Assembly (NCBI GenBank): GCA_015056315.1
Contig: SVGN01000013.1
Span: 1-55,409 of the forward strand
Length of the DNA stretch: 55,409 nucleotides
Source of the DNA: Clostridiales bacterium
GTDB lineage: Bacteria; Bacillota; Clostridia; Christensenellales; Aristaeellaceae
Reading direction: 5' to 3'
The notes below the pieces were generated by a model that was given only the letters and a program-made list of their open reading frames with translations, had not been told where the DNA came from and ran no database searches. This document shows positions 1 through 55,409 of this stretch, piece by piece. The translations under genes and the position numbers were made by a program. Numbering within the stretch: position 1 is the stretch's first letter; every line of letters starts with the position of its first letter.

Positions 1-717
1 ACCTCGCAGTACCGCTGCGAGCAACAGGGTGGGGCTCCGCGCCCCACACCTGCGGTTCCTCTTTTGACGCAAAAGAGGAACCAGAAAACAGCGACACGCT
101 CTCTTTGGTCAAATCCCTTTGATTGCCCTTTTTCGTGGCGGCGGTCGCAATCAAGGTCACTCCGCAGTTAGTAGTTAGCTTACTCGCCACTTGCACAGCA
201 AACTGCTCCCTTTACCCGCCCCGAAAAACGGCAGGGGGATTTGACGTCGTTCGCTACCGTCGCGTGCGGGGAGCCTCTTGGCTGTGCTCCGTTTTCGCTG
301 CAACCCGAACTCCCGCCCCCACACAAGGCTCCCTCTTCAGAGGGAGCTGTCGGCGCAGCCGACTGAGGGTGCCGCCCGCAGCCCCCTCCCGGCAGGAGCC
401 GTTCCACCCAAGCCACTCATAGCTTTATCTACCTCGCAGTACCGCTGCGAGGAACAGGGTGGGGCTCCGCGCCCCACACCGCGGTTCCTCTTTTGACGCA
501 AAAGAGGAACCAGAAAACAGCGACACGCTCTCTTTGGTCAAATCCCCAATAATTGCCCTTTTTCGTGGCGGCGGTCGCAATCAAGGTCACTCCGCAGCAG
601 CGTGCCAGCTTACTCGCTGCTTGTACAGCACACTGCTCCCTTTACCCGCCCCGAAAAACGGCAGGGGGATTTGACGTCGTTCGCTACCGTCGCGTGCGGG
701 GAGCCGCTTGGCTGCGG
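1..717. repeat. duplicated ~290-bp unit (1-287 and 431-717)
   Basis: Position 1 onward and position 431 onward both begin ACCTCGCAGTACCGCTGCGA and stay nearly identical to the run TTTGACGTCGTTCGCTACCG and the CGTGCGGGGAGCC that follows. Differences are mainly substitutions, for example around 165-185 against 595-615. The offset is 430 bp. The 288-430 stretch between the copies holds one two-hairpin element. Confidence 0.85.
326..376 (+). repeat. two-hairpin dispersed repeat element, copy A
   Basis: Stem one is GCTCCCTCT (328-336)/AGAGGGAGC (339-347). Stem two is GTCGGC (349-354)/GCCGAC (358-363) around a GCA loop. A TGAGGGTGCCGCC tail follows. Confidence 0.8.
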
Positions 718-980
718 GCAGCATCCCTTGCCTCCCGAACCCCGAGTTGCCGGAACAGGTCAGCAAGGTCGTAACAGGCATCCCCCCGGCAAAGCCGCAG
801 AAGCCGCTTGGCTGCGGGCAGCATCCCTTGCCTCCCGAACCCCGAGTTGCCGGAACAGGTCAGCAAGGTCGAAACAGTCATCCCCCCCGGCAAAGCCGCA
901 GAAGCCGCTTGGCTGCGGGCAGCATCCCTTGCCTCCCGAACCCCGAGTTGTCGGGGCGGGTCGGAAAGGTAGGAACAGCC
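702..980. repeat. tandem ~101-bp repeat, about 2.7 copies
   Basis: The phrase AGCCGCTTGGCTGCGGGCAG starts at 702, 802 and 903, giving periods of 100 and 101 bp. Units one and two are almost identical through GGCAAAGCCGCAGA. The third diverges after about 60 bp. The unit is not a multiple of three and the copies are not separated by unique spacers, so this is neither a coding repeat nor a CRISPR. Confidence 0.85.
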
Positions 981-1009
981 TTCCCCGCCAATACCTGCCC
1001 ACCCCCACA

Positions 1010-1047
1010 AGGCTCCCTCTTCAGAAGAAGCTGTCGGCGAAGCCCAC
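1010..1047 (+). repeat. degenerate two-hairpin repeat element, truncated copy
   Basis: It has the same GGCTCCCTCTTCAGA lead as copy A, but the second arm reads AGAAGAAGC and breaks stem one. The element stops after GTCGGCGAAGCC and runs straight into the next copy. Confidence 0.65.
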
Positions 1048-1053
1048 CCCCAC

Positions 1054-1110
1054 AAGGCTCCCTCTTCAGAGGGAGCTGGCTGCCCGAAGGGCAGACTGAG
1101 GGTGCCGCCC
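1054..1110 (+). repeat. two-hairpin dispersed repeat element, copy B
   Basis: Stem one is identical to copy A (1057-1065/1068-1076). Stem two has changed to CTGCCC (1080-1085)/GGGCAG (1089-1094) around GAA. Pairing is kept although both arms differ from copy A. The GAGGGTGCCGCC tail is conserved. Confidence 0.8.
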
Positions 1111-1123
1111 CCAACCCAACCCA

Positions 1124-1159
1124 AAAGGGACATCCGGCATCACTGCCGGATGTCCCTTT
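1124..1159 (-). terminator. terminator of the redox cassette
   Basis: A perfect 16-bp stem pairs AAAGGGACATCCGGCA with TGCCGGATGTCCCTTT around a four-base loop. On the minus strand it lies about 20 bp past the polyferredoxin stop codon and ends in a T-rich tail. Confidence 0.85.
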
Positions 1160-1178
1160 GCTGTTTCTATCGCTGTTC

Positions 1179-2153
1179 CTATTGCTGTTCCTTCCCTTTG
1201 CATATTCCACACTCGGCACACCGCCCGCCGCAGCCGCTCTGCCCCTCCGGCGCAGCCGCAGCCCCGGCAGCCTGTGCTGCCTGCTTGGGTTCTTCCTTCC
1301 TCCTGTACACCCCGAACCCCAGCCGGATCGCCCCGGTGGGGCAGGCCTTGGCGCACTCGCCGCAGCGGATGCACTCCATCGACTGGGGGTGCCTGACCGG
1401 ATCCACCTCCATACCGCAGACCTGTGCGCATTTGCCGCACCGGATGCATTTCTTCTCATCCACCGTCAGCCGGTAGAAGCTCACCTTGTTGAGCAGACCG
1501 TAAATGGCCCCCAGCGGGCACATGGTCTTGCAGAAGAAGCGGTAGACCATCACGCAGCCCGCCACGGTGCCCACCAGCACCAGCAGCTTCCACCAGAACA
1601 GCCCGCCGATGGTCTTTCGCAGCTCCGGGTGGGTGCTCAGCAGGGGCACGCCGCCCTCCAGCGTGCCCGCCGGGCAGATGTACTGGCAGAAGGCCGGGTC
1701 GCCCATGCCCACCACGTTGGTTACCAGCACCGGCATCAGCAGCACGAACACCACCAGGATGCCGTACTTGATGTATTTGGCAAACCGGGGCAGCCGCAGC
1801 TTCTTTTTCGGCAGCGGGATGAGGGCAAAAAGCTCCTGCAAAAGCCCGAAGGGGCACAGAAAGCCGCAGATCCATCTGCCCAGCACAACACCTGCCGCCA
1901 AAAGGAAGCCCACCACATAGAAGCTGAAGTCCAGCTTCATGGAGCCGCTTACCGCCTGCAGCGCGCCGATGGGGCAGGAGAGGGAGGCGGCGGGGCAGGA
2001 GTAGCAGTTGAGGCCGGGGGCGCAGAACTGCTTCCACTTGCCGGTGTAGAGCTTTGCGCCGCCCTTCTGGAAGAAGTTGCCCACATGGCAGTTGTTGAGC
2101 CCGAAGGCGGCGATCTGTACAGCCTTGCGTTTGATCGCTTGCGATATCTTCAT
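1179..2153 (-). CDS. 4Fe-4S polyferredoxin membrane protein (NapH/YccM type)
   Basis: The product is about 324 residues: an integral membrane iron-sulfur protein likely to move electrons across or along the membrane. It shows a cysteine-rich N-terminal segment (CYSCPAASLSCPIGALQ) and transmembrane helices bearing CGFLCPFG, CQYICPAGT and CKTMCPLGA. Two classical ferredoxin clusters follow (CIRCGKCAQVCGMEVDP and CIRCGECAKACPTGAI), and the C terminus has extra cysteines (CGGRCAECGICKG). I chose the ATG at 2153, five bases after the stop of the small CXXC gene and next to a GGGGTGACGGAG stretch. An in-frame ATG at 2177 would overlap that gene. It is the last gene of a three-gene redox cassette. 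The partner and substrate are unknown. Confidence 0.85.
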   Translation of the reverse strand: MKISQAIKRKAVQIAAFGLNNCHVGNFFQKGGAKLYTGKWKQFCAPGLNCYSCPAASLSCPIGALQAVSGSMKLDFSFYVVGFLLAAGVVLGRWICGFLCPFGLLQELFALIPLPKKKLRLPRFAKYIKYGILVVFVLLMPVLVTNVVGMGDPAFCQYICPAGTLEGGVPLLSTHPELRKTIGGLFWWKLLVLVGTVAGCVMVYRFFCKTMCPLGAIYGLLNKVSFYRLTVDEKKCIRCGKCAQVCGMEVDPVRHPQSMECIRCGECAKACPTGAIRLGFGVYRRKEEPKQAAQAAGAAAAPEGQSGCGGRCAECGICKGKEQQ

Positions 2154-2158
2154 CTCCG

Positions 2159-2311
2159 TCACCCCAAACCGATGCACTCAAGGCACAGATTGATGGCTTT
2201 TTTCAGCACCATGGCCACCTCGCCCCGGCTGATGCCCACCGCCACCATCACGGCGGCGGCGCACAGCAGCAGGAGGCGCAGGGCGTTGAGCCATCCTTCT
2301 TTACTGCGCAT
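2159..2311 (-). CDS. small CXXC membrane protein, CD1871A family
   Basis: This is a 50-residue protein with one hydrophobic helix followed by KKAINLCLECIGLG. That ending matches the family named CD1871A family CXXC motif-containing protein, recognised from its CLECIG signature. Its ATG overlaps the TlpA gene stop (ATGCGCAGTAA), and its TGA lies five bases before the polyferredoxin start, so the three are translationally linked. The CXXC may be an electron or thiol relay between the thioredoxin-like protein and the polyferredoxin, but that role is inferred only from position. Confidence 0.85.
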   Translation of the reverse strand: MRSKEGWLNALRLLLLCAAAVMVAVGISRGEVAMVLKKAINLCLECIGLG

Positions 2312-3320
2312 TCAGGTATTCCTCCACAAAGGCCATGCAGCCGGGCACATTGGCCCCCACGATGGGCTCGCCGATGATCTCTCCGTCGGCATTGACAAAG
2401 AAGGTGGTCGGCACGCCCACCACCTGGCTCAGCAGGGGAGTAAAGTCGTCGGAGGCCACAAGGCTTGGGTACACATTGGCTCCGGTGGCCTGGCAGATGG
2501 CCACGGCGGTCTCGAAGGTATCCGTATCCTCCGGGGAGTAGAGATCGCTCACCAGACCGATCAGCTGCACGTTTTCGGGCATGCTTTGGCTCCAGGCGGC
2601 CAGCTCATCCATCTCCTCGATGCAGGGGCCGCAGAAGGTGCCCCATACATTGACCACCGTCAGCGCTTTATCGGCAAAGATGGCCTCGGTAACGGTGTTG
2701 CCCTCAAGGTCGGTGGTGGTAAAGGCGGGGAACTGCCCCTGGGGCTTGTAGAACTCGTCCGCATCAAAGACCAGCGGCTGGAACTCCGCCCCGGCCATGA
2801 TCTCGGCAGCCCGGGCAGCGGCGGCGGTGGCCCGGGCCAGCAGCTCCGTATCGGAGGAGGAGAGCAGGGTGCTGTAATCCAGCCCCACATACACATAGCC
2901 CTCGTTTTCACCGATCAGGAACGCGGTGGGCACGCCCAGCGCATCGGCGATGGTGCCGTCCCCGGTCATCTGCTCGTAGGCATCCTTCCGGATCAGCAGC
3001 AGCTGCCCGGCAGGGCCGGAGCAGGCCTTCCGGAGCTGCTCCGCCAGCACAGGATCCTCCGCGGCGGCAGGCTGCTGCGCCATCAGGTCGCTTACCAGCT
3101 GCGCATCGGTGTAGAGAAAATCGATGGCGGGCATATGGGCATCCATGGTGGTGTTCAGGGTGGTCAGCTCGATGGAAAGGCCACTGTCCATATCCGCTTG
3201 GGTCAGCGGCAGGATGATGCCCCGGCGGGGCAGGTCGCCGGGGGAGGCTCCTTCGGCAACGGCAGCCAGAGGCAGCAGCAGGCATAGGGCCAGCAGCAGG
3301 CAGACAAAACGGTTATGCAT
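2301..3320 (-). CDS. secreted TlpA/ResA-like thioredoxin-fold protein
   Basis: The protein has 339 residues. An N-terminal signal peptide (hydrophobic stretch around residues 5-22, cleavage near AVAEG) places it outside the membrane. Residues 195-339 form a TlpA-type redoxin domain with WGTFCGPCIEEMDEL (cysteines 230 and 233) and the cis-proline segment VGVPTTFFVN. Residues 30-190 have no motif I recognise and are longer than in simple ResA proteins. The gene leads the cassette, with a GGAAAGG ribosome binding site just upstream. A thiol-disulfide exchange role is well supported by the active site. The electron donor is probably the adjacent membrane polyferredoxin. Confidence 0.88.
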   Translation of the reverse strand: MHNRFVCLLLALCLLLPLAAVAEGASPGDLPRRGIILPLTQADMDSGLSIELTTLNTTMDAHMPAIDFLYTDAQLVSDLMAQQPAAAEDPVLAEQLRKACSGPAGQLLLIRKDAYEQMTGDGTIADALGVPTAFLIGENEGYVYVGLDYSTLLSSSDTELLARATAAAARAAEIMAGAEFQPLVFDADEFYKPQGQFPAFTTTDLEGNTVTEAIFADKALTVVNVWGTFCGPCIEEMDELAAWSQSMPENVQLIGLVSDLYSPEDTDTFETAVAICQATGANVYPSLVASDDFTPLLSQVVGVPTTFFVNADGEIIGEPIVGANVPGCMAFVEEYLNAQ

Positions 3321-3355
3321 AGATCGTATCTTCCTTTCCTGTAGGGGGTGGGTCT

Positions 3356-3361
3356 ATCATA
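3356..3361 (-). promoter_or_regulatory. -10 box (TATGAT) of the redox cassette
   Basis: TATGAT lies 36 bases before the TlpA start. It sits inside a short GGGT/ACCC inverted repeat, and no good -35 match lies at 16-18 bp. Support is moderate. Confidence 0.4.
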
Positions 3362-3402
3362 ACCCATCCCGGTGCAAAATGCATGGGTCAAATGCTGGCA
3401 GC

Positions 3403-5067
3403 TCAGCAGCGGTGGAACAGCTCCTTCACCACCGCGTAGCTCATCTTGGGGCGGCGGTACTCATCCACCACGCCCTTGCTGTTGTAGGTGCGGGGGCGCT
3501 TGTCGAACCATTCCTCCTCGGTCACCCGGCAATCGGCAAACTGCCACAGCAGGATGCCGCACACCGCCTCCTCTGCCAGCACCGTGGTGATCTGCTCCCG
3601 GAGGATGTCGCACTGGCGCTCCTCCGTCCATTTGCAGCGGCTCAGGGGGTCGTGGTAGCCGTAGATGGCTCCTGCGCCGATCTCGCTGATGATCAGCGGC
3701 TTCTCCCCGCCGCCGCCCGCAGCGATCTCCGCCCGCTTGGCATCGATCTGCCGGCTGATGGGGCGGTTGTGATACCACTGGGGGTAGATGTTGATGCTGA
3801 CCACATCCTGCGCATCGTAGACCAGCCCGCCGGGGCGCTCCAGCAGGGCGGCGGTTACCGGGCGGCTCGCGTCCAGCTCGTGCAGCAGGCCGTAGAGGGT
3901 GCGGTAGCACTCAGCACCGTAGGGGGTATCGTCGGCGCACTCGTTGAGACAGCCCCAGATGAAGATGGCCGGGTGGTTGTAGTGCTGCTCCACCATCTCC
4001 CGGGTACAGAGGATGGATTGCTCCATAAAGTGGGGGTTGCGCATGCGCTCCTCGCTCAGGCCCCGGGCATGGGATTCCTCCCAGACCAGAATGCCCAGCT
4101 CATCGCACAGGTCAAGGAACAGGGGGTCGTTGGGGTAGTGGCAGGTGCGTACGCAGTTGCAGCCCAGATCCAGCATCATGGCCAGATCCTGCTGCATGGC
4201 GCTGAGGGGCACGGCGCAGCCGAAGCTGCCCCAATCCTCGTGGCGGTTGAAGCCCTTCAGCAGCACCCTTTCGCCATTGATGAGGATGTGCCGCCCCTCT
4301 GTTTGCACCCTGCGGAAGCCGAAGCGGTCGCACAGGTCATCCACGGGGGCACCGTCCTTCTCCAGCCGGGCTTCGAGGGTGTAGAGCTTCGGCTGCAACG
4401 GCTGCCAGGCCACCGCATCCGGGCAGGTGACGGCGCAATGTACCATTTTCTCCTGCCGGGGCTGGAGCTTTACGGGCATGCCCTGCTCGCAGAGCTCCGG
4501 CATGGTAAGCCGCAGGTAGTACTCTCCGGGCGCATCCGAAAGGCTGCGCACCCACACCCGGATATCCGCCCGCCAGCCCTCGGGGGTCATGGCAGGAGCC
4601 ACCTGCATACGGGTGATGTACGCATCCCCCAGCTCCTCCACCAGCACCGGGCGGGTGATGCCGCCGTAGGCATAGTAGTCGTTGGGCAGGTGCAGGGCGG
4701 AATCCTCGCCGAAGCGGTTATCCACCTCCACGGTCAGGGTATGCTGCCCCCGGGGCAGGGCTTCGGCAACGGCATCGAAGGCGGTGTATGCGCCGTAGTG
4801 GCGGCACAGCTCCTGCCCATCCAGCCGCACCAGCGCCCGGAAGCTGACCCCGCCGAATTGAAAGCGCACATTGCCGCCGCAATCCACTTGGGTCTCGTAC
4901 ACCCCGCGGCCCCGGTAGCTGCGCAGGGTGGGCTGGCTCTCCCACACGCCGGGCACCGGCACAAGGAGGGGGCCTTCCGCGCCGCCCTCATCCGGGGTGG
5001 TCAGCTGCCACAGGGGGGCAGCCTCCTTGGAAATGCGCACCCGGTGGGTGGTAAACAAACGCTCCAT
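3403..5067 (-). CDS. intracellular glycoside hydrolase family 2 (beta-galactosidase/glucuronidase-like)
   Basis: The 554-residue protein has the GH2 layout: an N-terminal sugar-binding jelly roll (to about 150), an Ig-like sandwich (150-255) and a TIM barrel. The barrel carries KGFNRHEDW, TCHYPNDP, the acid/base in WGCLNECADD (Glu376) and the nucleophile in IISEIGAGA (Glu462). It is shorter than LacZ and has no signal peptide, so it acts on imported oligosaccharides. The start has AAAGGATG about ten bases upstream and lies 43 bp after the heparinase-like gene in the same operon. GH2 specificity (galactose, glucuronic acid or other) cannot be settled from these motifs. Confidence 0.88.
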   Translation of the reverse strand: MERLFTTHRVRISKEAAPLWQLTTPDEGGAEGPLLVPVPGVWESQPTLRSYRGRGVYETQVDCGGNVRFQFGGVSFRALVRLDGQELCRHYGAYTAFDAVAEALPRGQHTLTVEVDNRFGEDSALHLPNDYYAYGGITRPVLVEELGDAYITRMQVAPAMTPEGWRADIRVWVRSLSDAPGEYYLRLTMPELCEQGMPVKLQPRQEKMVHCAVTCPDAVAWQPLQPKLYTLEARLEKDGAPVDDLCDRFGFRRVQTEGRHILINGERVLLKGFNRHEDWGSFGCAVPLSAMQQDLAMMLDLGCNCVRTCHYPNDPLFLDLCDELGILVWEESHARGLSEERMRNPHFMEQSILCTREMVEQHYNHPAIFIWGCLNECADDTPYGAECYRTLYGLLHELDASRPVTAALLERPGGLVYDAQDVVSINIYPQWYHNRPISRQIDAKRAEIAAGGGGEKPLIISEIGAGAIYGYHDPLSRCKWTEERQCDILREQITTVLAEEAVCGILLWQFADCRVTEEEWFDKRPRTYNSKGVVDEYRRPKMSYAVVKELFHRC

Positions 5068-5110
5068 CTGTCAACATCCTTTCAAAAGCAGTGTGAAAAT
5101 ACGATCGTTC

Positions 5111-6919
5111 TCATGCCCTCTCGAGCCGGAAGCTGCGGTGGTGATGCTTTGCAGCGGGGGCGGTGAGCAACAGCCGCCACAGGGAGCCGGGGTAGTTGGC
5201 CGCCATGCGGGGGTCGGTCACCGGGATCTCCTCCACCCGGCAGCTCAGGTCGCTGTCCGCCGCCATGCGCAGCTTGCCGGTGGTCACCACGCCTGCCTCC
5301 ACCACCGGCTCATGCCGGAGCATGAACACCCAGGTGACCGGCTCTGCCCGCTCCAGCCGGATCTCGTCCTGCAGGGCAAAGCCGCCCTCCGTCAGCCGCA
5401 GGCTGCGGCCAAGGGCGGTCACGCCCGCCTCCGGGGCGTAGGCCTGTGCCAGCTCCAGCGAAAGCCCGTCGGGCAGGCGCTGCACATGGGCAGCGCGGCG
5501 GTGTGTGCCGGGCTGCTGCTCGCAGCCGCCGGGCATGGGCAGGTTGTGGTAGGCCGATCGGGTGTTCATCAGGGTGTACCGCTCATCGGAAAACGTCTTG
5601 GCGGTGTAGACCATGTTGCCTGCATCCACCACCTGCGGCTCTCCGTCCACAAAGAGGATGAAGGAGCCCACATCGTTGTGGTTGTGGGCCTCGCCGTTGT
5701 GGCCGCCCTTGGCGCAGAGGATGAAGCCATCCTGCTGGTATACCCGCAGCTCCAGCTGCGGCAGCCAGTGATCCCGGGGCGGCAGCGCCTGCGCAGCGGG
5801 CGCAGGGGCCGGGTGGAAGAGCCTGTCCAGCAGGCGGGTCAGGTGGGGCACATCGGAGAGCTGCCCGGAGGGCATGCCCCGGTGCTCCAGCCCCAGCTGC
5901 ACCAGCGCCGGGATGCCCAGCTTCTCGCCTGCCAGCTGCAGCCGCTCGCCGCAGAGCTGGGGCCGGGCATCGCAATCGGCAAAGTTGATGAACCAGCCGC
6001 CCTCCAGCCGGGTCACCAGCGGAAAAGTGAGGATGTTCCGCAGCTTTTGATCCTCCCACAGCTGCATTCTGCCATCGGTGATGCGCTCCAGCAGCTGCAG
6101 ACAATCCAGCAGGGAGCCGCCCGCCATGTTGAAGTAGCCGGTGCCCTCATCCAACCCGCCATCCTCCGGCAGCACGGCGATCCAGCGGTCCAGCATGCGG
6201 CAGGCCCGGTCGCACAGGTCGCTGAGCAGCCGCTTGTCCCGCAGCTCGATGGCGGCGGTAAAGAGGATGTTGGATACGATCCACGGCGTCCAGTTGCACA
6301 GATCCTTGCGCAGAAAGCCCATCCACCAGTAATCGTCCCGGCTCATGAAGGGCTCCAGCAGCCGTTTGCGCAGCTCGGCGGATACCCTGTGGCGCAGGAT
6401 GGGGGCTACGCCGTCCAACGCATCGCCCAGCATGGCGGAGATATGCGCCAGCACCATGCCGGTCTGGGCGGCAAAGAGGTCGATGTAGGGGGCCTCCGGG
6501 TCGGGCAGGGGCTTTTGGGCGGGGGCGGGGCTGCCCGGTATGGGGTTGATGTTGTGGGCGCTGATCACCCAGCTGCTTTCCTCCAGGATGCACCAAAGCC
6601 CGTCCACCACATCATCCAGCGCCTGGGTGGTGCCGGTAAGGCAGCAGTGGAGCGCCGAGGCGATCAGCTTGCGCCGCCTGTAGAAATAGGGCGTTTCGTA
6701 CACCTTGCGGCTGCCGGAACGCACAAAGCCCAGAAACTGGGTGGCGGTGAGCATGGGGTAGGGCTCCCGGCAGCTTTCGTACAGGGCCAACAGATCGGCT
6801 CTGTCGGCTGCATCAACGGCCTCCCAGGCGGCCCGGTCGCTCATGACCGGGTAGGGGAAGGCGGGCAGCTTCTCCAGCATAGCGGCAAACGGGTGGGTAT
6901 CCAGAAAGGTGCCAAGCAT
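5111..6919 (-). CDS. heparinase II/III-like family protein
   Basis: This is a 602-residue protein without a signal peptide. The N-terminal two thirds look like an (alpha/alpha) toroid, with ESSW, DEGTGYFN and CNWTPW segments. The C-terminal part has the beta-sandwich signature GGHNGEAHNHNDVGSFI (His412, His414) and DGEPQVVDAGN typical of the heparinase II/III family. Members are polysaccharide or oligosaccharide lyases acting on uronic-acid sugars. The substrate here is unknown. A cytoplasmic location next to a GH2 enzyme suggests the pair finishes degradation of an imported uronate-containing oligosaccharide. It is the first gene after a clear promoter. Confidence 0.82.
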   Translation of the reverse strand: MLGTFLDTHPFAAMLEKLPAFPYPVMSDRAAWEAVDAADRADLLALYESCREPYPMLTATQFLGFVRSGSRKVYETPYFYRRRKLIASALHCCLTGTTQALDDVVDGLWCILEESSWVISAHNINPIPGSPAPAQKPLPDPEAPYIDLFAAQTGMVLAHISAMLGDALDGVAPILRHRVSAELRKRLLEPFMSRDDYWWMGFLRKDLCNWTPWIVSNILFTAAIELRDKRLLSDLCDRACRMLDRWIAVLPEDGGLDEGTGYFNMAGGSLLDCLQLLERITDGRMQLWEDQKLRNILTFPLVTRLEGGWFINFADCDARPQLCGERLQLAGEKLGIPALVQLGLEHRGMPSGQLSDVPHLTRLLDRLFHPAPAPAAQALPPRDHWLPQLELRVYQQDGFILCAKGGHNGEAHNHNDVGSFILFVDGEPQVVDAGNMVYTAKTFSDERYTLMNTRSAYHNLPMPGGCEQQPGTHRRAAHVQRLPDGLSLELAQAYAPEAGVTALGRSLRLTEGGFALQDEIRLERAEPVTWVFMLRHEPVVEAGVVTTGKLRMAADSDLSCRVEEIPVTDPRMAANYPGSLWRLLLTAPAAKHHHRSFRLERA

Positions 6920-6957
6920 AGCGATGGTTCCCCCTGTGTATAGCGTTCTTTTTTGTC

Positions 6958-6986
6958 AGCATACCGCATCGGGCAGGGTATGGCAA
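6958..6986 (-). promoter_or_regulatory. promoter of the heparinase-like/GH2 operon
   Basis: On the minus strand TTGCCA (6981-6986) and TATGCT (6958-6963) are separated by 17 bp, about 40 bases before the start at 6919. Confidence 0.65.
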
Positions 6987-7030
6987 TACCCCTTGCAAAA
7001 TAAACCTCCTTTCGTAATTGGCAAAGCCCC

Positions 7031-7059
7031 TTTACAAAGCCGCCCCGCCCCCGTATACT
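7031..7059 (+). promoter_or_regulatory. promoter of the 7128-10076 genes
   Basis: TTTACA (7031-7036) and TATACT (7054-7059) are separated by exactly 17 bp, 68 bases before the first start codon. It runs back-to-back with the minus-strand promoter at 6958-6986. Confidence 0.75.
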
Positions 7060-7127
7060 GGTAGACAGACAAGACCCCGGCACGGGGCACAAAACCGAAT
7101 GAACGAATAACATGGAGGGCTTTTAGG

Positions 7128-7985
7128 ATGAACGAACATCTCTTTCCCCGCACAGAGGTGGCAGGGGTCTCCCTGTCCCGTATGATCATCGGCACCAACT
7201 GGATGCTGGGCTGGAGCCACCGCAGCCCTGCGCAGGATCACCAGATCCTCCGCAAGTTTTCCGATGGCGAAAAGGCGTACCCCATGCTGAAAACCTTCCT
7301 GGACCGGGACGTGGATACCATCATGGGCCCCCTGCAGCAGGAGCGGGTCATGCAGGAGGCTGTGCGCTATGCCCAGGAGAAGAGCGGTAAGAAACTGATC
7401 CTGATCGATACCCCCATCATCAACGTGGATGATAACGAGGCCGCCCGCCGGGAGGCCCGGGCCACCATCCGCCGCAGCAAGGAGTGCGGGGCCACCTTCT
7501 GCCTGGTGCACCACTCCAGCGCAGAAGCGCTGGTCAACAAGAATAAGCACATCATCGACCGCCTGCCCGATTATCTGGATATGATCCGCCAGGAGGGCAT
7601 GATCCCCGGCCTCTCCGCCCATATGCCCGAGCTGGTCACCTATTCGGACGAGAATGAGTACGATGTGGAGACCTACATCCAGATTTACAACTGCATGGGC
7701 TTCCTGATGCAGGTGGAGGTGGAGACCGTCAACCAGATCATCCACAATGCCAAAAAGCCGGTCATGACCATCAAGCCCATGGCGGCGGGGCGGGTATCGC
7801 CCTTCGTGGGGCTCAACTTCGTGTGGAACACCATCCGCCCCTGCGACCTGGTCACCGTGGGCTGCTTCGATGCGGAGGAGGCCGAGGAGGATGTGGAAAT
7901 CTCCCTGGCCGCCATAGAGCGCCGCATGCCCGAGATCGGCAAGCGCTCCAGCCCCAACCAGCACCAGGATGCCTTCGGCAAATAA
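7128..7985 (+). CDS. aldo/keto reductase-like TIM-barrel protein, function unknown
   Basis: The 285-residue protein has no signal peptide or membrane segment. The C-terminal part reads like the end of an aldo/keto reductase barrel: a KPVMTIKPMAAGRVSPF strand, then PCDLVTVGCFDAEEAEED. The N terminus (VSLSRMIIGTNWMLGW) also fits that fold. The canonical catalytic Asp-Tyr-Lys-His set is not evident, so enzymatic activity is uncertain. It lies 51 bp upstream of the GH42 gene and shares its promoter, which suggests a sugar-related role. ATG is preceded by GGAGGG, slightly far away. Confidence 0.55.
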   Translation: MNEHLFPRTEVAGVSLSRMIIGTNWMLGWSHRSPAQDHQILRKFSDGEKAYPMLKTFLDRDVDTIMGPLQQERVMQEAVRYAQEKSGKKLILIDTPIINVDDNEAARREARATIRRSKECGATFCLVHHSSAEALVNKNKHIIDRLPDYLDMIRQEGMIPGLSAHMPELVTYSDENEYDVETYIQIYNCMGFLMQVEVETVNQIIHNAKKPVMTIKPMAAGRVSPFVGLNFVWNTIRPCDLVTVGCFDAEEAEEDVEISLAAIERRMPEIGKRSSPNQHQDAFGK

Positions 7986-8036
7986 ACCGCTACAGCTGCT
8001 GCCGTCCTGGCGGCGCAGAAAAGGAGAACGACCACC

Positions 8037-10076
8037 ATGGCACATCAGTGGAACCGATACACCGTAGGCGTTTGCTATTATCCGGAGCACTGGCCCGAGG
8101 AAATGTGGCAGGAGGATCTGCGCCGTATGCTGGCAAACGGCATCACGGTGGTGCGCATTGCAGAATTTGCATGGAGCCTTTGCGAGCCCCGGGAGGGCGA
8201 GTTCACCTTCGATTACTTCCGCCGCTTCCTGGATCTGTGCGGGCATTGCGGCATGAAGGTGATCTTCGGCACCCCCACCGCCACGCCGCCCGCATGGCTC
8301 ACCCACAAGTACCCGGAGGTACTCAACAGCACCATGGAGGGCACCCTCTACCGCCACGGCGGCCGCCGCCACTACAACTACAATTCGCCCACCTACCGCC
8401 GCCTGTGCAGCCGCATCGTGGAGAAGATCGCTGAGGCCTACGGGCAGCACCCGGCCATCGTGGGCTGGCAGATCGATAACGAGCTGAACTGCGAGACCGA
8501 CGAGTTCTATTCCCAGGCCGACGGCGAAGCCTTCCGGCAGTACCTGCGCAAGAAATTCGGCACCCTGGAAAATTTGAACCGGGCGCTGGGCACCACCTTC
8601 TGGAACCAGACCTATACCGATTGGGCCGAGCTGGATGTGCCCCGCCTGACCCCGGGCACCGGCCGCAACCCCCACATGATGGTGGAGTACATCCGCTTTG
8701 TTTCGGAGAGCGCCATCAGCTTCTGCGAGATGCAGGCTGCCATTCTGCGCCGCTATCGGAAGCCCGGCGATTTCATCACCACCAACGGCCTCTTTGCCAG
8801 CATCGATAACCACCGCATGACCCGGGAGGCGCTGGATGTATACACCCACGATACCTACCCCAACTTCGCCTACGGGCTGGATAACGTATCCCCCGAAGGC
8901 GACCTGCGGGATCGCTGGGCGGCCCTCAAGCTGATCCAGACCCGCTCCATCTGCCCCCATTTCGGCATCATGGAGCAGCAGAGCGGTGCCAACGGCTGGG
9001 TGAACCGGCTGGAGGCCCCTGCGCCCCGCCCCGGGCAGATGATCCTCTGGGGCATGCAGAGCGTTGCCCACGGCGCGGATTATGTTTCCTTCTTCCGCTG
9101 GCGCACCTGCACCATGGGCACGGAGATCTACTGGCACGGCATTCTGGATTACGACAGCCGGGATAACCGCAAGCTGGCGGAGGTAAAGCGCTTTGCCGGT
9201 ATGCTGGAGAAGCTCGCCCCCGTCTGCGGTGCGGATTATACCGCTGCCTTTGCCATCCTGGAGGATTACGACAACGAATGGGATACCCGCCTCGATGCCT
9301 GGCACCGCCGGGTGTATCAGGCCAGCAAGGATGGTCTGTTCGAGGCCACCGCCCGTGAGCACCTGCCCTACGACCTGGTCTACATCGACCAGCCGGATGC
9401 CGCCGAAAAGCTGCAAAGATACCCGGTGGTGGTCTACCCCCACCCGGTGATGATGGATCAGCGCCGGGCAGACCTGCTGCGGGCGTATGTGGAGAACGGC
9501 GGCACGCTGCTCATCGGCTGCCGGTCCGGGTATAAAGACCTTACCGGCCAGTGCGTCATGCTGCCCCAGCCCGGTCTCCTTCAGCCCCTTACCGCCACCG
9601 ACGTGCGGGATTTCACCTTTACCACCTTCGCCGAGCCGGAAAGCTTTGCCACAATGGGGGAGACCCGGCTGGAAAGCCCGGTATTCAACGACATCCTTAC
9701 CCCGCTGGAGGGGGCGCAGGTGCTGGCGACCTATGGCGAGAGCTACTACAAGGGGCAGGCCGCACTGGTGGAGAACCGGCTGGGCAAGGGCCGGGTGCTC
9801 CACTGGGGCAGCGTGTTCACTGCAAAGAACGCCCCTGCGCTGCTGGCGGCTGCCGGTGTGAAGCCTCTGTTTGCGGGCATTGCCGATGCGCCCTGGTCGG
9901 TAGAGCTTGCCCTGAGGGAAAAGGATGGCAAGCGCTGGCTGTTCCTGCTCAATTATCTGGCTGCCGAAGCGGATGTGACCCTGCACGCCCCCGCCCGCTC
10001 CATGGAGACCGGCGAGGCGCTCTCCGGGCGCATCACCCTGCCGCCCTACGGCACTTTGGTGGTGGAGCTTGACTGA
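8037..10076 (+). CDS. GH42 beta-galactosidase
   Basis: The 679-residue length is typical for GH42. The barrel begins VGVCYYPEHWPEEMW and contains GWQIDNELNCET, with acid/base Glu149. The nucleophile is Glu313 in GIMEQQSGANGW. Residues about 400-600 form the beta-galactosidase trimerisation domain (ALVENRLGKGRVLHWGS). With no signal peptide it is cytoplasmic and likely hydrolyses galacto-oligosaccharides, such as those from galactan or arabinogalactan side chains of pectin. GGAG precedes the ATG. A terminator follows 35 bp after the stop. Confidence 0.93.
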   Translation: MAHQWNRYTVGVCYYPEHWPEEMWQEDLRRMLANGITVVRIAEFAWSLCEPREGEFTFDYFRRFLDLCGHCGMKVIFGTPTATPPAWLTHKYPEVLNSTMEGTLYRHGGRRHYNYNSPTYRRLCSRIVEKIAEAYGQHPAIVGWQIDNELNCETDEFYSQADGEAFRQYLRKKFGTLENLNRALGTTFWNQTYTDWAELDVPRLTPGTGRNPHMMVEYIRFVSESAISFCEMQAAILRRYRKPGDFITTNGLFASIDNHRMTREALDVYTHDTYPNFAYGLDNVSPEGDLRDRWAALKLIQTRSICPHFGIMEQQSGANGWVNRLEAPAPRPGQMILWGMQSVAHGADYVSFFRWRTCTMGTEIYWHGILDYDSRDNRKLAEVKRFAGMLEKLAPVCGADYTAAFAILEDYDNEWDTRLDAWHRRVYQASKDGLFEATAREHLPYDLVYIDQPDAAEKLQRYPVVVYPHPVMMDQRRADLLRAYVENGGTLLIGCRSGYKDLTGQCVMLPQPGLLQPLTATDVRDFTFTTFAEPESFATMGETRLESPVFNDILTPLEGAQVLATYGESYYKGQAALVENRLGKGRVLHWGSVFTAKNAPALLAAAGVKPLFAGIADAPWSVELALREKDGKRWLFLLNYLAAEADVTLHAPARSMETGEALSGRITLPPYGTLVVELD

Positions 10077-10111
10077 TCCCCCCCTGGGATATGCACTTTT
10101 CCGCACTCCCC

Positions 10112-10149
10112 AAAGCCCCCGCACATTTGAATGGCGGGGGCTTTGCTTT
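10112..10149 (+). terminator. terminator after the GH42 gene
   Basis: AAAGCCCCCGC (10112-10122) pairs with GCGGGGGCTTT (10134-10144). A GCTTT tail follows. Confidence 0.75.
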
Positions 10150-10253
10150 GGAAAAGGCTGAATATAACGTTTTTTTCTCCCTGTGCAGGAAAAAAGATTT
10201 TCGTGAAGAATATGTCATTTTTGAAAATGCTATCACCGCCGGAGGGTACTGCC

Positions 10254-11228
10254 ATGAACAACTCCAATTACCTGAAAACCGCATGGAACACGCCTTTTAT
10301 TCCCCAGCGGGCCGATCCCTACATCCGCCTAATCGATGGCCGCTGGTACTTTACCGCCTCTGTTCCCGCATACGATTGCATCATCCTCCGCTGTGCCGAT
10401 ACTTTGGAGGGGCTGCGCAATGCTCCCGAAACGCAGGTGTGGCATGCCCACGAGAGCGGCGAGATGAGCCGCCACATCTGGGCCCCCGAGCTGCACCGGC
10501 TGGATGGCTGCTGGTACCTTTACTTTGCCGCCGGTGAGAGGGACGACCCCTGGAAGATCCGCCCCTGGGTGCTGCGCTGCCGGGAGGAGGATCCCACCAC
10601 CGGCAAGTGGGAGGAATGCGGCAAGCTGGAGCGCGCCAACGGCGACGAGTTCAGCTTCGAGGCCTTCTCGCTGGATATGACGGTTTTTGAGCTGAAGGGC
10701 AAGCGCTACTGCATCTGGGCCGAAAAGGTGAGCGTGGGGCGCATGATCTCCAACCTGTATATTGCCGAGATGGAGACCCCCCTCCGGCTCAAGACCCCCC
10801 AGATGCTGCTCACCTCCCCCTCCTACGCCTGGGAGCGTCACGGCTTCTGGGTAAACGAGGGCCCCACGGTGATCGAGCAGGGCGGCCGCCTGTACATGAC
10901 CTTCTCCGCCAGCGATACCAGCGCCGCCTACTGCATGGGCCTGATGTGGATGGAGGCGGATGCCGACCCCATGGATATCTCCGCCTGGCATAAGCTGAAC
11001 AAGCCGGTCTTCGTCACCGATGCGGAAAAAGGCATCTATGGCCCCGGCCACAACACCTTCTTTACCGATGCCGAGGGGCAGGTGTACACCTCCTACCATG
11101 CCCGCCCCTATGACGAGATCGTGGGCGACCCGCTCTACGACCCCAACCGCCACTGCTTCATCATGCGGGTGGGCTTTGAAGCGGGGCTGCCTGTGTTCTC
11201 GCTGGAGGACCAGCTCTTTCAGGAGTGA
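10254..11228 (+). CDS. intracellular GH43 glycosidase (arabinofuranosidase/xylosidase-like)
   Basis: The 324-residue protein is a single five-bladed propeller domain. It shows the three GH43 carboxylates in order: the base in QRADPYIR (Asp21), the pKa modulator in FSLDMTVF (Asp141) and the acid in WVNEGPTV (Glu202). WAPELH and GPGHNTFF support the family. The ATG at 10254 is preceded by CCGGAGGG, whereas an upstream in-frame ATG at 10131 lies in the GH42 terminator and is rejected. It lacks a signal peptide and ends at a terminator. The subfamily and exact sugar are not resolved. The neighbours favour alpha-L-arabinose. Confidence 0.88.
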   Translation: MNNSNYLKTAWNTPFIPQRADPYIRLIDGRWYFTASVPAYDCIILRCADTLEGLRNAPETQVWHAHESGEMSRHIWAPELHRLDGCWYLYFAAGERDDPWKIRPWVLRCREEDPTTGKWEECGKLERANGDEFSFEAFSLDMTVFELKGKRYCIWAEKVSVGRMISNLYIAEMETPLRLKTPQMLLTSPSYAWERHGFWVNEGPTVIEQGGRLYMTFSASDTSAAYCMGLMWMEADADPMDISAWHKLNKPVFVTDAEKGIYGPGHNTFFTDAEGQVYTSYHARPYDEIVGDPLYDPNRHCFIMRVGFEAGLPVFSLEDQLFQE

Positions 11229-11276
11229 GCAAAAAGTGGGCGGTCTACCGGCCGCCCATCAATAACGACCATTTGA

Positions 11277-11304
11277 GACGAACGTTTTTACGTTCGTCTT
11301 TTTT
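11277..11304 (+). terminator. terminator after GH43 (10254-11228)
   Basis: GACGAACG (11277-11284) pairs with CGTTCGTC (11291-11298) around TTTTTA, followed by six Ts. Confidence 0.88.
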
Positions 11305-11391
11305 CTTGTGTACAAACGGTTTACGCCCTCCCGGAAGCCGTTTTTGAGGCATGATATGCCCAAAAACCGACCAGATTCACCTAATTTGTGC

Positions 11392-11420
11392 TTGACAGCC
11401 TATGGGGGGTATAGTATATT
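11392..11420 (+). promoter_or_regulatory. strong promoter of the arabinan operon
   Basis: A perfect -35 TTGACA (11392-11397), 17 bp and TATATT (11415-11420). The region is AT-rich, unlike its surroundings. Two inverted repeats follow at once. Confidence 0.85.
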
Positions 11421-11428
11421 AATATTAG

Positions 11429-11467
11429 TTTAGGTAAAACCTAAATGGTTTAGATTGTTCCAAACCA
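11429..11467 (+). promoter_or_regulatory. operator-like inverted repeats downstream of the arabinan promoter
   Basis: TTTAGGT (11429-11435)/ACCTAAA (11439-11445) is a perfect 7-bp dyad around AAA. It abuts TGGTTT (11446-11451)/AAACCA (11462-11467). Lying just after the -10 box, they are placed to bind a repressor. CCAAACC (11460-11466) also occurs in the dyad upstream of the ArsR-like gene. Confidence 0.6.
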
Positions 11468-11495
11468 AAACAACGCTTGCGGAGGTTTCCTGAGT

Positions 11496-12911
11496 ATGAA
11501 ACGGTTCTGTCTGGCGCTTTGCCTGATTCTTCTGTGCGCCTGCCTGCCCGCTGCGGCAGAGGAAATGCCGCAGATCCCCAAATTCCGCGAGGTATCTGTT
11601 CACGACCCGTCCATCATCAAGGCTGAGGACGGTTATTACTATATCTACGGCAGCCATATGGCCGCCGCCCGCAGCCAGGACCTGATCCGCTGGGAGCAGA
11701 TCTCCCGCGATGCGCAGGCGGGCTGCACCCTGTTCACCGATGTGCAGCAGGAATTGAAGGAGGCGCTCACCTACGCCCGCACCAACACCTTCTGGGCACC
11801 GGATGTGCAGCAGCTGGCCGATGGCCGCTACTATTACTACTACTGCACCTGCGAGGGCTCCTCGCCCCTTTCCACCCTGGGCGTTGCCGTAAGCGACAAG
11901 CCCGAGGGCCCTTACGAGGATCTGGGCATCTTCCTCAGAAGCGGTATGGGCGGCTACAACGCCAGCGTATACCCCAACGTGGTGGATCCCCACACCTTCT
12001 TCGACAAGGAAGGCAAGCTGTGGATGGTCTACGGCAGCTACTCCGGCGGCATCTACATTCTGCAGATGGATCCCAACACCGGCTTCCCGCTGGAGGGGCA
12101 GAACTACGGCAAGAAGCTGCTGGGTATGAACCACAGCCGCATCGAAGGCCCCTACATCCTCTACAGCCCGGATACCGACTACTACTACCTGTTCCTTTCC
12201 TTCGGCGGCCTGAATGCAGCCGATGGCTACAACATCCGCGTTTGCCGCTCCAAAAACCCGGATGGCCCCTACGTGGATGCCCTGGGCCAGGAGATGATCC
12301 GCTGCGGCGGTCGCCCCGGCACCTTCTTCAACGATGCCGACTACGTGGGCTACGGCGTTAAGCTGATGGGCGGCTACAAGTTTGCCGCATCCGCCACCGA
12401 TAAGAACAAGATCGCCATGGCGTACCGCTCCCCGGGCCACAACTCCGCCATCTACGATGAGGAGACCGGCCGCTACTTCATCGTCTTTCACACCCGCTTT
12501 GCCAACAGCGGCGAGGCGCACAGCATCCGCGTGCACCGGATGTACATGAACCAGGAAGGCTGGCCGGTGGTCTCGCCGCTGCGCTACGCAGGCGAGCCGG
12601 ACGGCCCCGTGGCCGAGGAAGCCCGCAGCGGGCTTTACAAGGTGCTCATGCATGAGCGGGATATCAACGGCGTGGAGCATGTTTCCAAGGAGGCCACCCT
12701 CCTGCCGGATGGTACCGTGACCGGTGCCTATACCGGCAGCTGGGTCTGTGAGGATGGCACGAACCTGACCATCACACTGGATGGAGTCGCCTACAAGGGC
12801 GTAATGCACACCGCCTGCGACCTGAGCCAGTCCTCCTGGAGCACCTGCTTTACCGCACTTGACGAAACCGGCGCAGCCCTGTGGGGCATCCGAGTCGCCG
12901 TGCAACCTTGA
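11496..12911 (+). CDS. secreted GH43 endo-arabinanase (arabinan endo-1,5-alpha-L-arabinosidase)
   Basis: The 471-residue protein begins with a signal peptide. The stretch LCLILLCACLPAAAEE could be cut by signal peptidase I after AAA or could hold a lipobox-like LCAC. The GH43 propeller shows VHDPSII (Asp37), NVVDPHTF (Asp164) and SRIEGPYI (Glu217), with YGSHMA and FWAPDV. A C-terminal domain of about 110 residues (GTVTGAYTGSW, TLDGVAYKG) matches the extra domain of longer arabinanases. It would cut arabinan outside the cell and release oligomers for the transporters downstream. A GGAGG site precedes the ATG. It is the first gene of the operon, and its TGA overlaps the next ATG by one base. 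Confidence 0.88.
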   Translation: MKRFCLALCLILLCACLPAAAEEMPQIPKFREVSVHDPSIIKAEDGYYYIYGSHMAAARSQDLIRWEQISRDAQAGCTLFTDVQQELKEALTYARTNTFWAPDVQQLADGRYYYYYCTCEGSSPLSTLGVAVSDKPEGPYEDLGIFLRSGMGGYNASVYPNVVDPHTFFDKEGKLWMVYGSYSGGIYILQMDPNTGFPLEGQNYGKKLLGMNHSRIEGPYILYSPDTDYYYLFLSFGGLNAADGYNIRVCRSKNPDGPYVDALGQEMIRCGGRPGTFFNDADYVGYGVKLMGGYKFAASATDKNKIAMAYRSPGHNSAIYDEETGRYFIVFHTRFANSGEAHSIRVHRMYMNQEGWPVVSPLRYAGEPDGPVAEEARSGLYKVLMHERDINGVEHVSKEATLLPDGTVTGAYTGSWVCEDGTNLTITLDGVAYKGVMHTACDLSQSSWSTCFTALDETGAALWGIRVAVQP

Positions 12912-15793
12912 TGGGGGTGAAGGGTTTGTTCAAAAAGATCGTATCGCTTCTGGCGGCGGCTGCGCTGCTGCTTTCCGGCACCGCCGTTGCACAGGAAGCC
13001 AACTGGATGGTCTTCTCCAGCCGCACAGAAGCCCTGTATACCGCTGCCAGCGCAGCCTATACCCTGCCGGTCTATACCGGTGAAAACGCCGACGCGCCCA
13101 CCCAGCTGGAGCTGGGCACCGGCGATGTGGGCGAGGCCCAGATCACTGCGCCCGAGGATGGCCTCTACGAGCTGTGGGTCACCTACCGGAACCTGGGCCA
13201 GAGCTCCCTGCCCACCGAGCTGACCGTTTCTGTGGATGGCCAGCTGCCCTTCTACGAGCTGCGCCGCATCAAGCTCTACTCCCTCTGGCTGGATGACGGC
13301 ATCTTTCCCACCGACCGCTACGGCAACCAGGTGGCCACCACGCCCTATGCCGCCGATACGCTGCAGACCGTGGGCCTGACCGACTCCGCAGGCCGCATCG
13401 ATGTGCCCTTCCTGCTGGAGCTGAAGGCAGGCGTACATACCATCGGTTTTCAGGTGCTGGATGGCAACATCAGCATCCAGGGCCTGAGCCTGCGCGCCCC
13501 CGAGACCGTGCCCGCCTATCAGGGCGGCGATGCCTCCGGCGATAACCTGATCGTCATCGAGGCCGAAAACATCAAGAGCCGCAGCGATTCCTCCATCCGC
13601 GGTGCAGGCGAGTTCAACGCCGTGCTCAGCCCCTATGATGTGGAGAACCGCAAGATCAACTATCTGGACGGTGCCTCCTTCGACGCTGCGGGCGATACCG
13701 TCACCTACGGCGTAACGGTGGAGGAAAGCGGCTGGTATCAGCTGGGCTTCTTCTACCGCCAGAGCGCCAAGGCCGATTTCCCCGTCTTTGTGGATGTGCT
13801 CATCGACGGTGCCCTGCCCTCCGAGGCGGCCCGTATGGTGCCTTTCGATTACGCCACCGGCTTCACCGCCAAGACCGTGGCTGCAGGCGATGCGCCCCAG
13901 ACCTTCTGGCTGGAGGCAGGCGAGCACGAGCTCTCCCTGCGCATCAACTGCACGGTGCTCACCCCTGTATACGAGACCATCGACCGGCTGCTCAGCGAGA
14001 TCAACGGCCTGTCGCTGGAGGTGGTTCGCCTCACCGGCGGCATCACCACCGATAAGTACCGCGATTACGACCTGCTCACCTACATTCCCGATCTGGTGGA
14101 GATCCTCAACGGCTGGGCAGACGATTGCAGCGCCATGGTGGAGCTGATGAAGACCTACAGCCCCGAAGCCAGCGGCAGCGCATTCTCCAACATGACCCTT
14201 TGCTCCGACCAGCTCCGCCGCCTTGCCGAGGAGCCGGAGGATCTGCCCCGCCGCCTGAGCGAGCTGAACACCGGCGCCAACTCCGCCGCCCGTATGCTGG
14301 CCCAGCAGCTGCAGGATATGGCCATCAACGACCTGTCCATCGACCAGATCTATTTCTACCAGACCGAAGCCCGGCTGCCCGAGAAGGCCTCCGCGCTCAA
14401 GAGCGCCCTGCTGGGCGTTGAGCGCTTCTTCCGCTCCTTTGCCGACCAGGACTACGCCGCCGGTACCGGCGAAAGCGACCATCTGCAGGTGTGGATGGGC
14501 CGCAGCCGCCAGTACGTTGAGCTGGTGCAGAACATGATCGACTCCCAGTTCACCCCCCAGACCGGTATCCATGTGGATATCTCCCTGATGCCCGATGCCA
14601 ATAAGCTGGTGCTGGCCAATGCAGCCGGTACCGCGCCGGATGTGGTGCTGGGCCTGCAGTATGTTGTTCCTTCCTATTTGAATATCCGCGGTGCGCTGTA
14701 CGACCTTACCCGCTTCGAAGACTTCGGCGAGGTGGCCCAGCGTTTCTCCCCCGGCCTGTTCGTGCCCTATACGCTGGAAGACGGCGTGTACGCCATGCCC
14801 GAGACGGTCAACTTCTGGGTCATGTTCTACCGGCAGGATATCCTCAACGGTCTGGGCATCAACGTGCCCGACAACATGGACGAGGTAAAGCAGATCCTGC
14901 CCGAATTGCAGCGCCGCAATATGAATTTCTACTTCCCCACTGCCGGTATGGTGGGTATGAAGGTATTCCCCGGCACGCTGCCGCTGATCCTTCAGGCGGG
15001 CGGCTCCATCTACGGCGATACCGTAGCCGACACCACGCTGGATAGCGAGATCTCCCTCAAGGGCTTCCGCGAGATGACGGAGCTGTTCACCATCTACAAC
15101 ATGCCCACCGACGTGCCCTCTCCCGGCTTCTACCAGCAGTTCCGCGATGGTACGCTGCCCATCGGTATTGCCGATCTGGCTACCTACAATCTGCTTCTCA
15201 ACGCCGCCCCCGAGCTGGATGGTCTGTGGAACATCGATCTCTTCCCCGGCCTGGTGGATGAGGAGAGCGGTCAGGTGCTGCGCTGGACCACCGGCGGTGC
15301 CGAGACCATGGCCATCCTCTCTGCCACCGATATGCCCGAGGAAAGCTGGACCTTCCTCAAGTGGTGGTCCTCTGCCGAGGTGCAGAGCGAGTTCGGCAGT
15401 CTGCTGCAATCCACCTACGGCTCCGAGTACATCTGGCCCACCGCCAACACCGAGGCCTTCGCCTCCCTGCCCCTCAAGAGCGAGCACAAGCAGGTGATCA
15501 TGGAGCAGATGGAGTGGATGACCGAGGCTCCCTGGGTGCTGGGCACCTACATGCTGGAGCGCGAGCTCTCCAACGCCTTCATCTCCGTAACGGTGGATGG
15601 TGTGGATGCCCGCCGCGCCATGGATACGGCGGTAAAGCGCATCAACCGCGAGACCTACCGCAAGCTGGAGGAATTCGGCTACTACAAGGATGGCGAGATG
15701 CTCAAGGAGTTCCCCACGCCGGATGTGAGCATCGTACAGAACGCCATTGACGAATGGAACCGGAAGCACGGAAAGGAGGCGGGCGTACAATGA
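12911..15793 (+). CDS. giant extracellular solute-binding protein with N-terminal beta-sandwich and helical domains
   Basis: At 960 residues the protein is twice the size of a normal sugar-binding protein. A signal peptide ([17 protein letters not shown]) is followed by two carbohydrate-binding-like beta-sandwich segments, at about 25-190 and 210-370 ([20 protein letters not shown] and [11 protein letters not shown]). A helical linker region (about 390-510) precedes a family-1 solute-binding domain from about 515 to the end ([53 protein letters not shown]). There is no lipobox cysteine. The ATG overlaps the arabinanase stop (TGATG), and the stop overlaps the first permease start (ATGA). It probably captures arabino-oligosaccharides at the cell surface. 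Ligand and anchoring are unknown. Confidence 0.82.
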
Positions 15794-16674
15794 TCACCAA
15801 AAAGAGCACCCCGTACCTGTTTCTTGCCCCCTACCTGATCCTCTTTTCGGTCTTCATCATCATCCCCACAGCGATGGCCATCGGCCTGTCCTTTACCAAC
15901 TACAACGCCGTGCAGACCCCCGAGTTCATCGGCCTGACCAACTACATCAACCTCTTTACGCAGGATAACATCTTTCTGCAGTACGTGCTGCCCAACACCA
16001 TCCTCTTCTCGCTGGTGGTCGGCCCGGTGGGCTACATGCTGGCCTTCTTCCTGGCCTGGAGCCTGAGCCAGCTTACCAAGCTGCCCCGCACCATCCTGGC
16101 GCTGATCATCTACTCGCCCTCCATGACCATGGGCGTTGCCATGACGGTGGTGTGGCGCACGGTGTTCCTGGGCAACCAGAGCGGCATTGCCAACTATGTG
16201 CTCACCCAGCTGGGCATCATCACCGAGCCCATCATCTGGATGCAGAACACCCAGTTCATCATGCCCATCGTCATCATCGTGGCGCTGTGGTCCTCCATGG
16301 GCGTCGGCTTCCTGGCCATGCTGGCGGGCCTGCTCAACATCAGCCCCGAGCTGTACGAGGCCGCCGCGATCGACGGTGTGCGCAACCGCTTCCAGGAGGT
16401 GTTCTACATCACCATCCCCTCCATGAAGCCCCAGATGCTCTTCGGCGCGGTCATGGCCGTTACCAACGCCTTCCAGGCTGGCAACATCGGCGTGATGCTC
16501 ACCGGCTCCAACCCCACGCCCCAGTACGCCGCCCAGCTGATGGTGAACCACATTGAGGATTACGGCTTCGCCCGCTACGAGATGGGCTACGCCGCCGCGG
16601 TCTCCGTGGCGCTGCTGGCGCTGATCTACGCATTCTCCTTCGTGGCCCGCAAGCTCTTTGAAGAAAAAGATTAA
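15790..16674 (+). CDS. sugar ABC transporter permease 1 (first pair)
   Basis: The 294-residue protein has six transmembrane helices ([20 protein letters not shown] onward). The EAA loop [18 protein letters not shown] contacts the ATPase. It belongs to the family-1 carbohydrate uptake (MalF-like) permeases. ATG at 15790 overlaps the preceding stop (ATGA), with AAAGGAGG upstream. A start further upstream at 15754 would lie inside the previous gene. It pairs with the next permease. Confidence 0.9.
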
Positions 16675-16690
16675 GAAAGGAGTTGTTCCC

Positions 16691-17560
16691 ATGGCTGCTG
16701 TAGGCGGAACCAAGGTAAACCCGAAGAAATTCGACAAAAGCCAGATCCCGCTGTATCTGTACCTGATCCCGGTAGCGATCTTCATGGGCGCTCCGATCAT
16801 CTACATCTTCAACCACGCATTCAAGCCCATGGATGAGCTCTACGCCTTCCCGCCCAAGTTCTTTGTGGATCATCCCTCCGGCATCAACTTCCAGAACCTG
16901 CTGCAGACCGCCGCCGGTTCCTCCATACCGATCTCCCGCTACATCTTCAACTCGCTGGTGGTAACGGTGGCCGTGGTGCTGCTGAGCATCCTCATCTCCA
17001 CCATGGCAGGCTTCGCCCTGAGCAAGATGAAGTTCAAGCTCAACAAGACCGTGTTCGAGGTCAACAACCTGGCGCTGATGTTCGTGGCCACCGCCGTTAC
17101 CATCCCGCGCTACCTGACCATCAGCTTTGTGGGCATTCTGGATACCTACTGGGCCCACATCATGCCGCTGATCGCCATGCCGGTCTGCCTGTTCCTGATC
17201 AAGCAGTTTATCGACCAGGTGCCCAACTCCCTGCTGGAGGCGGCGCAGCTGGAGGGCGCAAACGCCTTTACCGTGTACCGCAAGATCGTTATCCCCATGA
17301 TCAAGCCCGCCATCGCCACCGGTGCCATCCTCACCTTCCAGGCGGTGTGGAACAATGTGGAGACCTCCAACCTGTTCACCAGCAGCGAGGGCATCCGCAC
17401 GCTGGCGTTCTACATGAACACCCTCTCCGGCGTTGGCACGGTGCAGGGCCAGGGCATGGCCGCCGCCGCTGCGCTGATCATGTTCCTGCCCAACCTGCTG
17501 CTGTTCGTGATCATGCAATCCAACGTAATGAACACCATGGCGCACAGCGGTCTCAAGTAA
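16691..17560 (+). CDS. carbohydrate ABC transporter permease 2 (first pair)
   Basis: The 289-residue MalG-like permease has an EAA loop, SLLEAAQLEGANAFTVYR, and multiple helices. ATG at 16691 follows AAAGGAG. It lies 16 bp after permease 1 and is followed within 11 bp by the YIP1 gene. It presumably forms the membrane channel for the giant binding protein. Confidence 0.9.
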   Translation: MAAVGGTKVNPKKFDKSQIPLYLYLIPVAIFMGAPIIYIFNHAFKPMDELYAFPPKFFVDHPSGINFQNLLQTAAGSSIPISRYIFNSLVVTVAVVLLSILISTMAGFALSKMKFKLNKTVFEVNNLALMFVATAVTIPRYLTISFVGILDTYWAHIMPLIAMPVCLFLIKQFIDQVPNSLLEAAQLEGANAFTVYRKIVIPMIKPAIATGAILTFQAVWNNVETSNLFTSSEGIRTLAFYMNTLSGVGTVQGQGMAAAAALIMFLPNLLLFVIMQSNVMNTMAHSGLK

Positions 17561-17571
17561 GGAGGATACAG

Positions 17572-19614
17572 ATGAAAAGAACTGCCGTATGGCTGATGCT
17601 GATCCTCCTGCTGGTGGCTGTGTGCCTGCCTGCCCAGGCTGCCACGCCCTACCGCACCTTTACCCTGGGTGTGGATAAGTTCGACATGGTGGAGACCCAG
17701 ACCGCTTACGAGCCTGTGCGCACCATGATCCGCTTCGGCGAGGAGACCCTGAAAATGCCCTCCGACCTGCGCCTGGGCCCCGACGGCAACCTGTACATTG
17801 CCGATACGGGCAACAAGCGCGTGCTGGTGGTTACCAAAGAGGGCGAGTTTGTACGCGAGATCAGCGACAAGCGCAATATGAAATCCCCCATGGGCATTTA
17901 TGTGGATGATGCCCTCAACCTCTACGTGGCCGATGAAAAGGCCCGCGCCGTGCTGGTGTACGATGCCCAGGGCAGCTTCGTAATGGAGTATGTAAAGCCC
18001 ACCCACCAGCTCTTTGGCGAGACCGCGCCCTATGTGCCCCAGAAGGTGGTGCTGGATAAGCGCGGCAACCTGTACATCGTCTCCAAGGGCAATACCAACG
18101 GCGTTGTGCAGATCAGCCCCGTGGGCGGCGGCGAGTTTCTTGGCTACTACGGTGCCAACACCTCCCGCATCTCGGTGCTCACCCACATCCGCCGCTTCCT
18201 CTTCGGCAAGGATTCCGCCGCCGTGGGCAACATCGTGCCCATCTCGGTGCGCAACCTGACCATCGATGAAAAGGGCATGGTCTACACCGTTACCGAAGCG
18301 GGCGACGACAGCGCCCTGCGCCGCCTCAATGTGGCGGGCAAGAACACCATGACCCCCGACTGGCAGGTGGAGCTGAACACCTCCGTGGCGGTAAACAGCT
18401 ACGGCTCCATCTTTACCGCCAATGCCAACGGTACCATCATGGAGTACACCGCCGAGGGCGATATGCTCTTCCTCTTCGGTGCCAACGACGTGCTCAGCGA
18501 GCAGCGCACGGGTATGTTCAAGTCGGTCGAAGGCCTTGTGGTGGATGACGACTACACCATCTTCGTGCTGGATGCCAACCTGAACAGCATCCAGGTGCTG
18601 CGCCCCACCGAGTTTGCCGATCTGGTACACCGTGCCTTCACCCTGTTCCAGGAGGGCAAGTACGCCGAGTCCAAGGCCCCCTGGAGCGAAGTGCTGCGCA
18701 TGAACTCCCTTTTCACCTACGCCTCCACCGGTCTGGGCGAGGCCCTCTACCGGGAGGGCAACTACGAGGAGGCCATGGAGGCCTTCCGCAACGGCGGCTA
18801 CCGGCAGGGCTACTCCGATGCCTGGTGGGAGCACCGCTCCAACCTGCTGCACGCCAACATCGATAAGGTCATCTACGTGCTGGTGGGCGTTATCGTGCTG
18901 TGGCAGCTCATCAAGCTGCTGGACCGCAAGCTGGGCATCCTCAAGCCCCTCAGGTGGCTGAAGGAAAAGATCCTGGGCGTAAAGCTGATCGATCAGGTGC
19001 TCTACGGCTTCCAGATGCTGCGCAACCCCTACGATTGCTGCTACGGCATCAAGCACGAGAAGCGCGCCGGCGTGCTCAGCGCCCTCATCCTGCTGGTCAT
19101 CTTCTTTGTGGAGTATGTAGCCAACAAGTACTTTGCGGGCTTCCTCTTCAAGACCATGCCGGATGGCTACTACGAGCTGCTCAACGACTTCCTGATGGTC
19201 TTCGGCGTGTATGCGCTGCTGGTCATCTGCTGCTACCTGGTGTGCACCATCACCGATGGCGAGGCCCGCTTCCGCGATCTGTTCATTACCGCAGCCTATG
19301 CGCTCATGCCCATGATCGTGTTCCAGCCCATCGTGCTGCTGCTCTCCAATGTGCTCAGCTTCAATGAGGAGTTCTTCATTACCCTCATCAACGTGGTCAG
19401 CATCGGCTGGACGGCCCTGCTCATCGTACTGATGCTGATGTACCAGAACGACTTCACCATGAAAAAGACCCTCAAGACCATCGTGCTCACGCTGTTCTGC
19501 GTGCTGGTGGTGGTGGCGCTGGTCGTGGTGCTCTACATGCTCATCAGTCAGCTGGTGGACTTTATCGCGTCCATCTACGGAGAGGTGGTGTATCGCTTTG
19601 TTAAGAAGGTTTAA
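17572..19614 (+). CDS. secreted NHL-repeat / TPR-like / YIP1-family membrane protein
   Basis: The product has 680 residues. A signal peptide (to about residue 23, PAQA-AT) leads into NHL-type propeller repeats, about 50-340. These include MPSDLRLGPDGNLYIADTGN, KSPMGIYVDDALNLYVAD and VVLDKRGNLYIVSKG. A short TPR-like pair follows (FQEGKYAESKAPW, ALYREGNYEEAMEAFRNG), then one transmembrane helix (VIYVLVGVIVLWQLI). The C-terminal domain of about 200 residues has several helices and is of the YIP1 type (NPYDCCYGIKHEKR, TDGEARFRDLFITAAYAL). GGAGG precedes the ATG at 17572. The design suggests an extracellular sensor or scaffold fixed to the membrane beside the transporter. No function is known to me. 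Confidence 0.75.
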   Translation: MKRTAVWLMLILLLVAVCLPAQAATPYRTFTLGVDKFDMVETQTAYEPVRTMIRFGEETLKMPSDLRLGPDGNLYIADTGNKRVLVVTKEGEFVREISDKRNMKSPMGIYVDDALNLYVADEKARAVLVYDAQGSFVMEYVKPTHQLFGETAPYVPQKVVLDKRGNLYIVSKGNTNGVVQISPVGGGEFLGYYGANTSRISVLTHIRRFLFGKDSAAVGNIVPISVRNLTIDEKGMVYTVTEAGDDSALRRLNVAGKNTMTPDWQVELNTSVAVNSYGSIFTANANGTIMEYTAEGDMLFLFGANDVLSEQRTGMFKSVEGLVVDDDYTIFVLDANLNSIQVLRPTEFADLVHRAFTLFQEGKYAESKAPWSEVLRMNSLFTYASTGLGEALYREGNYEEAMEAFRNGGYRQGYSDAWWEHRSNLLHANIDKVIYVLVGVIVLWQLIKLLDRKLGILKPLRWLKEKILGVKLIDQVLYGFQMLRNPYDCCYGIKHEKRAGVLSALILLVIFFVEYVANKYFAGFLFKTMPDGYYELLNDFLMVFGVYALLVICCYLVCTITDGEARFRDLFITAAYALMPMIVFQPIVLLLSNVLSFNEEFFITLINVVSIGWTALLIVLMLMYQNDFTMKKTLKTIVLTLFCVLVVVALVVVLYMLISQLVDFIASIYGEVVYRFVKKV

Positions 19615-22168
19615 GCTGCTTGCCCTGCTGCTGGCGCTGGTGCTGGCATTCGGCTGTGCGGCGGCCTCTGCCGAGGCGGTCGCCCCGGCAGCACCTGCTG
19701 CAGCCCCGGAGGGCTACATCCCCGTAGGCGAAAACAGCCGCTTTACCCTGCTGCTCAAGCAGGAGACCATGGCCCTGATCATTCAGAGCAAGGCCACCGG
19801 CGAGATGCTCTACACCACCGTGCAGGATGCCAACACCGGCAACGCCACCTGGAAGGGCTTCTACCAGTCCGGCGTGGTGATCGAGTACCTGGAGGATGTG
19901 AAGGATAAGCCCATCCAGGCCGACTTCATCAACAACCCCAACACCATCACCTACGATTTCGGCGAGAACGCCTTCACCGCCCACATCACCTACACCGAGC
20001 TGGGCATCAGCTTCGATGTGCAGGTATCGCTGGACGAGGACGGCATCCACGTTCACCTGCCCTCCGACAGCATCGTGGAGACCAAGGACGAGACCTCCCT
20101 GGTCATGCTGGATGAGAACGGCCGGGAAGTGACCGTGGCCACCGCCAAGTACACCAAGAGCGCCGAGGAGAGCGAGTTCGTGCTCACCACCAACGACGGC
20201 GCTGCCTACAAGCTGAACAAATCCTACTATGTTTCCGGCAAGGCCGCCGAGGTGACCGTGAAGGACAGTGCTGGCACCAATCAGGTCACCCTGCCCCTTA
20301 CCAAGGAGCTGGCCGCCCCCTTCACCGTCTACGCCACCGATGCGGCAGGCAAGGCCGTGGAGCTGGATGCGGCGGCTGTGGCCTCTGTGCGGCAGGATCT
20401 GTTCATTACCGCCACCGCCAAGGATGGCTCCGCCATCCGCATCCCCAAGGAACGCTTCGTATCCGTCAGCGAATACAGCTACACCATCTCTTCTGTCTAC
20501 CTTTACCCCTTCATGGGGCACAGCGTGGCGGGGGAGGGGCAGGGCTACATGCTCATCCCCGATGGGCAGGGCGCGCTGATCGGCTTCGAGGATAACGAAG
20601 GCCGTTATTCCTCCCCCTACGATAAGCAGGTCTACGGCATGAACATCGGCGTGGAGGATCAGCTCAGCTCCGACACCCGCGTGCCCGCCGAGGATGTACT
20701 GGCCCCCTTCTACGGTATGGTGCATACCGATAAGCAGTTGGCCGTGCTCGGCGTGGTGGAGGAGGGCGATGTGGGTGCCCGCATCCAGGCCTACCCCAAC
20801 GGCGTGCGCAACCTGCCCTTCGACTGGGCCACCGCCAAGTTTACCTACCGTTTCGTGTTCAACCAGCCCATGGGCCCCAGCGCGGGCGCAGTGGCTACCC
20901 GCAACGCCCACCGCAGGCAGTTCGATCTTACCCAGCACTTCCTGCTGGAGGAGGGCGAGAGCGCTACCTATGCCGGTCTGGCCGTTGCCTACCGGGATTA
21001 CCTGACCCGCAAGGGCACCTTCCAAAAGGCGGAGCAGCGCCCCTTCGACATCCGGGTGGAATTTCTGGGTGTGGAGCGGGAGAACTACATCCTTGGCAAG
21101 CAGGATGTGGTCATGACCACCTTCGCACAGGCCGAAGAGATGCTGGAGCTGCTCAAGGCGGATGGCGTTGAGAACATCAGCGCCGCCTACCGCGGCTGGC
21201 AGACCGACGGCCTCACCGGCGGCGTGCCCACCACCGGCTGCGACCCGGCCCGCAGCCTCGGCGGCACCAAGGGCCTTGCTCAACTGAAGGCCGCAGCCGA
21301 TGAAATGGGCGTGGAGCTGTCTCTGGAGGCCGATGTGCTCAGCCTCAACACCGAGACCCACCCCACCCTCACCTTCAGCGCACTGAAGAAGATCACCTCC
21401 CAGACGTGGAGCAAGCCCACCTACGGCATGGTGTACGATACCCTCCACTACCTGAACCCCGTCTCCTCCCGGGATGTGGCCAAAAAGCTGATCGGGCAGG
21501 TAAAGGATGCGGGCATCGAGGGCATCTCCTTCACGGGCATCACCCAGCTGCTGGCAGACTACTACCATAAGGATGCCTACCACGACAGCAGCGAGATGGC
21601 CGCCATCTACACAGAGATCATCGCCGGGGCAGGCGAGGAGATGAATGTATCTCTGGTTCGCCCCAACGCTTATCTGTGGCCCCTGGCCGATGCCCTCACC
21701 GACCTGCCCATCGCAGGCAGCGACTATAACTACACCGATGCAGAGGTGCCCTTCCTGACCATCGCGCTGTCGGGCCAGGTGCCCTACTATGTGGAGTATG
21801 CCAACTTCCAGGCAAACACCAATGAGTTTTTCCTGCACCTGATGGAGCAGGGCGCGCGCCCCTCCTTCCTGCTCACGTGGGAGGATCCCATCAAGCTGCA
21901 AAACTCCAACTCCTCCGATATCTACTCCTCCCGCTTTGAGCTCTATCAGGCGCTGATCGCCCGCTGGTATAGCGAGCTGAACGCCCTGTACGAGACCGTC
22001 GGCCCGGATGCGGTGATCACCGATCATGTGCGCGTGGGCGATGTGGTCAAAGTGACCTGGTCGGAGGGCACGCAGGTATACCTGAACTTCGGCGACAAGC
22101 CTGCCGCCATGGACGGCATCACGCTGGAGAAACTGGAACATAAGGTGGTGAGCGGCAATGGCAACTAA
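19598..22168 (+). CDS. DUF5696-type secreted protein
   Basis: The 856-residue protein starts at a TTG (19598) with GGAGAGGTGGTG upstream and overlaps the YIP1 gene by 17 bp. The N terminus is a signal peptide (LLALLLALVLAFGCAAASAEA). The cysteine could be lipidated, although AFGC is a poor lipobox. Residues about 40-330 look like beta-rich modules. The remainder (YMLIPDGQGALIGFEDNEG, GAVATRNAHRRQFDLTQ, FTGITQLLADYYHKD) matches my recollection of the DUF5696 region. It has features of a TIM barrel related to glycosidases, for example NISAAYRGWQTDGLTGG. Catalytic residues cannot be assigned. It may be a surface glycoside hydrolase or glycan-binding protein for the same substrate. Confidence 0.68.
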   Translation: MLRRFKLLALLLALVLAFGCAAASAEAVAPAAPAAAPEGYIPVGENSRFTLLLKQETMALIIQSKATGEMLYTTVQDANTGNATWKGFYQSGVVIEYLEDVKDKPIQADFINNPNTITYDFGENAFTAHITYTELGISFDVQVSLDEDGIHVHLPSDSIVETKDETSLVMLDENGREVTVATAKYTKSAEESEFVLTTNDGAAYKLNKSYYVSGKAAEVTVKDSAGTNQVTLPLTKELAAPFTVYATDAAGKAVELDAAAVASVRQDLFITATAKDGSAIRIPKERFVSVSEYSYTISSVYLYPFMGHSVAGEGQGYMLIPDGQGALIGFEDNEGRYSSPYDKQVYGMNIGVEDQLSSDTRVPAEDVLAPFYGMVHTDKQLAVLGVVEEGDVGARIQAYPNGVRNLPFDWATAKFTYRFVFNQPMGPSAGAVATRNAHRRQFDLTQHFLLEEGESATYAGLAVAYRDYLTRKGTFQKAEQRPFDIRVEFLGVERENYILGKQDVVMTTFAQAEEMLELLKADGVENISAAYRGWQTDGLTGGVPTTGCDPARSLGGTKGLAQLKAAADEMGVELSLEADVLSLNTETHPTLTFSALKKITSQTWSKPTYGMVYDTLHYLNPVSSRDVAKKLIGQVKDAGIEGISFTGITQLLADYYHKDAYHDSSEMAAIYTEIIAGAGEEMNVSLVRPNAYLWPLADALTDLPIAGSDYNYTDAEVPFLTIALSGQVPYYVEYANFQANTNEFFLHLMEQGARPSFLLTWEDPIKLQNSNSSDIYSSRFELYQALIARWYSELNALYETVGPDAVITDHVRVGDVVKVTWSEGTQVYLNFGDKPAAMDGITLEKLEHKVVSGNGN

Positions 22169-23093
22169 GAAGGTAAAGAACCCCTACGCCAAGACCCGCC
22201 TCACCAAGCGGCGGCTCCGGGAATGGGGCTACGGCTACCTGTTCCTGCTGCCGTGGATCGTGGGTGTATGCATCTTCTTTGTGTACTCCATGGTCACCTC
22301 CCTCAACTACTCGGTGCACAAGATCGTGTTCGATCAGGGCGTGCAGACCCAGCCGCTGGAGTTCTGGTACAAGAACTACGTGGATGTGTTCACCCTGGAG
22401 ACCGACCTGCCCACCACGCTGGGCTCCTTCACCATCAGCCTGGTGCTGCAGCTGCCCATCATCATCGCCTTCTCGCTGATCATTGCCATGCTGCTCAACG
22501 GCAACATCCGCTGCCGTTCCGTCTTCCGCATGATCTTCTTCCTGCCGGTGATCATCGCCACCGGCCCGGTCATGAACATGCTCACCGCCCAGGGCGTGGC
22601 CTCCGTGCCCATGATGAGCGACGGCAGCCTTACCCAGCTGCTGGGCAACCTGCCAACGTTCATTTCCGAACCCATTACGGAGCTGTTCAACTCGCTCATC
22701 CTCATCCTGTGGAATTCCGGCATACAGATCCTCATCTTCCTGTCGGGCCTGCAGAAGGTATCCTCCACCATGTATGAGGCTGCCAAGATCGACGGTGCCA
22801 ACGGCTGGGAGAGCTTCTGGAAGATCACCCTGCCGATCCTCAAGCCCATCATTCTGCTCAACTCGGTCTACACGGTGGTGGCGCTGGCCACCGGCGGCAA
22901 CAATGAGATCATCGAGCTCATCTACTCCGCCACCTACCTCACCCCCTGGACCAAGGGCTACAGCTACGGCATGGCCTTCAGCTGGATCTACACCGCCATT
23001 ATCGCGGTGGTGCTGGTGGTCGTGTTCCTGCTCCTGCGCGAGAAGAGCGACAAGCATGTGGTCTACGAGCAAAAACGCATCAAGCTGCACTGA
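22158..23093 (+). CDS. sugar ABC transporter permease 1 (second pair)
   Basis: The 311-residue MalF-like permease opens with a basic leader and helix (YLFLLPWIVGVCIFFVYS). The EAA loop is MYEAAKIDGANGWESFWK. Its ATG overlaps the DUF5696 gene by 11 bp, and the next permease starts 16 bp after it. It differs clearly in sequence from the first pair, so it is not a recent duplicate. Confidence 0.9.
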   Translation: MATKKVKNPYAKTRLTKRRLREWGYGYLFLLPWIVGVCIFFVYSMVTSLNYSVHKIVFDQGVQTQPLEFWYKNYVDVFTLETDLPTTLGSFTISLVLQLPIIIAFSLIIAMLLNGNIRCRSVFRMIFFLPVIIATGPVMNMLTAQGVASVPMMSDGSLTQLLGNLPTFISEPITELFNSLILILWNSGIQILIFLSGLQKVSSTMYEAAKIDGANGWESFWKITLPILKPIILLNSVYTVVALATGGNNEIIELIYSATYLTPWTKGYSYGMAFSWIYTAIIAVVLVVVFLLLREKSDKHVVYEQKRIKLH

Positions 23094-23109
23094 AAGGAGG
23101 GAGAACCGT

Positions 23110-24084
23110 ATGCGTCTTTCCATGCCCCTCAAGGGCGCCCGCAAGGACTACTATAAAAAGAAGCTGCTGGGCAGCAACGACCGCCGCGGCTGGATCATGA
23201 GCTTCGTGGTGTATCTGCTGCTGATCACCATCGCGTTCATCTACCTCTATCCGGTGCTGTACATGTTCTCCCGCTCCCTGATGGGCAAGAACGATCTGCT
23301 GGATGCATCCGCCAAGTGGATCCCCAGCTCGGTAACGCTGAGCAACTATCACTCAGCCATTGCCACCATGGATTACTGGAACTCCCTGCTCAAGAACCTT
23401 GCCATTGCGCTGGTCTCCACCCTGTGCCAGGTATTTGTGTGCTCGCTGGCTGGCTACGCCTTTGCCCGGTACAAGTTCCCCGGCAAAACGCTCTGGATGG
23501 GCGTGCTCATCCTCTCCTTCCTGCTGCCGGCGCAGACCATCGCAGTGCCCAACTTCCTCTTGTTCAACTCCTTCAAGATGGTAGACGGCACCCTGAAGCC
23601 CTTCATCATCACCTCCATATTGGGGCAGGGCTTCAAGAGCTGCCTGTGCATACTCATCTTCTACAACTTCCACCGTCAGGTGCCCCAGTCGCTGATCGAG
23701 GCTGCCGAGATCGACGGTGCGGGCCACATCAAGGCCTATTTCCAGATCGCCATCCCGCTGAGCGCGGCGGCCATCATCGTGGTAACGCTGTTCTCCTTCG
23801 TCTGGTACTGGAACGAGGTGGATCTGGTGCGTACCTACCTGGGCAGCACCAACGACCGCAACACCGGCCTTACCACCCTGATGCTGGAATTGAACAAATT
23901 CGAAGACAGCTACAACGCTGTCTACGCCACCCACGCACAATCCACCACCTCCACCAACCGCCTCAACGATGCCATCAAAATGGCGGGCACCATGCTCTCC
24001 ATTGCACCGATGATGCTGATGTACTTCTTCCTGCAGAAGCAGTTTGTGGAGTCTGTGGATAAGGCCGGTATCACCGGCGAGTAA
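23110..24084 (+). CDS. carbohydrate ABC transporter permease 2 (second pair)
   Basis: The 324-residue MalG-like permease has a longer cytoplasmic N terminus (about 30 residues), then IMSFVVYLLLITIAFIYLYP. The EAA loop is LIEAAEIDGAGHIKAYFQ. AAAGGAGGG lies just before ATG 23110. A longer in-frame start inside the preceding permease is rejected. A 110-bp gap with hairpins separates it from the binding-protein gene. Confidence 0.9.
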   Translation: MRLSMPLKGARKDYYKKKLLGSNDRRGWIMSFVVYLLLITIAFIYLYPVLYMFSRSLMGKNDLLDASAKWIPSSVTLSNYHSAIATMDYWNSLLKNLAIALVSTLCQVFVCSLAGYAFARYKFPGKTLWMGVLILSFLLPAQTIAVPNFLLFNSFKMVDGTLKPFIITSILGQGFKSCLCILIFYNFHRQVPQSLIEAAEIDGAGHIKAYFQIAIPLSAAAIIVVTLFSFVWYWNEVDLVRTYLGSTNDRNTGLTTLMLELNKFEDSYNAVYATHAQSTTSTNRLNDAIKMAGTMLSIAPMMLMYFFLQKQFVESVDKAGITGE

Positions 24085-24102
24085 ACCCTGCAAAGGCGGT
24101 GG

Positions 24103-24166
24103 GGGAGAGGGCACAGCCCCTGCCCCCGCTTGAAAAACACCCCGAATCAAAGCCCGAAAAGGGCTT
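24103..24166 (+). promoter_or_regulatory. intercistronic stem-loops before the binding-protein gene
   Basis: A GC-rich imperfect hairpin (about 24103-24129) is followed by AAGCCC (24150-24155)/GGGCTT (24161-24166) around GAAAA. They lie between the permease stop and the SD. No T tract follows, so a role in mRNA stability or processing that raises binding-protein output is more likely than termination. Confidence 0.45.
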
Positions 24167-24194
24167 CGAGAAATATTAAAGGAGGCTACCCATT

Positions 24195-25622
24195 ATGAAG
24201 AAGCTGGTATCTCTGGTTCTGGCTCTGGTCATGATGCTGTCTCTGGTCGCCGTTGCCGGTGCCGAAGAGTACAACATGCCCGCCATGAACACCACCGACC
24301 CCATCCACCTGTCTGTTATGACCTGGGACGATTTCGAAATGACCGAAGCGCTGGCCGCTGCCTTCACCGAGATCTACCCCAACATCACCGTGGAAGTGAT
24401 CCGCACCACCACCGCCAACGTGACCGCGGACCTGACCAACTACGCTGCCAACAACAGCCTGCCCGACATCTTCTTCTTCCTGGATCTGGATCCCCTGCTG
24501 GCCAGCCCCTACCTGGCTGACATCACCGAGTACATCGAGAACGACGAAGAAGCCCAGACCAAGCTGTACCCCACCATCCGTCAGATGGGCTACATCGATG
24601 GCCAGCGCTGCTTCTTCATGGGCGGCGAGTTCCTGCCCGCTACCGTGTACCTGGATGCCAACGTTTTCGAGACCATGAACGTTGAAATGCCCGCTCAGGA
24701 TTGGACCTGGGAGCAGTTCGTCGAGCTGACCCAGACCATGACCGACCCCACCCAGAACATCTGGGCTTACACCAACGGCATGTACGCTCCCGTAACCTTC
24801 GGCCCCATCTCCCTCACCGAGAACGCCATCGGCGAATTCGGCTGGAACGGCGAGAGCTACAACTTCGAGTCCGGCTGGGCCGAGGCTCTGGAGCTGCAGC
24901 AGGAGAACGTACGTCTTGGCAACACCTGCGTGGGCGGCTCCGACGCTTACCTGGCTGTTGACCCCGCCAACGAGTGGCCCGGCCAGACCGGTCACGTTGC
25001 CGTGCTGACCGACGCCTTCTGGACCCTGAACAACATCTACACCAAGCCCCTGGCTCTGGACCGCGGCATCAAGATGGTGCCCTACAATCCCCCCGTTGGC
25101 GCTGAGAACGGCGGCCAGCTGGCCTTCCTGGACAGCGTTGCTGTTTCCTCCGGCTGCCAGTATCCCCGTGAGGCTTACGAGCTGATGAAGTACCTGTGCT
25201 GGGGCAAGGATGGCTGGATGAAGCGCTGCGAGCTCTTCCCCACCATCGTTTGGGAAGGCACCGAAGACAAGGCTTACTCCGTGCCCAACTGCCTGCCCAT
25301 GATCCAGGACGACGAGCTGAACCAGGCTTTCTCCGCTCTGATGCCTGACCTGGGCTACTGGAACGACTGGGTATCCTTCATGGAGAACATCAAGAACCCC
25401 GTCACCTGGGGCGCCCGCACCATCCCCGGCTTCAACGCTTTCCTGGCCAACTACTACAACGGCGCTGACTTCAACGGCGTTGTGGGCATCGAAGCTGCCA
25501 TCGATCAGGGCGCTGTGGACGCTTACGACTACACCGCGCTGCTGGCTGAGCAGGGCCGCTACTACTACGACCAGGCCATGACCGCTTTCTTCGAGCAGTA
25601 CGGCCAGCCCGCTGCCGAATAA
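24195..25622 (+). CDS. family-1 extracellular sugar-binding protein
   Basis: The 475-residue protein has a clear signal peptide (KKLVSLVLALVMMLSLVAV, cut near AGA-EE). The mature part starts HLSVMTWDDFEMTEALAAAF and is an ordinary solute-binding fold. There is no lipobox cysteine. Codon use shifts to GCT/GTT/CTG-rich compared with the neighbouring permeases, as expected for an abundant protein. AAAGGAGG precedes the ATG. It closes the transporter part of the operon and is followed by a terminator. It most likely serves permease pair two. Confidence 0.88.
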   Translation: MKKLVSLVLALVMMLSLVAVAGAEEYNMPAMNTTDPIHLSVMTWDDFEMTEALAAAFTEIYPNITVEVIRTTTANVTADLTNYAANNSLPDIFFFLDLDPLLASPYLADITEYIENDEEAQTKLYPTIRQMGYIDGQRCFFMGGEFLPATVYLDANVFETMNVEMPAQDWTWEQFVELTQTMTDPTQNIWAYTNGMYAPVTFGPISLTENAIGEFGWNGESYNFESGWAEALELQQENVRLGNTCVGGSDAYLAVDPANEWPGQTGHVAVLTDAFWTLNNIYTKPLALDRGIKMVPYNPPVGAENGGQLAFLDSVAVSSGCQYPREAYELMKYLCWGKDGWMKRCELFPTIVWEGTEDKAYSVPNCLPMIQDDELNQAFSALMPDLGYWNDWVSFMENIKNPVTWGARTIPGFNAFLANYYNGADFNGVVGIEAAIDQGAVDAYDYTALLAEQGRYYYDQAMTAFFEQYGQPAAE

Positions 25623-25660
25623 GCAGCATGGATGCACTGAGCATCTCGGCTTAAAAGCCC

Positions 25661-25691
25661 GGGGGAGCAGCCATGGGCTGCTCCCCCTTTT
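25661..25691 (+). terminator. terminator inside the arabinan locus
   Basis: GGGGGAGCAGCC (25661-25672) pairs with GGCTGCTCCCCC (25676-25687) around ATG, followed by TTTT. GH51 starts 40 bp later with no convincing promoter, so GH51 and GH43 are probably expressed by read-through at a lower level. Confidence 0.85.
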
Positions 25692-25730
25692 GCAAACATT
25701 TTGACCAATGAATGAAGGGGCGTATGCATC

Positions 25731-27686
25731 GTGCGCAAGGTATGTATTCTTCTCCTGATCCTGAGCCTGCTGTGCGCGCCCTGCGCGTCCCTTGCGGCTA
25801 CGCTCACAGCCGACCCCGCCGCCGCCACCGCAGAGATGAGCGATACCCTCTACGGCCTGTTCTTTGAGGATATCAACCATGCCGCAGACGGCGGCCTGTA
25901 TGCGGAGCTTTTGCAGAACCGCTCCTTCGAGAACCAGGATCTGCTGGATCCCAAACCCCACCAGCACTACAACGGCTGGCAGTTCAACCTGAAAAACAAG
26001 GGCAAGGCAGCAGCCGTGCCCACCGGGGATGATCCCCTTCATGCCAACAACCCCACCTATATGCGCATCACGGTGGAGGCAGCGCCCTACCTGCTCAGCA
26101 ACATGGGCTATGCCAGCACCGCCTTCAGCGGCGGCGTGCCGGTGGATGCGGGCGCACAGTACGATTTTTCGGTATGGATGCGCAACACCGGCGATTATAC
26201 CGGCGGCATCACGGTGGCCATCACCGACCGTTCCGCCAACCCGCTCAGCGAGGCTTTTGCCATCACGCCCACCGGCAGCTGGCAAAAGTTTGAGCACACC
26301 TTTACTTCGCAAGCAACTGCCGATGCATGCCTCACCATCACTTTGGAGGGCACCGGCACTCTGGATATCGATATGGCCAGCCTGATGCCCCGGGAGCGCT
26401 TCGGCGCAGAATGGCCCGGCGGCGGTCTGCGCACCGATCTGGTGGAGACCCTGATGGCCTTGAACCCCAGCTTTCTGCGCTTCCCCGGCGGCTGCGTGGC
26501 AGAGGGCAGCTATGTATGGGCCAATGCCTACAACTGGAAGGATACCGTAGGCCCTGTGGAGCAGCGCAGGGAGAACTTCAATACCTGGGGCTATATGCAA
26601 TCCTACGGCATCGGGTTCTTCGAATACTTCTGCCTGGCCGAGGCGCTGGGCGCAGAGCCGCTGCCGGTGGTGCATTCCGGCTTGCTCTGCCAGGCCCGCG
26701 AGGTGCGGGAAGCGCCCCTGACCATGGAGGCCACCCGGGCCTACGGGCAGGATATACTGGATCTGATCGAGTTCGCCACCGGCGATGCCTCCACCCCCTG
26801 GGGCAGCCTCCGGGCGGAGATGGGCCACCCGGAGCCCTTCCGGCTCAACTATCTGGCCATCGGCAACGAAAACTGGGATAACATCTACTTCGACCGCTAC
26901 GCTGTTCTTTCGCAGATGGTAAAGGAAAAGTACCCGGAGATCACCTGCATCGTGGCGGCCGGGCCGGTGGCTGAGGGCGCACTGCCCCAGCACAGCTGGC
27001 ACCAGATCCGTACCCGCTTTGCGGAGGATCTGGTGGATGAGCACTACTACATGGATAGCGCCTGGTTCCTGAAAAACGTTGGCCGCTACGACCGCTACCC
27101 CCGCACCACCATGGTGTTCCTGGGCGAATATGCCGCCCATGAGCCGGTGCAGGGCGGCCGCCGCCCCAACAACCTGTACAGCGCTCTGTGCGAGGCGGCG
27201 TACATGACCGGCATCGAGCGCAACAGCGACCTGGTACGCATGGCCTGCTACGCGCCCCTTCTGGCCAGAGACGGTATGTTCCAGTGGACACCCGACCTGA
27301 TCTGGTTCAACGCCCGGGATGTGCTTTTGACCCCCAACTACTATGTGCAGCAGATGTTTGCCGCCACCGTGGGCGACCATGTGGTGGAAAGCGCTCTGGA
27401 GGGCGAGGGGCTGTACCATGTGGTCACCCGCACGGAGGATGCGCTCTATGTAAAGGTGGTCTCCCTTGCCGAGACCGAAACGCCCCTGACCCTTACCCTG
27501 CCCGGTGTGCCGGACGGCACCGCCGGTTTCGTGCAGCTCTGTGGCGAGCGACGCATGACCAACGCCTTTACTGCCCCCGACCGCATCGTGCCCGCAGACG
27601 GGGTATGCCCCATCTTGGGCGGGGTGGCGGAGACGGTGCTGCCTGCATACTCCGTGACCATCTTCACCTTCCCGCTCGCTCAGTAA
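25731..27686 (+). CDS. secreted GH51 alpha-L-arabinofuranosidase
   Basis: The 651-residue protein has a signal peptide (ILLLILSLLCAPCASLA) and the GH51 sequence LYGLFFEDINHAADGGLYAE. A carbohydrate-binding-like insert (about 95-215) precedes the barrel. The acid/base is Glu380 in LAIGNENWDN and the nucleophile Glu466 in MVFLGEYAAH. GH51 enzymes release terminal arabinofuranose; most Bacillota forms are cytoplasmic, so the signal peptide is notable. The start is GTG 25731, after GAAGGGG. A nearby ATG at 25724 is out of frame. It is followed after 21 bp by GH43. Confidence 0.92.
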   Translation: MRKVCILLLILSLLCAPCASLAATLTADPAAATAEMSDTLYGLFFEDINHAADGGLYAELLQNRSFENQDLLDPKPHQHYNGWQFNLKNKGKAAAVPTGDDPLHANNPTYMRITVEAAPYLLSNMGYASTAFSGGVPVDAGAQYDFSVWMRNTGDYTGGITVAITDRSANPLSEAFAITPTGSWQKFEHTFTSQATADACLTITLEGTGTLDIDMASLMPRERFGAEWPGGGLRTDLVETLMALNPSFLRFPGGCVAEGSYVWANAYNWKDTVGPVEQRRENFNTWGYMQSYGIGFFEYFCLAEALGAEPLPVVHSGLLCQAREVREAPLTMEATRAYGQDILDLIEFATGDASTPWGSLRAEMGHPEPFRLNYLAIGNENWDNIYFDRYAVLSQMVKEKYPEITCIVAAGPVAEGALPQHSWHQIRTRFAEDLVDEHYYMDSAWFLKNVGRYDRYPRTTMVFLGEYAAHEPVQGGRRPNNLYSALCEAAYMTGIERNSDLVRMACYAPLLARDGMFQWTPDLIWFNARDVLLTPNYYVQQMFAATVGDHVVESALEGEGLYHVVTRTEDALYVKVVSLAETETPLTLTLPGVPDGTAGFVQLCGERRMTNAFTAPDRIVPADGVCPILGGVAETVLPAYSVTIFTFPLAQ

Positions 27687-27707
27687 CATGGAAAAGGAGG
27701 CCGGCCC

Positions 27708-28874
27708 ATGCATGTGCCCTTTCACGATCCGCTGGTGATCGCACTGGAAAACGAATATCTGGGCCTTTCTACCGATCTGCGCATCCCGGGCGTGATGACC
27801 CGCACCTCCCCCGACCTGCTCAGCTGGTCGGAGCCATTTCCGCTGCTGGAGCAGACCCCTGCCTCCGTAAAGCGCCATGTGGATACGGATCGCTTCTGGG
27901 CCCCGGAGCTGGTACAGCGGGGCGATGAATGGCGGCTCTACTGCTGCGCCAGCCGCTTCGGTACCACCCAGAGCGTGATCGGGCTGGCCAAAGCCAAGTC
28001 CCCCAAGGGCCCCTACACCTACGTGGGCGATGTGGTGGTCTCACAGCACAGCAGCACCTTTACCCAGGCCAACGCCATCGACCCCTGTGTGGTGGCGGAC
28101 CGGCAGGGCAACGATTGGCTGGTCTACGGCAGCTTCTTCGGCGGCATCCGCATCCTGCGGCTGAATGAGGAGGGCTTCCCGGCAGAATACCATGAGGGGC
28201 TGTGCATCGCAGGGGGCGGCCATCAGGCCATCGAGGGTGGGTATGTGTGGTACCATGCGCCCTCCGACCGGTTCATCCTCTTTACCTCCTGGGGCGACCT
28301 GAACGAGGATTACCACATCCGTGTGGGCTACAGCCGGGAGGTGACCGGCCCCTATCTGGATGCCAAGGGCCTGCCCATGACCGATCGGGATCCCATCCAC
28401 CACCCGGGCGATAAGCTCAGCGGCGGCTATCATTTCCAGCTGGAGGGCATGCCGGGGGTCAAGGCCACCGGGCACAACAGCCTGCTCCACGACCGGGATG
28501 GCAGCGTGTATCTGGTCAACCACGCCCGGCCTGAGGGCAAGGGCGGCAGGCCGTTTTTGCAGATCCGCCGCCTGCTGGTGAATGAGGAGGGCCGGGTGCT
28601 GGCTTGGCCCCTGTACTACGACGGTGCACCGCTGGCCCCGGCGGAGACCCTGCCGGAGCGGTGGCAGGTGGTGTACCTGTCCCGGCCCAACAACGGCGTT
28701 ACCTACAGCATCGGCACAACGGCACAGCAGGCGCAGATGCACCGGGAGGGCGAACAACTGACCCTGACCCTTTTCGGCACCGAATGGAGCGGCTTTATCT
28801 ACCGCCAGGGCGGACGCATCGCCTGTACCCTCCTCTCCCCGGAGGGGGAGAGCCTGTGGGGCATTGCCGAATAA
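27708..28874 (+). CDS. intracellular GH43 arabinosidase with C-terminal extra domain
   Basis: The 388-residue protein has no signal peptide. It shows FHDPLVI (Asp7), NAIDPCVV (Asp125) and AIEGGYVWY (Glu176), with RFWAPELV and YGSFFGGIRIL. The C-terminal 85 residues (QLTLTLFGTEWSGFIYRQ) resemble the tail of the secreted arabinanase at 11496, so the two are relatives split between outside and inside. AAAGGAGG precedes ATG 27708. It would hydrolyse imported arabino-oligosaccharides. Confidence 0.87.
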   Translation: MHVPFHDPLVIALENEYLGLSTDLRIPGVMTRTSPDLLSWSEPFPLLEQTPASVKRHVDTDRFWAPELVQRGDEWRLYCCASRFGTTQSVIGLAKAKSPKGPYTYVGDVVVSQHSSTFTQANAIDPCVVADRQGNDWLVYGSFFGGIRILRLNEEGFPAEYHEGLCIAGGGHQAIEGGYVWYHAPSDRFILFTSWGDLNEDYHIRVGYSREVTGPYLDAKGLPMTDRDPIHHPGDKLSGGYHFQLEGMPGVKATGHNSLLHDRDGSVYLVNHARPEGKGGRPFLQIRRLLVNEEGRVLAWPLYYDGAPLAPAETLPERWQVVYLSRPNNGVTYSIGTTAQQAQMHREGEQLTLTLFGTEWSGFIYRQGGRIACTLLSPEGESLWGIAE

Positions 28875-28891
28875 GGCGGCGCCTGCGGATG

Positions 28892-28920
28892 TTGACAATA
28901 CCTACATTTTCGGCTATAGT
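28892..28920 (+). promoter_or_regulatory. promoter of the ArsR-like regulator
   Basis: TTGACA (28892-28897) and TATAGT (28915-28920) with a 17-bp spacer. Confidence 0.85.
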
Positions 28921-28952
28921 GGCTTTTGTTTGGAAAAAACCAAACCGAAGCC
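28921..28952 (+). promoter_or_regulatory. operator-like 13-bp dyad
   Basis: GGCTTTTGTTTGG (28921-28933) and CCAAACCGAAGCC (28940-28952) match at 11 of 13 positions around six As. The dyad starts at the base after the -10 box and covers the start of transcription, as expected for autoregulation. Confidence 0.7.
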
Positions 28953-29008
28953 ATCGTCAGCCGTCCGAACCGATCCGATTACAAATTTCAGAGAGAGAGG
29001 CTTCCTTC

Positions 29009-29938
29009 ATGCTGTATATCCATTCCCTGCGGGAAGGGCTTCCCCTGTTCCGGGCGCTGAACTCCGAGGCCCGTGTCTCCATTATGGAGCTGCTTTATCA
29101 GGAAGGGCCGCTGCGCATGAGCGTGATCTCCGAGCGGCTGGGCATCACTGCCGGTGCACTCACTCCGCACATCAAGGCCCTGAGCGATTGCGGGCTCATC
29201 ACCATCGAGATGGTGGGCGGCAAGCACGGCATGCAGAAGATCTGCTGCCCCACCGATGAGAGTATCATGATCGAGCCCACCCAGCAGCGCCGCAGCTACA
29301 ACATCTATGAGACCGAGATCGGCGTGGGCCAGTATACCTCCTTCGATGTTTCGCCCACCTGCGGCATCTGTACGCCGGAAAATATCATCGGCAAGGTGGA
29401 TGACCCCCGCTTCTTTGCCAGCCCGGAGCGTTTCAGCGCCCAGATCCTCTGGTTCGGGCACGGCTATGTGGAATACATGCTGCCCTGCTACCTGCAGGAG
29501 AACCAGGAGCTGGTGGAGCTGCAGCTCTCCATGGAGATCTCCTCCGAGGCCCCCGGCTGTGCGGATGATTGGCCCAGCGATGTGTACTTCAGCATGAACG
29601 GCGTGGAGCTGGGCTACTGGACCAGCCCCGGCGATTTCGGGCGCATCCAGGGCATCTACAATCCGCCCTGGTGGTTCCGCAACTGGAACCAGCACGGGCT
29701 GTACAAGCTGCTTTCCATCAACTCCACCGGCACCTATGTGGATGGCGGGCGCATCAGCGATACCAACCTTTCCGATCTGAAGATCAGCGGCGACAGCGCC
29801 ATCATCTTCCGCATCTATGTGCCGGAGAACGCCCGCAATGTGGGCGGCCTCACCATCTTCGGCCGCTCCTTCGGCAACTACCCTCAGGATATCCGTATGC
29901 GGATGCACTACCGGGATAAGCAGGATGGGCAGAAGTAA
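29009..29938 (+). CDS. ArsR-like winged-helix regulator with a large C-terminal domain
   Basis: Of the 309 residues, about 8-75 form a winged helix (FRALNSEARVSIMELLYQEG, MSVISERLGITAGALTPHIK, LSDCGLITIEMVGGKHG). The following 220 residues are not a standard ArsR tail. They contain paired cysteines (SPTCGICTPENIIG) and a beta-rich section with DDWPSDVYFSMNG, YNPPWWFRNWNQHG and VGGLTIFGRSFGN, which could be a jelly-roll sugar sensor. ATG 29009 follows GAGAGAGG. Its own promoter and dyad, plus its place right after the arabinan genes, suggest it controls them and itself. The ligand is unknown. Confidence 0.72.
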   Translation: MLYIHSLREGLPLFRALNSEARVSIMELLYQEGPLRMSVISERLGITAGALTPHIKALSDCGLITIEMVGGKHGMQKICCPTDESIMIEPTQQRRSYNIYETEIGVGQYTSFDVSPTCGICTPENIIGKVDDPRFFASPERFSAQILWFGHGYVEYMLPCYLQENQELVELQLSMEISSEAPGCADDWPSDVYFSMNGVELGYWTSPGDFGRIQGIYNPPWWFRNWNQHGLYKLLSINSTGTYVDGGRISDTNLSDLKISGDSAIIFRIYVPENARNVGGLTIFGRSFGNYPQDIRMRMHYRDKQDGQK

Positions 29939-29973
29939 GGAGGAAAGCCCAGCCGGGGCAAGAGTACAAGATA

Positions 29974-30008
29974 CAGAGCCTGCCGCGCGGTGCGGCAGGC
30001 TCTGTTTT
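29974..30008 (+). terminator. terminator after the ArsR-like gene
   Basis: CAGAGCCTGCCGC (29974-29986) pairs with GCGGCAGGCTCTG (29992-30004), then TTTT. Confidence 0.85.
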
Positions 30009-30119
30009 GCGCTGCGGGCGCTGCGGCTGCGTAGCTCCGGATGCCGCAACACGTTGTGTGCAAACGCGTTGCGCATGCGCCGCAGCGCCAAACAAGTTCT
30101 GATTTGCAAAAAAATGAAC

Positions 30120-30148
30120 TTGTATTGCATCAAAGATAGTGGTATAAT
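30120..30148 (+). promoter_or_regulatory. promoter of the TasA-like gene
   Basis: TTGTAT (30120-30125), 17 bp, perfect TATAAT (30143-30148), 81 bases before the ATG. Confidence 0.75.
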
Positions 30149-30228
30149 TTCCAAAAGCAGGAAGTGGGCGGATGCAAGGCACCAACCCTGCAATATGTAT
30201 GCTTCAAACCAAAAAGGAGACGAGAACC

Positions 30229-31632
30229 ATGAGCAAGCGCACCTGGATCACCCTGATCGCTCTGGTCGCATCCCTGCTGATCGCCACCACCGGCACGCTG
30301 GCCTATCTGACCGATACCGACAGCGATGTGAACGTGATGACCCTCGGCAACGTGGATATCGACCAGATCGAGACCAACGAAGCGGGCGAAGAGTTCCGGC
30401 AGAACCAGCCCCTGTTCCCCGCCTACTACCCCGGCGACGAGATCGAGTGGGACGATGAGCTGGTAGGTGAGATCGAAAAGTATGTTGATGTTGAGAACGT
30501 CGGTGAAAGCGACGCCTACGCCCGCACCTGGGTGGCCTTCGAGAAGGAGACCGACCTGATCCACATCAAGTGGGCCGAGGGTGTGACCCCTGTTGAGAAG
30601 GGCTCTGCCACCATCGCTGCCGTGATCGACGGCGAACTGCTGTTGCAGGAGTACGACCTCTACTGCGTTACCTACCCCGATGTGCTGAAGCCCGGCAAGA
30701 GCTACTCCGTGCTGGAAGAGATCGCCATGGATAAGACCGCCGGTAACGATTATGTTGCCTCCTTTGGCGACAGCTACGACGTGCTGGTGCTCACCCAGGC
30801 CGTGCAGACCGCCAACCTGGAAGCTCTGGGTGCCGAGGCTGCTCTGGACGAGGCCTTCACCGAGAACCATCCCTGGGGCGAAGCCGTTGAGGAAGATATC
30901 GCCTCCGGTGAGACCCTTAAGGATGCTCTGGACAACATTGCCGATAAGGATGCTGCCATCCTCAACATGACCGGCGATCTGGAATGGGCTACCGGTGGCG
31001 CCCACGGCTCCACTCCTCTGGTAGGCGAAAATGATGCCGTGCAGAACCTGGTCATCGATGGCAACGGCAACACCCTGGTCGCCACCGGTGATGGCGTAGG
31101 CCCCCTGCGTGCTGCCAATGGCGGTACCCTTACCTTCAAGAACATGACCATTAAGGATGAGTCTGTTTCCTACAACGAGGGTGCATGGGAGCTTGGCTAC
31201 CTTGAGTTTGGCGGCGATCTGGTCTTTGAGAACGTGAACTTCGTCAACGCTATCCAGCTGGAGAGCGACAATGCCAAGTTCATCAACTGCACCTTCAACT
31301 CCAATAAGGACAGTGAGTACGCCGTGTGGGTCTGCAGCGGCAACGCCAGCTTTGAGGGCTGTACCTTCACCGGTACCCGCGGCATCAAGCTGCACGAGGC
31401 CTACGGCTCCGAGATCGATACCGTGACCGTTGATGACTGCACCTTCAAGGATCTGTCCAAGAAGCCCGGTATGGCCATTGGTGACTTGAATGCCGATACC
31501 ACGGTTTCTATCACCGACAGCACCTTCACCAATGTTCAGCCCGGTGATCAGGGTCTGTATATCTACGAGACCGATACCGATGTGACCACCTTCAACTTCA
31601 CCCAAAGCGGTAACACTACTAACGTAGAATAA
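30229..31632 (+). CDS. TasA/CalY-type secreted protein with a C-terminal parallel beta-helix
   Basis: The 467-residue product begins with a SipW-type signal sequence: a hydrophobic helix (WITLIALVASLLIATTGTLA), then LAYLTDTDSDVNVMTLGNVD, the hallmark of TasA/camelysin proteins. Residues about 40-230 form the TasA-like region (YPGDEIEWDDELVGEIEKYV, VENVGESDAYARTWVAF). From about 245 to the end are right-handed beta-helix rungs (LTFKNMTIKD, LVFENVNFVN, AKFINCTFNSNKD, ASFEGCTFTGT, VTVDDCTFKDL, VSITDSTFTNV). ATG 30229 follows AAAGGAGA. It stands alone between two terminators. Codon use is GCT/GGT/GTT-rich, suggesting high expression. It could be a surface fibre subunit that binds pectin, or a non-catalytic helix. 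No lyase residues can be assigned. The dedicated signal peptidase SipW is not in the window. Confidence 0.8.
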   Translation: MSKRTWITLIALVASLLIATTGTLAYLTDTDSDVNVMTLGNVDIDQIETNEAGEEFRQNQPLFPAYYPGDEIEWDDELVGEIEKYVDVENVGESDAYARTWVAFEKETDLIHIKWAEGVTPVEKGSATIAAVIDGELLLQEYDLYCVTYPDVLKPGKSYSVLEEIAMDKTAGNDYVASFGDSYDVLVLTQAVQTANLEALGAEAALDEAFTENHPWGEAVEEDIASGETLKDALDNIADKDAAILNMTGDLEWATGGAHGSTPLVGENDAVQNLVIDGNGNTLVATGDGVGPLRAANGGTLTFKNMTIKDESVSYNEGAWELGYLEFGGDLVFENVNFVNAIQLESDNAKFINCTFNSNKDSEYAVWVCSGNASFEGCTFTGTRGIKLHEAYGSEIDTVTVDDCTFKDLSKKPGMAIGDLNADTTVSITDSTFTNVQPGDQGLYIYETDTDVTTFNFTQSGNTTNVE

Positions 31633-31683
31633 TGCTGAAGCCTCCGGCTGATGGTTCGCCGTCAATCGCCGCAGGTAAACAGG

Positions 31684-31718
31684 CAAAGCCCCCTTCCCGG
31701 TTCGGGAAGGGGGCTTTG
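31684..31718 (+). terminator. terminator-like hairpin after the TasA-like gene
   Basis: CAAAGCCCCCTTCCCG (31684-31699) pairs with CGGGAAGGGGGCTTTG (31703-31718), a perfect 16-bp stem. The T tail is weak, so it may also work on the other strand. Confidence 0.65.
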
Positions 31719-31795
31719 TGCTGTGGCTGCGGACGGCACCGTCTCCCTCTCAAGAGAAAGCCGGTGCCGCCCCCAAATGCCTGCCTGCCACAGAA

Positions 31796-31829
31796 AACGC
31801 CCTGCTGCGCAACGATGCAGCAGGGCGTT
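31796..31829 (-). terminator. terminator of the rhamnose operon
   Basis: AACGCCCTGCTGC (31796-31808) and GCAGCAGGGCGTT (31817-31829) form a 13-bp stem. On the minus strand it lies about 38 bp after the rhaD stop and runs into TTTTC. Confidence 0.8.
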
Positions 31830-31866
31830 CGTTTGATGGTTCACAGGCACTCCGTGCCAATGCGGC

Positions 31867-32691
31867 TCAATCCAGGAAATCCTCCCGGAGCTGAACGTTG
31901 AAATCCCGGGCGATGGCACGCAGCTCATCATCCTGGATGGTCTGCAGTTCGTCAAGGCCGGTGGACTTCTGCTTTACCCAGATCTCCGCAGCCTTTTCGA
32001 TGGTGTGCATCAGGCCGAAGGTGATGTCGAAATCCGGGCCGGAGGCGAAGAGGCCGTGGTGCGCCCATACGGCGGCATCGTAGTCCTTCATCTTCTCGCA
32101 GGTGGCCAGAGCGATGTCCGCACCGCCGGGCACCATCCACGGTACCACGCCCACGCCGCCGGGGAACACCACCGGGCATTCGGTGGCGCTCTTCCACAGG
32201 GCGCGGGAGAAGTCCCGGTCGGTCAGGGGCAGAACAAAGGTCATGGCGATGATATTGGCCGGGTGGGCATGGTAGATGACCCGGTGCTGGCCATGGGTGG
32301 CCTTGGCGCGCACGCAGTGGTTCATGTAGTGGCTGGGGAACTCGCTGGTGGGCTTGCCGCCGTTCACCAGACCCCATACGATGCGGTAGCTGTCGCCCTT
32401 ATGGTTGATCTCCACCACGCAGATGGAATCCTCAGGGTCGGTGATCACATTGCGGAAAAACTTGCCGCTGCCGGTGGAGAGGAAGTACTCCCCGGCCAGG
32501 TTCTCGCCGGTAACGCCCATGGCTACCCACTCACGGGGCTGGGCATCGAAGAAGGGGCGCATCTCGGCCACTTCCTCTTTGGTAAGGCGGTAGGTCAGGT
32601 TGCCGCCGTTGCGCTCGTGCCAGCCCTGCAGCCAGCCGTCGTTGGCCATGCGGATGTATTTCTGTACGATCTTGATCTCGGTCATAGACAT
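31867..32691 (-). CDS. rhaD: rhamnulose-1-phosphate aldolase
   Basis: The protein splits L-rhamnulose 1-phosphate into dihydroxyacetone phosphate and L-lactaldehyde in the cytoplasm. It has 274 residues, the same length as E. coli RhaD, with the zinc and catalytic residues at the same numbers: Glu117 (PTSEFPSH), His141 and His143 (IYHAHPANII) and His212 (AHHGLFASG). The start ATG at 32691 follows AGGAGGG. A longer frame reaching 32781 overlaps rhaA and is rejected. It is the last gene of rhaM-rhaB-rhaA-rhaD and is followed by a terminator. Confidence 0.96.
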   Translation of the reverse strand: MSMTEIKIVQKYIRMANDGWLQGWHERNGGNLTYRLTKEEVAEMRPFFDAQPREWVAMGVTGENLAGEYFLSTGSGKFFRNVITDPEDSICVVEINHKGDSYRIVWGLVNGGKPTSEFPSHYMNHCVRAKATHGQHRVIYHAHPANIIAMTFVLPLTDRDFSRALWKSATECPVVFPGGVGVVPWMVPGGADIALATCEKMKDYDAAVWAHHGLFASGPDFDITFGLMHTIEKAAEIWVKQKSTGLDELQTIQDDELRAIARDFNVQLREDFLD

Positions 32692-32726
32692 AGTCGTGTA
32701 CCCTCCTGTGGTATTTGATGGGTGTT

Positions 32727-33992
32727 TCAGCAGCGGCTCAGCTGCACGTCCTGCTCGTACTTGAGTACCGTGGGTAACCACTGGCCATCCTCCGGCACGC
32801 CGCAGCGGCGGCAGTACTCGCTCCAGATCTCACCGAAGGGCAGGGTCTTCAGCTCCTCCTGCTGAACCATCAGCTCGGTAAAGCGGTCGGTATCCTGCAG
32901 CTGCTTCAGCTGCTCGTTGGGGGTGAGCAGGGCCATCAGCAGACCCTTCTGCACATTGCGCAGACCCGTCACCCAGGCGCTTACGCGGTTGATGGAGGCA
33001 TCGAAGTAGTCGGTGGCCATGTGTACACGGCCCTCCAGACCGCCGCAGCGCACGATCTCCTTGCAGATCTCCTTGGTCTCGTCATCCAGCAGCACAACGT
33101 GGTCGCTGTCCCAGCGGATGGGGCGGGTGATGTGCAGCGCCAGCTCCGGGAAGAAGCTCAGCAGCGCGGGGATCTTATCGCTCACCACCTCGGTGGGGTG
33201 GTAGTGGCCGTTATCCATCAGGGGGATGCACTTGCCCGGGTTCTGGGCGGCATAGAGCAGGGCGTATTCGGCGCTGCCCACAGTGCAGGCCTCCACGCCG
33301 ATGCCGAATACCTTCGACTCCACGCAGGGCTTTACCTTATCAAAATCGAAGGGCTCGGAGAGGATCTCATCCATGGCAGCCTTGTAGCGCATGCGGGGGC
33401 CCATACGGTCGGCGGGGATATCCTTGAAGCCGTCGCCGGTCCAGATGTTCATGATGCAGGGCTGGCCCAGCTCCTCGGCCAGGTACTGGCTGATGCGGAT
33501 GCAGGCCTTGCCGTGGTCGATCCAGAAGCGGCGGGTCTCCTCGTTGGGGGAGGCCAGGGTGAGGGGGTCGCACTTGGGGTGGGAGAAGAAGGTGGGGTTG
33601 AAGTCGCAGCCCAGACCGCGCTCCTTGCAGAAATCCACCCACTTCTTGAAGTGCTTGGGCTCCAGCTTGTCGCGATCCACCCAGCCGCCGTTCTCCTCGT
33701 CGAAGATGGCGTAGGAGGCGTGCAGGTTCATCTTCTTGGTGCCGGGCACCAGCTTCAAAACCAGATCGATATCCGCCATCAGCTCTTCGGGGGTACGGGC
33801 ACGGCCCGGATAGTTGCCCGTGGTCTGGATGCCGCCGGTCAGGGGCTTGTTGGGGTCGGTATCGAAACCGCGCACGTCATCGCCCTGCCAGCAGTGCATG
33901 GCAATGGGGGCCTTCTGCAACTTGGCCAGGGCGGCCTCCACATCCACACCGATGGCTTCGTAGCGGGCTTTGGCCTGTTCGTAGAGAGTCAT
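32727..33992 (-). CDS. rhaA: L-rhamnose isomerase
   Basis: It converts L-rhamnose to L-rhamnulose. The 421-residue length fits the family. Characteristic runs are IAMHCWQGDDVRGFD, GGIQTTGNYPGRARTPEEL, KKMNLHASYAIFD, GCDFNPTFFSHPKCDPLTLA, NIWTGDGFKD and LMDNGHYHPTEVV, which carry the metal-binding acid, aspartate and histidine side chains. The ATG at 33992 follows GGAAGGAT. It lies 56 bp after rhaB and 35 bp before rhaD. Confidence 0.97.
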   Translation of the reverse strand: MTLYEQAKARYEAIGVDVEAALAKLQKAPIAMHCWQGDDVRGFDTDPNKPLTGGIQTTGNYPGRARTPEELMADIDLVLKLVPGTKKMNLHASYAIFDEENGGWVDRDKLEPKHFKKWVDFCKERGLGCDFNPTFFSHPKCDPLTLASPNEETRRFWIDHGKACIRISQYLAEELGQPCIMNIWTGDGFKDIPADRMGPRMRYKAAMDEILSEPFDFDKVKPCVESKVFGIGVEACTVGSAEYALLYAAQNPGKCIPLMDNGHYHPTEVVSDKIPALLSFFPELALHITRPIRWDSDHVVLLDDETKEICKEIVRCGGLEGRVHMATDYFDASINRVSAWVTGLRNVQKGLLMALLTPNEQLKQLQDTDRFTELMVQQEELKTLPFGEIWSEYCRRCGVPEDGQWLPTVLKYEQDVQLSRC

Positions 33993-34048
33993 GTGAGGAT
34001 CCTTCCTTTCTCTGTATAAGGTAGAAATGGGGGAAAACTGCCCGTTTT

Positions 34049-35458
34049 TCAGCCCTTGGGCAGGTAGGTCTGTATATCGCAGCTGGCAGGCAGCGCCGCA
34101 CGGAAGGCGGCCAGATCGGCAAAATCGCCAAGGGCGATCATCTGGGCGGCCAGGTTGCCAAGGGCGGTGCCCTCGGTGGGGCCTGCGTAGACCGGCAGAC
34201 CGCAGACATCCGCCGTCCACTGGTTCAGCACCACGTTCTGGCTGCCGCCGCCCACGATGTTGATGCCGGTGAAGCGTTTGCCGGTCACTCTGCTCATTTC
34301 GGCAATGGCCTCCTTGTAGCAGACCGCAAGGCCCATGGTAACGGCCCGGAGCACATCGCCCAGGTCGGCGGGCTCGGGGGCACCGGCCTCCCGAAGGGCG
34401 GCTTTTACCTCCTCCAGCATGCTCTTCGGGGCCAGGAAGCGGTTATCTGCCGCATCGATCCAGGCCGGGTAGCCGGAGGCGGCGGCCAGCTGCGCCATCT
34501 CGGCAAAGCTGTGCTTGCCTTCGATCTCCTGATGGATGCACTGGAGTATCCACATGCCCATGATGTTCTTGAGGAAGCGGGTGGTGCCGCCGTAGCCGCC
34601 CTCGTTGGTAAAGCCGGAGCGCATGGCGGCTTCGGTGGTAACGGGCTGGCTCAGCTCGGTGCCCAGCAGGCTCCAGGTGCCGCTGGAAAGGAAGGCGGCC
34701 TGCTTGTCTTTGGCGGGTACGGCCATGTAGGCGCTGCCGGTATCGTGAGTGGCAGGCAGGATCACCTGGGCCTGATAGCCCACCCGGGCGGCTGTCTCAT
34801 CGTTGAGGGGCCCCAGCAGGGTGCCCGGCTCTGCCATGGGGGTACGGAACCAGCGCTCCGGCAGCTCTGCCGCCTGACGGATGATCTCCGACCAGCCCCG
34901 GGCCCGGGCATCGCACAGGGCACCGGTGGTGCAGTTGGTCCACTCATGGGCCCGCTTGCCGGTAAGCAGCCAGGAAAGGTACTCGGGCATCATGAGGAAG
35001 TCATCGGCCTGCTCCCGGTATTCCGGGTGCTCCCGGAGCAACGCCATCATCTGGTACACGGTGTTGAAGGGCTGCTTGGCGATGCCGCATTCGCTGTACA
35101 GGTCGGCAAAGGAGAGCACCTGCTCCAGCTCCCTGTCCATGCCCTCGGTGCGGCTGTCCCGGTAGGCGACGGCATCGCCCAGGCGCTTGCCTTCCTTATC
35201 GAGCAGCACAAAGTCCACGCCCCAGGTGTCGATGCCGATGGCGGCAGGAGCCAGCCCCATGTCTCCGGCTGCCTTCAGACCGGCGACCACATGGCCCTCC
35301 AGGGCTTCGATATCCCAGCACAGGTGGCCGTTCTTCATGGAGGCACCGTTGGGGAAGCGGTACACCTCCCGCATTTCGATACGGCCCCCCTCCACCCATG
35401 CGGCGATGTGCCGCCCGCTGGAGGCGCCGATATCAATGGCAAGATAGATGTTCTTCAT
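34049..35458 (-). CDS. rhaB: rhamnulokinase
   Basis: It phosphorylates L-rhamnulose at C1 using ATP. The 469-residue FGGY kinase has IDIGASSGRH at the N terminus and GIDTWGVDFVLLD. Other diagnostic runs are ILPATHDTGSAY, SSGTWSLLGTEL and INIVGGGSQNVVLNQW, typical of RhaB rather than XylB or GlpK. The start lies four bases after the rhaM stop, with GGAG inside the end of rhaM, so translation is coupled. Confidence 0.96.
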   Translation of the reverse strand: MKNIYLAIDIGASSGRHIAAWVEGGRIEMREVYRFPNGASMKNGHLCWDIEALEGHVVAGLKAAGDMGLAPAAIGIDTWGVDFVLLDKEGKRLGDAVAYRDSRTEGMDRELEQVLSFADLYSECGIAKQPFNTVYQMMALLREHPEYREQADDFLMMPEYLSWLLTGKRAHEWTNCTTGALCDARARGWSEIIRQAAELPERWFRTPMAEPGTLLGPLNDETAARVGYQAQVILPATHDTGSAYMAVPAKDKQAAFLSSGTWSLLGTELSQPVTTEAAMRSGFTNEGGYGGTTRFLKNIMGMWILQCIHQEIEGKHSFAEMAQLAAASGYPAWIDAADNRFLAPKSMLEEVKAALREAGAPEPADLGDVLRAVTMGLAVCYKEAIAEMSRVTGKRFTGINIVGGGSQNVVLNQWTADVCGLPVYAGPTEGTALGNLAAQMIALGDFADLAAFRAALPASCDIQTYLPKG

Positions 35459-35462
35459 GCGA

Positions 35463-35780
35463 TCACTCCATCAGAAACATTTGCTTCAGCTTGGGCTGCG
35501 CACCGGTGACCGGATCCATCACCAGCTCCAGCACATCCTCCATGTATACGTTCCAGCGGTCCACGATGGGGCTCCCGGCCTGGGTCTTTTCGGCAAACTC
35601 GATGCCCTTTTCGCACTCGTAGTAGCCAAAGAGGATGTCGCCATCCGACCAGATGGTGTAGTTGCAGATGCCCGCGCTCTTCAAAAGCTCGGTCATCTCC
35701 GGCCAGATCTCGTCGTGGCGGCGTTTGTACTCGGCCTCCATGCCGGGCTTGATGCGTCCCATCCAGGCAAAGCGTTCCAT
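35463..35780 (-). CDS. rhaM: L-rhamnose mutarotase
   Basis: The 105-residue protein matches the RhaM/RhaU family length. It contains RFAWMGRIKPGMEAEYKRRH and YTIWSDGDILFGYYECE, including the family's histidine and tyrosine-rich pocket. It interconverts the anomers of rhamnose before isomerisation. The ATG at 35780 follows AAGGAGG, and the upstream extension to 35903 crosses the promoter and is rejected. It is the first gene of the operon. Confidence 0.95.
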   Translation of the reverse strand: MERFAWMGRIKPGMEAEYKRRHDEIWPEMTELLKSAGICNYTIWSDGDILFGYYECEKGIEFAEKTQAGSPIVDRWNVYMEDVLELVMDPVTGAQPKLKQMFLME

Positions 35781-35835
35781 AGGCAGCCTCCTTATGATTT
35801 GGAAAGTATGCAGTTGCAGCGTTCTTACTGCTTTT

Positions 35836-35844
35836 ATTGTAGCA
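35836..35844 (-). promoter_or_regulatory. extended -10 promoter of the rha operon
   Basis: On the minus strand TGC-TACAAT (35836-35844) forms an extended -10. No -35 match lies at 17 bp. That pattern fits activation by the adjacent AraC-type regulator. Confidence 0.6.
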
Positions 35845-35874
35845 CAGCTGTTATTTCGGGGGTATGCCCTCAGT

Positions 35875-36846
35875 TTACGGCTTTTCGCGCCCTGAATTAA
35901 CATGCCGGTACTCGGTGGGGTTGATGCCGCACTGCTGGGTAAAGAGCTGGTAGAAGTGGCTGGTGTTGCTGTAGCCCACCTGATAGCAGATCTCTGTCAC
36001 CGACAGGCTGGTCTCCCGCAGCAGCTTCTTGGCCTGCCCGATGCGCTGCCGCTGCAGGTGTTGGGTGGGGGTGAGGCCGGTGGCCTTGCGCACGGTCTGG
36101 CTCAGGTAGGCGGCGGAAACATGGTGCCGGGCGGCAAACTCGCTCAGGCTCACAGAGGTGTACCGGTGGCGGATCTCCTCCAGCAGGCTCACCACCAGCT
36201 CGTTGCCGCCGGAGGGGGCCATGGTCATGTGCTCGGTATACTCCAGCATATACATCAGCAAAAGGGTGATGGAGGTTTTGAGTATGCGCTGGCTCAGGGG
36301 CCTGGGGCTTACCAGGGCGCAGACCAGGCTCTCCAGCAGCGCCTGCACGCTGGGCTGCTCCGCCACCCGGAAGTGCAGGTAGGGCAGGCTGGCTTTGCCC
36401 TTCTTGATGTTATCCAGCAAAAAGCGCCCCAGCGCATTGCCCGAACCGATGGCCCGCTGGGCCTCCTCCAGAAAGGCGGGCTGTATGATCAGGTTGACGC
36501 CCACATCCTCCTTGCCGCAGCGCTCTATGGCATGCACCGCGTGGCAGCTCATCATCAGCACATCGCCTGCCTCGAGCACAAGGGGCTCCCTGCCGGGAAA
36601 ATGGTGCACCGTCCGCCCGGAGACCATGTAGAGCATCTCCACATAATCGTGCCGGTGCGGGGGGAACTCCGTAAAGCGGGTATGGGGGCGAAGCGTGATC
36701 ATACGGGAGGTGGGCAGCAGCTTTTCTCCTGCCACGGTGAGCAGCTCACCTTCGCCGTAGCGGCCCGGCTCCAGGGGCTTACCGTTCAGTATGGCCTGCT
36801 CCTCTTCGGTAACGGCGCTGAGCCGCTTCAGGATGTCTTCATGCAT
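35875..36846 (-). CDS. AraC-family regulator, probable rhamnose activator
   Basis: The 323-residue protein has an N-terminal cupin-like sensor (FPPHRHDYVEMLYMVSGRTV, LEAGDVLMMSCHAVHAI). The C-terminal double helix-turn-helix carries SLSEFAARHHVSAAYLSQTV and LSVTEICYQVGYSNTSHFYQ. ATG 36846 has AGGTG seven bases upstream; a GTG at 36855 is an alternative. It sits between the rha operon, whose promoter starts right after its stop, and a divergent ABC operon, so it probably activates one or both in response to rhamnose or a rhamnose-containing oligomer. It is not close enough in sequence that I would call it RhaS or RhaR. Confidence 0.85.
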   Translation of the reverse strand: MHEDILKRLSAVTEEEQAILNGKPLEPGRYGEGELLTVAGEKLLPTSRMITLRPHTRFTEFPPHRHDYVEMLYMVSGRTVHHFPGREPLVLEAGDVLMMSCHAVHAIERCGKEDVGVNLIIQPAFLEEAQRAIGSGNALGRFLLDNIKKGKASLPYLHFRVAEQPSVQALLESLVCALVSPRPLSQRILKTSITLLLMYMLEYTEHMTMAPSGGNELVVSLLEEIRHRYTSVSLSEFAARHHVSAAYLSQTVRKATGLTPTQHLQRQRIGQAKKLLRETSLSVTEICYQVGYSNTSHFYQLFTQQCGINPTEYRHVNSGREKP

Positions 36847-36872
36847 GGTGTTCACCTCGGCGTTCTAAACCT

Positions 36873-36901
36873 ATTTTAACTACCCGGCCGCAGAAAGGCA
36901 A
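36873..36901 (-). promoter_or_regulatory. promoter of the AraC-family gene
   Basis: On the minus strand TTGCCT (36896-36901), 17 bp, TAAAAT (36873-36878). Confidence 0.7.
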
Positions 36902-37113
36902 GCAAAGGGGCGTAAGATGGTCAAAAACGGCAGATTCGTGGGTGGATTCACACGGAAACGGATCATTTTGCCTTCGAAACAATGTGGATTTCTCCGAAAA
37001 TTTTTCCCGAAAATCTTTTCGTGAAAAGTGAGAAAACTTGTACATTTCAACGAAAATCAGAGACAAAACGTACAGGCTTTGAAAAATACTGCACAAAAAA
37101 AACAGAAAACTAC

Positions 37114-37142
37114 TTGCAATTTGAACAGAATAGAGTTATGAT
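37114..37142 (+). promoter_or_regulatory. promoter of the 37398-40796 ABC operon
   Basis: TTGCAA (37114-37119), 17 bp, TATGAT (37137-37142) in an AT-rich stretch. Confidence 0.78.
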
Positions 37143-37175
37143 AATTGCGAGAAAAGGAGAGAGTCCCGAAAACAA

Positions 37176-37189
37176 CGATAACGTTTTCG
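37176..37189 (+). promoter_or_regulatory. LacI-type operator-like palindrome
   Basis: CGATAACGTTTTCG is symmetric at 12 of 14 positions around AACGTT and lies about 27 bases after the predicted transcription start. The central CG and size are typical of LacI/GalR operators. No such regulator gene is in the window. Confidence 0.5.
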
Positions 37190-37397
37190 AAAGAACCTTT
37201 CCGAACCGTTCCCCAAACCAACCGATACACACTGCCGCAGGTCGGAGCCGGAAGCCTACCGGAGAATGAGCCGCCTGCATCCTTGGCGTCATTTTTTGGC
37301 TTTCCTGTAACAAAGCACCAGACGCATCCTGCCAGCGTTGCGGCCGGCCCTGCCGGCACAATGTATAGAAACTTCTCATTCCAAAGGAGATGGCACC

Positions 37398-38303
37398 GTG
37401 AAGGCATTTTTCGCAAATCTCTGGAAGCACAGAGCCCACATCGTCATGGCCCTGCCCGGCTTCCTGATCTTGTTCTTCATCATGTACGTGCCCATGGCCG
37501 GTCTGGTGATGGCATTCAAGAAGTTCGACTACCAGCTGGGCATCTTTGCCAGCCCCTGGTGCGGTCTTGAGAACTTCCAGTTCCTTATCCAGTCCTGGAA
37601 GACCTTCGTCAACATGACCAAGAACACGGTGCTGTACTACCTGCTGTTCACCGTGGTGGGCACCTTCCTCAACGTGGCGCTGGCCATCATGATCGACCAG
37701 ATGCGCCTCAAGAAGGCCGCCAAGACCATGCAGACGCTGATGATCATCCCCGTGTTCATCTCCTACGCTGCGGTACAGTTCATCGTTTACGCCTTCCTGG
37801 CCAAGGATACCGGCCTTATCAACAACTCCCTGGGCATCAACGTGAGCTTCTACTCCAAGGCCGCCTACTGGCCCTGGATCCTCCTCATCGTTAAGATCTG
37901 GAAGGATACCGGTTACGGCTCCGTGCTCTACATGTCCGTGCTGGCCGGTATCGATACCTCCCTCTACGAGGCCGCCGAGATCGACGGTGCCAACAAGTGG
38001 CAGCAGATCCGCCACATCACCATTCCTTCCCTGGTGCCCATGATCACCGTTATGCTGCTGCTCTCCGTTGGTAACGTAATGCGTTCCGACACGGGTCTGT
38101 TCTACCAGGTCACCCGCAACAACGGTATCCTTTACTCCACCACGCAGGTTATCGACTCCTACGTGCTGGGCCAGATCTTCAAGAGCTCCAACTTCGGCTT
38201 CCCGGCTGCTACTTCTTTCTTCCAGTCTGTGATCGGCCTCCTGCTGATGCTCTTCGCCAACTGGATGGTTCGCAAGATCGAGCCCGAGAACGCACTGTTC
38301 TAA
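37398..38303 (+). CDS. polysaccharide-type ABC permease, LplB-like
   Basis: The 301-residue permease starts at GTG 37398, after AAAGGAG. Helices begin at IVMALPGFLILFFIMYVPMA, and GLVMAFKKFDYQLGI is typical of LplB-type permeases for oligosaccharides. The EAA loop is LYEAAEIDGANKWQQIRH. It is the first gene of a three-gene uptake operon divergent from the AraC gene beside rhamnose catabolism, so rhamnogalacturonan oligomers are the likely cargo. Confidence 0.88.
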   Translation: MKAFFANLWKHRAHIVMALPGFLILFFIMYVPMAGLVMAFKKFDYQLGIFASPWCGLENFQFLIQSWKTFVNMTKNTVLYYLLFTVVGTFLNVALAIMIDQMRLKKAAKTMQTLMIIPVFISYAAVQFIVYAFLAKDTGLINNSLGINVSFYSKAAYWPWILLIVKIWKDTGYGSVLYMSVLAGIDTSLYEAAEIDGANKWQQIRHITIPSLVPMITVMLLLSVGNVMRSDTGLFYQVTRNNGILYSTTQVIDSYVLGQIFKSSNFGFPAATSFFQSVIGLLLMLFANWMVRKIEPENALF

Positions 38304-38319
38304 GAAAGGAGTGGAAACC

Positions 38320-39261
38320 ATGGAAAAGACGGCGATCAATGCCCCCGTTAAGATCAAGAATGGTATGAAGATCCAGCCCAAGCAGATCGTGGGTCAGACC
38401 ATCCTGACGATCATCGTCCTGCTGTTCACGGTGTTCTGCTTCGCCCCCGTGCTGCTCACCTTCATTTCTGCCTTCACCGATGAAATGACCATCAACCAGA
38501 ACGGTTTCTCCTTCTGGCCCGAGAAGTGGTCCATGGTAGGTATGAACTCCGTGCTCAAGTACGGCAACAAGCTGTTCACCTCTTACGCTGTAACCATCTT
38601 CGTTACCGTGTTCGGTACCTTCTTCGGCCTGCTGGTCATGGCCATGTACGCTTACTCCATCAGCCGTAAGGGCTTTAAGCTGGCTGGCTTCCTGAGCCTG
38701 TTCCTGCTCATCCCCATGCTGTTCAACGGCGGTCAGCTCTCCGGCTACATGATCTTCACCCGCTACTACGGCCTGAAGAACAGCCTCCTGGCGCTGATCC
38801 TCCCCTTGTGCGTTTCCACGATGAATGTTATCATTCTTCGTACCTACATCGCCAACAGCATCCCCGGCGAGCTGATGGAAGCCGCCAAGATCGACGGTGC
38901 CGGCGACTACCGCACCTTCTTCCAGATCACCCTGCCGCTGCTGAAGCCCTCCCTGGCTGCTGTAGGCTTCATGCTGGCTACCACCTACTGGAACGATTGG
39001 CAGAACGCTCTGCTCTACATCTCCGACGACAAGCTCAAGCCCCTGCAGCTGCTGCTGGTCAACATTCAGAAGAACATTTCGTTCCTGCTCAACAACACCA
39101 ACGTGCCCGCTTCTGTACGTGCTGCCATGGGCGGCGCCATTCCCCAGTACTCTTCCACCATGGCTACGGTTATCGTTGTTATCGGCCCCATCATGGTGGT
39201 GTACCCCTTCTTCCAGAAGTACTTCATCAAGGGCCTTACCGTTGGTTCCGTCAAGGGCTGA
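38320..39261 (+). CDS. carbohydrate ABC permease, LplC/YtcP-like
   Basis: The 313-residue permease has an EAA loop, LMEAAKIDGAGDYRTFFQ, and ends KYFIKGLTVGSVKG, the usual tail of this group. ATG 38320 follows AAAGGAG; a GTG at 38311 overlaps that site and is rejected. It lies 16 bp after its partner. Confidence 0.9.
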   Translation: MEKTAINAPVKIKNGMKIQPKQIVGQTILTIIVLLFTVFCFAPVLLTFISAFTDEMTINQNGFSFWPEKWSMVGMNSVLKYGNKLFTSYAVTIFVTVFGTFFGLLVMAMYAYSISRKGFKLAGFLSLFLLIPMLFNGGQLSGYMIFTRYYGLKNSLLALILPLCVSTMNVIILRTYIANSIPGELMEAAKIDGAGDYRTFFQITLPLLKPSLAAVGFMLATTYWNDWQNALLYISDDKLKPLQLLLVNIQKNISFLLNNTNVPASVRAAMGGAIPQYSSTMATVIVVIGPIMVVYPFFQKYFIKGLTVGSVKG

Positions 39262-39335
39262 TGCCCTGCCCCACTTCGTTTCTGGCGTTTCTGTAAATGG
39301 AACGTTAAGAATAAATTATTAGGAGGAGATTTACC

Positions 39336-40796
39336 ATGAAAAAGCTCGTATCTCTGGTGCTGGCTCTTTGCATGCTGCTGTCCGTTGTGGCCGTGGCCTC
39401 TGCTGAAGAGAAGGTCGTCATCAACGTATGGCGCAAGTGCTTCAACCTGGCTCAGCCTGATCAGGATCAGGTCAAGAAGGTTCAGGATGCCATCAACGCC
39501 TACATCGCTGACAAGATCAATGTTGAAATCGTTCTGACCGACATGGCCGGTGAGTACGAAGACCAGGCCAAGCTGGCTCTGGCCAACAACGAGATCGACC
39601 TGCTGTGGACTGCTTCCTGGGAGTCCATCATCGGCACCAACGATCTGGTTCCCGCCAACGCTGTGACCGACATCACCGATTACCTGCCCGGCACCGCCCT
39701 GTACGGCTCCATGAGCGAAGGCCAGTGGGAAGCCACCAAGTACAACGGCCGCAACTACTTCATCCCCGTTTACAAGGACAACGTTGAAGGCTACGACTTC
39801 ATGTTCCGCAAGGCTGTTGTGGACCAGTTCGGCTGGGACATCAGCACCGTGAAGACCCTGGCTGATGTTGAGCCCATGCTCGTGCAGGCCAAGGAAGCCG
39901 GCATCAAGTATCCCTACCTCACCCAGAAGACCTCCATGTTCTATCGCTGGAACATCGACAAGTTCGACTTCTTCACCGCTGACGCTTCCACCAACTTCTT
40001 CGCCGTGAACCGCGAGACCAACGAAGTTGTGAACGTTCTGGCTTCTGCCGAGTACCTCGAGTTCTGCCAGCTGATGGGCAAGTGGGGCGAGATGGGCCTC
40101 ATCCATGAGGATGACTGGACCAAGGTTACCACTGACACCACCACCCAGTCTCAGGATTGGGCCATGTCCTGGTGGACCGACATCCCCGTTAACGCCGAAG
40201 CCAACAGCCGCTATGGCCAGGAAGTTGTTATGACTCCCGCCACCAACCGCTATGCTCACAGCACCTCCGCTCTGGGCTCCTGCTACGCCATCACCACCAC
40301 CGATGAAGCCAAGATCAAGGCTGCCATCGACTTCATGGGCCTGCTGTACACCGACGCCAAGCTGGCTGACATGTACACCTTCGGTATCGAGGGCGAGGAC
40401 TTCACCTACACTCAGGAAGAAGGCCAGACCATCGTGCACGTAACCCAGAACAGCGAGAAGTACAACCACTCCATGTGGGAGTCTGCCAACGCTACCATCG
40501 TTACCCCCCTCTACAACGAGCCCGACAACAAGGCTGACCTGTACGATGCCTTCAACGGCGGCGCTCTGACCTCCTGCGCTGCTGGCTTCCGCTTCGACAA
40601 GACCCCCGTTGAGGCCCAGTATGCTGCTTGCCAGGCTCTGTTCGATCAGTACGGCTTCGTGCTGGAGAACGGTGGCGTTCCCGCTGACGCTGTTGCCGAT
40701 TACATCGCTCAGTACCAGGCTGACCTGGATGCCGCTGGCTACCAGGAGTGCCTCGTTGAGTTCCAGAACCAGTACAACGCTTGGAAGGCTCAGTAA
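39336..40796 (+). CDS. extracellular oligosaccharide-binding protein, LplA-like
   Basis: The 486-residue protein has a signal peptide (KKLVSLVLALCMLLSVVAV, cut near ASA-EE), then VVINVWRKCFNLAQPDQDQV. The C-terminal 130 residues resemble the DUF3502 tail of LplA-type binding proteins. The signal-peptide cysteine is not at a lipobox, so lipid anchoring is not predicted. GGAGGAG precedes the ATG. GCT/GTT-rich codon use suggests high expression. A terminator follows. Confidence 0.88.
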   Translation: MKKLVSLVLALCMLLSVVAVASAEEKVVINVWRKCFNLAQPDQDQVKKVQDAINAYIADKINVEIVLTDMAGEYEDQAKLALANNEIDLLWTASWESIIGTNDLVPANAVTDITDYLPGTALYGSMSEGQWEATKYNGRNYFIPVYKDNVEGYDFMFRKAVVDQFGWDISTVKTLADVEPMLVQAKEAGIKYPYLTQKTSMFYRWNIDKFDFFTADASTNFFAVNRETNEVVNVLASAEYLEFCQLMGKWGEMGLIHEDDWTKVTTDTTTQSQDWAMSWWTDIPVNAEANSRYGQEVVMTPATNRYAHSTSALGSCYAITTTDEAKIKAAIDFMGLLYTDAKLADMYTFGIEGEDFTYTQEEGQTIVHVTQNSEKYNHSMWESANATIVTPLYNEPDNKADLYDAFNGGALTSCAAGFRFDKTPVEAQYAACQALFDQYGFVLENGGVPADAVADYIAQYQADLDAAGYQECLVEFQNQYNAWKAQ

Positions 40797-40849
40797 TTAC
40801 TGAACCATCCAACCGGTAAACAATGCGCAAGCATTGAGTAACTGGATCG

Positions 40850-40880
40850 GGGAGACCGGACTTGCTCCGGTCTCCCTTTT
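40850..40880 (+). terminator. terminator of the LplB/LplC/LplA-like operon
   Basis: GGGAGACCGGA (40850-40860) and TCCGGTCTCCC (40866-40876) form an 11-bp stem, followed by TTTT. Confidence 0.85.
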
Positions 40881-40988
40881 CTGTTGCGTGAATACGCACG
40901 TGTACCCGGTATATGCGCAGCAGAGGCAGAAAGCAGCCTGCATATCCAAAGCGGCCCGTGTATACAAATCAGCCAACCGATACATAAG

Positions 40989-41024
40989 CAGCCCGCAGAG
41001 ACCATGATCTCTGCGGGCTGTTTT
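40989..41024. terminator. terminator between convergent genes
   Basis: CAGCCCGCAGAGA (40989-41001) and TCTCTGCGGGCTG (41008-41020) form a 13-bp stem. TTTT follows on the plus strand. On the minus strand it lies about 75 bp after the PL22 stop. Confidence 0.7.
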
Positions 41025-41095
41025 GTTATGCTTCTGTATCACCCAGGCGGCTCAATCATCGTATTGCGAGATGTCGCCTCAGGCACCCAAAGGGC

Positions 41096-42106
41096 TTACC
41101 AGTCCTTCAAAACCTGCTTCAGGTCGATGGTGCATACCTGTGCAATACCGTTTTCATCCGGGTTGCTGAACAGCACCATATCGCCGGCACGGTTGAAGGA
41201 GGGGTGCTGGTGGTCGGCACCGGTCTTGCAGGAGCCGGTGGTGGCGATCAGCTTCTGCTTGCCGGTGGCACGCTCGATGAGCACCACGCCCTCCTGCACG
41301 GTAACGCCCAGATAGCTGATGCGGTCGGCTACCAGCCATTTGCGATCACGGCTCAGGCAGGGATGCAGCAGCTGCTCGCTGTAGGCGGCGTGGTCGAAGT
41401 GGCGGCCATCCTTGTCGCCGATGAGGATGTTGCCGCGAAGCTTCATAAAGGCCATCTCGGTGCCGTCGGCGGCCCACACCTCATGGGTGATCCACTCATT
41501 GGGGTGCTCCACGTACCAGGGGCGCACATAGCGCTCCTTCACATCGCACATAAAGGTGCGCTGGAAGGCATCGCCCTCAGTCTCGTGGATGTAGAAGATC
41601 AGATTCTCATCGGTGGGGCAGATCTGGGCATGCCCCAGCCGGTAATCGCTCTGGTACACGATCTCGGCTTCTTTGCCGGGATCCAGGATCACCAGCGCAT
41701 AGATCTTGTTGGCCAAGTGGTAGCTGCAGGCGATGCGCCCGGTGTTCGCGCTGGTCAGGTGACCGGTGATCTTGCCGCCTGCGGGCAGGTCGCCCATTTT
41801 GGTGAGCTGATGGGTGTCCAGATCCACCGCAAAGACCTCGGTCTCGTTGCGGCATACATAGGCCACGTTCTTTTCCCGGTCAAGGGCAAAGCCGCAGTAG
41901 GCCTTATCGGTCACCTGCGACACTTCGCCGGTGGCGATCTCGCCGCGCCAGGTTTCCTGGCCGTCCTCTACATATTTATTAAAGTAGAAGTATTTGTCGT
42001 CGGTGGAGAAGTTTTCGGTGGTGAAGTAGAGCTTGGCGTTGCGTTCGGGGCCGTTGGTGTAGCGGCGTACCTGATAGCCGGTAATGGGGTCGCGGTACTC
42101 GATCAT
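41096..42106 (-). CDS. PL22 oligogalacturonate lyase-like protein
   Basis: The 336-residue protein is a predicted seven-bladed propeller without a signal peptide. Conserved histidines lie in LGHAQICPTDENLIFY, EWITHEVWAADGTEMAF (His208), LLHPCLSRD (His248) and GADHQHPSFNRAGDM (His299, Gln300, His301). The Gln/His cluster is what PL22 enzymes use to hold a metal ion, and the THE motif carries their catalytic base. The enzyme would cleave short (unsaturated) galacturonides in the cytoplasm. It is a little shorter than typical oligogalacturonate lyases, so a related uronate substrate is possible. It lies 12 bp after the deacetylase gene. Confidence 0.75.
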   Translation of the reverse strand: MIEYRDPITGYQVRRYTNGPERNAKLYFTTENFSTDDKYFYFNKYVEDGQETWRGEIATGEVSQVTDKAYCGFALDREKNVAYVCRNETEVFAVDLDTHQLTKMGDLPAGGKITGHLTSANTGRIACSYHLANKIYALVILDPGKEAEIVYQSDYRLGHAQICPTDENLIFYIHETEGDAFQRTFMCDVKERYVRPWYVEHPNEWITHEVWAADGTEMAFMKLRGNILIGDKDGRHFDHAAYSEQLLHPCLSRDRKWLVADRISYLGVTVQEGVVLIERATGKQKLIATTGSCKTGADHQHPSFNRAGDMVLFSNPDENGIAQVCTIDLKQVLKDW

Positions 42107-42118
42107 AGGGATGCCTCC

Positions 42119-42919
42119 TTACAGTGTAACGGTCTGCCCGGCAGGGATGCATACGGAATCCTGGTTCCGCACACGGATCCAGCAGTCCCGGGCGTTGGGG
42201 TTGTAAACGAAAGCGTTGTCGGCGGCGAATTGCAGCCGTTTAAAATCATCCAGACAATCCATCAGCTGGATGTTGGTGCAGTACCAGATATCCTCCTTGC
42301 CGCCCATCAGGGCGCAGAAATCCTCCATCAGCTGCCAGTTATCCATCAGGTCGAACTCGTAGCTGTGGCCCCATACATACATCAGGTACAGGTACTGCTG
42401 CTTGTGCAGCGAAAGGAACTCTTCGCCCAGCTCCATCAGCCGGTGGTTGTGGTGGCAGGTGGCCATCCAGCGGTAGGGGTCGCTGGGCAGGGCAAAGCCA
42501 TCGGTATTGCCCACCACACGGCTGTAGCGGATGCCGGTGTGTGGGAGCATGTCTACGATATCCTGCGAAAGGGAGCCGTTGGGGTAGCTGAGGCCCCGCA
42601 CCGGATAGTGCATGATGCTCTCCAGCGCCTTGCGGTCGTCCAGCACCTCGGCGACCACCTCGGGCATGGGGCAGCGCTCGATGGTGGGGTGGGACACGGT
42701 GTGGCAGGCCACCTCGTGGCCTTCATAGAGCGTGAGCATCTCTTCGGGCTTGATGCGCTCCGGGTCGTGAAAGATGCCGCTGTTCAGGTGGAATGTGCCT
42801 TTGATGCCGTGGCGGTTGAAGATCTCGATCAGTCGGCGGTCCTGCATCTTACCGTCATCGTAGCTCATGGTAAGGGCCTTGTGCTTGCCGCCGGGGAAGC
42901 AGCAGTAGACTTTGATCAT
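42119..42919 (-). CDS. NodB-type polysaccharide deacetylase family protein
   Basis: The 266-residue cytoplasmic protein has the NodB motifs. LTMSYDDGKM (Asp21, Asp22) is motif 1, ACHTVSHPTI (His73, His77) is motif 2 and binds the metal, and RGLSYPNGSLS is motif 3. A WGHSYEFD segment sits near the C terminus. Being intracellular and beside a PL22-like enzyme, it probably removes acyl groups from imported pectic oligosaccharides rather than acting on peptidoglycan. GGAGGATG precedes the ATG. It is the first gene of the pair. Confidence 0.82.
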   Translation of the reverse strand: MIKVYCCFPGGKHKALTMSYDDGKMQDRRLIEIFNRHGIKGTFHLNSGIFHDPERIKPEEMLTLYEGHEVACHTVSHPTIERCPMPEVVAEVLDDRKALESIMHYPVRGLSYPNGSLSQDIVDMLPHTGIRYSRVVGNTDGFALPSDPYRWMATCHHNHRLMELGEEFLSLHKQQYLYLMYVWGHSYEFDLMDNWQLMEDFCALMGGKEDIWYCTNIQLMDCLDDFKRLQFAADNAFVYNPNARDCWIRVRNQDSVCIPAGQTVTL

Positions 42920-43044
42920 GTTGGTTCATCCTCCGTGGGGAAACGCTGTATAGTTACTGTTCGCCAAAGGGACGTTATTCCCTGCGTAGTGGTCATTTTT
43001 GCATGATTGTGCTGCTTTTTTGGGAAGTTTCGGCCGCTGGGATA

Positions 43045-43053
43045 TGCTATAAT
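43045..43053 (+). promoter_or_regulatory. extended -10 promoter of the CE12-GH105 gene
   Basis: TG-C-TATAAT, with TG at 43045-43046 and TATAAT at 43048-43053. No good -35 is present. Confidence 0.65.
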
Positions 43054-43098
43054 AAAACCAGTAAAAATGCACGTTCATCTGGGAAAGGAGCTAATCCT

Positions 43099-44829
43099 GT
43101 GCCTACTGTTTATATCATCGGCGATTCCACCGTAGAAGATAACAAGCCCCCATTCCGCGGTTGGGGTTGGGCGATCCCCCAATTTCTGAAGGCGGGCGTT
43201 ACTGTTGCCAACCATGCCATGAGCGGCCGCAGCACCCGCAGCTTTGTGGATGAAGGCCGTTTCGACCCTGTACGCGAGGGCATGAAGCCCGGCGATGTGC
43301 TGATGATCCAGTTCGGCCACAACGACGAAAAGAAGGATCCCACCCTGCACACCGACCCGGATACCTCCTATCAGGATTTTCTGCGCATGTACTGCCGCAC
43401 CGCCATGGAGAAGGGTGCCCTGCCGGTGATCCTGAGCCCGGTGAGCCGCCGCCTGTACGTGGGCGAGAGCGATCTGCTCTACACCCATGGCGAATACTCC
43501 GCCGCCGCACAGAAGGTGGCCAAAGAGCTGAATGTGCCCTTCCTTAATCTGAAAATGGCCAGCCGCAACCTGTACGAGAGCCTGGGCCGGGCCGATACCG
43601 GCAAGCTGTTCGTGCATCTGGAGCCGGGCGAAAATCCCGATTTTCCGAACGGCCACGACGACCCCACCCACTTCAACGCCTACGGTGCAGAGCAGATCGC
43701 TTCCCTGGTAGCGGATATGATGAGCCGGGAGCCCCGCCTGCAGCGGTACATGAAGCAACCGAAAGGAGATACGATCATGGATTACAAGGCAATCGCAGAC
43801 AAGGTGCTGGGCATGCTCCAGCGCGCTGACGGCAACGATCCCTCCCGCGGCCACCTGACCATGAACAACTGGGAGTGGCCCACCGGCGTAGCCCTTTACG
43901 GCATCTACAAGACCTACCAGCAGAGCGGCGACAAGTCCATTCTGGATTACCTGACCGGCTGGTACGACGATATGCTCTCCCGCGAGGAAAAGCCCCACCG
44001 CAACGTGAACACCGTTGCCCCCGTGCTCACCCTTACCTGCCTGTACGACGAGACCAAAAACCCCGCCTACCTGCCCGTGATCGAAAGCTGGGCCAAGTGG
44101 GTGCTGGAGGAAATGCCCCGCACCGAGTACGGCGGCCTGCAGCATTGCACCGTGTGGAACAAGCACTACCAGCAGCTCTGGTGCGATACCCTGTTCATGG
44201 TGGGCCTGTTCCTGGCCAAGGCGGGTGTTGTGCTGAACAAGCCTGAGTGGATCGACGAGGCTGAGTACCAGTTCCTCATCCATGTGCGCTATCTGCAGGA
44301 TCAGGTGACCGGCCTGTTCTACCACGGCTGGACCTTCGACCGCCGCCACAACTACGCCAACGCCAAGTGGGCCCGCGGCAATGCCTGGTTCACCGCCGCC
44401 GCCATCGAGCTGAAGGATATCACCGGCCGCGATAACGCCGCCACCCGCATGATCCTCTCCGCCTGGCAGGATCAGGTGCTGGCGCTGTGGAAGTATCAGC
44501 GCGTCAACGGCCTCTACACCACTTTGATCGATGTGGAGGAGACCTACTGCGAGACCAGCGCCACCGCCGCCATCGCTTATGGTGTGCTCAAGGGCATCCG
44601 CATGGGCGTGCTCACCGAGGATAAGTACGTGGAAATGGGCAAGCTGGCCGCCCAGGCCGTGCTGGACCAGATCGACGAGACCGGCGCTGTGCAGGGCGTT
44701 TCCGGCGGCACCGGCATGGGCTACAATCTGCAGCACTATAAGGATATCATCGTTACCCCCACGGCATATGGTCAGGGCCTTACCTTCCTGATGATCACCG
44801 AGCTGATGCAGGGCATCGTTACCCTGTAA
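43099..44829 (+). CDS. fused CE12 rhamnogalacturonan acetylesterase and GH105 unsaturated rhamnogalacturonyl hydrolase
   Basis: The 576-residue protein starts at GTG 43099 after AAAGGAG. Residues 1-215 are an SGNH esterase: YIIGDSTVEDN (Ser10), FGHNDEKK (Asn75) and HDDPTHFNAYG (Asp188, His191), the CE12 layout. Residues about 227-576 are a GH105 (alpha/alpha)6 barrel with WCDTLFMVGLF (Asp363) and AKWARGNAWFTAA. The first part removes acetyl groups from rhamnogalacturonan and the second hydrolyses the unsaturated galacturonyl-rhamnose bond. Neither has a signal peptide. Codon 227 is an ATG (43777) with AAAGGAG in front, so a separate GH105 may also be made. Confidence 0.9.
   Translation: MPTVYIIGDSTVEDNKPPFRGWGWAIPQFLKAGVTVANHAMSGRSTRSFVDEGRFDPVREGMKPGDVLMIQFGHNDEKKDPTLHTDPDTSYQDFLRMYCRTAMEKGALPVILSPVSRRLYVGESDLLYTHGEYSAAAQKVAKELNVPFLNLKMASRNLYESLGRADTGKLFVHLEPGENPDFPNGHDDPTHFNAYGAEQIASLVADMMSREPRLQRYMKQPKGDTIMDYKAIADKVLGMLQRADGNDPSRGHLTMNNWEWPTGVALYGIYKTYQQSGDKSILDYLTGWYDDMLSREEKPHRNVNTVAPVLTLTCLYDETKNPAYLPVIESWAKWVLEEMPRTEYGGLQHCTVWNKHYQQLWCDTLFMVGLFLAKAGVVLNKPEWIDEAEYQFLIHVRYLQDQVTGLFYHGWTFDRRHNYANAKWARGNAWFTAAAIELKDITGRDNAATRMILSAWQDQVLALWKYQRVNGLYTTLIDVEETYCETSATAAIAYGVLKGIRMGVLTEDKYVEMGKLAAQAVLDQIDETGAVQGVSGGTGMGYNLQHYKDIIVTPTAYGQGLTFLMITELMQGIVTL
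43762..43779 (+). promoter_or_regulatory. internal ribosome binding site and in-frame ATG at the CE12/GH105 junction
   Basis: AAAGGAG about ten bases before ATG 43777 looks like every other gene start in the window, yet it is in frame with the upstream esterase and no stop codon separates them. Confidence 0.7.
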
Positions 44830-44850
44830 GCCGAAGCAAGACCACATCCC

Positions 44851-44895
44851 GAACCGGCAGCAGTTACCTCCCTCCTCTTCTTCTGCTGCCGGTTC
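44851..44895 (+). terminator. hairpin after CE12-GH105
   Basis: GAACCGGCAGCAG (44851-44863) pairs with CTGCTGCCGGTTC (44883-44895). The loop is long and the tail weak. A stronger terminator follows. Confidence 0.55.
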
Positions 44896-44904
44896 TCCCC
44901 TTTG

Positions 44905-44936
44905 GGAGCAGGTTGGGTGAACCTGCTCCTTTTTTG
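44905..44936 (+). terminator. terminator after CE12-GH105
   Basis: GGAGCAGGTT (44905-44914) pairs with AACCTGCTCC (44920-44929), followed by a run of Ts. Confidence 0.88.
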
Positions 44937-44969
44937 TTGTAAAACTTTGCTTTCCAGCCCCTTCTGCTC

Positions 44970-44998
44970 TTGTATGGGCTTTGCGCCCGTGCTATGCT
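44970..44998 (+). promoter_or_regulatory. promoter of the HIT-like gene
   Basis: TTGTAT (44970-44975), 17 bp, TATGCT (44993-44998). Confidence 0.6.
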
Positions 44999-45030
44999 TT
45001 TGCTACAACGCAGCAGTGAGGTGGTGTCCC

Positions 45031-45741
45031 ATGATGAAGCAGCTTCTGTTCCGGCTGGCCAAAAGCCCGGGTATGGGCAGGCTGGTGGGCTGGTCGTTCC
45101 GTTGGTGCAGCTGGGTTCTGCCGGTCAAGAAGGTGTACCGCACCGAAAAGATGCTGGCCTTTGAGCATCCCCGCCCTGCCTATGCAGACCATATCATCCT
45201 GTCCCCCAGAGCTGCCGTGAGCGATCTTCTTGCGCTGGGGGAGGAGAAGAACCGCGGTTACCTCCCGGAGCTTTGGCGCACGGTGGAAACGCTGGCCGCC
45301 AACCGGCCCGAATACCGGCAGGGCTTTACGGTGGCAGCCAACGGCGGTAAGCGGCAGGAGGTGGGGCAGGTGCATTTCCACCTGTTTACAGGGTATTCAC
45401 TGGTCTCAAAAGACCCGGCTGCCGGGCAGGAAGGCCCCGTTCTTTTCACCGATGCTGCTGTCTGCATCCGCAGGCATCCCAGCCCTGAATGGGCGTTCCA
45501 TTTCGTGGTGCAGCCTGCAAGCGCAGCGGTGGGGTATGACCAGACCGGCGTACCGGCACCGATGACCGAAGCCTACCTGCAGGCCATCCCCAAGGCGATC
45601 AGCCAGCTGCAAGACCGGTACGACCTTGCAGAAAAAGGCTATTCGCTGGTCTACCGGCAAAGCAGCAACAGTCAAACAGCCCTGCCCATCTTCCACCTGA
45701 TCGCAGGCCCCAAAAAAGCAAAGCCGGAGCAGCGGCAGTAG
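45031..45741 (+). CDS. HIT-like (histidine triad) protein
   Basis: The 236-residue cytoplasmic protein resembles a HIT domain. YADHIILSPRAAVSDLLAL matches the strand-helix that follows the HIT start, and VGQVHFHLFTGY (His115, His117) is the triad region. A third histidine is missing, so nucleotide hydrolase or transferase activity is uncertain. The first 40 residues form a basic amphipathic extension. The start is ATG 45031 (or the ATG at 45034), after GAGGTGG. It stands alone, with its own promoter, and is not obviously part of the sugar locus. Confidence 0.62.
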   Translation: MMKQLLFRLAKSPGMGRLVGWSFRWCSWVLPVKKVYRTEKMLAFEHPRPAYADHIILSPRAAVSDLLALGEEKNRGYLPELWRTVETLAANRPEYRQGFTVAANGGKRQEVGQVHFHLFTGYSLVSKDPAAGQEGPVLFTDAAVCIRRHPSPEWAFHFVVQPASAAVGYDQTGVPAPMTEAYLQAIPKAISQLQDRYDLAEKGYSLVYRQSSNSQTALPIFHLIAGPKKAKPEQRQ

Positions 45742-45814
45742 CATACGCATTACCAGCACCTCTCATCAAGCACCTCTTTCCCTGCGCCCGTGTAACGGGC
45801 GCATATGCGGGTTT

Positions 45815-45837
45815 CCAAAGGGGCTCAGCCCCTTTGG
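45815..45837. repeat. perfect hairpin in the HIT-ABC gap
   Basis: CCAAAGGGGCT and AGCCCCTTTGG pair around a single C. A second GC hairpin (about 45844-45860) follows. There is no T tail. It looks like a dispersed intergenic palindrome. Confidence 0.5.
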
Positions 45838-45896
45838 CCGGGCGCGGGGCAGCGCCCCGCAAACGCCCCGGTAGCGCACGATCACAACACGAAAAG

Positions 45897-45930
45897 AGCC
45901 GCCCTGTTCCCTTTCGGGAGCAGGGCGGCT
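45897..45930 (-). terminator. terminator of the third ABC operon
   Basis: AGCCGCCCTG and CAGGGCGGCT with an inner CCC/GGG pairing. The minus strand continues CTTTTCG. It lies about 35 bp after the binding-protein stop. Confidence 0.75.
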
Positions 45931-45964
45931 TGCCAAGTATGCTACTCAGCCGGCGGCACCGGAA

Positions 45965-47602
45965 TTACTTCTGGGGCAGCTTGGTGGTCTGGCCGTTGTT
46001 GTAGGCTTCCAGACGCTCGTCGATGATCTCCTGGTAGCCGGCATCCAGGTACTGCTGGCTCAGCTCGGCGTAGAGGGCATCGAACTCGGCGGGGTCGCAC
46101 TTCACCAGCTTGGCGTAGTATTCCTGCCACAGAGACAGCAGGGTGGCGCTGTACTCGGCTTCGGACTCGATCGCCACGGCGAAGATGGGGTCGGAGTAAG
46201 CGTTGCCGCGATCAGCGATGGCCTTGGTGCCGGTGGTCCAGCTGTCGATCATCGCCTGGGCGAAATCCTGGGGCAGACCCTGGGGAGCAACAGCGCGGAT
46301 GGAATCTTCCACGGTGCCCACAACCTTGGAGGCGTGTACCAGGCAGGTCATGTCGATGTTCATGTTGTGGTTGAGCATGCCGTCGCCCATGTAAGCACCG
46401 TCAACAACGGGCAGGCCGTTCTCGCCCATCACATAGGTGGTGCCTTCGATGCCGTTCTCCAGAACGAACAGGTTCTCGGGCTGGATCATCCACTCCATCA
46501 GCATCCAGGCGGCCTTCAGCTGGTCGGCAGTGGCCAGGCTGGAGAAACCAACGATCATGCCGAAGGGGTTGTCAGCACGGTTGCGGGCGGTGGCAACGCC
46601 TTCCTCTTCCACAGAGTAGGCAGAAGCGATGGCCAGCTCGGCGCCGGGGTTGTTCTCGTAGAAGGCGTTCAGCCAATCTACGTTAGCGGCCATGTAGCCA
46701 CCGTAGGAGTAGATCTTGCCGTTGATGAAGTCGGTCTGCATCTGGTCGGCAGCAGCACCGGCGGTGTTCTCGGCCAGGTCGAACTCGGAGGAGTACCAGC
46801 CCATGTTGTACTCAGCGTTCAGGCGCTTGAGCAGGCGCTCGGTGGGCTTCCAGGTCATGGAAGCGGTGCCCAGAGAGCAGTGCTGAGCCCACTCGGCTTC
46901 TACCAGATCGGCATCGTGGTAGGCGAAGTTGGCAACGTAAGCAGCGGAGGGAACGCCCAGACCCAGAGGAGCCTGATCGGTCAGACCGGCCTCAATGATC
47001 TTGTTGATGGCATCCACCTGCTCGGCGTAGGAGGCGGGCACGTGGTCATAGCCCACGGCGCGCAGCCAGTCCATACGAACGAAGGTGAAGTAGGTGTAGT
47101 TGGTGTTGTAGTAGGGGCGCTCGGACAGTACGAAGTAGTTTTCGCCGTTCATAGCGGTGTAGCCCAGCTGGTTGTTTTCCACCATCTTGCCGTAGTAGGT
47201 GGGAGCAACGGCTGCGAAGGCTTCCAGATCGATGGGCTGCATGGCGCCGTCGGTGGCCCACTGGGCTACCTTGGGGTAGTCATACTCCATCATGATGGTG
47301 GGAGTTTCCTTGTTGGCGATGAGCAGGTTGTACTTGGTCATAACATCGCCGCGGGGGATGGCAACATAGTTCACATCGATGTTGTACTTGTCGCCGAACT
47401 CCTTCTGGATCCACTGGGTCCAGTAGTTGTCGTCAACAGCGGGGTAGCCGGCCTTGGCACGATCGTACACAGGCACGGTGATGGTAACGGTCTCTTCGAA
47501 GGGAGTCCAGGCAGCCATGCCGGTGGCGGCTTCGGCGTTCGCAACGGCGAACATGCTCAGCACCATGATCATGGCCAGAACCAGAGAAACGATACGCTTC
47601 AT
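45965..47602 (-). CDS. extracellular oligosaccharide-binding protein, LplA-like
   Basis: The 545-residue protein has a signal peptide (RIVSLVLAMIMVLSMFAVA, cut near ANA-EA) and the LplA-like features VPVYDRAKAGYPAVDDNYW, NKETPTIMMEYDYPKVAQW and MEWMIQPENLFVLENGIEG. No lipobox cysteine is present. The 72 bp before it contain AAAGGAGG. It is the third gene of its operon, after LplB- and LplC-type permeases. Confidence 0.88.
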   Translation of the reverse strand: MKRIVSLVLAMIMVLSMFAVANAEAATGMAAWTPFEETVTITVPVYDRAKAGYPAVDDNYWTQWIQKEFGDKYNIDVNYVAIPRGDVMTKYNLLIANKETPTIMMEYDYPKVAQWATDGAMQPIDLEAFAAVAPTYYGKMVENNQLGYTAMNGENYFVLSERPYYNTNYTYFTFVRMDWLRAVGYDHVPASYAEQVDAINKIIEAGLTDQAPLGLGVPSAAYVANFAYHDADLVEAEWAQHCSLGTASMTWKPTERLLKRLNAEYNMGWYSSEFDLAENTAGAAADQMQTDFINGKIYSYGGYMAANVDWLNAFYENNPGAELAIASAYSVEEEGVATARNRADNPFGMIVGFSSLATADQLKAAWMLMEWMIQPENLFVLENGIEGTTYVMGENGLPVVDGAYMGDGMLNHNMNIDMTCLVHASKVVGTVEDSIRAVAPQGLPQDFAQAMIDSWTTGTKAIADRGNAYSDPIFAVAIESEAEYSATLLSLWQEYYAKLVKCDPAEFDALYAELSQQYLDAGYQEIIDERLEAYNNGQTTKLPQK

Positions 47603-47674
47603 AGTTGAGTTTCCTCCTTTGATTTATGATAATGACGTCTCATCCACCGTCATTATTCCGAAGTGGGGCGGGCA

Positions 47675-48595
47675 TCAGCCCTTAACGGCACCGATCATGG
47701 CACCCTTAACGAAGTACTTCTGCACGAAGGGGTACACCATGATGATGGGCAGCGTGGCAAACATGATGGTCGCAGCCTGGAGCACCTCGGGGGTGGAGAC
47801 CACGGCGGCATTCTCCGAAAGGCTGATGGCATCCGAGCCGGAGGAGAGCACCATGTTGCTCAGCAGGTACTGCAGCGGCTGCAGCGCCTTTTTGGTAATG
47901 TAGTACTTGGCATCGGCGTAGGCATTCCAGCGGCCCACCGCGTAGAACAGCGAAAGCGTTGCGATGATGGGCTTGGAAAGCGGCAGCACGATCTTGGTAA
48001 GGATCTGGAAGTGATCCGCTCCATCCAGCTTGGCGGCCTCGTAGAGGCTGTCGGGAATGGTGGAGGAGAGGAACGACTTCATGATCAGCATATTGTAGGG
48101 GGAGAAGGCCAGGGGCAGGATCAGCACCCAGGGGGTGTTGAGCAGCTTCAGGTCGCCCATCAGCAGGTACTCGGGGATCAGGCCCGCGGAGAAGTACATC
48201 GTAAACATCAGGAAGAAGGCGATAAAGCTGCGGCCCTTCAGCCCCTTCAGGCTCAGCGGGTAGGCTGCGCAGATGGTAACGATCATGCCGATGAGGGTAA
48301 ACAGCAGCGTAACCCCAACGGTGTAGAACATGCTGTGCACCAGCTGCCCATCCTTGAAGATGGAGGTGTAGGCCTCAAAGGTGAGCCCCTTGGGCCACAG
48401 GTACACGCTTTTGGACATGACCGCCGTGTTGGAGGAGATGCTCTTGGCGGCTACGTGCAGAAACGGCAGGATGCAGGTAAGGGAAAGGATCAGGATGACG
48501 AAGGCGATAACGAAATCGGTAAAGCGGATCCGGTTTACGCCCTTCCAGGGAGAGGTCTTATTCTTGATCAGGGGAGCTTTGGTGGTGTTCTGCAT
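47675..48595 (-). CDS. carbohydrate ABC permease, LplC/YtcP-like
   Basis: The 306-residue permease has helices from FVIAFVILILSLTCILPFLH, the EAA loop LYEAAKLDGADHFQILTK and the ending KYFVKGAMIGAVKG. GGAGGG precedes its ATG, 14 bp after the LplB-like gene. Confidence 0.9.
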   Translation of the reverse strand: MQNTTKAPLIKNKTSPWKGVNRIRFTDFVIAFVILILSLTCILPFLHVAAKSISSNTAVMSKSVYLWPKGLTFEAYTSIFKDGQLVHSMFYTVGVTLLFTLIGMIVTICAAYPLSLKGLKGRSFIAFFLMFTMYFSAGLIPEYLLMGDLKLLNTPWVLILPLAFSPYNMLIMKSFLSSTIPDSLYEAAKLDGADHFQILTKIVLPLSKPIIATLSLFYAVGRWNAYADAKYYITKKALQPLQYLLSNMVLSSGSDAISLSENAAVVSTPEVLQAATIMFATLPIIMVYPFVQKYFVKGAMIGAVKG

Positions 48596-48609
48596 TCTTC
48601 AGCCCTCCT

Positions 48610-49557
48610 TTACAGCAAGCCGTCTTCGCCGAGGCGCTTGGAGACCCAGTCGCTGCCCAGCACCAGCAACAGACCGGTGAGGGATTGGAACAGGCCCACC
48701 GCCGTGGCGCGGCTGAAGTTGGAACCGGCAAGACCCTTTTCGTAGATGTAGATGGCCAGCTGGTATTGGAAATCCTTTACCTGTACGTTGCCGAAGGAAT
48801 CCAGACGCTCGAAGTTGGAGCCCATCACGCGGCCCAGGTTCATGATCAGCAGCGTGACCATGGTGCCGCGGATGCAGGGCAGGGTAACGCTCCAGATCTT
48901 GCGCAGGCGGCCCGCACCGTCGATGGTGGCTGCCTCGTACAGCTCCGCATCGATGCCGGTGATGGCTGCCAGATAGATGATGGAGCCCCAGCCCATGTTC
49001 TGCCACACACCTATGAGCAGGTAGGTGACCGCCCAGTGCCATTTCTCGGTGAGGAAGGGTATGCCTTCCTCGATCCATCCGGCGTTTTTCAGCAGGATGT
49101 TGACAAGGCCGGTCTCGGGCTTGAACAGGTTCAGCGCCACCGATGCGATGATGACCCAGCTGAGGAAGTGGGGCAGATACAGCACCGTCTGGGTCAGCTT
49201 CTTGTAGCGGGGGAAGCGCAGCTCGTTGAGCAGCAGCGCCAGGATGATCGGCACCGGGAAGCCCACCAGCAGATCGAGGAAGTTGAAGGCCAGCGAGTTT
49301 TTCAGCGCCCGGTGGAAGTCTTTGTCGCGGAAGATCTTCTCAAAGGTCTCCCAGCCCACCCATTTGCTGCCTGCATAGCCCTTGGCGGGCTTGTAGTTCA
49401 TAAAGGCCATACGCAGACCGGGGTAGGCAGCGTATTTGAACACGATCACAAAAATGATGGGGACCAGCAGCAGCAGGTACAGCTGCCAGTTGTTGCGGAT
49501 GTACACGCCCAGCACTTTTCTTCTGCCGGGCCGGTTCACGACAGCCTTTTGTGCCAT
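48610..49557 (-). CDS. polysaccharide-type ABC permease, LplB-like
   Basis: The 315-residue permease contains LYLLLLVPIIFVIVFKYAAY, GLRMAFMNYKPAKG (the LplB N-terminal motif) and the EAA loop LYEAATIDGAGRLRKIWS. AAGGAGGT lies right before the ATG. It is the first gene of the operon and is divergent from an AraC gene. Confidence 0.9.
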   Translation of the reverse strand: MAQKAVVNRPGRRKVLGVYIRNNWQLYLLLLVPIIFVIVFKYAAYPGLRMAFMNYKPAKGYAGSKWVGWETFEKIFRDKDFHRALKNSLAFNFLDLLVGFPVPIILALLLNELRFPRYKKLTQTVLYLPHFLSWVIIASVALNLFKPETGLVNILLKNAGWIEEGIPFLTEKWHWAVTYLLIGVWQNMGWGSIIYLAAITGIDAELYEAATIDGAGRLRKIWSVTLPCIRGTMVTLLIMNLGRVMGSNFERLDSFGNVQVKDFQYQLAIYIYEKGLAGSNFSRATAVGLFQSLTGLLLVLGSDWVSKRLGEDGLL

Positions 49558-49585
49558 TACACTACCTCCTTGAGAATATTTATGT

Positions 49586-49617
49586 CTTATCTGCTATTCT
49601 TATCTGTCTATATTATA
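49586..49617 (-). promoter_or_regulatory. -10 box and direct repeats upstream of the third ABC operon
   Basis: On the minus strand TATAAT (49612-49617) has no -35 at 17 bp. CTTATCTG (plus-strand reading) occurs at 49586-49593 and 49599-49606, a 13-bp period just downstream. The weak -35 suggests activation by the divergent AraC protein. Confidence 0.5.
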
Positions 49618-49694
49618 TCGCAGAGAAATTCCTCGTACCACTATAAAGCAACTGGAAAATGCGCAAAAACGACCATTTTCGGAAAAAAGAAGGA

Positions 49695-49722
49695 TTGAAT
49701 TTCCAAAAAACCATGATATACT
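49695..49722 (+). promoter_or_regulatory. promoter of the AraC gene 49772-50707
   Basis: TTGAAT (49695-49700), 16 bp, TATACT (49717-49722). Confidence 0.65.
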
Positions 49723-49771
49723 GGTGGTGAATAGGTCAAAAACGACAAGAAAACGGGGAGCTGATGGACAG

Positions 49772-50707
49772 ATGGCGCGCAATAAGTACAGCGTGGTGGA
49801 GTACCGTATCTACGAGCTGCCGCTGGATTTTCCTGTTCTGTGCCTGACGGGCGACAGCTGGCGCATCTCCGATTCACCCTCCGACCGGCTCCACTTCCAC
49901 AACTGTCTGGAGATCGGCTTCTGCCATACCGACAGCGGCACCATCACCTTCGAGGAGGGCAATGTGCCCTTTGCCGCCGGGGATATCTTCATCATTCCCC
50001 GGCACATGCCGCACACCACCTACTCCAGTAAGGGCTGCAAGAGCATGTGGAGCTACCTGTTCGTGGATTTCGATGCCCTGGCAGCCGATGTGCTGCCCTC
50101 CGGCGATGCCTACAGCAACCACAGCCTGGGCAATGCAGGCAAGCACATCAAGGTGACCTCCCGCAGCGACCCCCGCCTGCATTTTCTCTGCAACACCCTT
50201 CTGGAGGAAGCCAAGAAGAACGATGCGGAAGCCCAGCAGATGATCCGCCTGTACTCCCTTGCCATGGTAGCGGAGCTGCAGCGGCGGCTCCAGCAGGAGG
50301 GCAGCAAGCCCGCCGCCAAGAACAGCAAGGTATTCCCCCTGAAGCCTGCGCTGGAATACATCCACGACCACTACACCGAGCCCTGCGATGCCGCCACCCT
50401 TGCCAACCTGTGCCACCTGAGCCAGACACACTTCCGGCGGCTGTTCCTCTCCTGCCTGGGCTCCACGCCCCTCCAGTTCGTTATCTCCACCAGGATCTAT
50501 CAAGCCTGTATCCTGCTGGTGAATACCGATGAGCCTGTGCTGAACATCGCTCAGGCGGTGGGTATGAGCTCGGTGAGCAGCTTTAACCGTAATTTTCAGC
50601 AGGTGATGGGCATGAGCCCCCGTCAGTACCGGGCCACGGCCCACCGCCCCAGCCCCAAAAAGGGATCGATCCTGCCGTACCGCGGCTGGACGATGCCGGA
50701 GAAGTGA
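49772..50707 (+). CDS. AraC-family regulator of the divergent ABC operon
   Basis: The 311-residue protein has a cupin sensor (DRLHFHNCLEIGFCHTDSG, AAGDIFIIPRHMPHTTYSS). The double helix-turn-helix includes CDAATLANLCHLSQTHFRRL and LNIAQAVGMSSVSSFNRNFQ. I chose ATG 49772 (GGGGAG upstream), because the alternative GTG at 49724 overlaps the predicted transcription start. The divergent position makes regulation of the LplB/LplC/LplA-like operon likely. Confidence 0.83.
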   Translation: MARNKYSVVEYRIYELPLDFPVLCLTGDSWRISDSPSDRLHFHNCLEIGFCHTDSGTITFEEGNVPFAAGDIFIIPRHMPHTTYSSKGCKSMWSYLFVDFDALAADVLPSGDAYSNHSLGNAGKHIKVTSRSDPRLHFLCNTLLEEAKKNDAEAQQMIRLYSLAMVAELQRRLQQEGSKPAAKNSKVFPLKPALEYIHDHYTEPCDAATLANLCHLSQTHFRRLFLSCLGSTPLQFVISTRIYQACILLVNTDEPVLNIAQAVGMSSVSSFNRNFQQVMGMSPRQYRATAHRPSPKKGSILPYRGWTMPEK

Positions 50708-50735
50708 GCGTTTGCCCCGGCGGTGTTCACCCTTC

Positions 50736-50780
50736 GGCACCCTCACCCGCTTCGCGGGAGCTCCCTCTAAAGAGGGAGCC
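50736..50780 (-). repeat. two-hairpin dispersed repeat, inverted copy
   Basis: Stem two is CCCGC (50746-50750)/GCGGG (50754-50758). Stem one is GCTCCCTCT (50760-50768)/AGAGGGAGC (50771-50779). It is in reverse orientation to the other copies and sits 30 bp after the AraC stop, where it could act as its terminator. Confidence 0.75.
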
Positions 50781-51142
50781 TGCGCAGTTGGCTGCCACCC
50801 GCAGTAATGCGCCATAGCCAGCGTGGGTAAGACAGACCCCTTTCGGAGACACCTGCCTCCCAAAAGGCTCCCTCTTCAGAGGGAGTTCAGACTGTCGAAA
50901 AACCCATACATACCAACACGAGCCGCACATCTTGCACCTTCGGTGCTCGCTGTGCTCACAAGAAAGCGCTGTGGCGCAAGGTTTGTGGGCTCTGCCCACA
51001 CCCGGCAGGAAACTGAGTTTCCTGCACCTTCCCCTTTTTTGACAACCTGGGCTCCCTCTTCAGAGGAAGCTGTCTGCCCGAAGACCGCTCCACAAAAGGC
51101 TCCCTCTTCGAAGGAAGCTGTCTGCCCGAAGCCCTCCCCCAA

Positions 51143-51194
51143 AGGCTCCCTCTTCAGAGGGAGCTGTCAGGCGAAGCCTGACTGAGGGTGCCCC
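51143..51194 (+). repeat. two-hairpin dispersed repeat, complete copy C
   Basis: Stem one is 51145-51153/51156-51164. Stem two is GTCAGGC (51166-51172)/GCCTGAC (51176-51182) around GAA, followed by TGAGGGTGCC. Confidence 0.8.
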
Positions 51195-51210
51195 CATCCA
51201 CCAAAACATA

Positions 51211-51260
51211 AAAGCGCACCTGCGCGCCCCCCTTTTACCGGGGCTGCGCAGGTGCGCTTT
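51211..51260 (-). terminator. terminator of the 51275-52159 gene
   Basis: AAAGCGCACCTGCGC (51211-51225) pairs with GCGCAGGTGCGCTTT (51246-51260). The minus strand continues TATGTTTTGG. Confidence 0.8.
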
Positions 51261-51274
51261 TCTTCATTCGAATA

Positions 51275-52159
51275 TCAGGATCCCTGCGGCGTCAGCCGGA
51301 ACGAGCTGTTCTCCACCACCAGCGTGAACACCGTCTCCGTCCCATCCGGCCCGGTCACGATCAGCTGGGTCTCGCCATCCTTGCTGAAGGTGGCCTTCAC
51401 CAGATGGGTGCCGATGGCTTCGTCATAGACGATCTCCACATCCCCGCAGCTTTCGTCCGCCAGAGACACGCTACAGCTTTCATCAAGGGTGATGCCGTGG
51501 CTGCCGCTGCTGAGGATGTAGGTCTCGTAATGGGTCTTTTGGTTGCCGGCGGCCACGATGGTCATCACCACCAGCAGCAAAAGGCTGATCAGCAGCCCTG
51601 CCCGCTTCAGCTTCTTTTCGGTAAAGATGCAAAGGGGGTACAGCAGCATCGTAGCAGCGCAGAACAGGGCGCTCAGCAGATGCCGGGGAAAGAAGCTCAG
51701 CGTGCTGCTCAAAAAGCTCTCGTAGTGGAAACCCACAAACACCAGCACCGGGGTCAGGATCAGCAGCCCCCACCATTGCTGCTTTTTCAGGTAGTAGCCG
51801 ATGCAGCCCATGGGCAGGGTACACAGCGTCCATACGAACCAGCCGGGGTAGTAGCGGAAAAGCCGGAGCCCGTCAGGATGGAACGGTGCCTGCACCAGAT
51901 ACACCAGCGGCTGGCTGATGAGGAAGAACACAAAGCATTTCAGCGCCGCTTCTTTGGCAGAGCGGCTGTTGATGATGATCAGTATGCCGAACAGCACCCA
52001 CCATTCAAAGGACATGGCGATGTCGTGGAATGAGGTATCCCGCACCGGGGGCAGCATGGCCATGATGCCGGTATACACGCCGGAGATGACCGCAAACACG
52101 ATCAGCCCTTTCCATGAGATCTCCAGCCCGCCGAACAGCTTTTTCAGTTTCTCCGTCAT
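51275..52159 (-). CDS. hypothetical membrane protein with extracellular C-terminal domain
   Basis: The 294-residue protein has about seven hydrophobic helices (IVFAVISGVYTGIMAML, WWVLFGILIIIN, WFVWTLCTLPMGCIGYYL, LLILTPVLVFVGF, LLSALFCAATMLLYPLCIF, LLISLLLLVVMTIVAAG). A C-terminal domain of about 85 residues, predicted beta-rich (SCSVSLADESCGDVEIVYD), contains two cysteines. I do not recognise the family. AAAGGAG precedes the ATG, and promoter and terminator mark it as a single gene. Confidence 0.7.
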   Translation of the reverse strand: MTEKLKKLFGGLEISWKGLIVFAVISGVYTGIMAMLPPVRDTSFHDIAMSFEWWVLFGILIIINSRSAKEAALKCFVFFLISQPLVYLVQAPFHPDGLRLFRYYPGWFVWTLCTLPMGCIGYYLKKQQWWGLLILTPVLVFVGFHYESFLSSTLSFFPRHLLSALFCAATMLLYPLCIFTEKKLKRAGLLISLLLLVVMTIVAAGNQKTHYETYILSSGSHGITLDESCSVSLADESCGDVEIVYDEAIGTHLVKATFSKDGETQLIVTGPDGTETVFTLVVENSSFRLTPQGS

Positions 52160-52204
52160 GGCGCAGCTCCTTTCTTTGGGGTATGTGCCGGAAAAAGCGA
52201 ATCC

Positions 52205-52233
52205 ATTGTATCACAGCACCCGGCCCGGGGCAA
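52205..52233 (-). promoter_or_regulatory. promoter of the membrane protein gene
   Basis: On the minus strand TTGCCC (52228-52233), 17 bp, TACAAT (52205-52210). Confidence 0.65.
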
Positions 52234-52262
52234 GCAGGCGGCACCCTGCCCACAGGGAACGA

Positions 52263-52302
52263 AAGCCCCGGCAGCATTCCGTCTGGTACGCTGCCGGGGC
52301 TT
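52263..52302 (-). terminator. terminator of the GH112 gene
   Basis: AAGCCCCGGCAGC (52263-52275) pairs with GCTGCCGGGGCTT (52290-52302). It lies 12 bp past the stop; the minus strand continues TCGTTC. Confidence 0.75.
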
Positions 52303-52313
52303 GCTTTTGGTTT

Positions 52314-54464
52314 TTACACGGTCATCATCCGGGTCTCCATAGGCTCCAGCTTCATTTCCAGATCGCCCTTGGGCGTATGGATCACAGCGGCGGAAGCCTG
52401 CTCGCTGTTGTTGCAGACCACCAGCACTTCATTCGCAGGGAAGTAGGCGGTCTCAACATTGGCATTGTCGCTCAGGTACAGCTCACAGGGCTTGATGCCG
52501 GTCAGGTACATGAGCATTTCCAGCAGCATGCGGCTGCTTTCGGGCGAAACCTTGAAGTCGTTCATATACACGCCCACGCCCTTGCCAAAGCGGTTCAGGG
52601 TCATCTGGGGCACGCCGCCCGCCTCCCGGAGCACGGCGGCCTTGCCATCGGTCAGGTAGAGGCGGCTGTCTGCGCCAAGGTCTTCGGTGCAGAGGGTGAA
52701 GGGGGCATCTGCCACCTCATGCTGCCAGCGGCCGTGGCAGACCCTTGCGCCGGTATCCTGATCGATGCCCAGCACATGGGCCATGCGGAACTGGGTGTGG
52801 TAGCCGGGCAGTGCGGAGGGCTCCTTCACGCCGATGAAAGCGCCGCCCTCATGCACGAAGCGGGTCAGCTCCTCCACCAGCTTATCGCTCCTCCAGGCAT
52901 CGCCGCCGGACCAGGCATCCCCGGCGCAGCCTGCGTTGATGACCACATCCACATCCTTCAGGGCGCCGTTCTCCACATCGGCAAAGCTCAGGTACTTCAC
53001 ATCCACCGGCAGGCCGGAGAGGGCTTCGTTGATGTGGATGAGGGCGTGCTTATCGGTCTCGTGGAAGTGACCGGAAAGGGTCCAGCTGCGCAGGCTGCCC
53101 CAGGTGTGCAGCACTGCCACCCGGCATTTGCCGGCAAGGGGCGCGCTGCTTTGGTGCAGCTCTTTGATGCGGCGGAAATCGATGGCCATCTGCTCAATGG
53201 CATCGTTGAACTCGGGGAAGCCGATGGTCAGGTGCAGGTAGCCGCCCAGGCCGATCCGATCCACGCACTGGCGCAGCAGGGCCCGGCGCACATTGCGCCA
53301 GTACTGCCATGCATCCTTGGCGGGGTCGCCGCCCTCGGCAAAGGTGGGCAGACCGCCCAGCCCCACCGGGAACAGGTAGGGGTGGAAGCGCAGCTCGTGG
53401 GTGGGCACCTCCACATTGGCGCACAGGCGGCACTCAAAGCCGGAGAATACGCACTTGATCAGCCCGTCGAAGCCGATGGAGCTGAAGTGCTTGCCGTAGG
53501 GCTCCATCCCCACCCAGCTGTCATCGTAGAACACATAGGCCTGCTTGCCGTGCTTGTGGATGATATCCACCAGCACCTTTGCCTTTTCGGCCACAAACCG
53601 CTGGATCATCTCCATATAGTCCCGCTTGGCCTTGGTGGGGGGCATGTGGGTCACCTGCAGCTTGCGCTGGTTGATGAAGTCCTCGGCGGTCAGGGCATAG
53701 CCGTATTCTGCCTCAAAGGCCTTGAGGGCAGCCGGGCTCACGGTAAAGTCGTAGCTGGCCCAATCGCAGTAAAGGCCCCGGTTGCGCAGGTCTGCGCCGA
53801 AGATCCACACAAAGTTGTAGAACAGGCTGGTCAGACGCACCACGTTGGTATCCGGGTTCTCCACGCACCAGTCGTCCAGCCACTTCTGCAGGTATTCCCA
53901 GGCAGCCGGGTGGCGGGGATCCAGCTGCCGCAGGTGCTCGCTGGTCCAGGCGTTGGTGGTGTGGTTGTACATGTTGATCTCTTCCCAGATGCGCCAGCAC
54001 AGGAAGGAGACCGTGTACTCGTGCCAGGGGGTGCAGCCGGTCAGGATCACCTTGCCGTCGGCATAGGCCCATTGCGCCCGGGGCAGCTCCGTATTGGCGG
54101 TGCGGTCGTATACCTGCCAGTAGGGCATGGCATCCGGGCTGTCGTTGAGCTGGAATTGCTCGGTAAAGTAGCCCTGCATGGGGTCGATCACCAGGGTGTC
54201 GCCCGTAGCCACCACCGGCTCGGAGCACAGAAAGGTCTGCTGCTGGCTGTCCGGGTGCAGGGCGGCAAAGGCGTTGTGCTGCCGGATGATGCAAATGGTG
54301 GAGTAAATGCTGTACCCAGCGTTTACGATCTCATCGGAGAGCTTGGTGCCGTCGCTGTCGCGGATCACGTCTGCGCCCCATTTTTTGGCCAATTCAAGGG
54401 TAAGCTGCTCGTACCCGGCCTCGCCCGGCAGGGTAAAGCCGCCTTGATGGTATTTCTGCTCCAT
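52314..54464 (-). CDS. GH112 phosphorylase, probably galactosyl-rhamnose or galacto-N-biose phosphorylase
   Basis: The 716-residue length and the start GGFTLPGEAGYEQLTLELAK and KWGADVIRDSDGTKLSDEI identify GH112, which uses phosphate to split beta-galactosides into galactose 1-phosphate. The catalytic aspartate lies in AYVFYDDSWVGMEPYGKHF (Asp314/315, where the B. longum enzyme has its acid). PWHEYTVSFLCWRIWEEINM and LRFHPYLFPVG are also typical. It is cytoplasmic. Its surroundings of rhamnose and pectin genes favour the D-galactosyl-beta-1,4-L-rhamnose specificity. ATG 54464 has GGAGG upstream. It lies 182 bp after a binding-protein gene with a terminator between them. Confidence 0.9.
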   Translation of the reverse strand: MEQKYHQGGFTLPGEAGYEQLTLELAKKWGADVIRDSDGTKLSDEIVNAGYSIYSTICIIRQHNAFAALHPDSQQQTFLCSEPVVATGDTLVIDPMQGYFTEQFQLNDSPDAMPYWQVYDRTANTELPRAQWAYADGKVILTGCTPWHEYTVSFLCWRIWEEINMYNHTTNAWTSEHLRQLDPRHPAAWEYLQKWLDDWCVENPDTNVVRLTSLFYNFVWIFGADLRNRGLYCDWASYDFTVSPAALKAFEAEYGYALTAEDFINQRKLQVTHMPPTKAKRDYMEMIQRFVAEKAKVLVDIIHKHGKQAYVFYDDSWVGMEPYGKHFSSIGFDGLIKCVFSGFECRLCANVEVPTHELRFHPYLFPVGLGGLPTFAEGGDPAKDAWQYWRNVRRALLRQCVDRIGLGGYLHLTIGFPEFNDAIEQMAIDFRRIKELHQSSAPLAGKCRVAVLHTWGSLRSWTLSGHFHETDKHALIHINEALSGLPVDVKYLSFADVENGALKDVDVVINAGCAGDAWSGGDAWRSDKLVEELTRFVHEGGAFIGVKEPSALPGYHTQFRMAHVLGIDQDTGARVCHGRWQHEVADAPFTLCTEDLGADSRLYLTDGKAAVLREAGGVPQMTLNRFGKGVGVYMNDFKVSPESSRMLLEMLMYLTGIKPCELYLSDNANVETAYFPANEVLVVCNNSEQASAAVIHTPKGDLEMKLEPMETRMMTV

Positions 54465-54567
54465 GGTTCATTCCTCCATACGACGGATTCTTGTGCAAAA
54501 CAAGTGGGTATGGTGGTTCTCTGTTTTGCGGGGTGTTCCGGCCTGTGGATGAGAAAGGCCGTTGTGG

Positions 54568-54631
54568 CCCCTTTCCGCAGGCGGCGCGTGCACCGCCTAT
54601 GGAAAGGGGCCGCCGGGATCCCGGCGGCCCC
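54568..54631 (-). terminator. terminator region of the 54647+ operon with alternative hairpins
   Basis: GGGGCCGCCGGG (54606-54617) pairs with CCCGGCGGCCCC (54620-54631), 16 bp after the stop. CCCCTTTCC (54568-54576) could instead pair with GGAAAGGGG (54601-54609), with GGCGG/CCGCC inside. The two share 54606-54609 and so exclude each other. Confidence 0.65.
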
Positions 54632-54646
54632 GATCTGGGTCAATGA

Positions 54647-55409
54647 TTACTTCTGCTGAGCGGCCTGATAAGCGGCGTTGTATTCGTCGATCATCATGGC
54701 GCCGCCCTCGTCGTACCACTGCTGCCAAGCAGCCTGGAGGCCATCCAGATCGATGATGCCGGCAATGTACTGCACAGCAGCGTCGGAGATGATGGTGCTC
54801 AGCTGGCTACCGAAAGCAACGTTGGTCTCGGAAACGAAGGGATAGCAGGGATCGGCCACGGCGTAGGGGGCCAGTTCCTTGTTCAGGTCGTTGTAGCGGG
54901 TGCGCAGGTCGGTGATGCCGCTCACCTTGGCGGGGATGCACAGGTCGCCGGGGAGGTTCATGCCCAGCTGGTTGAGGCTGTGCTGGATGGTCTGCACCTG
55001 CACGGACATATCGGTGCCGTCGGCGGGGGTGGTCATGCGGTAGCCGTCAGCATCCAGCCAGTAGGTCAGGTCAGCCAGGCCCCAGTTGACCAGCATCTGG
55101 CCTTCAGCGCCGTTTACCCAGTCGAGGAACTTCATGACCTTGGGCAGGTCTTCTTCGGAAACGGACTTGGTGACTACGATCTCACCGGAGAAACCGGCGT
55201 TCTGGGGCCACAGGGTGATGGTGCCGTCGGCCTTGGCAATGGGGCCGCAGATCTCGAAGATCTGCTCGGTGGTGCCGGCGTTCTTCTCGAACCACTCCTG
55301 CTGACGGTAGCCGTTATCCATGCAGTCGAAGCGCATGAAAGCCTTGTTGGTGCGCTCGATGTTGTCCCACTGGGTGGAGTCGATGGTGGCGAAGTTGGGG
55401 TCGATGCCG
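54647..55409 (-). CDS. extracellular oligosaccharide-binding protein, 5'-truncated by the window edge
   Basis: About 253 C-terminal residues are present. The frame stays open beyond its first methionine (55336) to the window end, reading GIDPNFATIDSTQWDNIERT, so this is the tail of a larger protein. ITLWPQNAGFSGEIVVTKSV, KVMKFLDWVNGAEGQMLVNW and YNDLNKELAPYAVADPCYP match LplA-like binding proteins. It ends QAAQQK. Its permeases are presumably beyond 55409. It would be the fourth such transporter in the region. Confidence 0.85.
   Translation of the reverse strand, partial: GIDPNFATIDSTQWDNIERTNKAFMRFDCMDNGYRQQEWFEKNAGTTEQIFEICGPIAKADGTITLWPQNAGFSGEIVVTKSVSEEDLPKVMKFLDWVNGAEGQMLVNWGLADLTYWLDADGYRMTTPADGTDMSVQVQTIQHSLNQLGMNLPGDLCIPAKVSGITDLRTRYNDLNKELAPYAVADPCYPFVSETNVAFGSQLSTIISDAAVQYIAGIIDLDGLQAAWQQWYDEGGAMMIDEYNAAYQAAQQK

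Follow-up and report, generated by a model that had tools for sequence, protein, structure and literature searches.

A recurrent seven-gene core of two CUT1-type permease pairs, a tethered binding protein, an NHL-TPR-YIP1 protein and DUF5696, with exchanged binding proteins and enzymes beside it

The operon described here lies in a 55,409-nucleotide stretch of a Clostridiales bacterium genome (contig SVGN01000013.1; the window) and contains seven genes that recur together, in the order tethered solute-binding protein (SBP), permeases A and B, NHL-TPR-YIP1 protein, DUF5696 protein, and permeases C and D. The best explanation, to which we give an even chance of being right, is that these genes form a constant core that imports plant-polysaccharide fragments, combined with a free SBP and enzymes that can be exchanged, and that the NHL-TPR-YIP1 and DUF5696 proteins couple both importers. 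The handling of long plant-polysaccharide fragments at the membrane of Gram-positive bacteria is an open question, and this widespread core could be tested in Caldicellulosiruptor bescii, a species with laboratory genetics and published deletions of msmK and of a different transporter locus.

The observed operon is real (Table 1). Gene order, strand and junctions bore out the initial annotation, which had the gene starts overlapping or nearly touching from 11496 to 24084; in this interval, neighboring genes overlap or are about 20 bases apart at most, and a 110-base gap separates PermD from SBP2. The frame of the tethered SBP has 970 codons (12881-15793), although translation more likely starts at the ATG at 12911, which overlaps the stop codon of AbnB; in the PermA frame (15754-16674), the ATG at 15790 is similarly favored. 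The AbnB-like GH43 had a signal-like N-terminus and scored 626 bits, under the NCBIfam equivalog cut-off of 750. The operon probably starts from the promoter-like site at 11392. The promoter and hairpin scans overall gave no excess over shuffled sequences (3 versus a mean of 5.7 and 11 versus 10.6), so that only the quality and position of this site and of the hairpin upstream of it are notable. The arm pattern of the inverted repeat had no further exact match in the genome.

Table 1. Features of the operon and its flanks in the window.
Feature	Position	Strand	Basis
Hairpin and T run, terminator-like, 11 pairs, 3' of upstream GH43 gene	11275..11300	+	
Promoter-like site TTGACA-17-TATATT, 11/12 matches	11392..11420	+	
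Inverted repeat just 3' of promoter, operator candidate	11446..11467	+	
GH43 endo-arabinanase, AbnB-like	11496..12911	+	profile match
Tethered binding protein, xloE counterpart	12911..15793	+	
PermA, CUT1-type permease, xloF counterpart	15790..16674	+	
PermB, CUT1-type permease, xloG counterpart	16658..17560	+	
NHL-TPR-YIP1 protein, counterpart of X in C. bescii operon	17572..19614	+	
DUF5696, predicted GH129 fold, with Gly647 and Val687 in place of the inferred catalytic pair	19598..22168	+	
PermC, CUT1-type permease, axoF counterpart	22158..23093	+	
PermD, CUT1-type permease, axoG counterpart	23110..24084	+	
SBP2, free solute-binding protein, exchanged one, axoE counterpart	24195..25622	+	
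GH51-type alpha-L-arabinofuranosidase with CBM_4_9 match	25731..27686	+	
GH43	27708..28874	+	

The same gene order was found in phylum, class and named-genome samples, indicating that the operon is more than a chance arrangement. The phylum sample comprised the window and 54 of the 57 strong PF18952 rows (rows of G323 and G344 were left out), the class sample 60 regions (45 with long and 15 with short DUF5696; 22 or so further matches above 100 bits were left out), and the named sample the best 80 of at least 575 relatives, mostly Paenibacillus. A redundancy cut at 80% DUF5696 identity, applied to the window, L033-L086 and L093-L172, kept 98 loci, to which the 45 class loci were added unfiltered, so the resulting 143 long-DUF5696 loci are only approximately non-redundant. 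All 143 had at least one core partner beside DUF5696, 114 had the complete core (108 in the order of the window), and 136 had an NHL or NHL-YIP1 gene within the block. None of the 15 short DUF5696 proteins was linked to core genes. This agrees with the statement in the initial annotation that the set recurs in Clostridia and Paenibacillus, and the neighborhood search that it proposed found long DUF5696, the permeases and YIP1 linked, rather than usually unlinked.

The tethered SBP was encoded in 37 of the 37 genomes with a strong long DUF5696, among 398 genomes in which at most three candidates were scored per genome; 36 were strong matches, and G103 had a 63-bit fragment at the end of a contig. 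A strong tethered SBP without long DUF5696 occurred only in G104 and G154, on a 3.8-kb and a 4.3-kb contig. Complete cores in G062, G135 and G165 lay beyond the three scored candidates. G240 had a single DUF5696 half and a single tethered-SBP half, each on its own contig, and no additional copy was found. Another six genomes with split halves contained whole or nearly whole cores as well. The orphan halves indicate that the two halves need not be co-transcribed, and since whole cores accompany the orphans in most such genomes, only G240 cleanly tests their interdependence.

The identity matrices of the core parts correlated at 0.89-0.96, compared to 0.57-0.70 with the neighboring SBP-sized ORF, and such correlation is expected of any co-inherited genes, coupled or not. 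At 69 loci, the tethered SBP domain had a mean identity of 55% with 56 columns at 95% or above, a conservation that may derive in part from the Paenibacillus-heavy sampling, whereas the adjacent SBPs of the same loci had a mean identity of 30% and 4 such columns. All 73 first neighbors upstream were scanned, and the first neighbors downstream (93 of 104 scanned) included GH26 (10), GH30 (6), GH113 (3) and GH10 (3); the C. bescii-type locus L072 has a GH43-CBM6 enzyme and L048 a GH26-CBM35 enzyme. The core is conserved, with different free SBPs and enzymes from locus to locus, and the sequences show the fixed order, joint presence and relative conservation of the core. The two-transporter arabinan capture machine originally proposed is partly supported; an arabinan-specific machine was rejected because the core adjoins enzymes for other polysaccharides elsewhere.

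All four permeases were over the BPD_transp_1 cut-off, and both the permease pairs and the binding proteins proved clearly different from one another, as first noted. The tethered SBP consists of an N-terminal hydrophobic segment, two CBM35-like domains, a helical linker and the SBP domain. The EAA motif, scored by a loose pattern, was present in 119/121 PermA, 119/121 PermB, 120/141 PermC and 136/136 PermD sequences, and outside the window, OB_MalK domain matches were found at four sites of the genome. One SBP is available per pair (the tethered SBP and SBP2), and from gene order we infer which serves which. An SBP and EAA motifs for each pair would also suit two ordinary CUT1 importers, differing in chain-length or side-chain specificity and encoded in one operon, with NHL-YIP1 and DUF5696 as accessory surface proteins that make no permease contact. 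We consider this explanation somewhat unlikely. Pair A/B does occur alone with its SBP at L241, L244, L246, L248 and L254, and the explanation is in effect the reading of C. bescii by Rodionov et al. (PMC8579813). Against it, CUT1 loci are not generally known to carry NHL-YIP1 or DUF5696, whereas the NHL or NHL-YIP1 gene is a nearly constant member of the block here, and G240, where the core is found only in split form, keeps both halves.

The NHL-TPR-YIP1 protein was resolved into an NHL propeller (28-345), TPR helices (347-408), a long helix (411-454) and YIP1 (481-651). The NHL (44.8 bits) and Yip1 (PF04893; 40.3 bits, gathering 28.6) matches were over their cut-offs and the TPR matches were below theirs. 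The structure matches of the whole protein were propellers covering residues 41-351, with the YIP1 part outside them; propellers are a very common fold. Listings of the open-licence PMC literature contained no described role for an NHL-YIP1 fusion or neighboring pair with TPR beside CUT1 permeases.

DUF5696, for which the same listings held no paper, matched PF18952 at 495 bits (cut-off 25.6) and, below its cut-off, TraK_N (E 0.01), with no match to the GH129 family profile PF11308. Among 299 genomes of the phylum, PF11308 likewise had no match, but neither did the control. Its model had a three-domain fold with a TIM barrel, as in GH129, at only moderate confidence (mean pLDDT 68, pTM 0.75). 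The identity to the GH129 enzymes NagBb (5wzn) and ZGAL_3152 (5opq/8rzk) was 12-14%, and hhalign aligned the C-terminal part alone with the GH129-like protein of L089. The reference residues are the catalytic Asp (435 in NagBb, 486 in ZGAL_3152) and an acid/base Glu; the corresponding DUF5696 positions were placed by strand assignment and order and by the short clade. The comparisons show a predicted GH129 fold and, by this placement, most module copies lack the inferred catalytic pair. The glycosidase-like fold expected of the cell-surface enzyme initially suggested was found, but the inferred pair is lost in the window copy. An active, GH129-like surface glycosidase that trims the chain before import is quite improbable, given Gly and Val at these positions in the window, Thr and Thr in L072, and retention of both residues in 15 of the 143 module proteins (6/90 in the phylum and class samples) versus 15 of 15 short ones. 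The 15 module copies that retain both residues suggest that some may be enzymes; ZGAL_3152 shares only the Asp with NagBb, and DUF5696 may have an alternative catalytic set.

In the coupled-importer explanation, 1) the secreted arabinanase would cut arabinan outside the cell, 2) permeases C/D would receive arabino-oligosaccharides from SBP2, 3) the tethered SBP, through its two CBM35-like domains, would keep the chain or a shared ligand at the membrane and would serve permeases A/B, 4) the glycan and the two importers would be held together by DUF5696, as an anchored pseudo-glycosidase, and by the NHL-TPR-YIP1 protein, its propeller and TPR lying outside and its YIP1 domain within the membrane, 5) both pairs would be powered by a MalK/MsmK-type ATPase from another locus and 6) the GH51 and GH43 enzymes would finish the cut. 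That the tethered SBP, A/B and NHL-TPR-YIP1 are instead a surface glycan sensor or gate controlling import or expression is very improbable, as the core has no kinase, diguanylate cyclase or regulator, the largely intact A/B EAA motifs suggest ATPase coupling, and the propeller is a very common fold.

A stronger form, which we regard as unlikely, is that the core is one membrane complex of two CUT1 importers, the tethered CBM35-SBP, a YIP1-anchored propeller and a pseudo-GH129, which grips the polysaccharide chain and feeds two linked importers. A swap of the free SBP and the enzymes alone would then direct this constant engine to xylan, mannan or arabinan. If true, Gram-positive bacteria would have a functional counterpart to the SusCD-type outer-membrane complexes, and the NHL-YIP1 and DUF5696 proteins would gain a role.

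The core shares with CUT1 importers of the MalFG, MsmFG and AviABCD type two BPD_transp_1 permeases per transporter, an SBP, the EAA motif and probably an ATPase in trans, but differs in that two pairs regularly occur together with a tethered CBM35-like SBP, NHL-YIP1 and DUF5696. C. bescii AviABCD (Athe_0595-0598) was dropped as a counterpart, as a GH5 endoglucanase gene adjoins it in the publication. The available parts of PMC12710961 and PMC12096829 gave no account of the core. The system initially taken as undescribed has no name of its own in print, but the same operon is printed within the C. bescii xylan degradation locus as xloEFG-X-"GH129"-axoFGE (PMC8579813). That paper lists XloEFG and AxoFGE as two transporters and gives X no name, and its available passages do not address whether the GH129 catalytic residues are intact. 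If this "GH129" is a pseudo-glycosidase, its name and the number of enzymes counted in the locus have to be revised. In L072, 150 bases before the tethered-SBP gene, the XynR operator printed for Athe_0174 was 20/20 identical, whereas with 3 or fewer mismatches it had no match in the window. Both operons have eight genes in the order SBP-perm-perm-X-GH129-perm-perm-SBP, accompanied by xylanases and XynR/AraR in C. bescii and by arabinan enzymes (AbnB-like GH43, GH51 and GH43) in the window.

The operon is a CUT1 import locus whose genes run in the order AbnB-like GH43, long SBP frame (the tethered SBP, 970 codons), PermA, PermB, NHL-TPR-YIP1, DUF5696, PermC, PermD, SBP2, GH51 and GH43, with neighbouring core genes overlapping or nearly in contact. 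All the genes of the initial annotation were present in the arrangement it described. The two upstream palindromes are, on sequence, candidate operators for some regulator; for the palindrome at 11446-11467, the genome had no second exact match to the pattern of its arms.

Features of the window outside the core genes
Feature	Position	Basis
Hairpin with T run, ahead of promoter-like site	11275-11300	
Promoter-like site, 11/12 matches	11392-11420	
Pair of neighbouring palindromes (TTTAGGT-AAA-ACCTAAA; TGGTTTAGATTGTTCCAAACCA), downstream of the promoter and ahead of the first gene	11420-11467	sequence reading
GH2, GH42, rhamnose isomerase, FGGY kinase, GDSL-GH88 protein	3403-5067 (-), 8037-10076, 32727-35458 (-), 43003-44829	
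Two further CUT1-type transporters	37338-40796, 45965-49557 (-)	

Three samples of loci were compared. A profile search found PF18952 matches above the cut-off in 39 of 398 phylum genomes, of which 37, by row count, had a strong, long DUF5696, while the remaining two scored about 26 bits; the window, 54 other loci fetched for layout and six weak-hit loci formed a first set of 61, with DUF5696 in 55 and NHL/YIP1 in 54. The named sample, the best 80 of at least 575 relatives, was mostly Paenibacillus and also covered Acetivibrio, Thermoanaerobacterium, Lederbergia, Cohnella and MAGs; all 80 loci had the window's order to the extent that the contigs reach. In the class sample, where 68 of 245 genomes were above the cut-off, 45 loci with long and 15 with short DUF5696 were fetched. 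In the combined, approximately non-redundant set of 143 loci with long DUF5696, at least one core partner was present at every locus (phylum 45/45, named 53/53, class 45/45), and the core was complete in 28, 50 and 36, respectively. The linkage of DUF5696 and YIP1 to permeases, for which the initial annotation had proposed a neighbourhood search, recurs: all seven parts were found in 114 of the 143 loci, in identical order in 108. Fourteen of the 29 incomplete loci were within 400 bases of a contig end, and those away from contig ends were mostly second halves without a first half. NHL and YIP1 form a single gene in some lineages and two adjoining genes in others.

The short DUF5696 proteins (L220-L234, 561-668 aa) are a natural control for this linkage. 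NHL and YIP1 were absent from the fetched flanks of all 15 loci, and weak permease matches occurred at two. All 15 proteins kept an Asp/Glu pair spaced 43 residues and had Cys where the module proteins mostly carry Asp (127/143; position 658 in the L034 protein). They form a separate clade and are probably genuine GH129-like glycosidases.

A second complete core, on another contig of the window's own genome (L033), adjoins ORFs of 473 and 404 aa, neither with a Pfam match at E 1e-5. In L177, where the core is otherwise normal, two ORFs on the opposite strand (263 and 498 aa), which may be a mobile element, split the DUF5696 gene.

The core is divisible into a first half (tethered SBP-PermA-PermB) and a second half (NHL-YIP1-DUF5696-PermC-PermD), either of which stands alone at some loci; their order was reversed in 4 of 143. 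Five first halves were orphans (L241, L244, L246, L248 and L254). The clean case of split halves is genome G240, in which a single second half (L074) and a single first half (L248) lie on separate contigs and no further copies were found; six genomes (G062, G135, G165, G101, G040 and G082) have orphan halves alongside whole or nearly whole cores. The N-terminal profile of the tethered SBP matched in all 37 strong-DUF5696 genomes, strongly in 36 and, in G103, through a fragment scoring 63 bits at the edge of a contig; elsewhere among the 398, strong matches occurred only in G104 and G154, where the contigs measured 3.8 and 4.3 kb. Seven more genomes, in which long DUF5696 was absent, matched less strongly (58-157 bits at best), through shorter relatives. 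Proteins of ~380-560 aa partly similar to the CBM35-like half of the tethered SBP were seen in G007, G054, G093, G127 and G157, where long DUF5696 was also absent.

Over 82 loci, the core parts had these mean pairwise identities: PermA 0.60, PermB 0.59, PermC 0.45, PermD 0.44, tethered SBP 0.44, NHL 0.40 and DUF5696 0.34. The identity matrices of the core parts correlated at 0.89-0.96 with one another and at 0.57-0.70 with that of the adjacent SBP-sized ORF, which indicates joint inheritance and not contact, because common ancestry alone yields such values; any contact among the core parts is inferred. Among the 69 loci compared, limited to ORFs matching an SBP profile, the tethered SBP domain had 55% mean identity and 56 columns at ≥95%, and the free SBP 30% and 4 columns; a lipobox-like motif was present in 5 of the 69 tethered and 53 of the 69 free SBPs. 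An N-terminal hydrophobic segment was present in 110 of 118 tethered SBPs, whose N-terminal half matches chains 5x7g (E 1e-10), 3wnp and 2w47 in a part that we take to be CBM35.

The flanking genes vary. The downstream scan reached 93 of 104 first neighbours (SBP_bac_1 33, GH26 10, GH30 6, GH113 3, GH10 3) and the upstream scan 73 (SBP_bac_1 45, LacI 5, ABC_tran 1). Among the 61 loci of the first set, GH51 and AbnB relatives were found only in the window, and for the window's other GH43 a single weak relative was seen, in L054. The initial annotation had proposed a two-transporter arabinan capture machine, an interpretation that is upheld in part: the GH26, GH30, GH113 and GH10 enzymes elsewhere speak against arabinan specificity. 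A coupled two-importer machine has a real chance of being correct. The likeliest mechanism is a membrane-anchored import core that stays constant and is re-aimed by exchange of the free SBP and enzymes. In the window's version, a secreted arabinanase would act first, then the core, then GH51 and GH43; the constant tethered SBP might bind a shared sugar unit or else a partner protein. The GH2, GH42, rhamnose isomerase, FGGY kinase and GDSL-GH88 proteins give the wider window the look of a rhamnogalacturonan I locus, in keeping with a target in arabinan side chains. One of the window's two further transporters has Pfam-matched permeases and a DUF3502 protein; the other has an SBP, and its permeases were detected by custom profiles only.

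The core arrangement is partly known already, as the account of the Caldicellulosiruptor bescii xylan degradation locus lists xloEFG-X-GH129-axoFGE-xynF-..., with two CUT1 transporters, induction by xylan and MsmK as the shared ATPase (Rodionov et al. 2021, PMC8579813). Among open-licence PMC papers we found none that names the core or its spread, the NHL-YIP1 part or the DUF5696 state. The XynR operator is placed ahead of Athe_0174 in PMC12285236. This 20-mer occurred once, with no mismatch, in L072, 150 bases 5' of the tethered-SBP gene, identifying L072 as the C. bescii locus or a close relative; the window had no match with up to 3 mismatches allowed.
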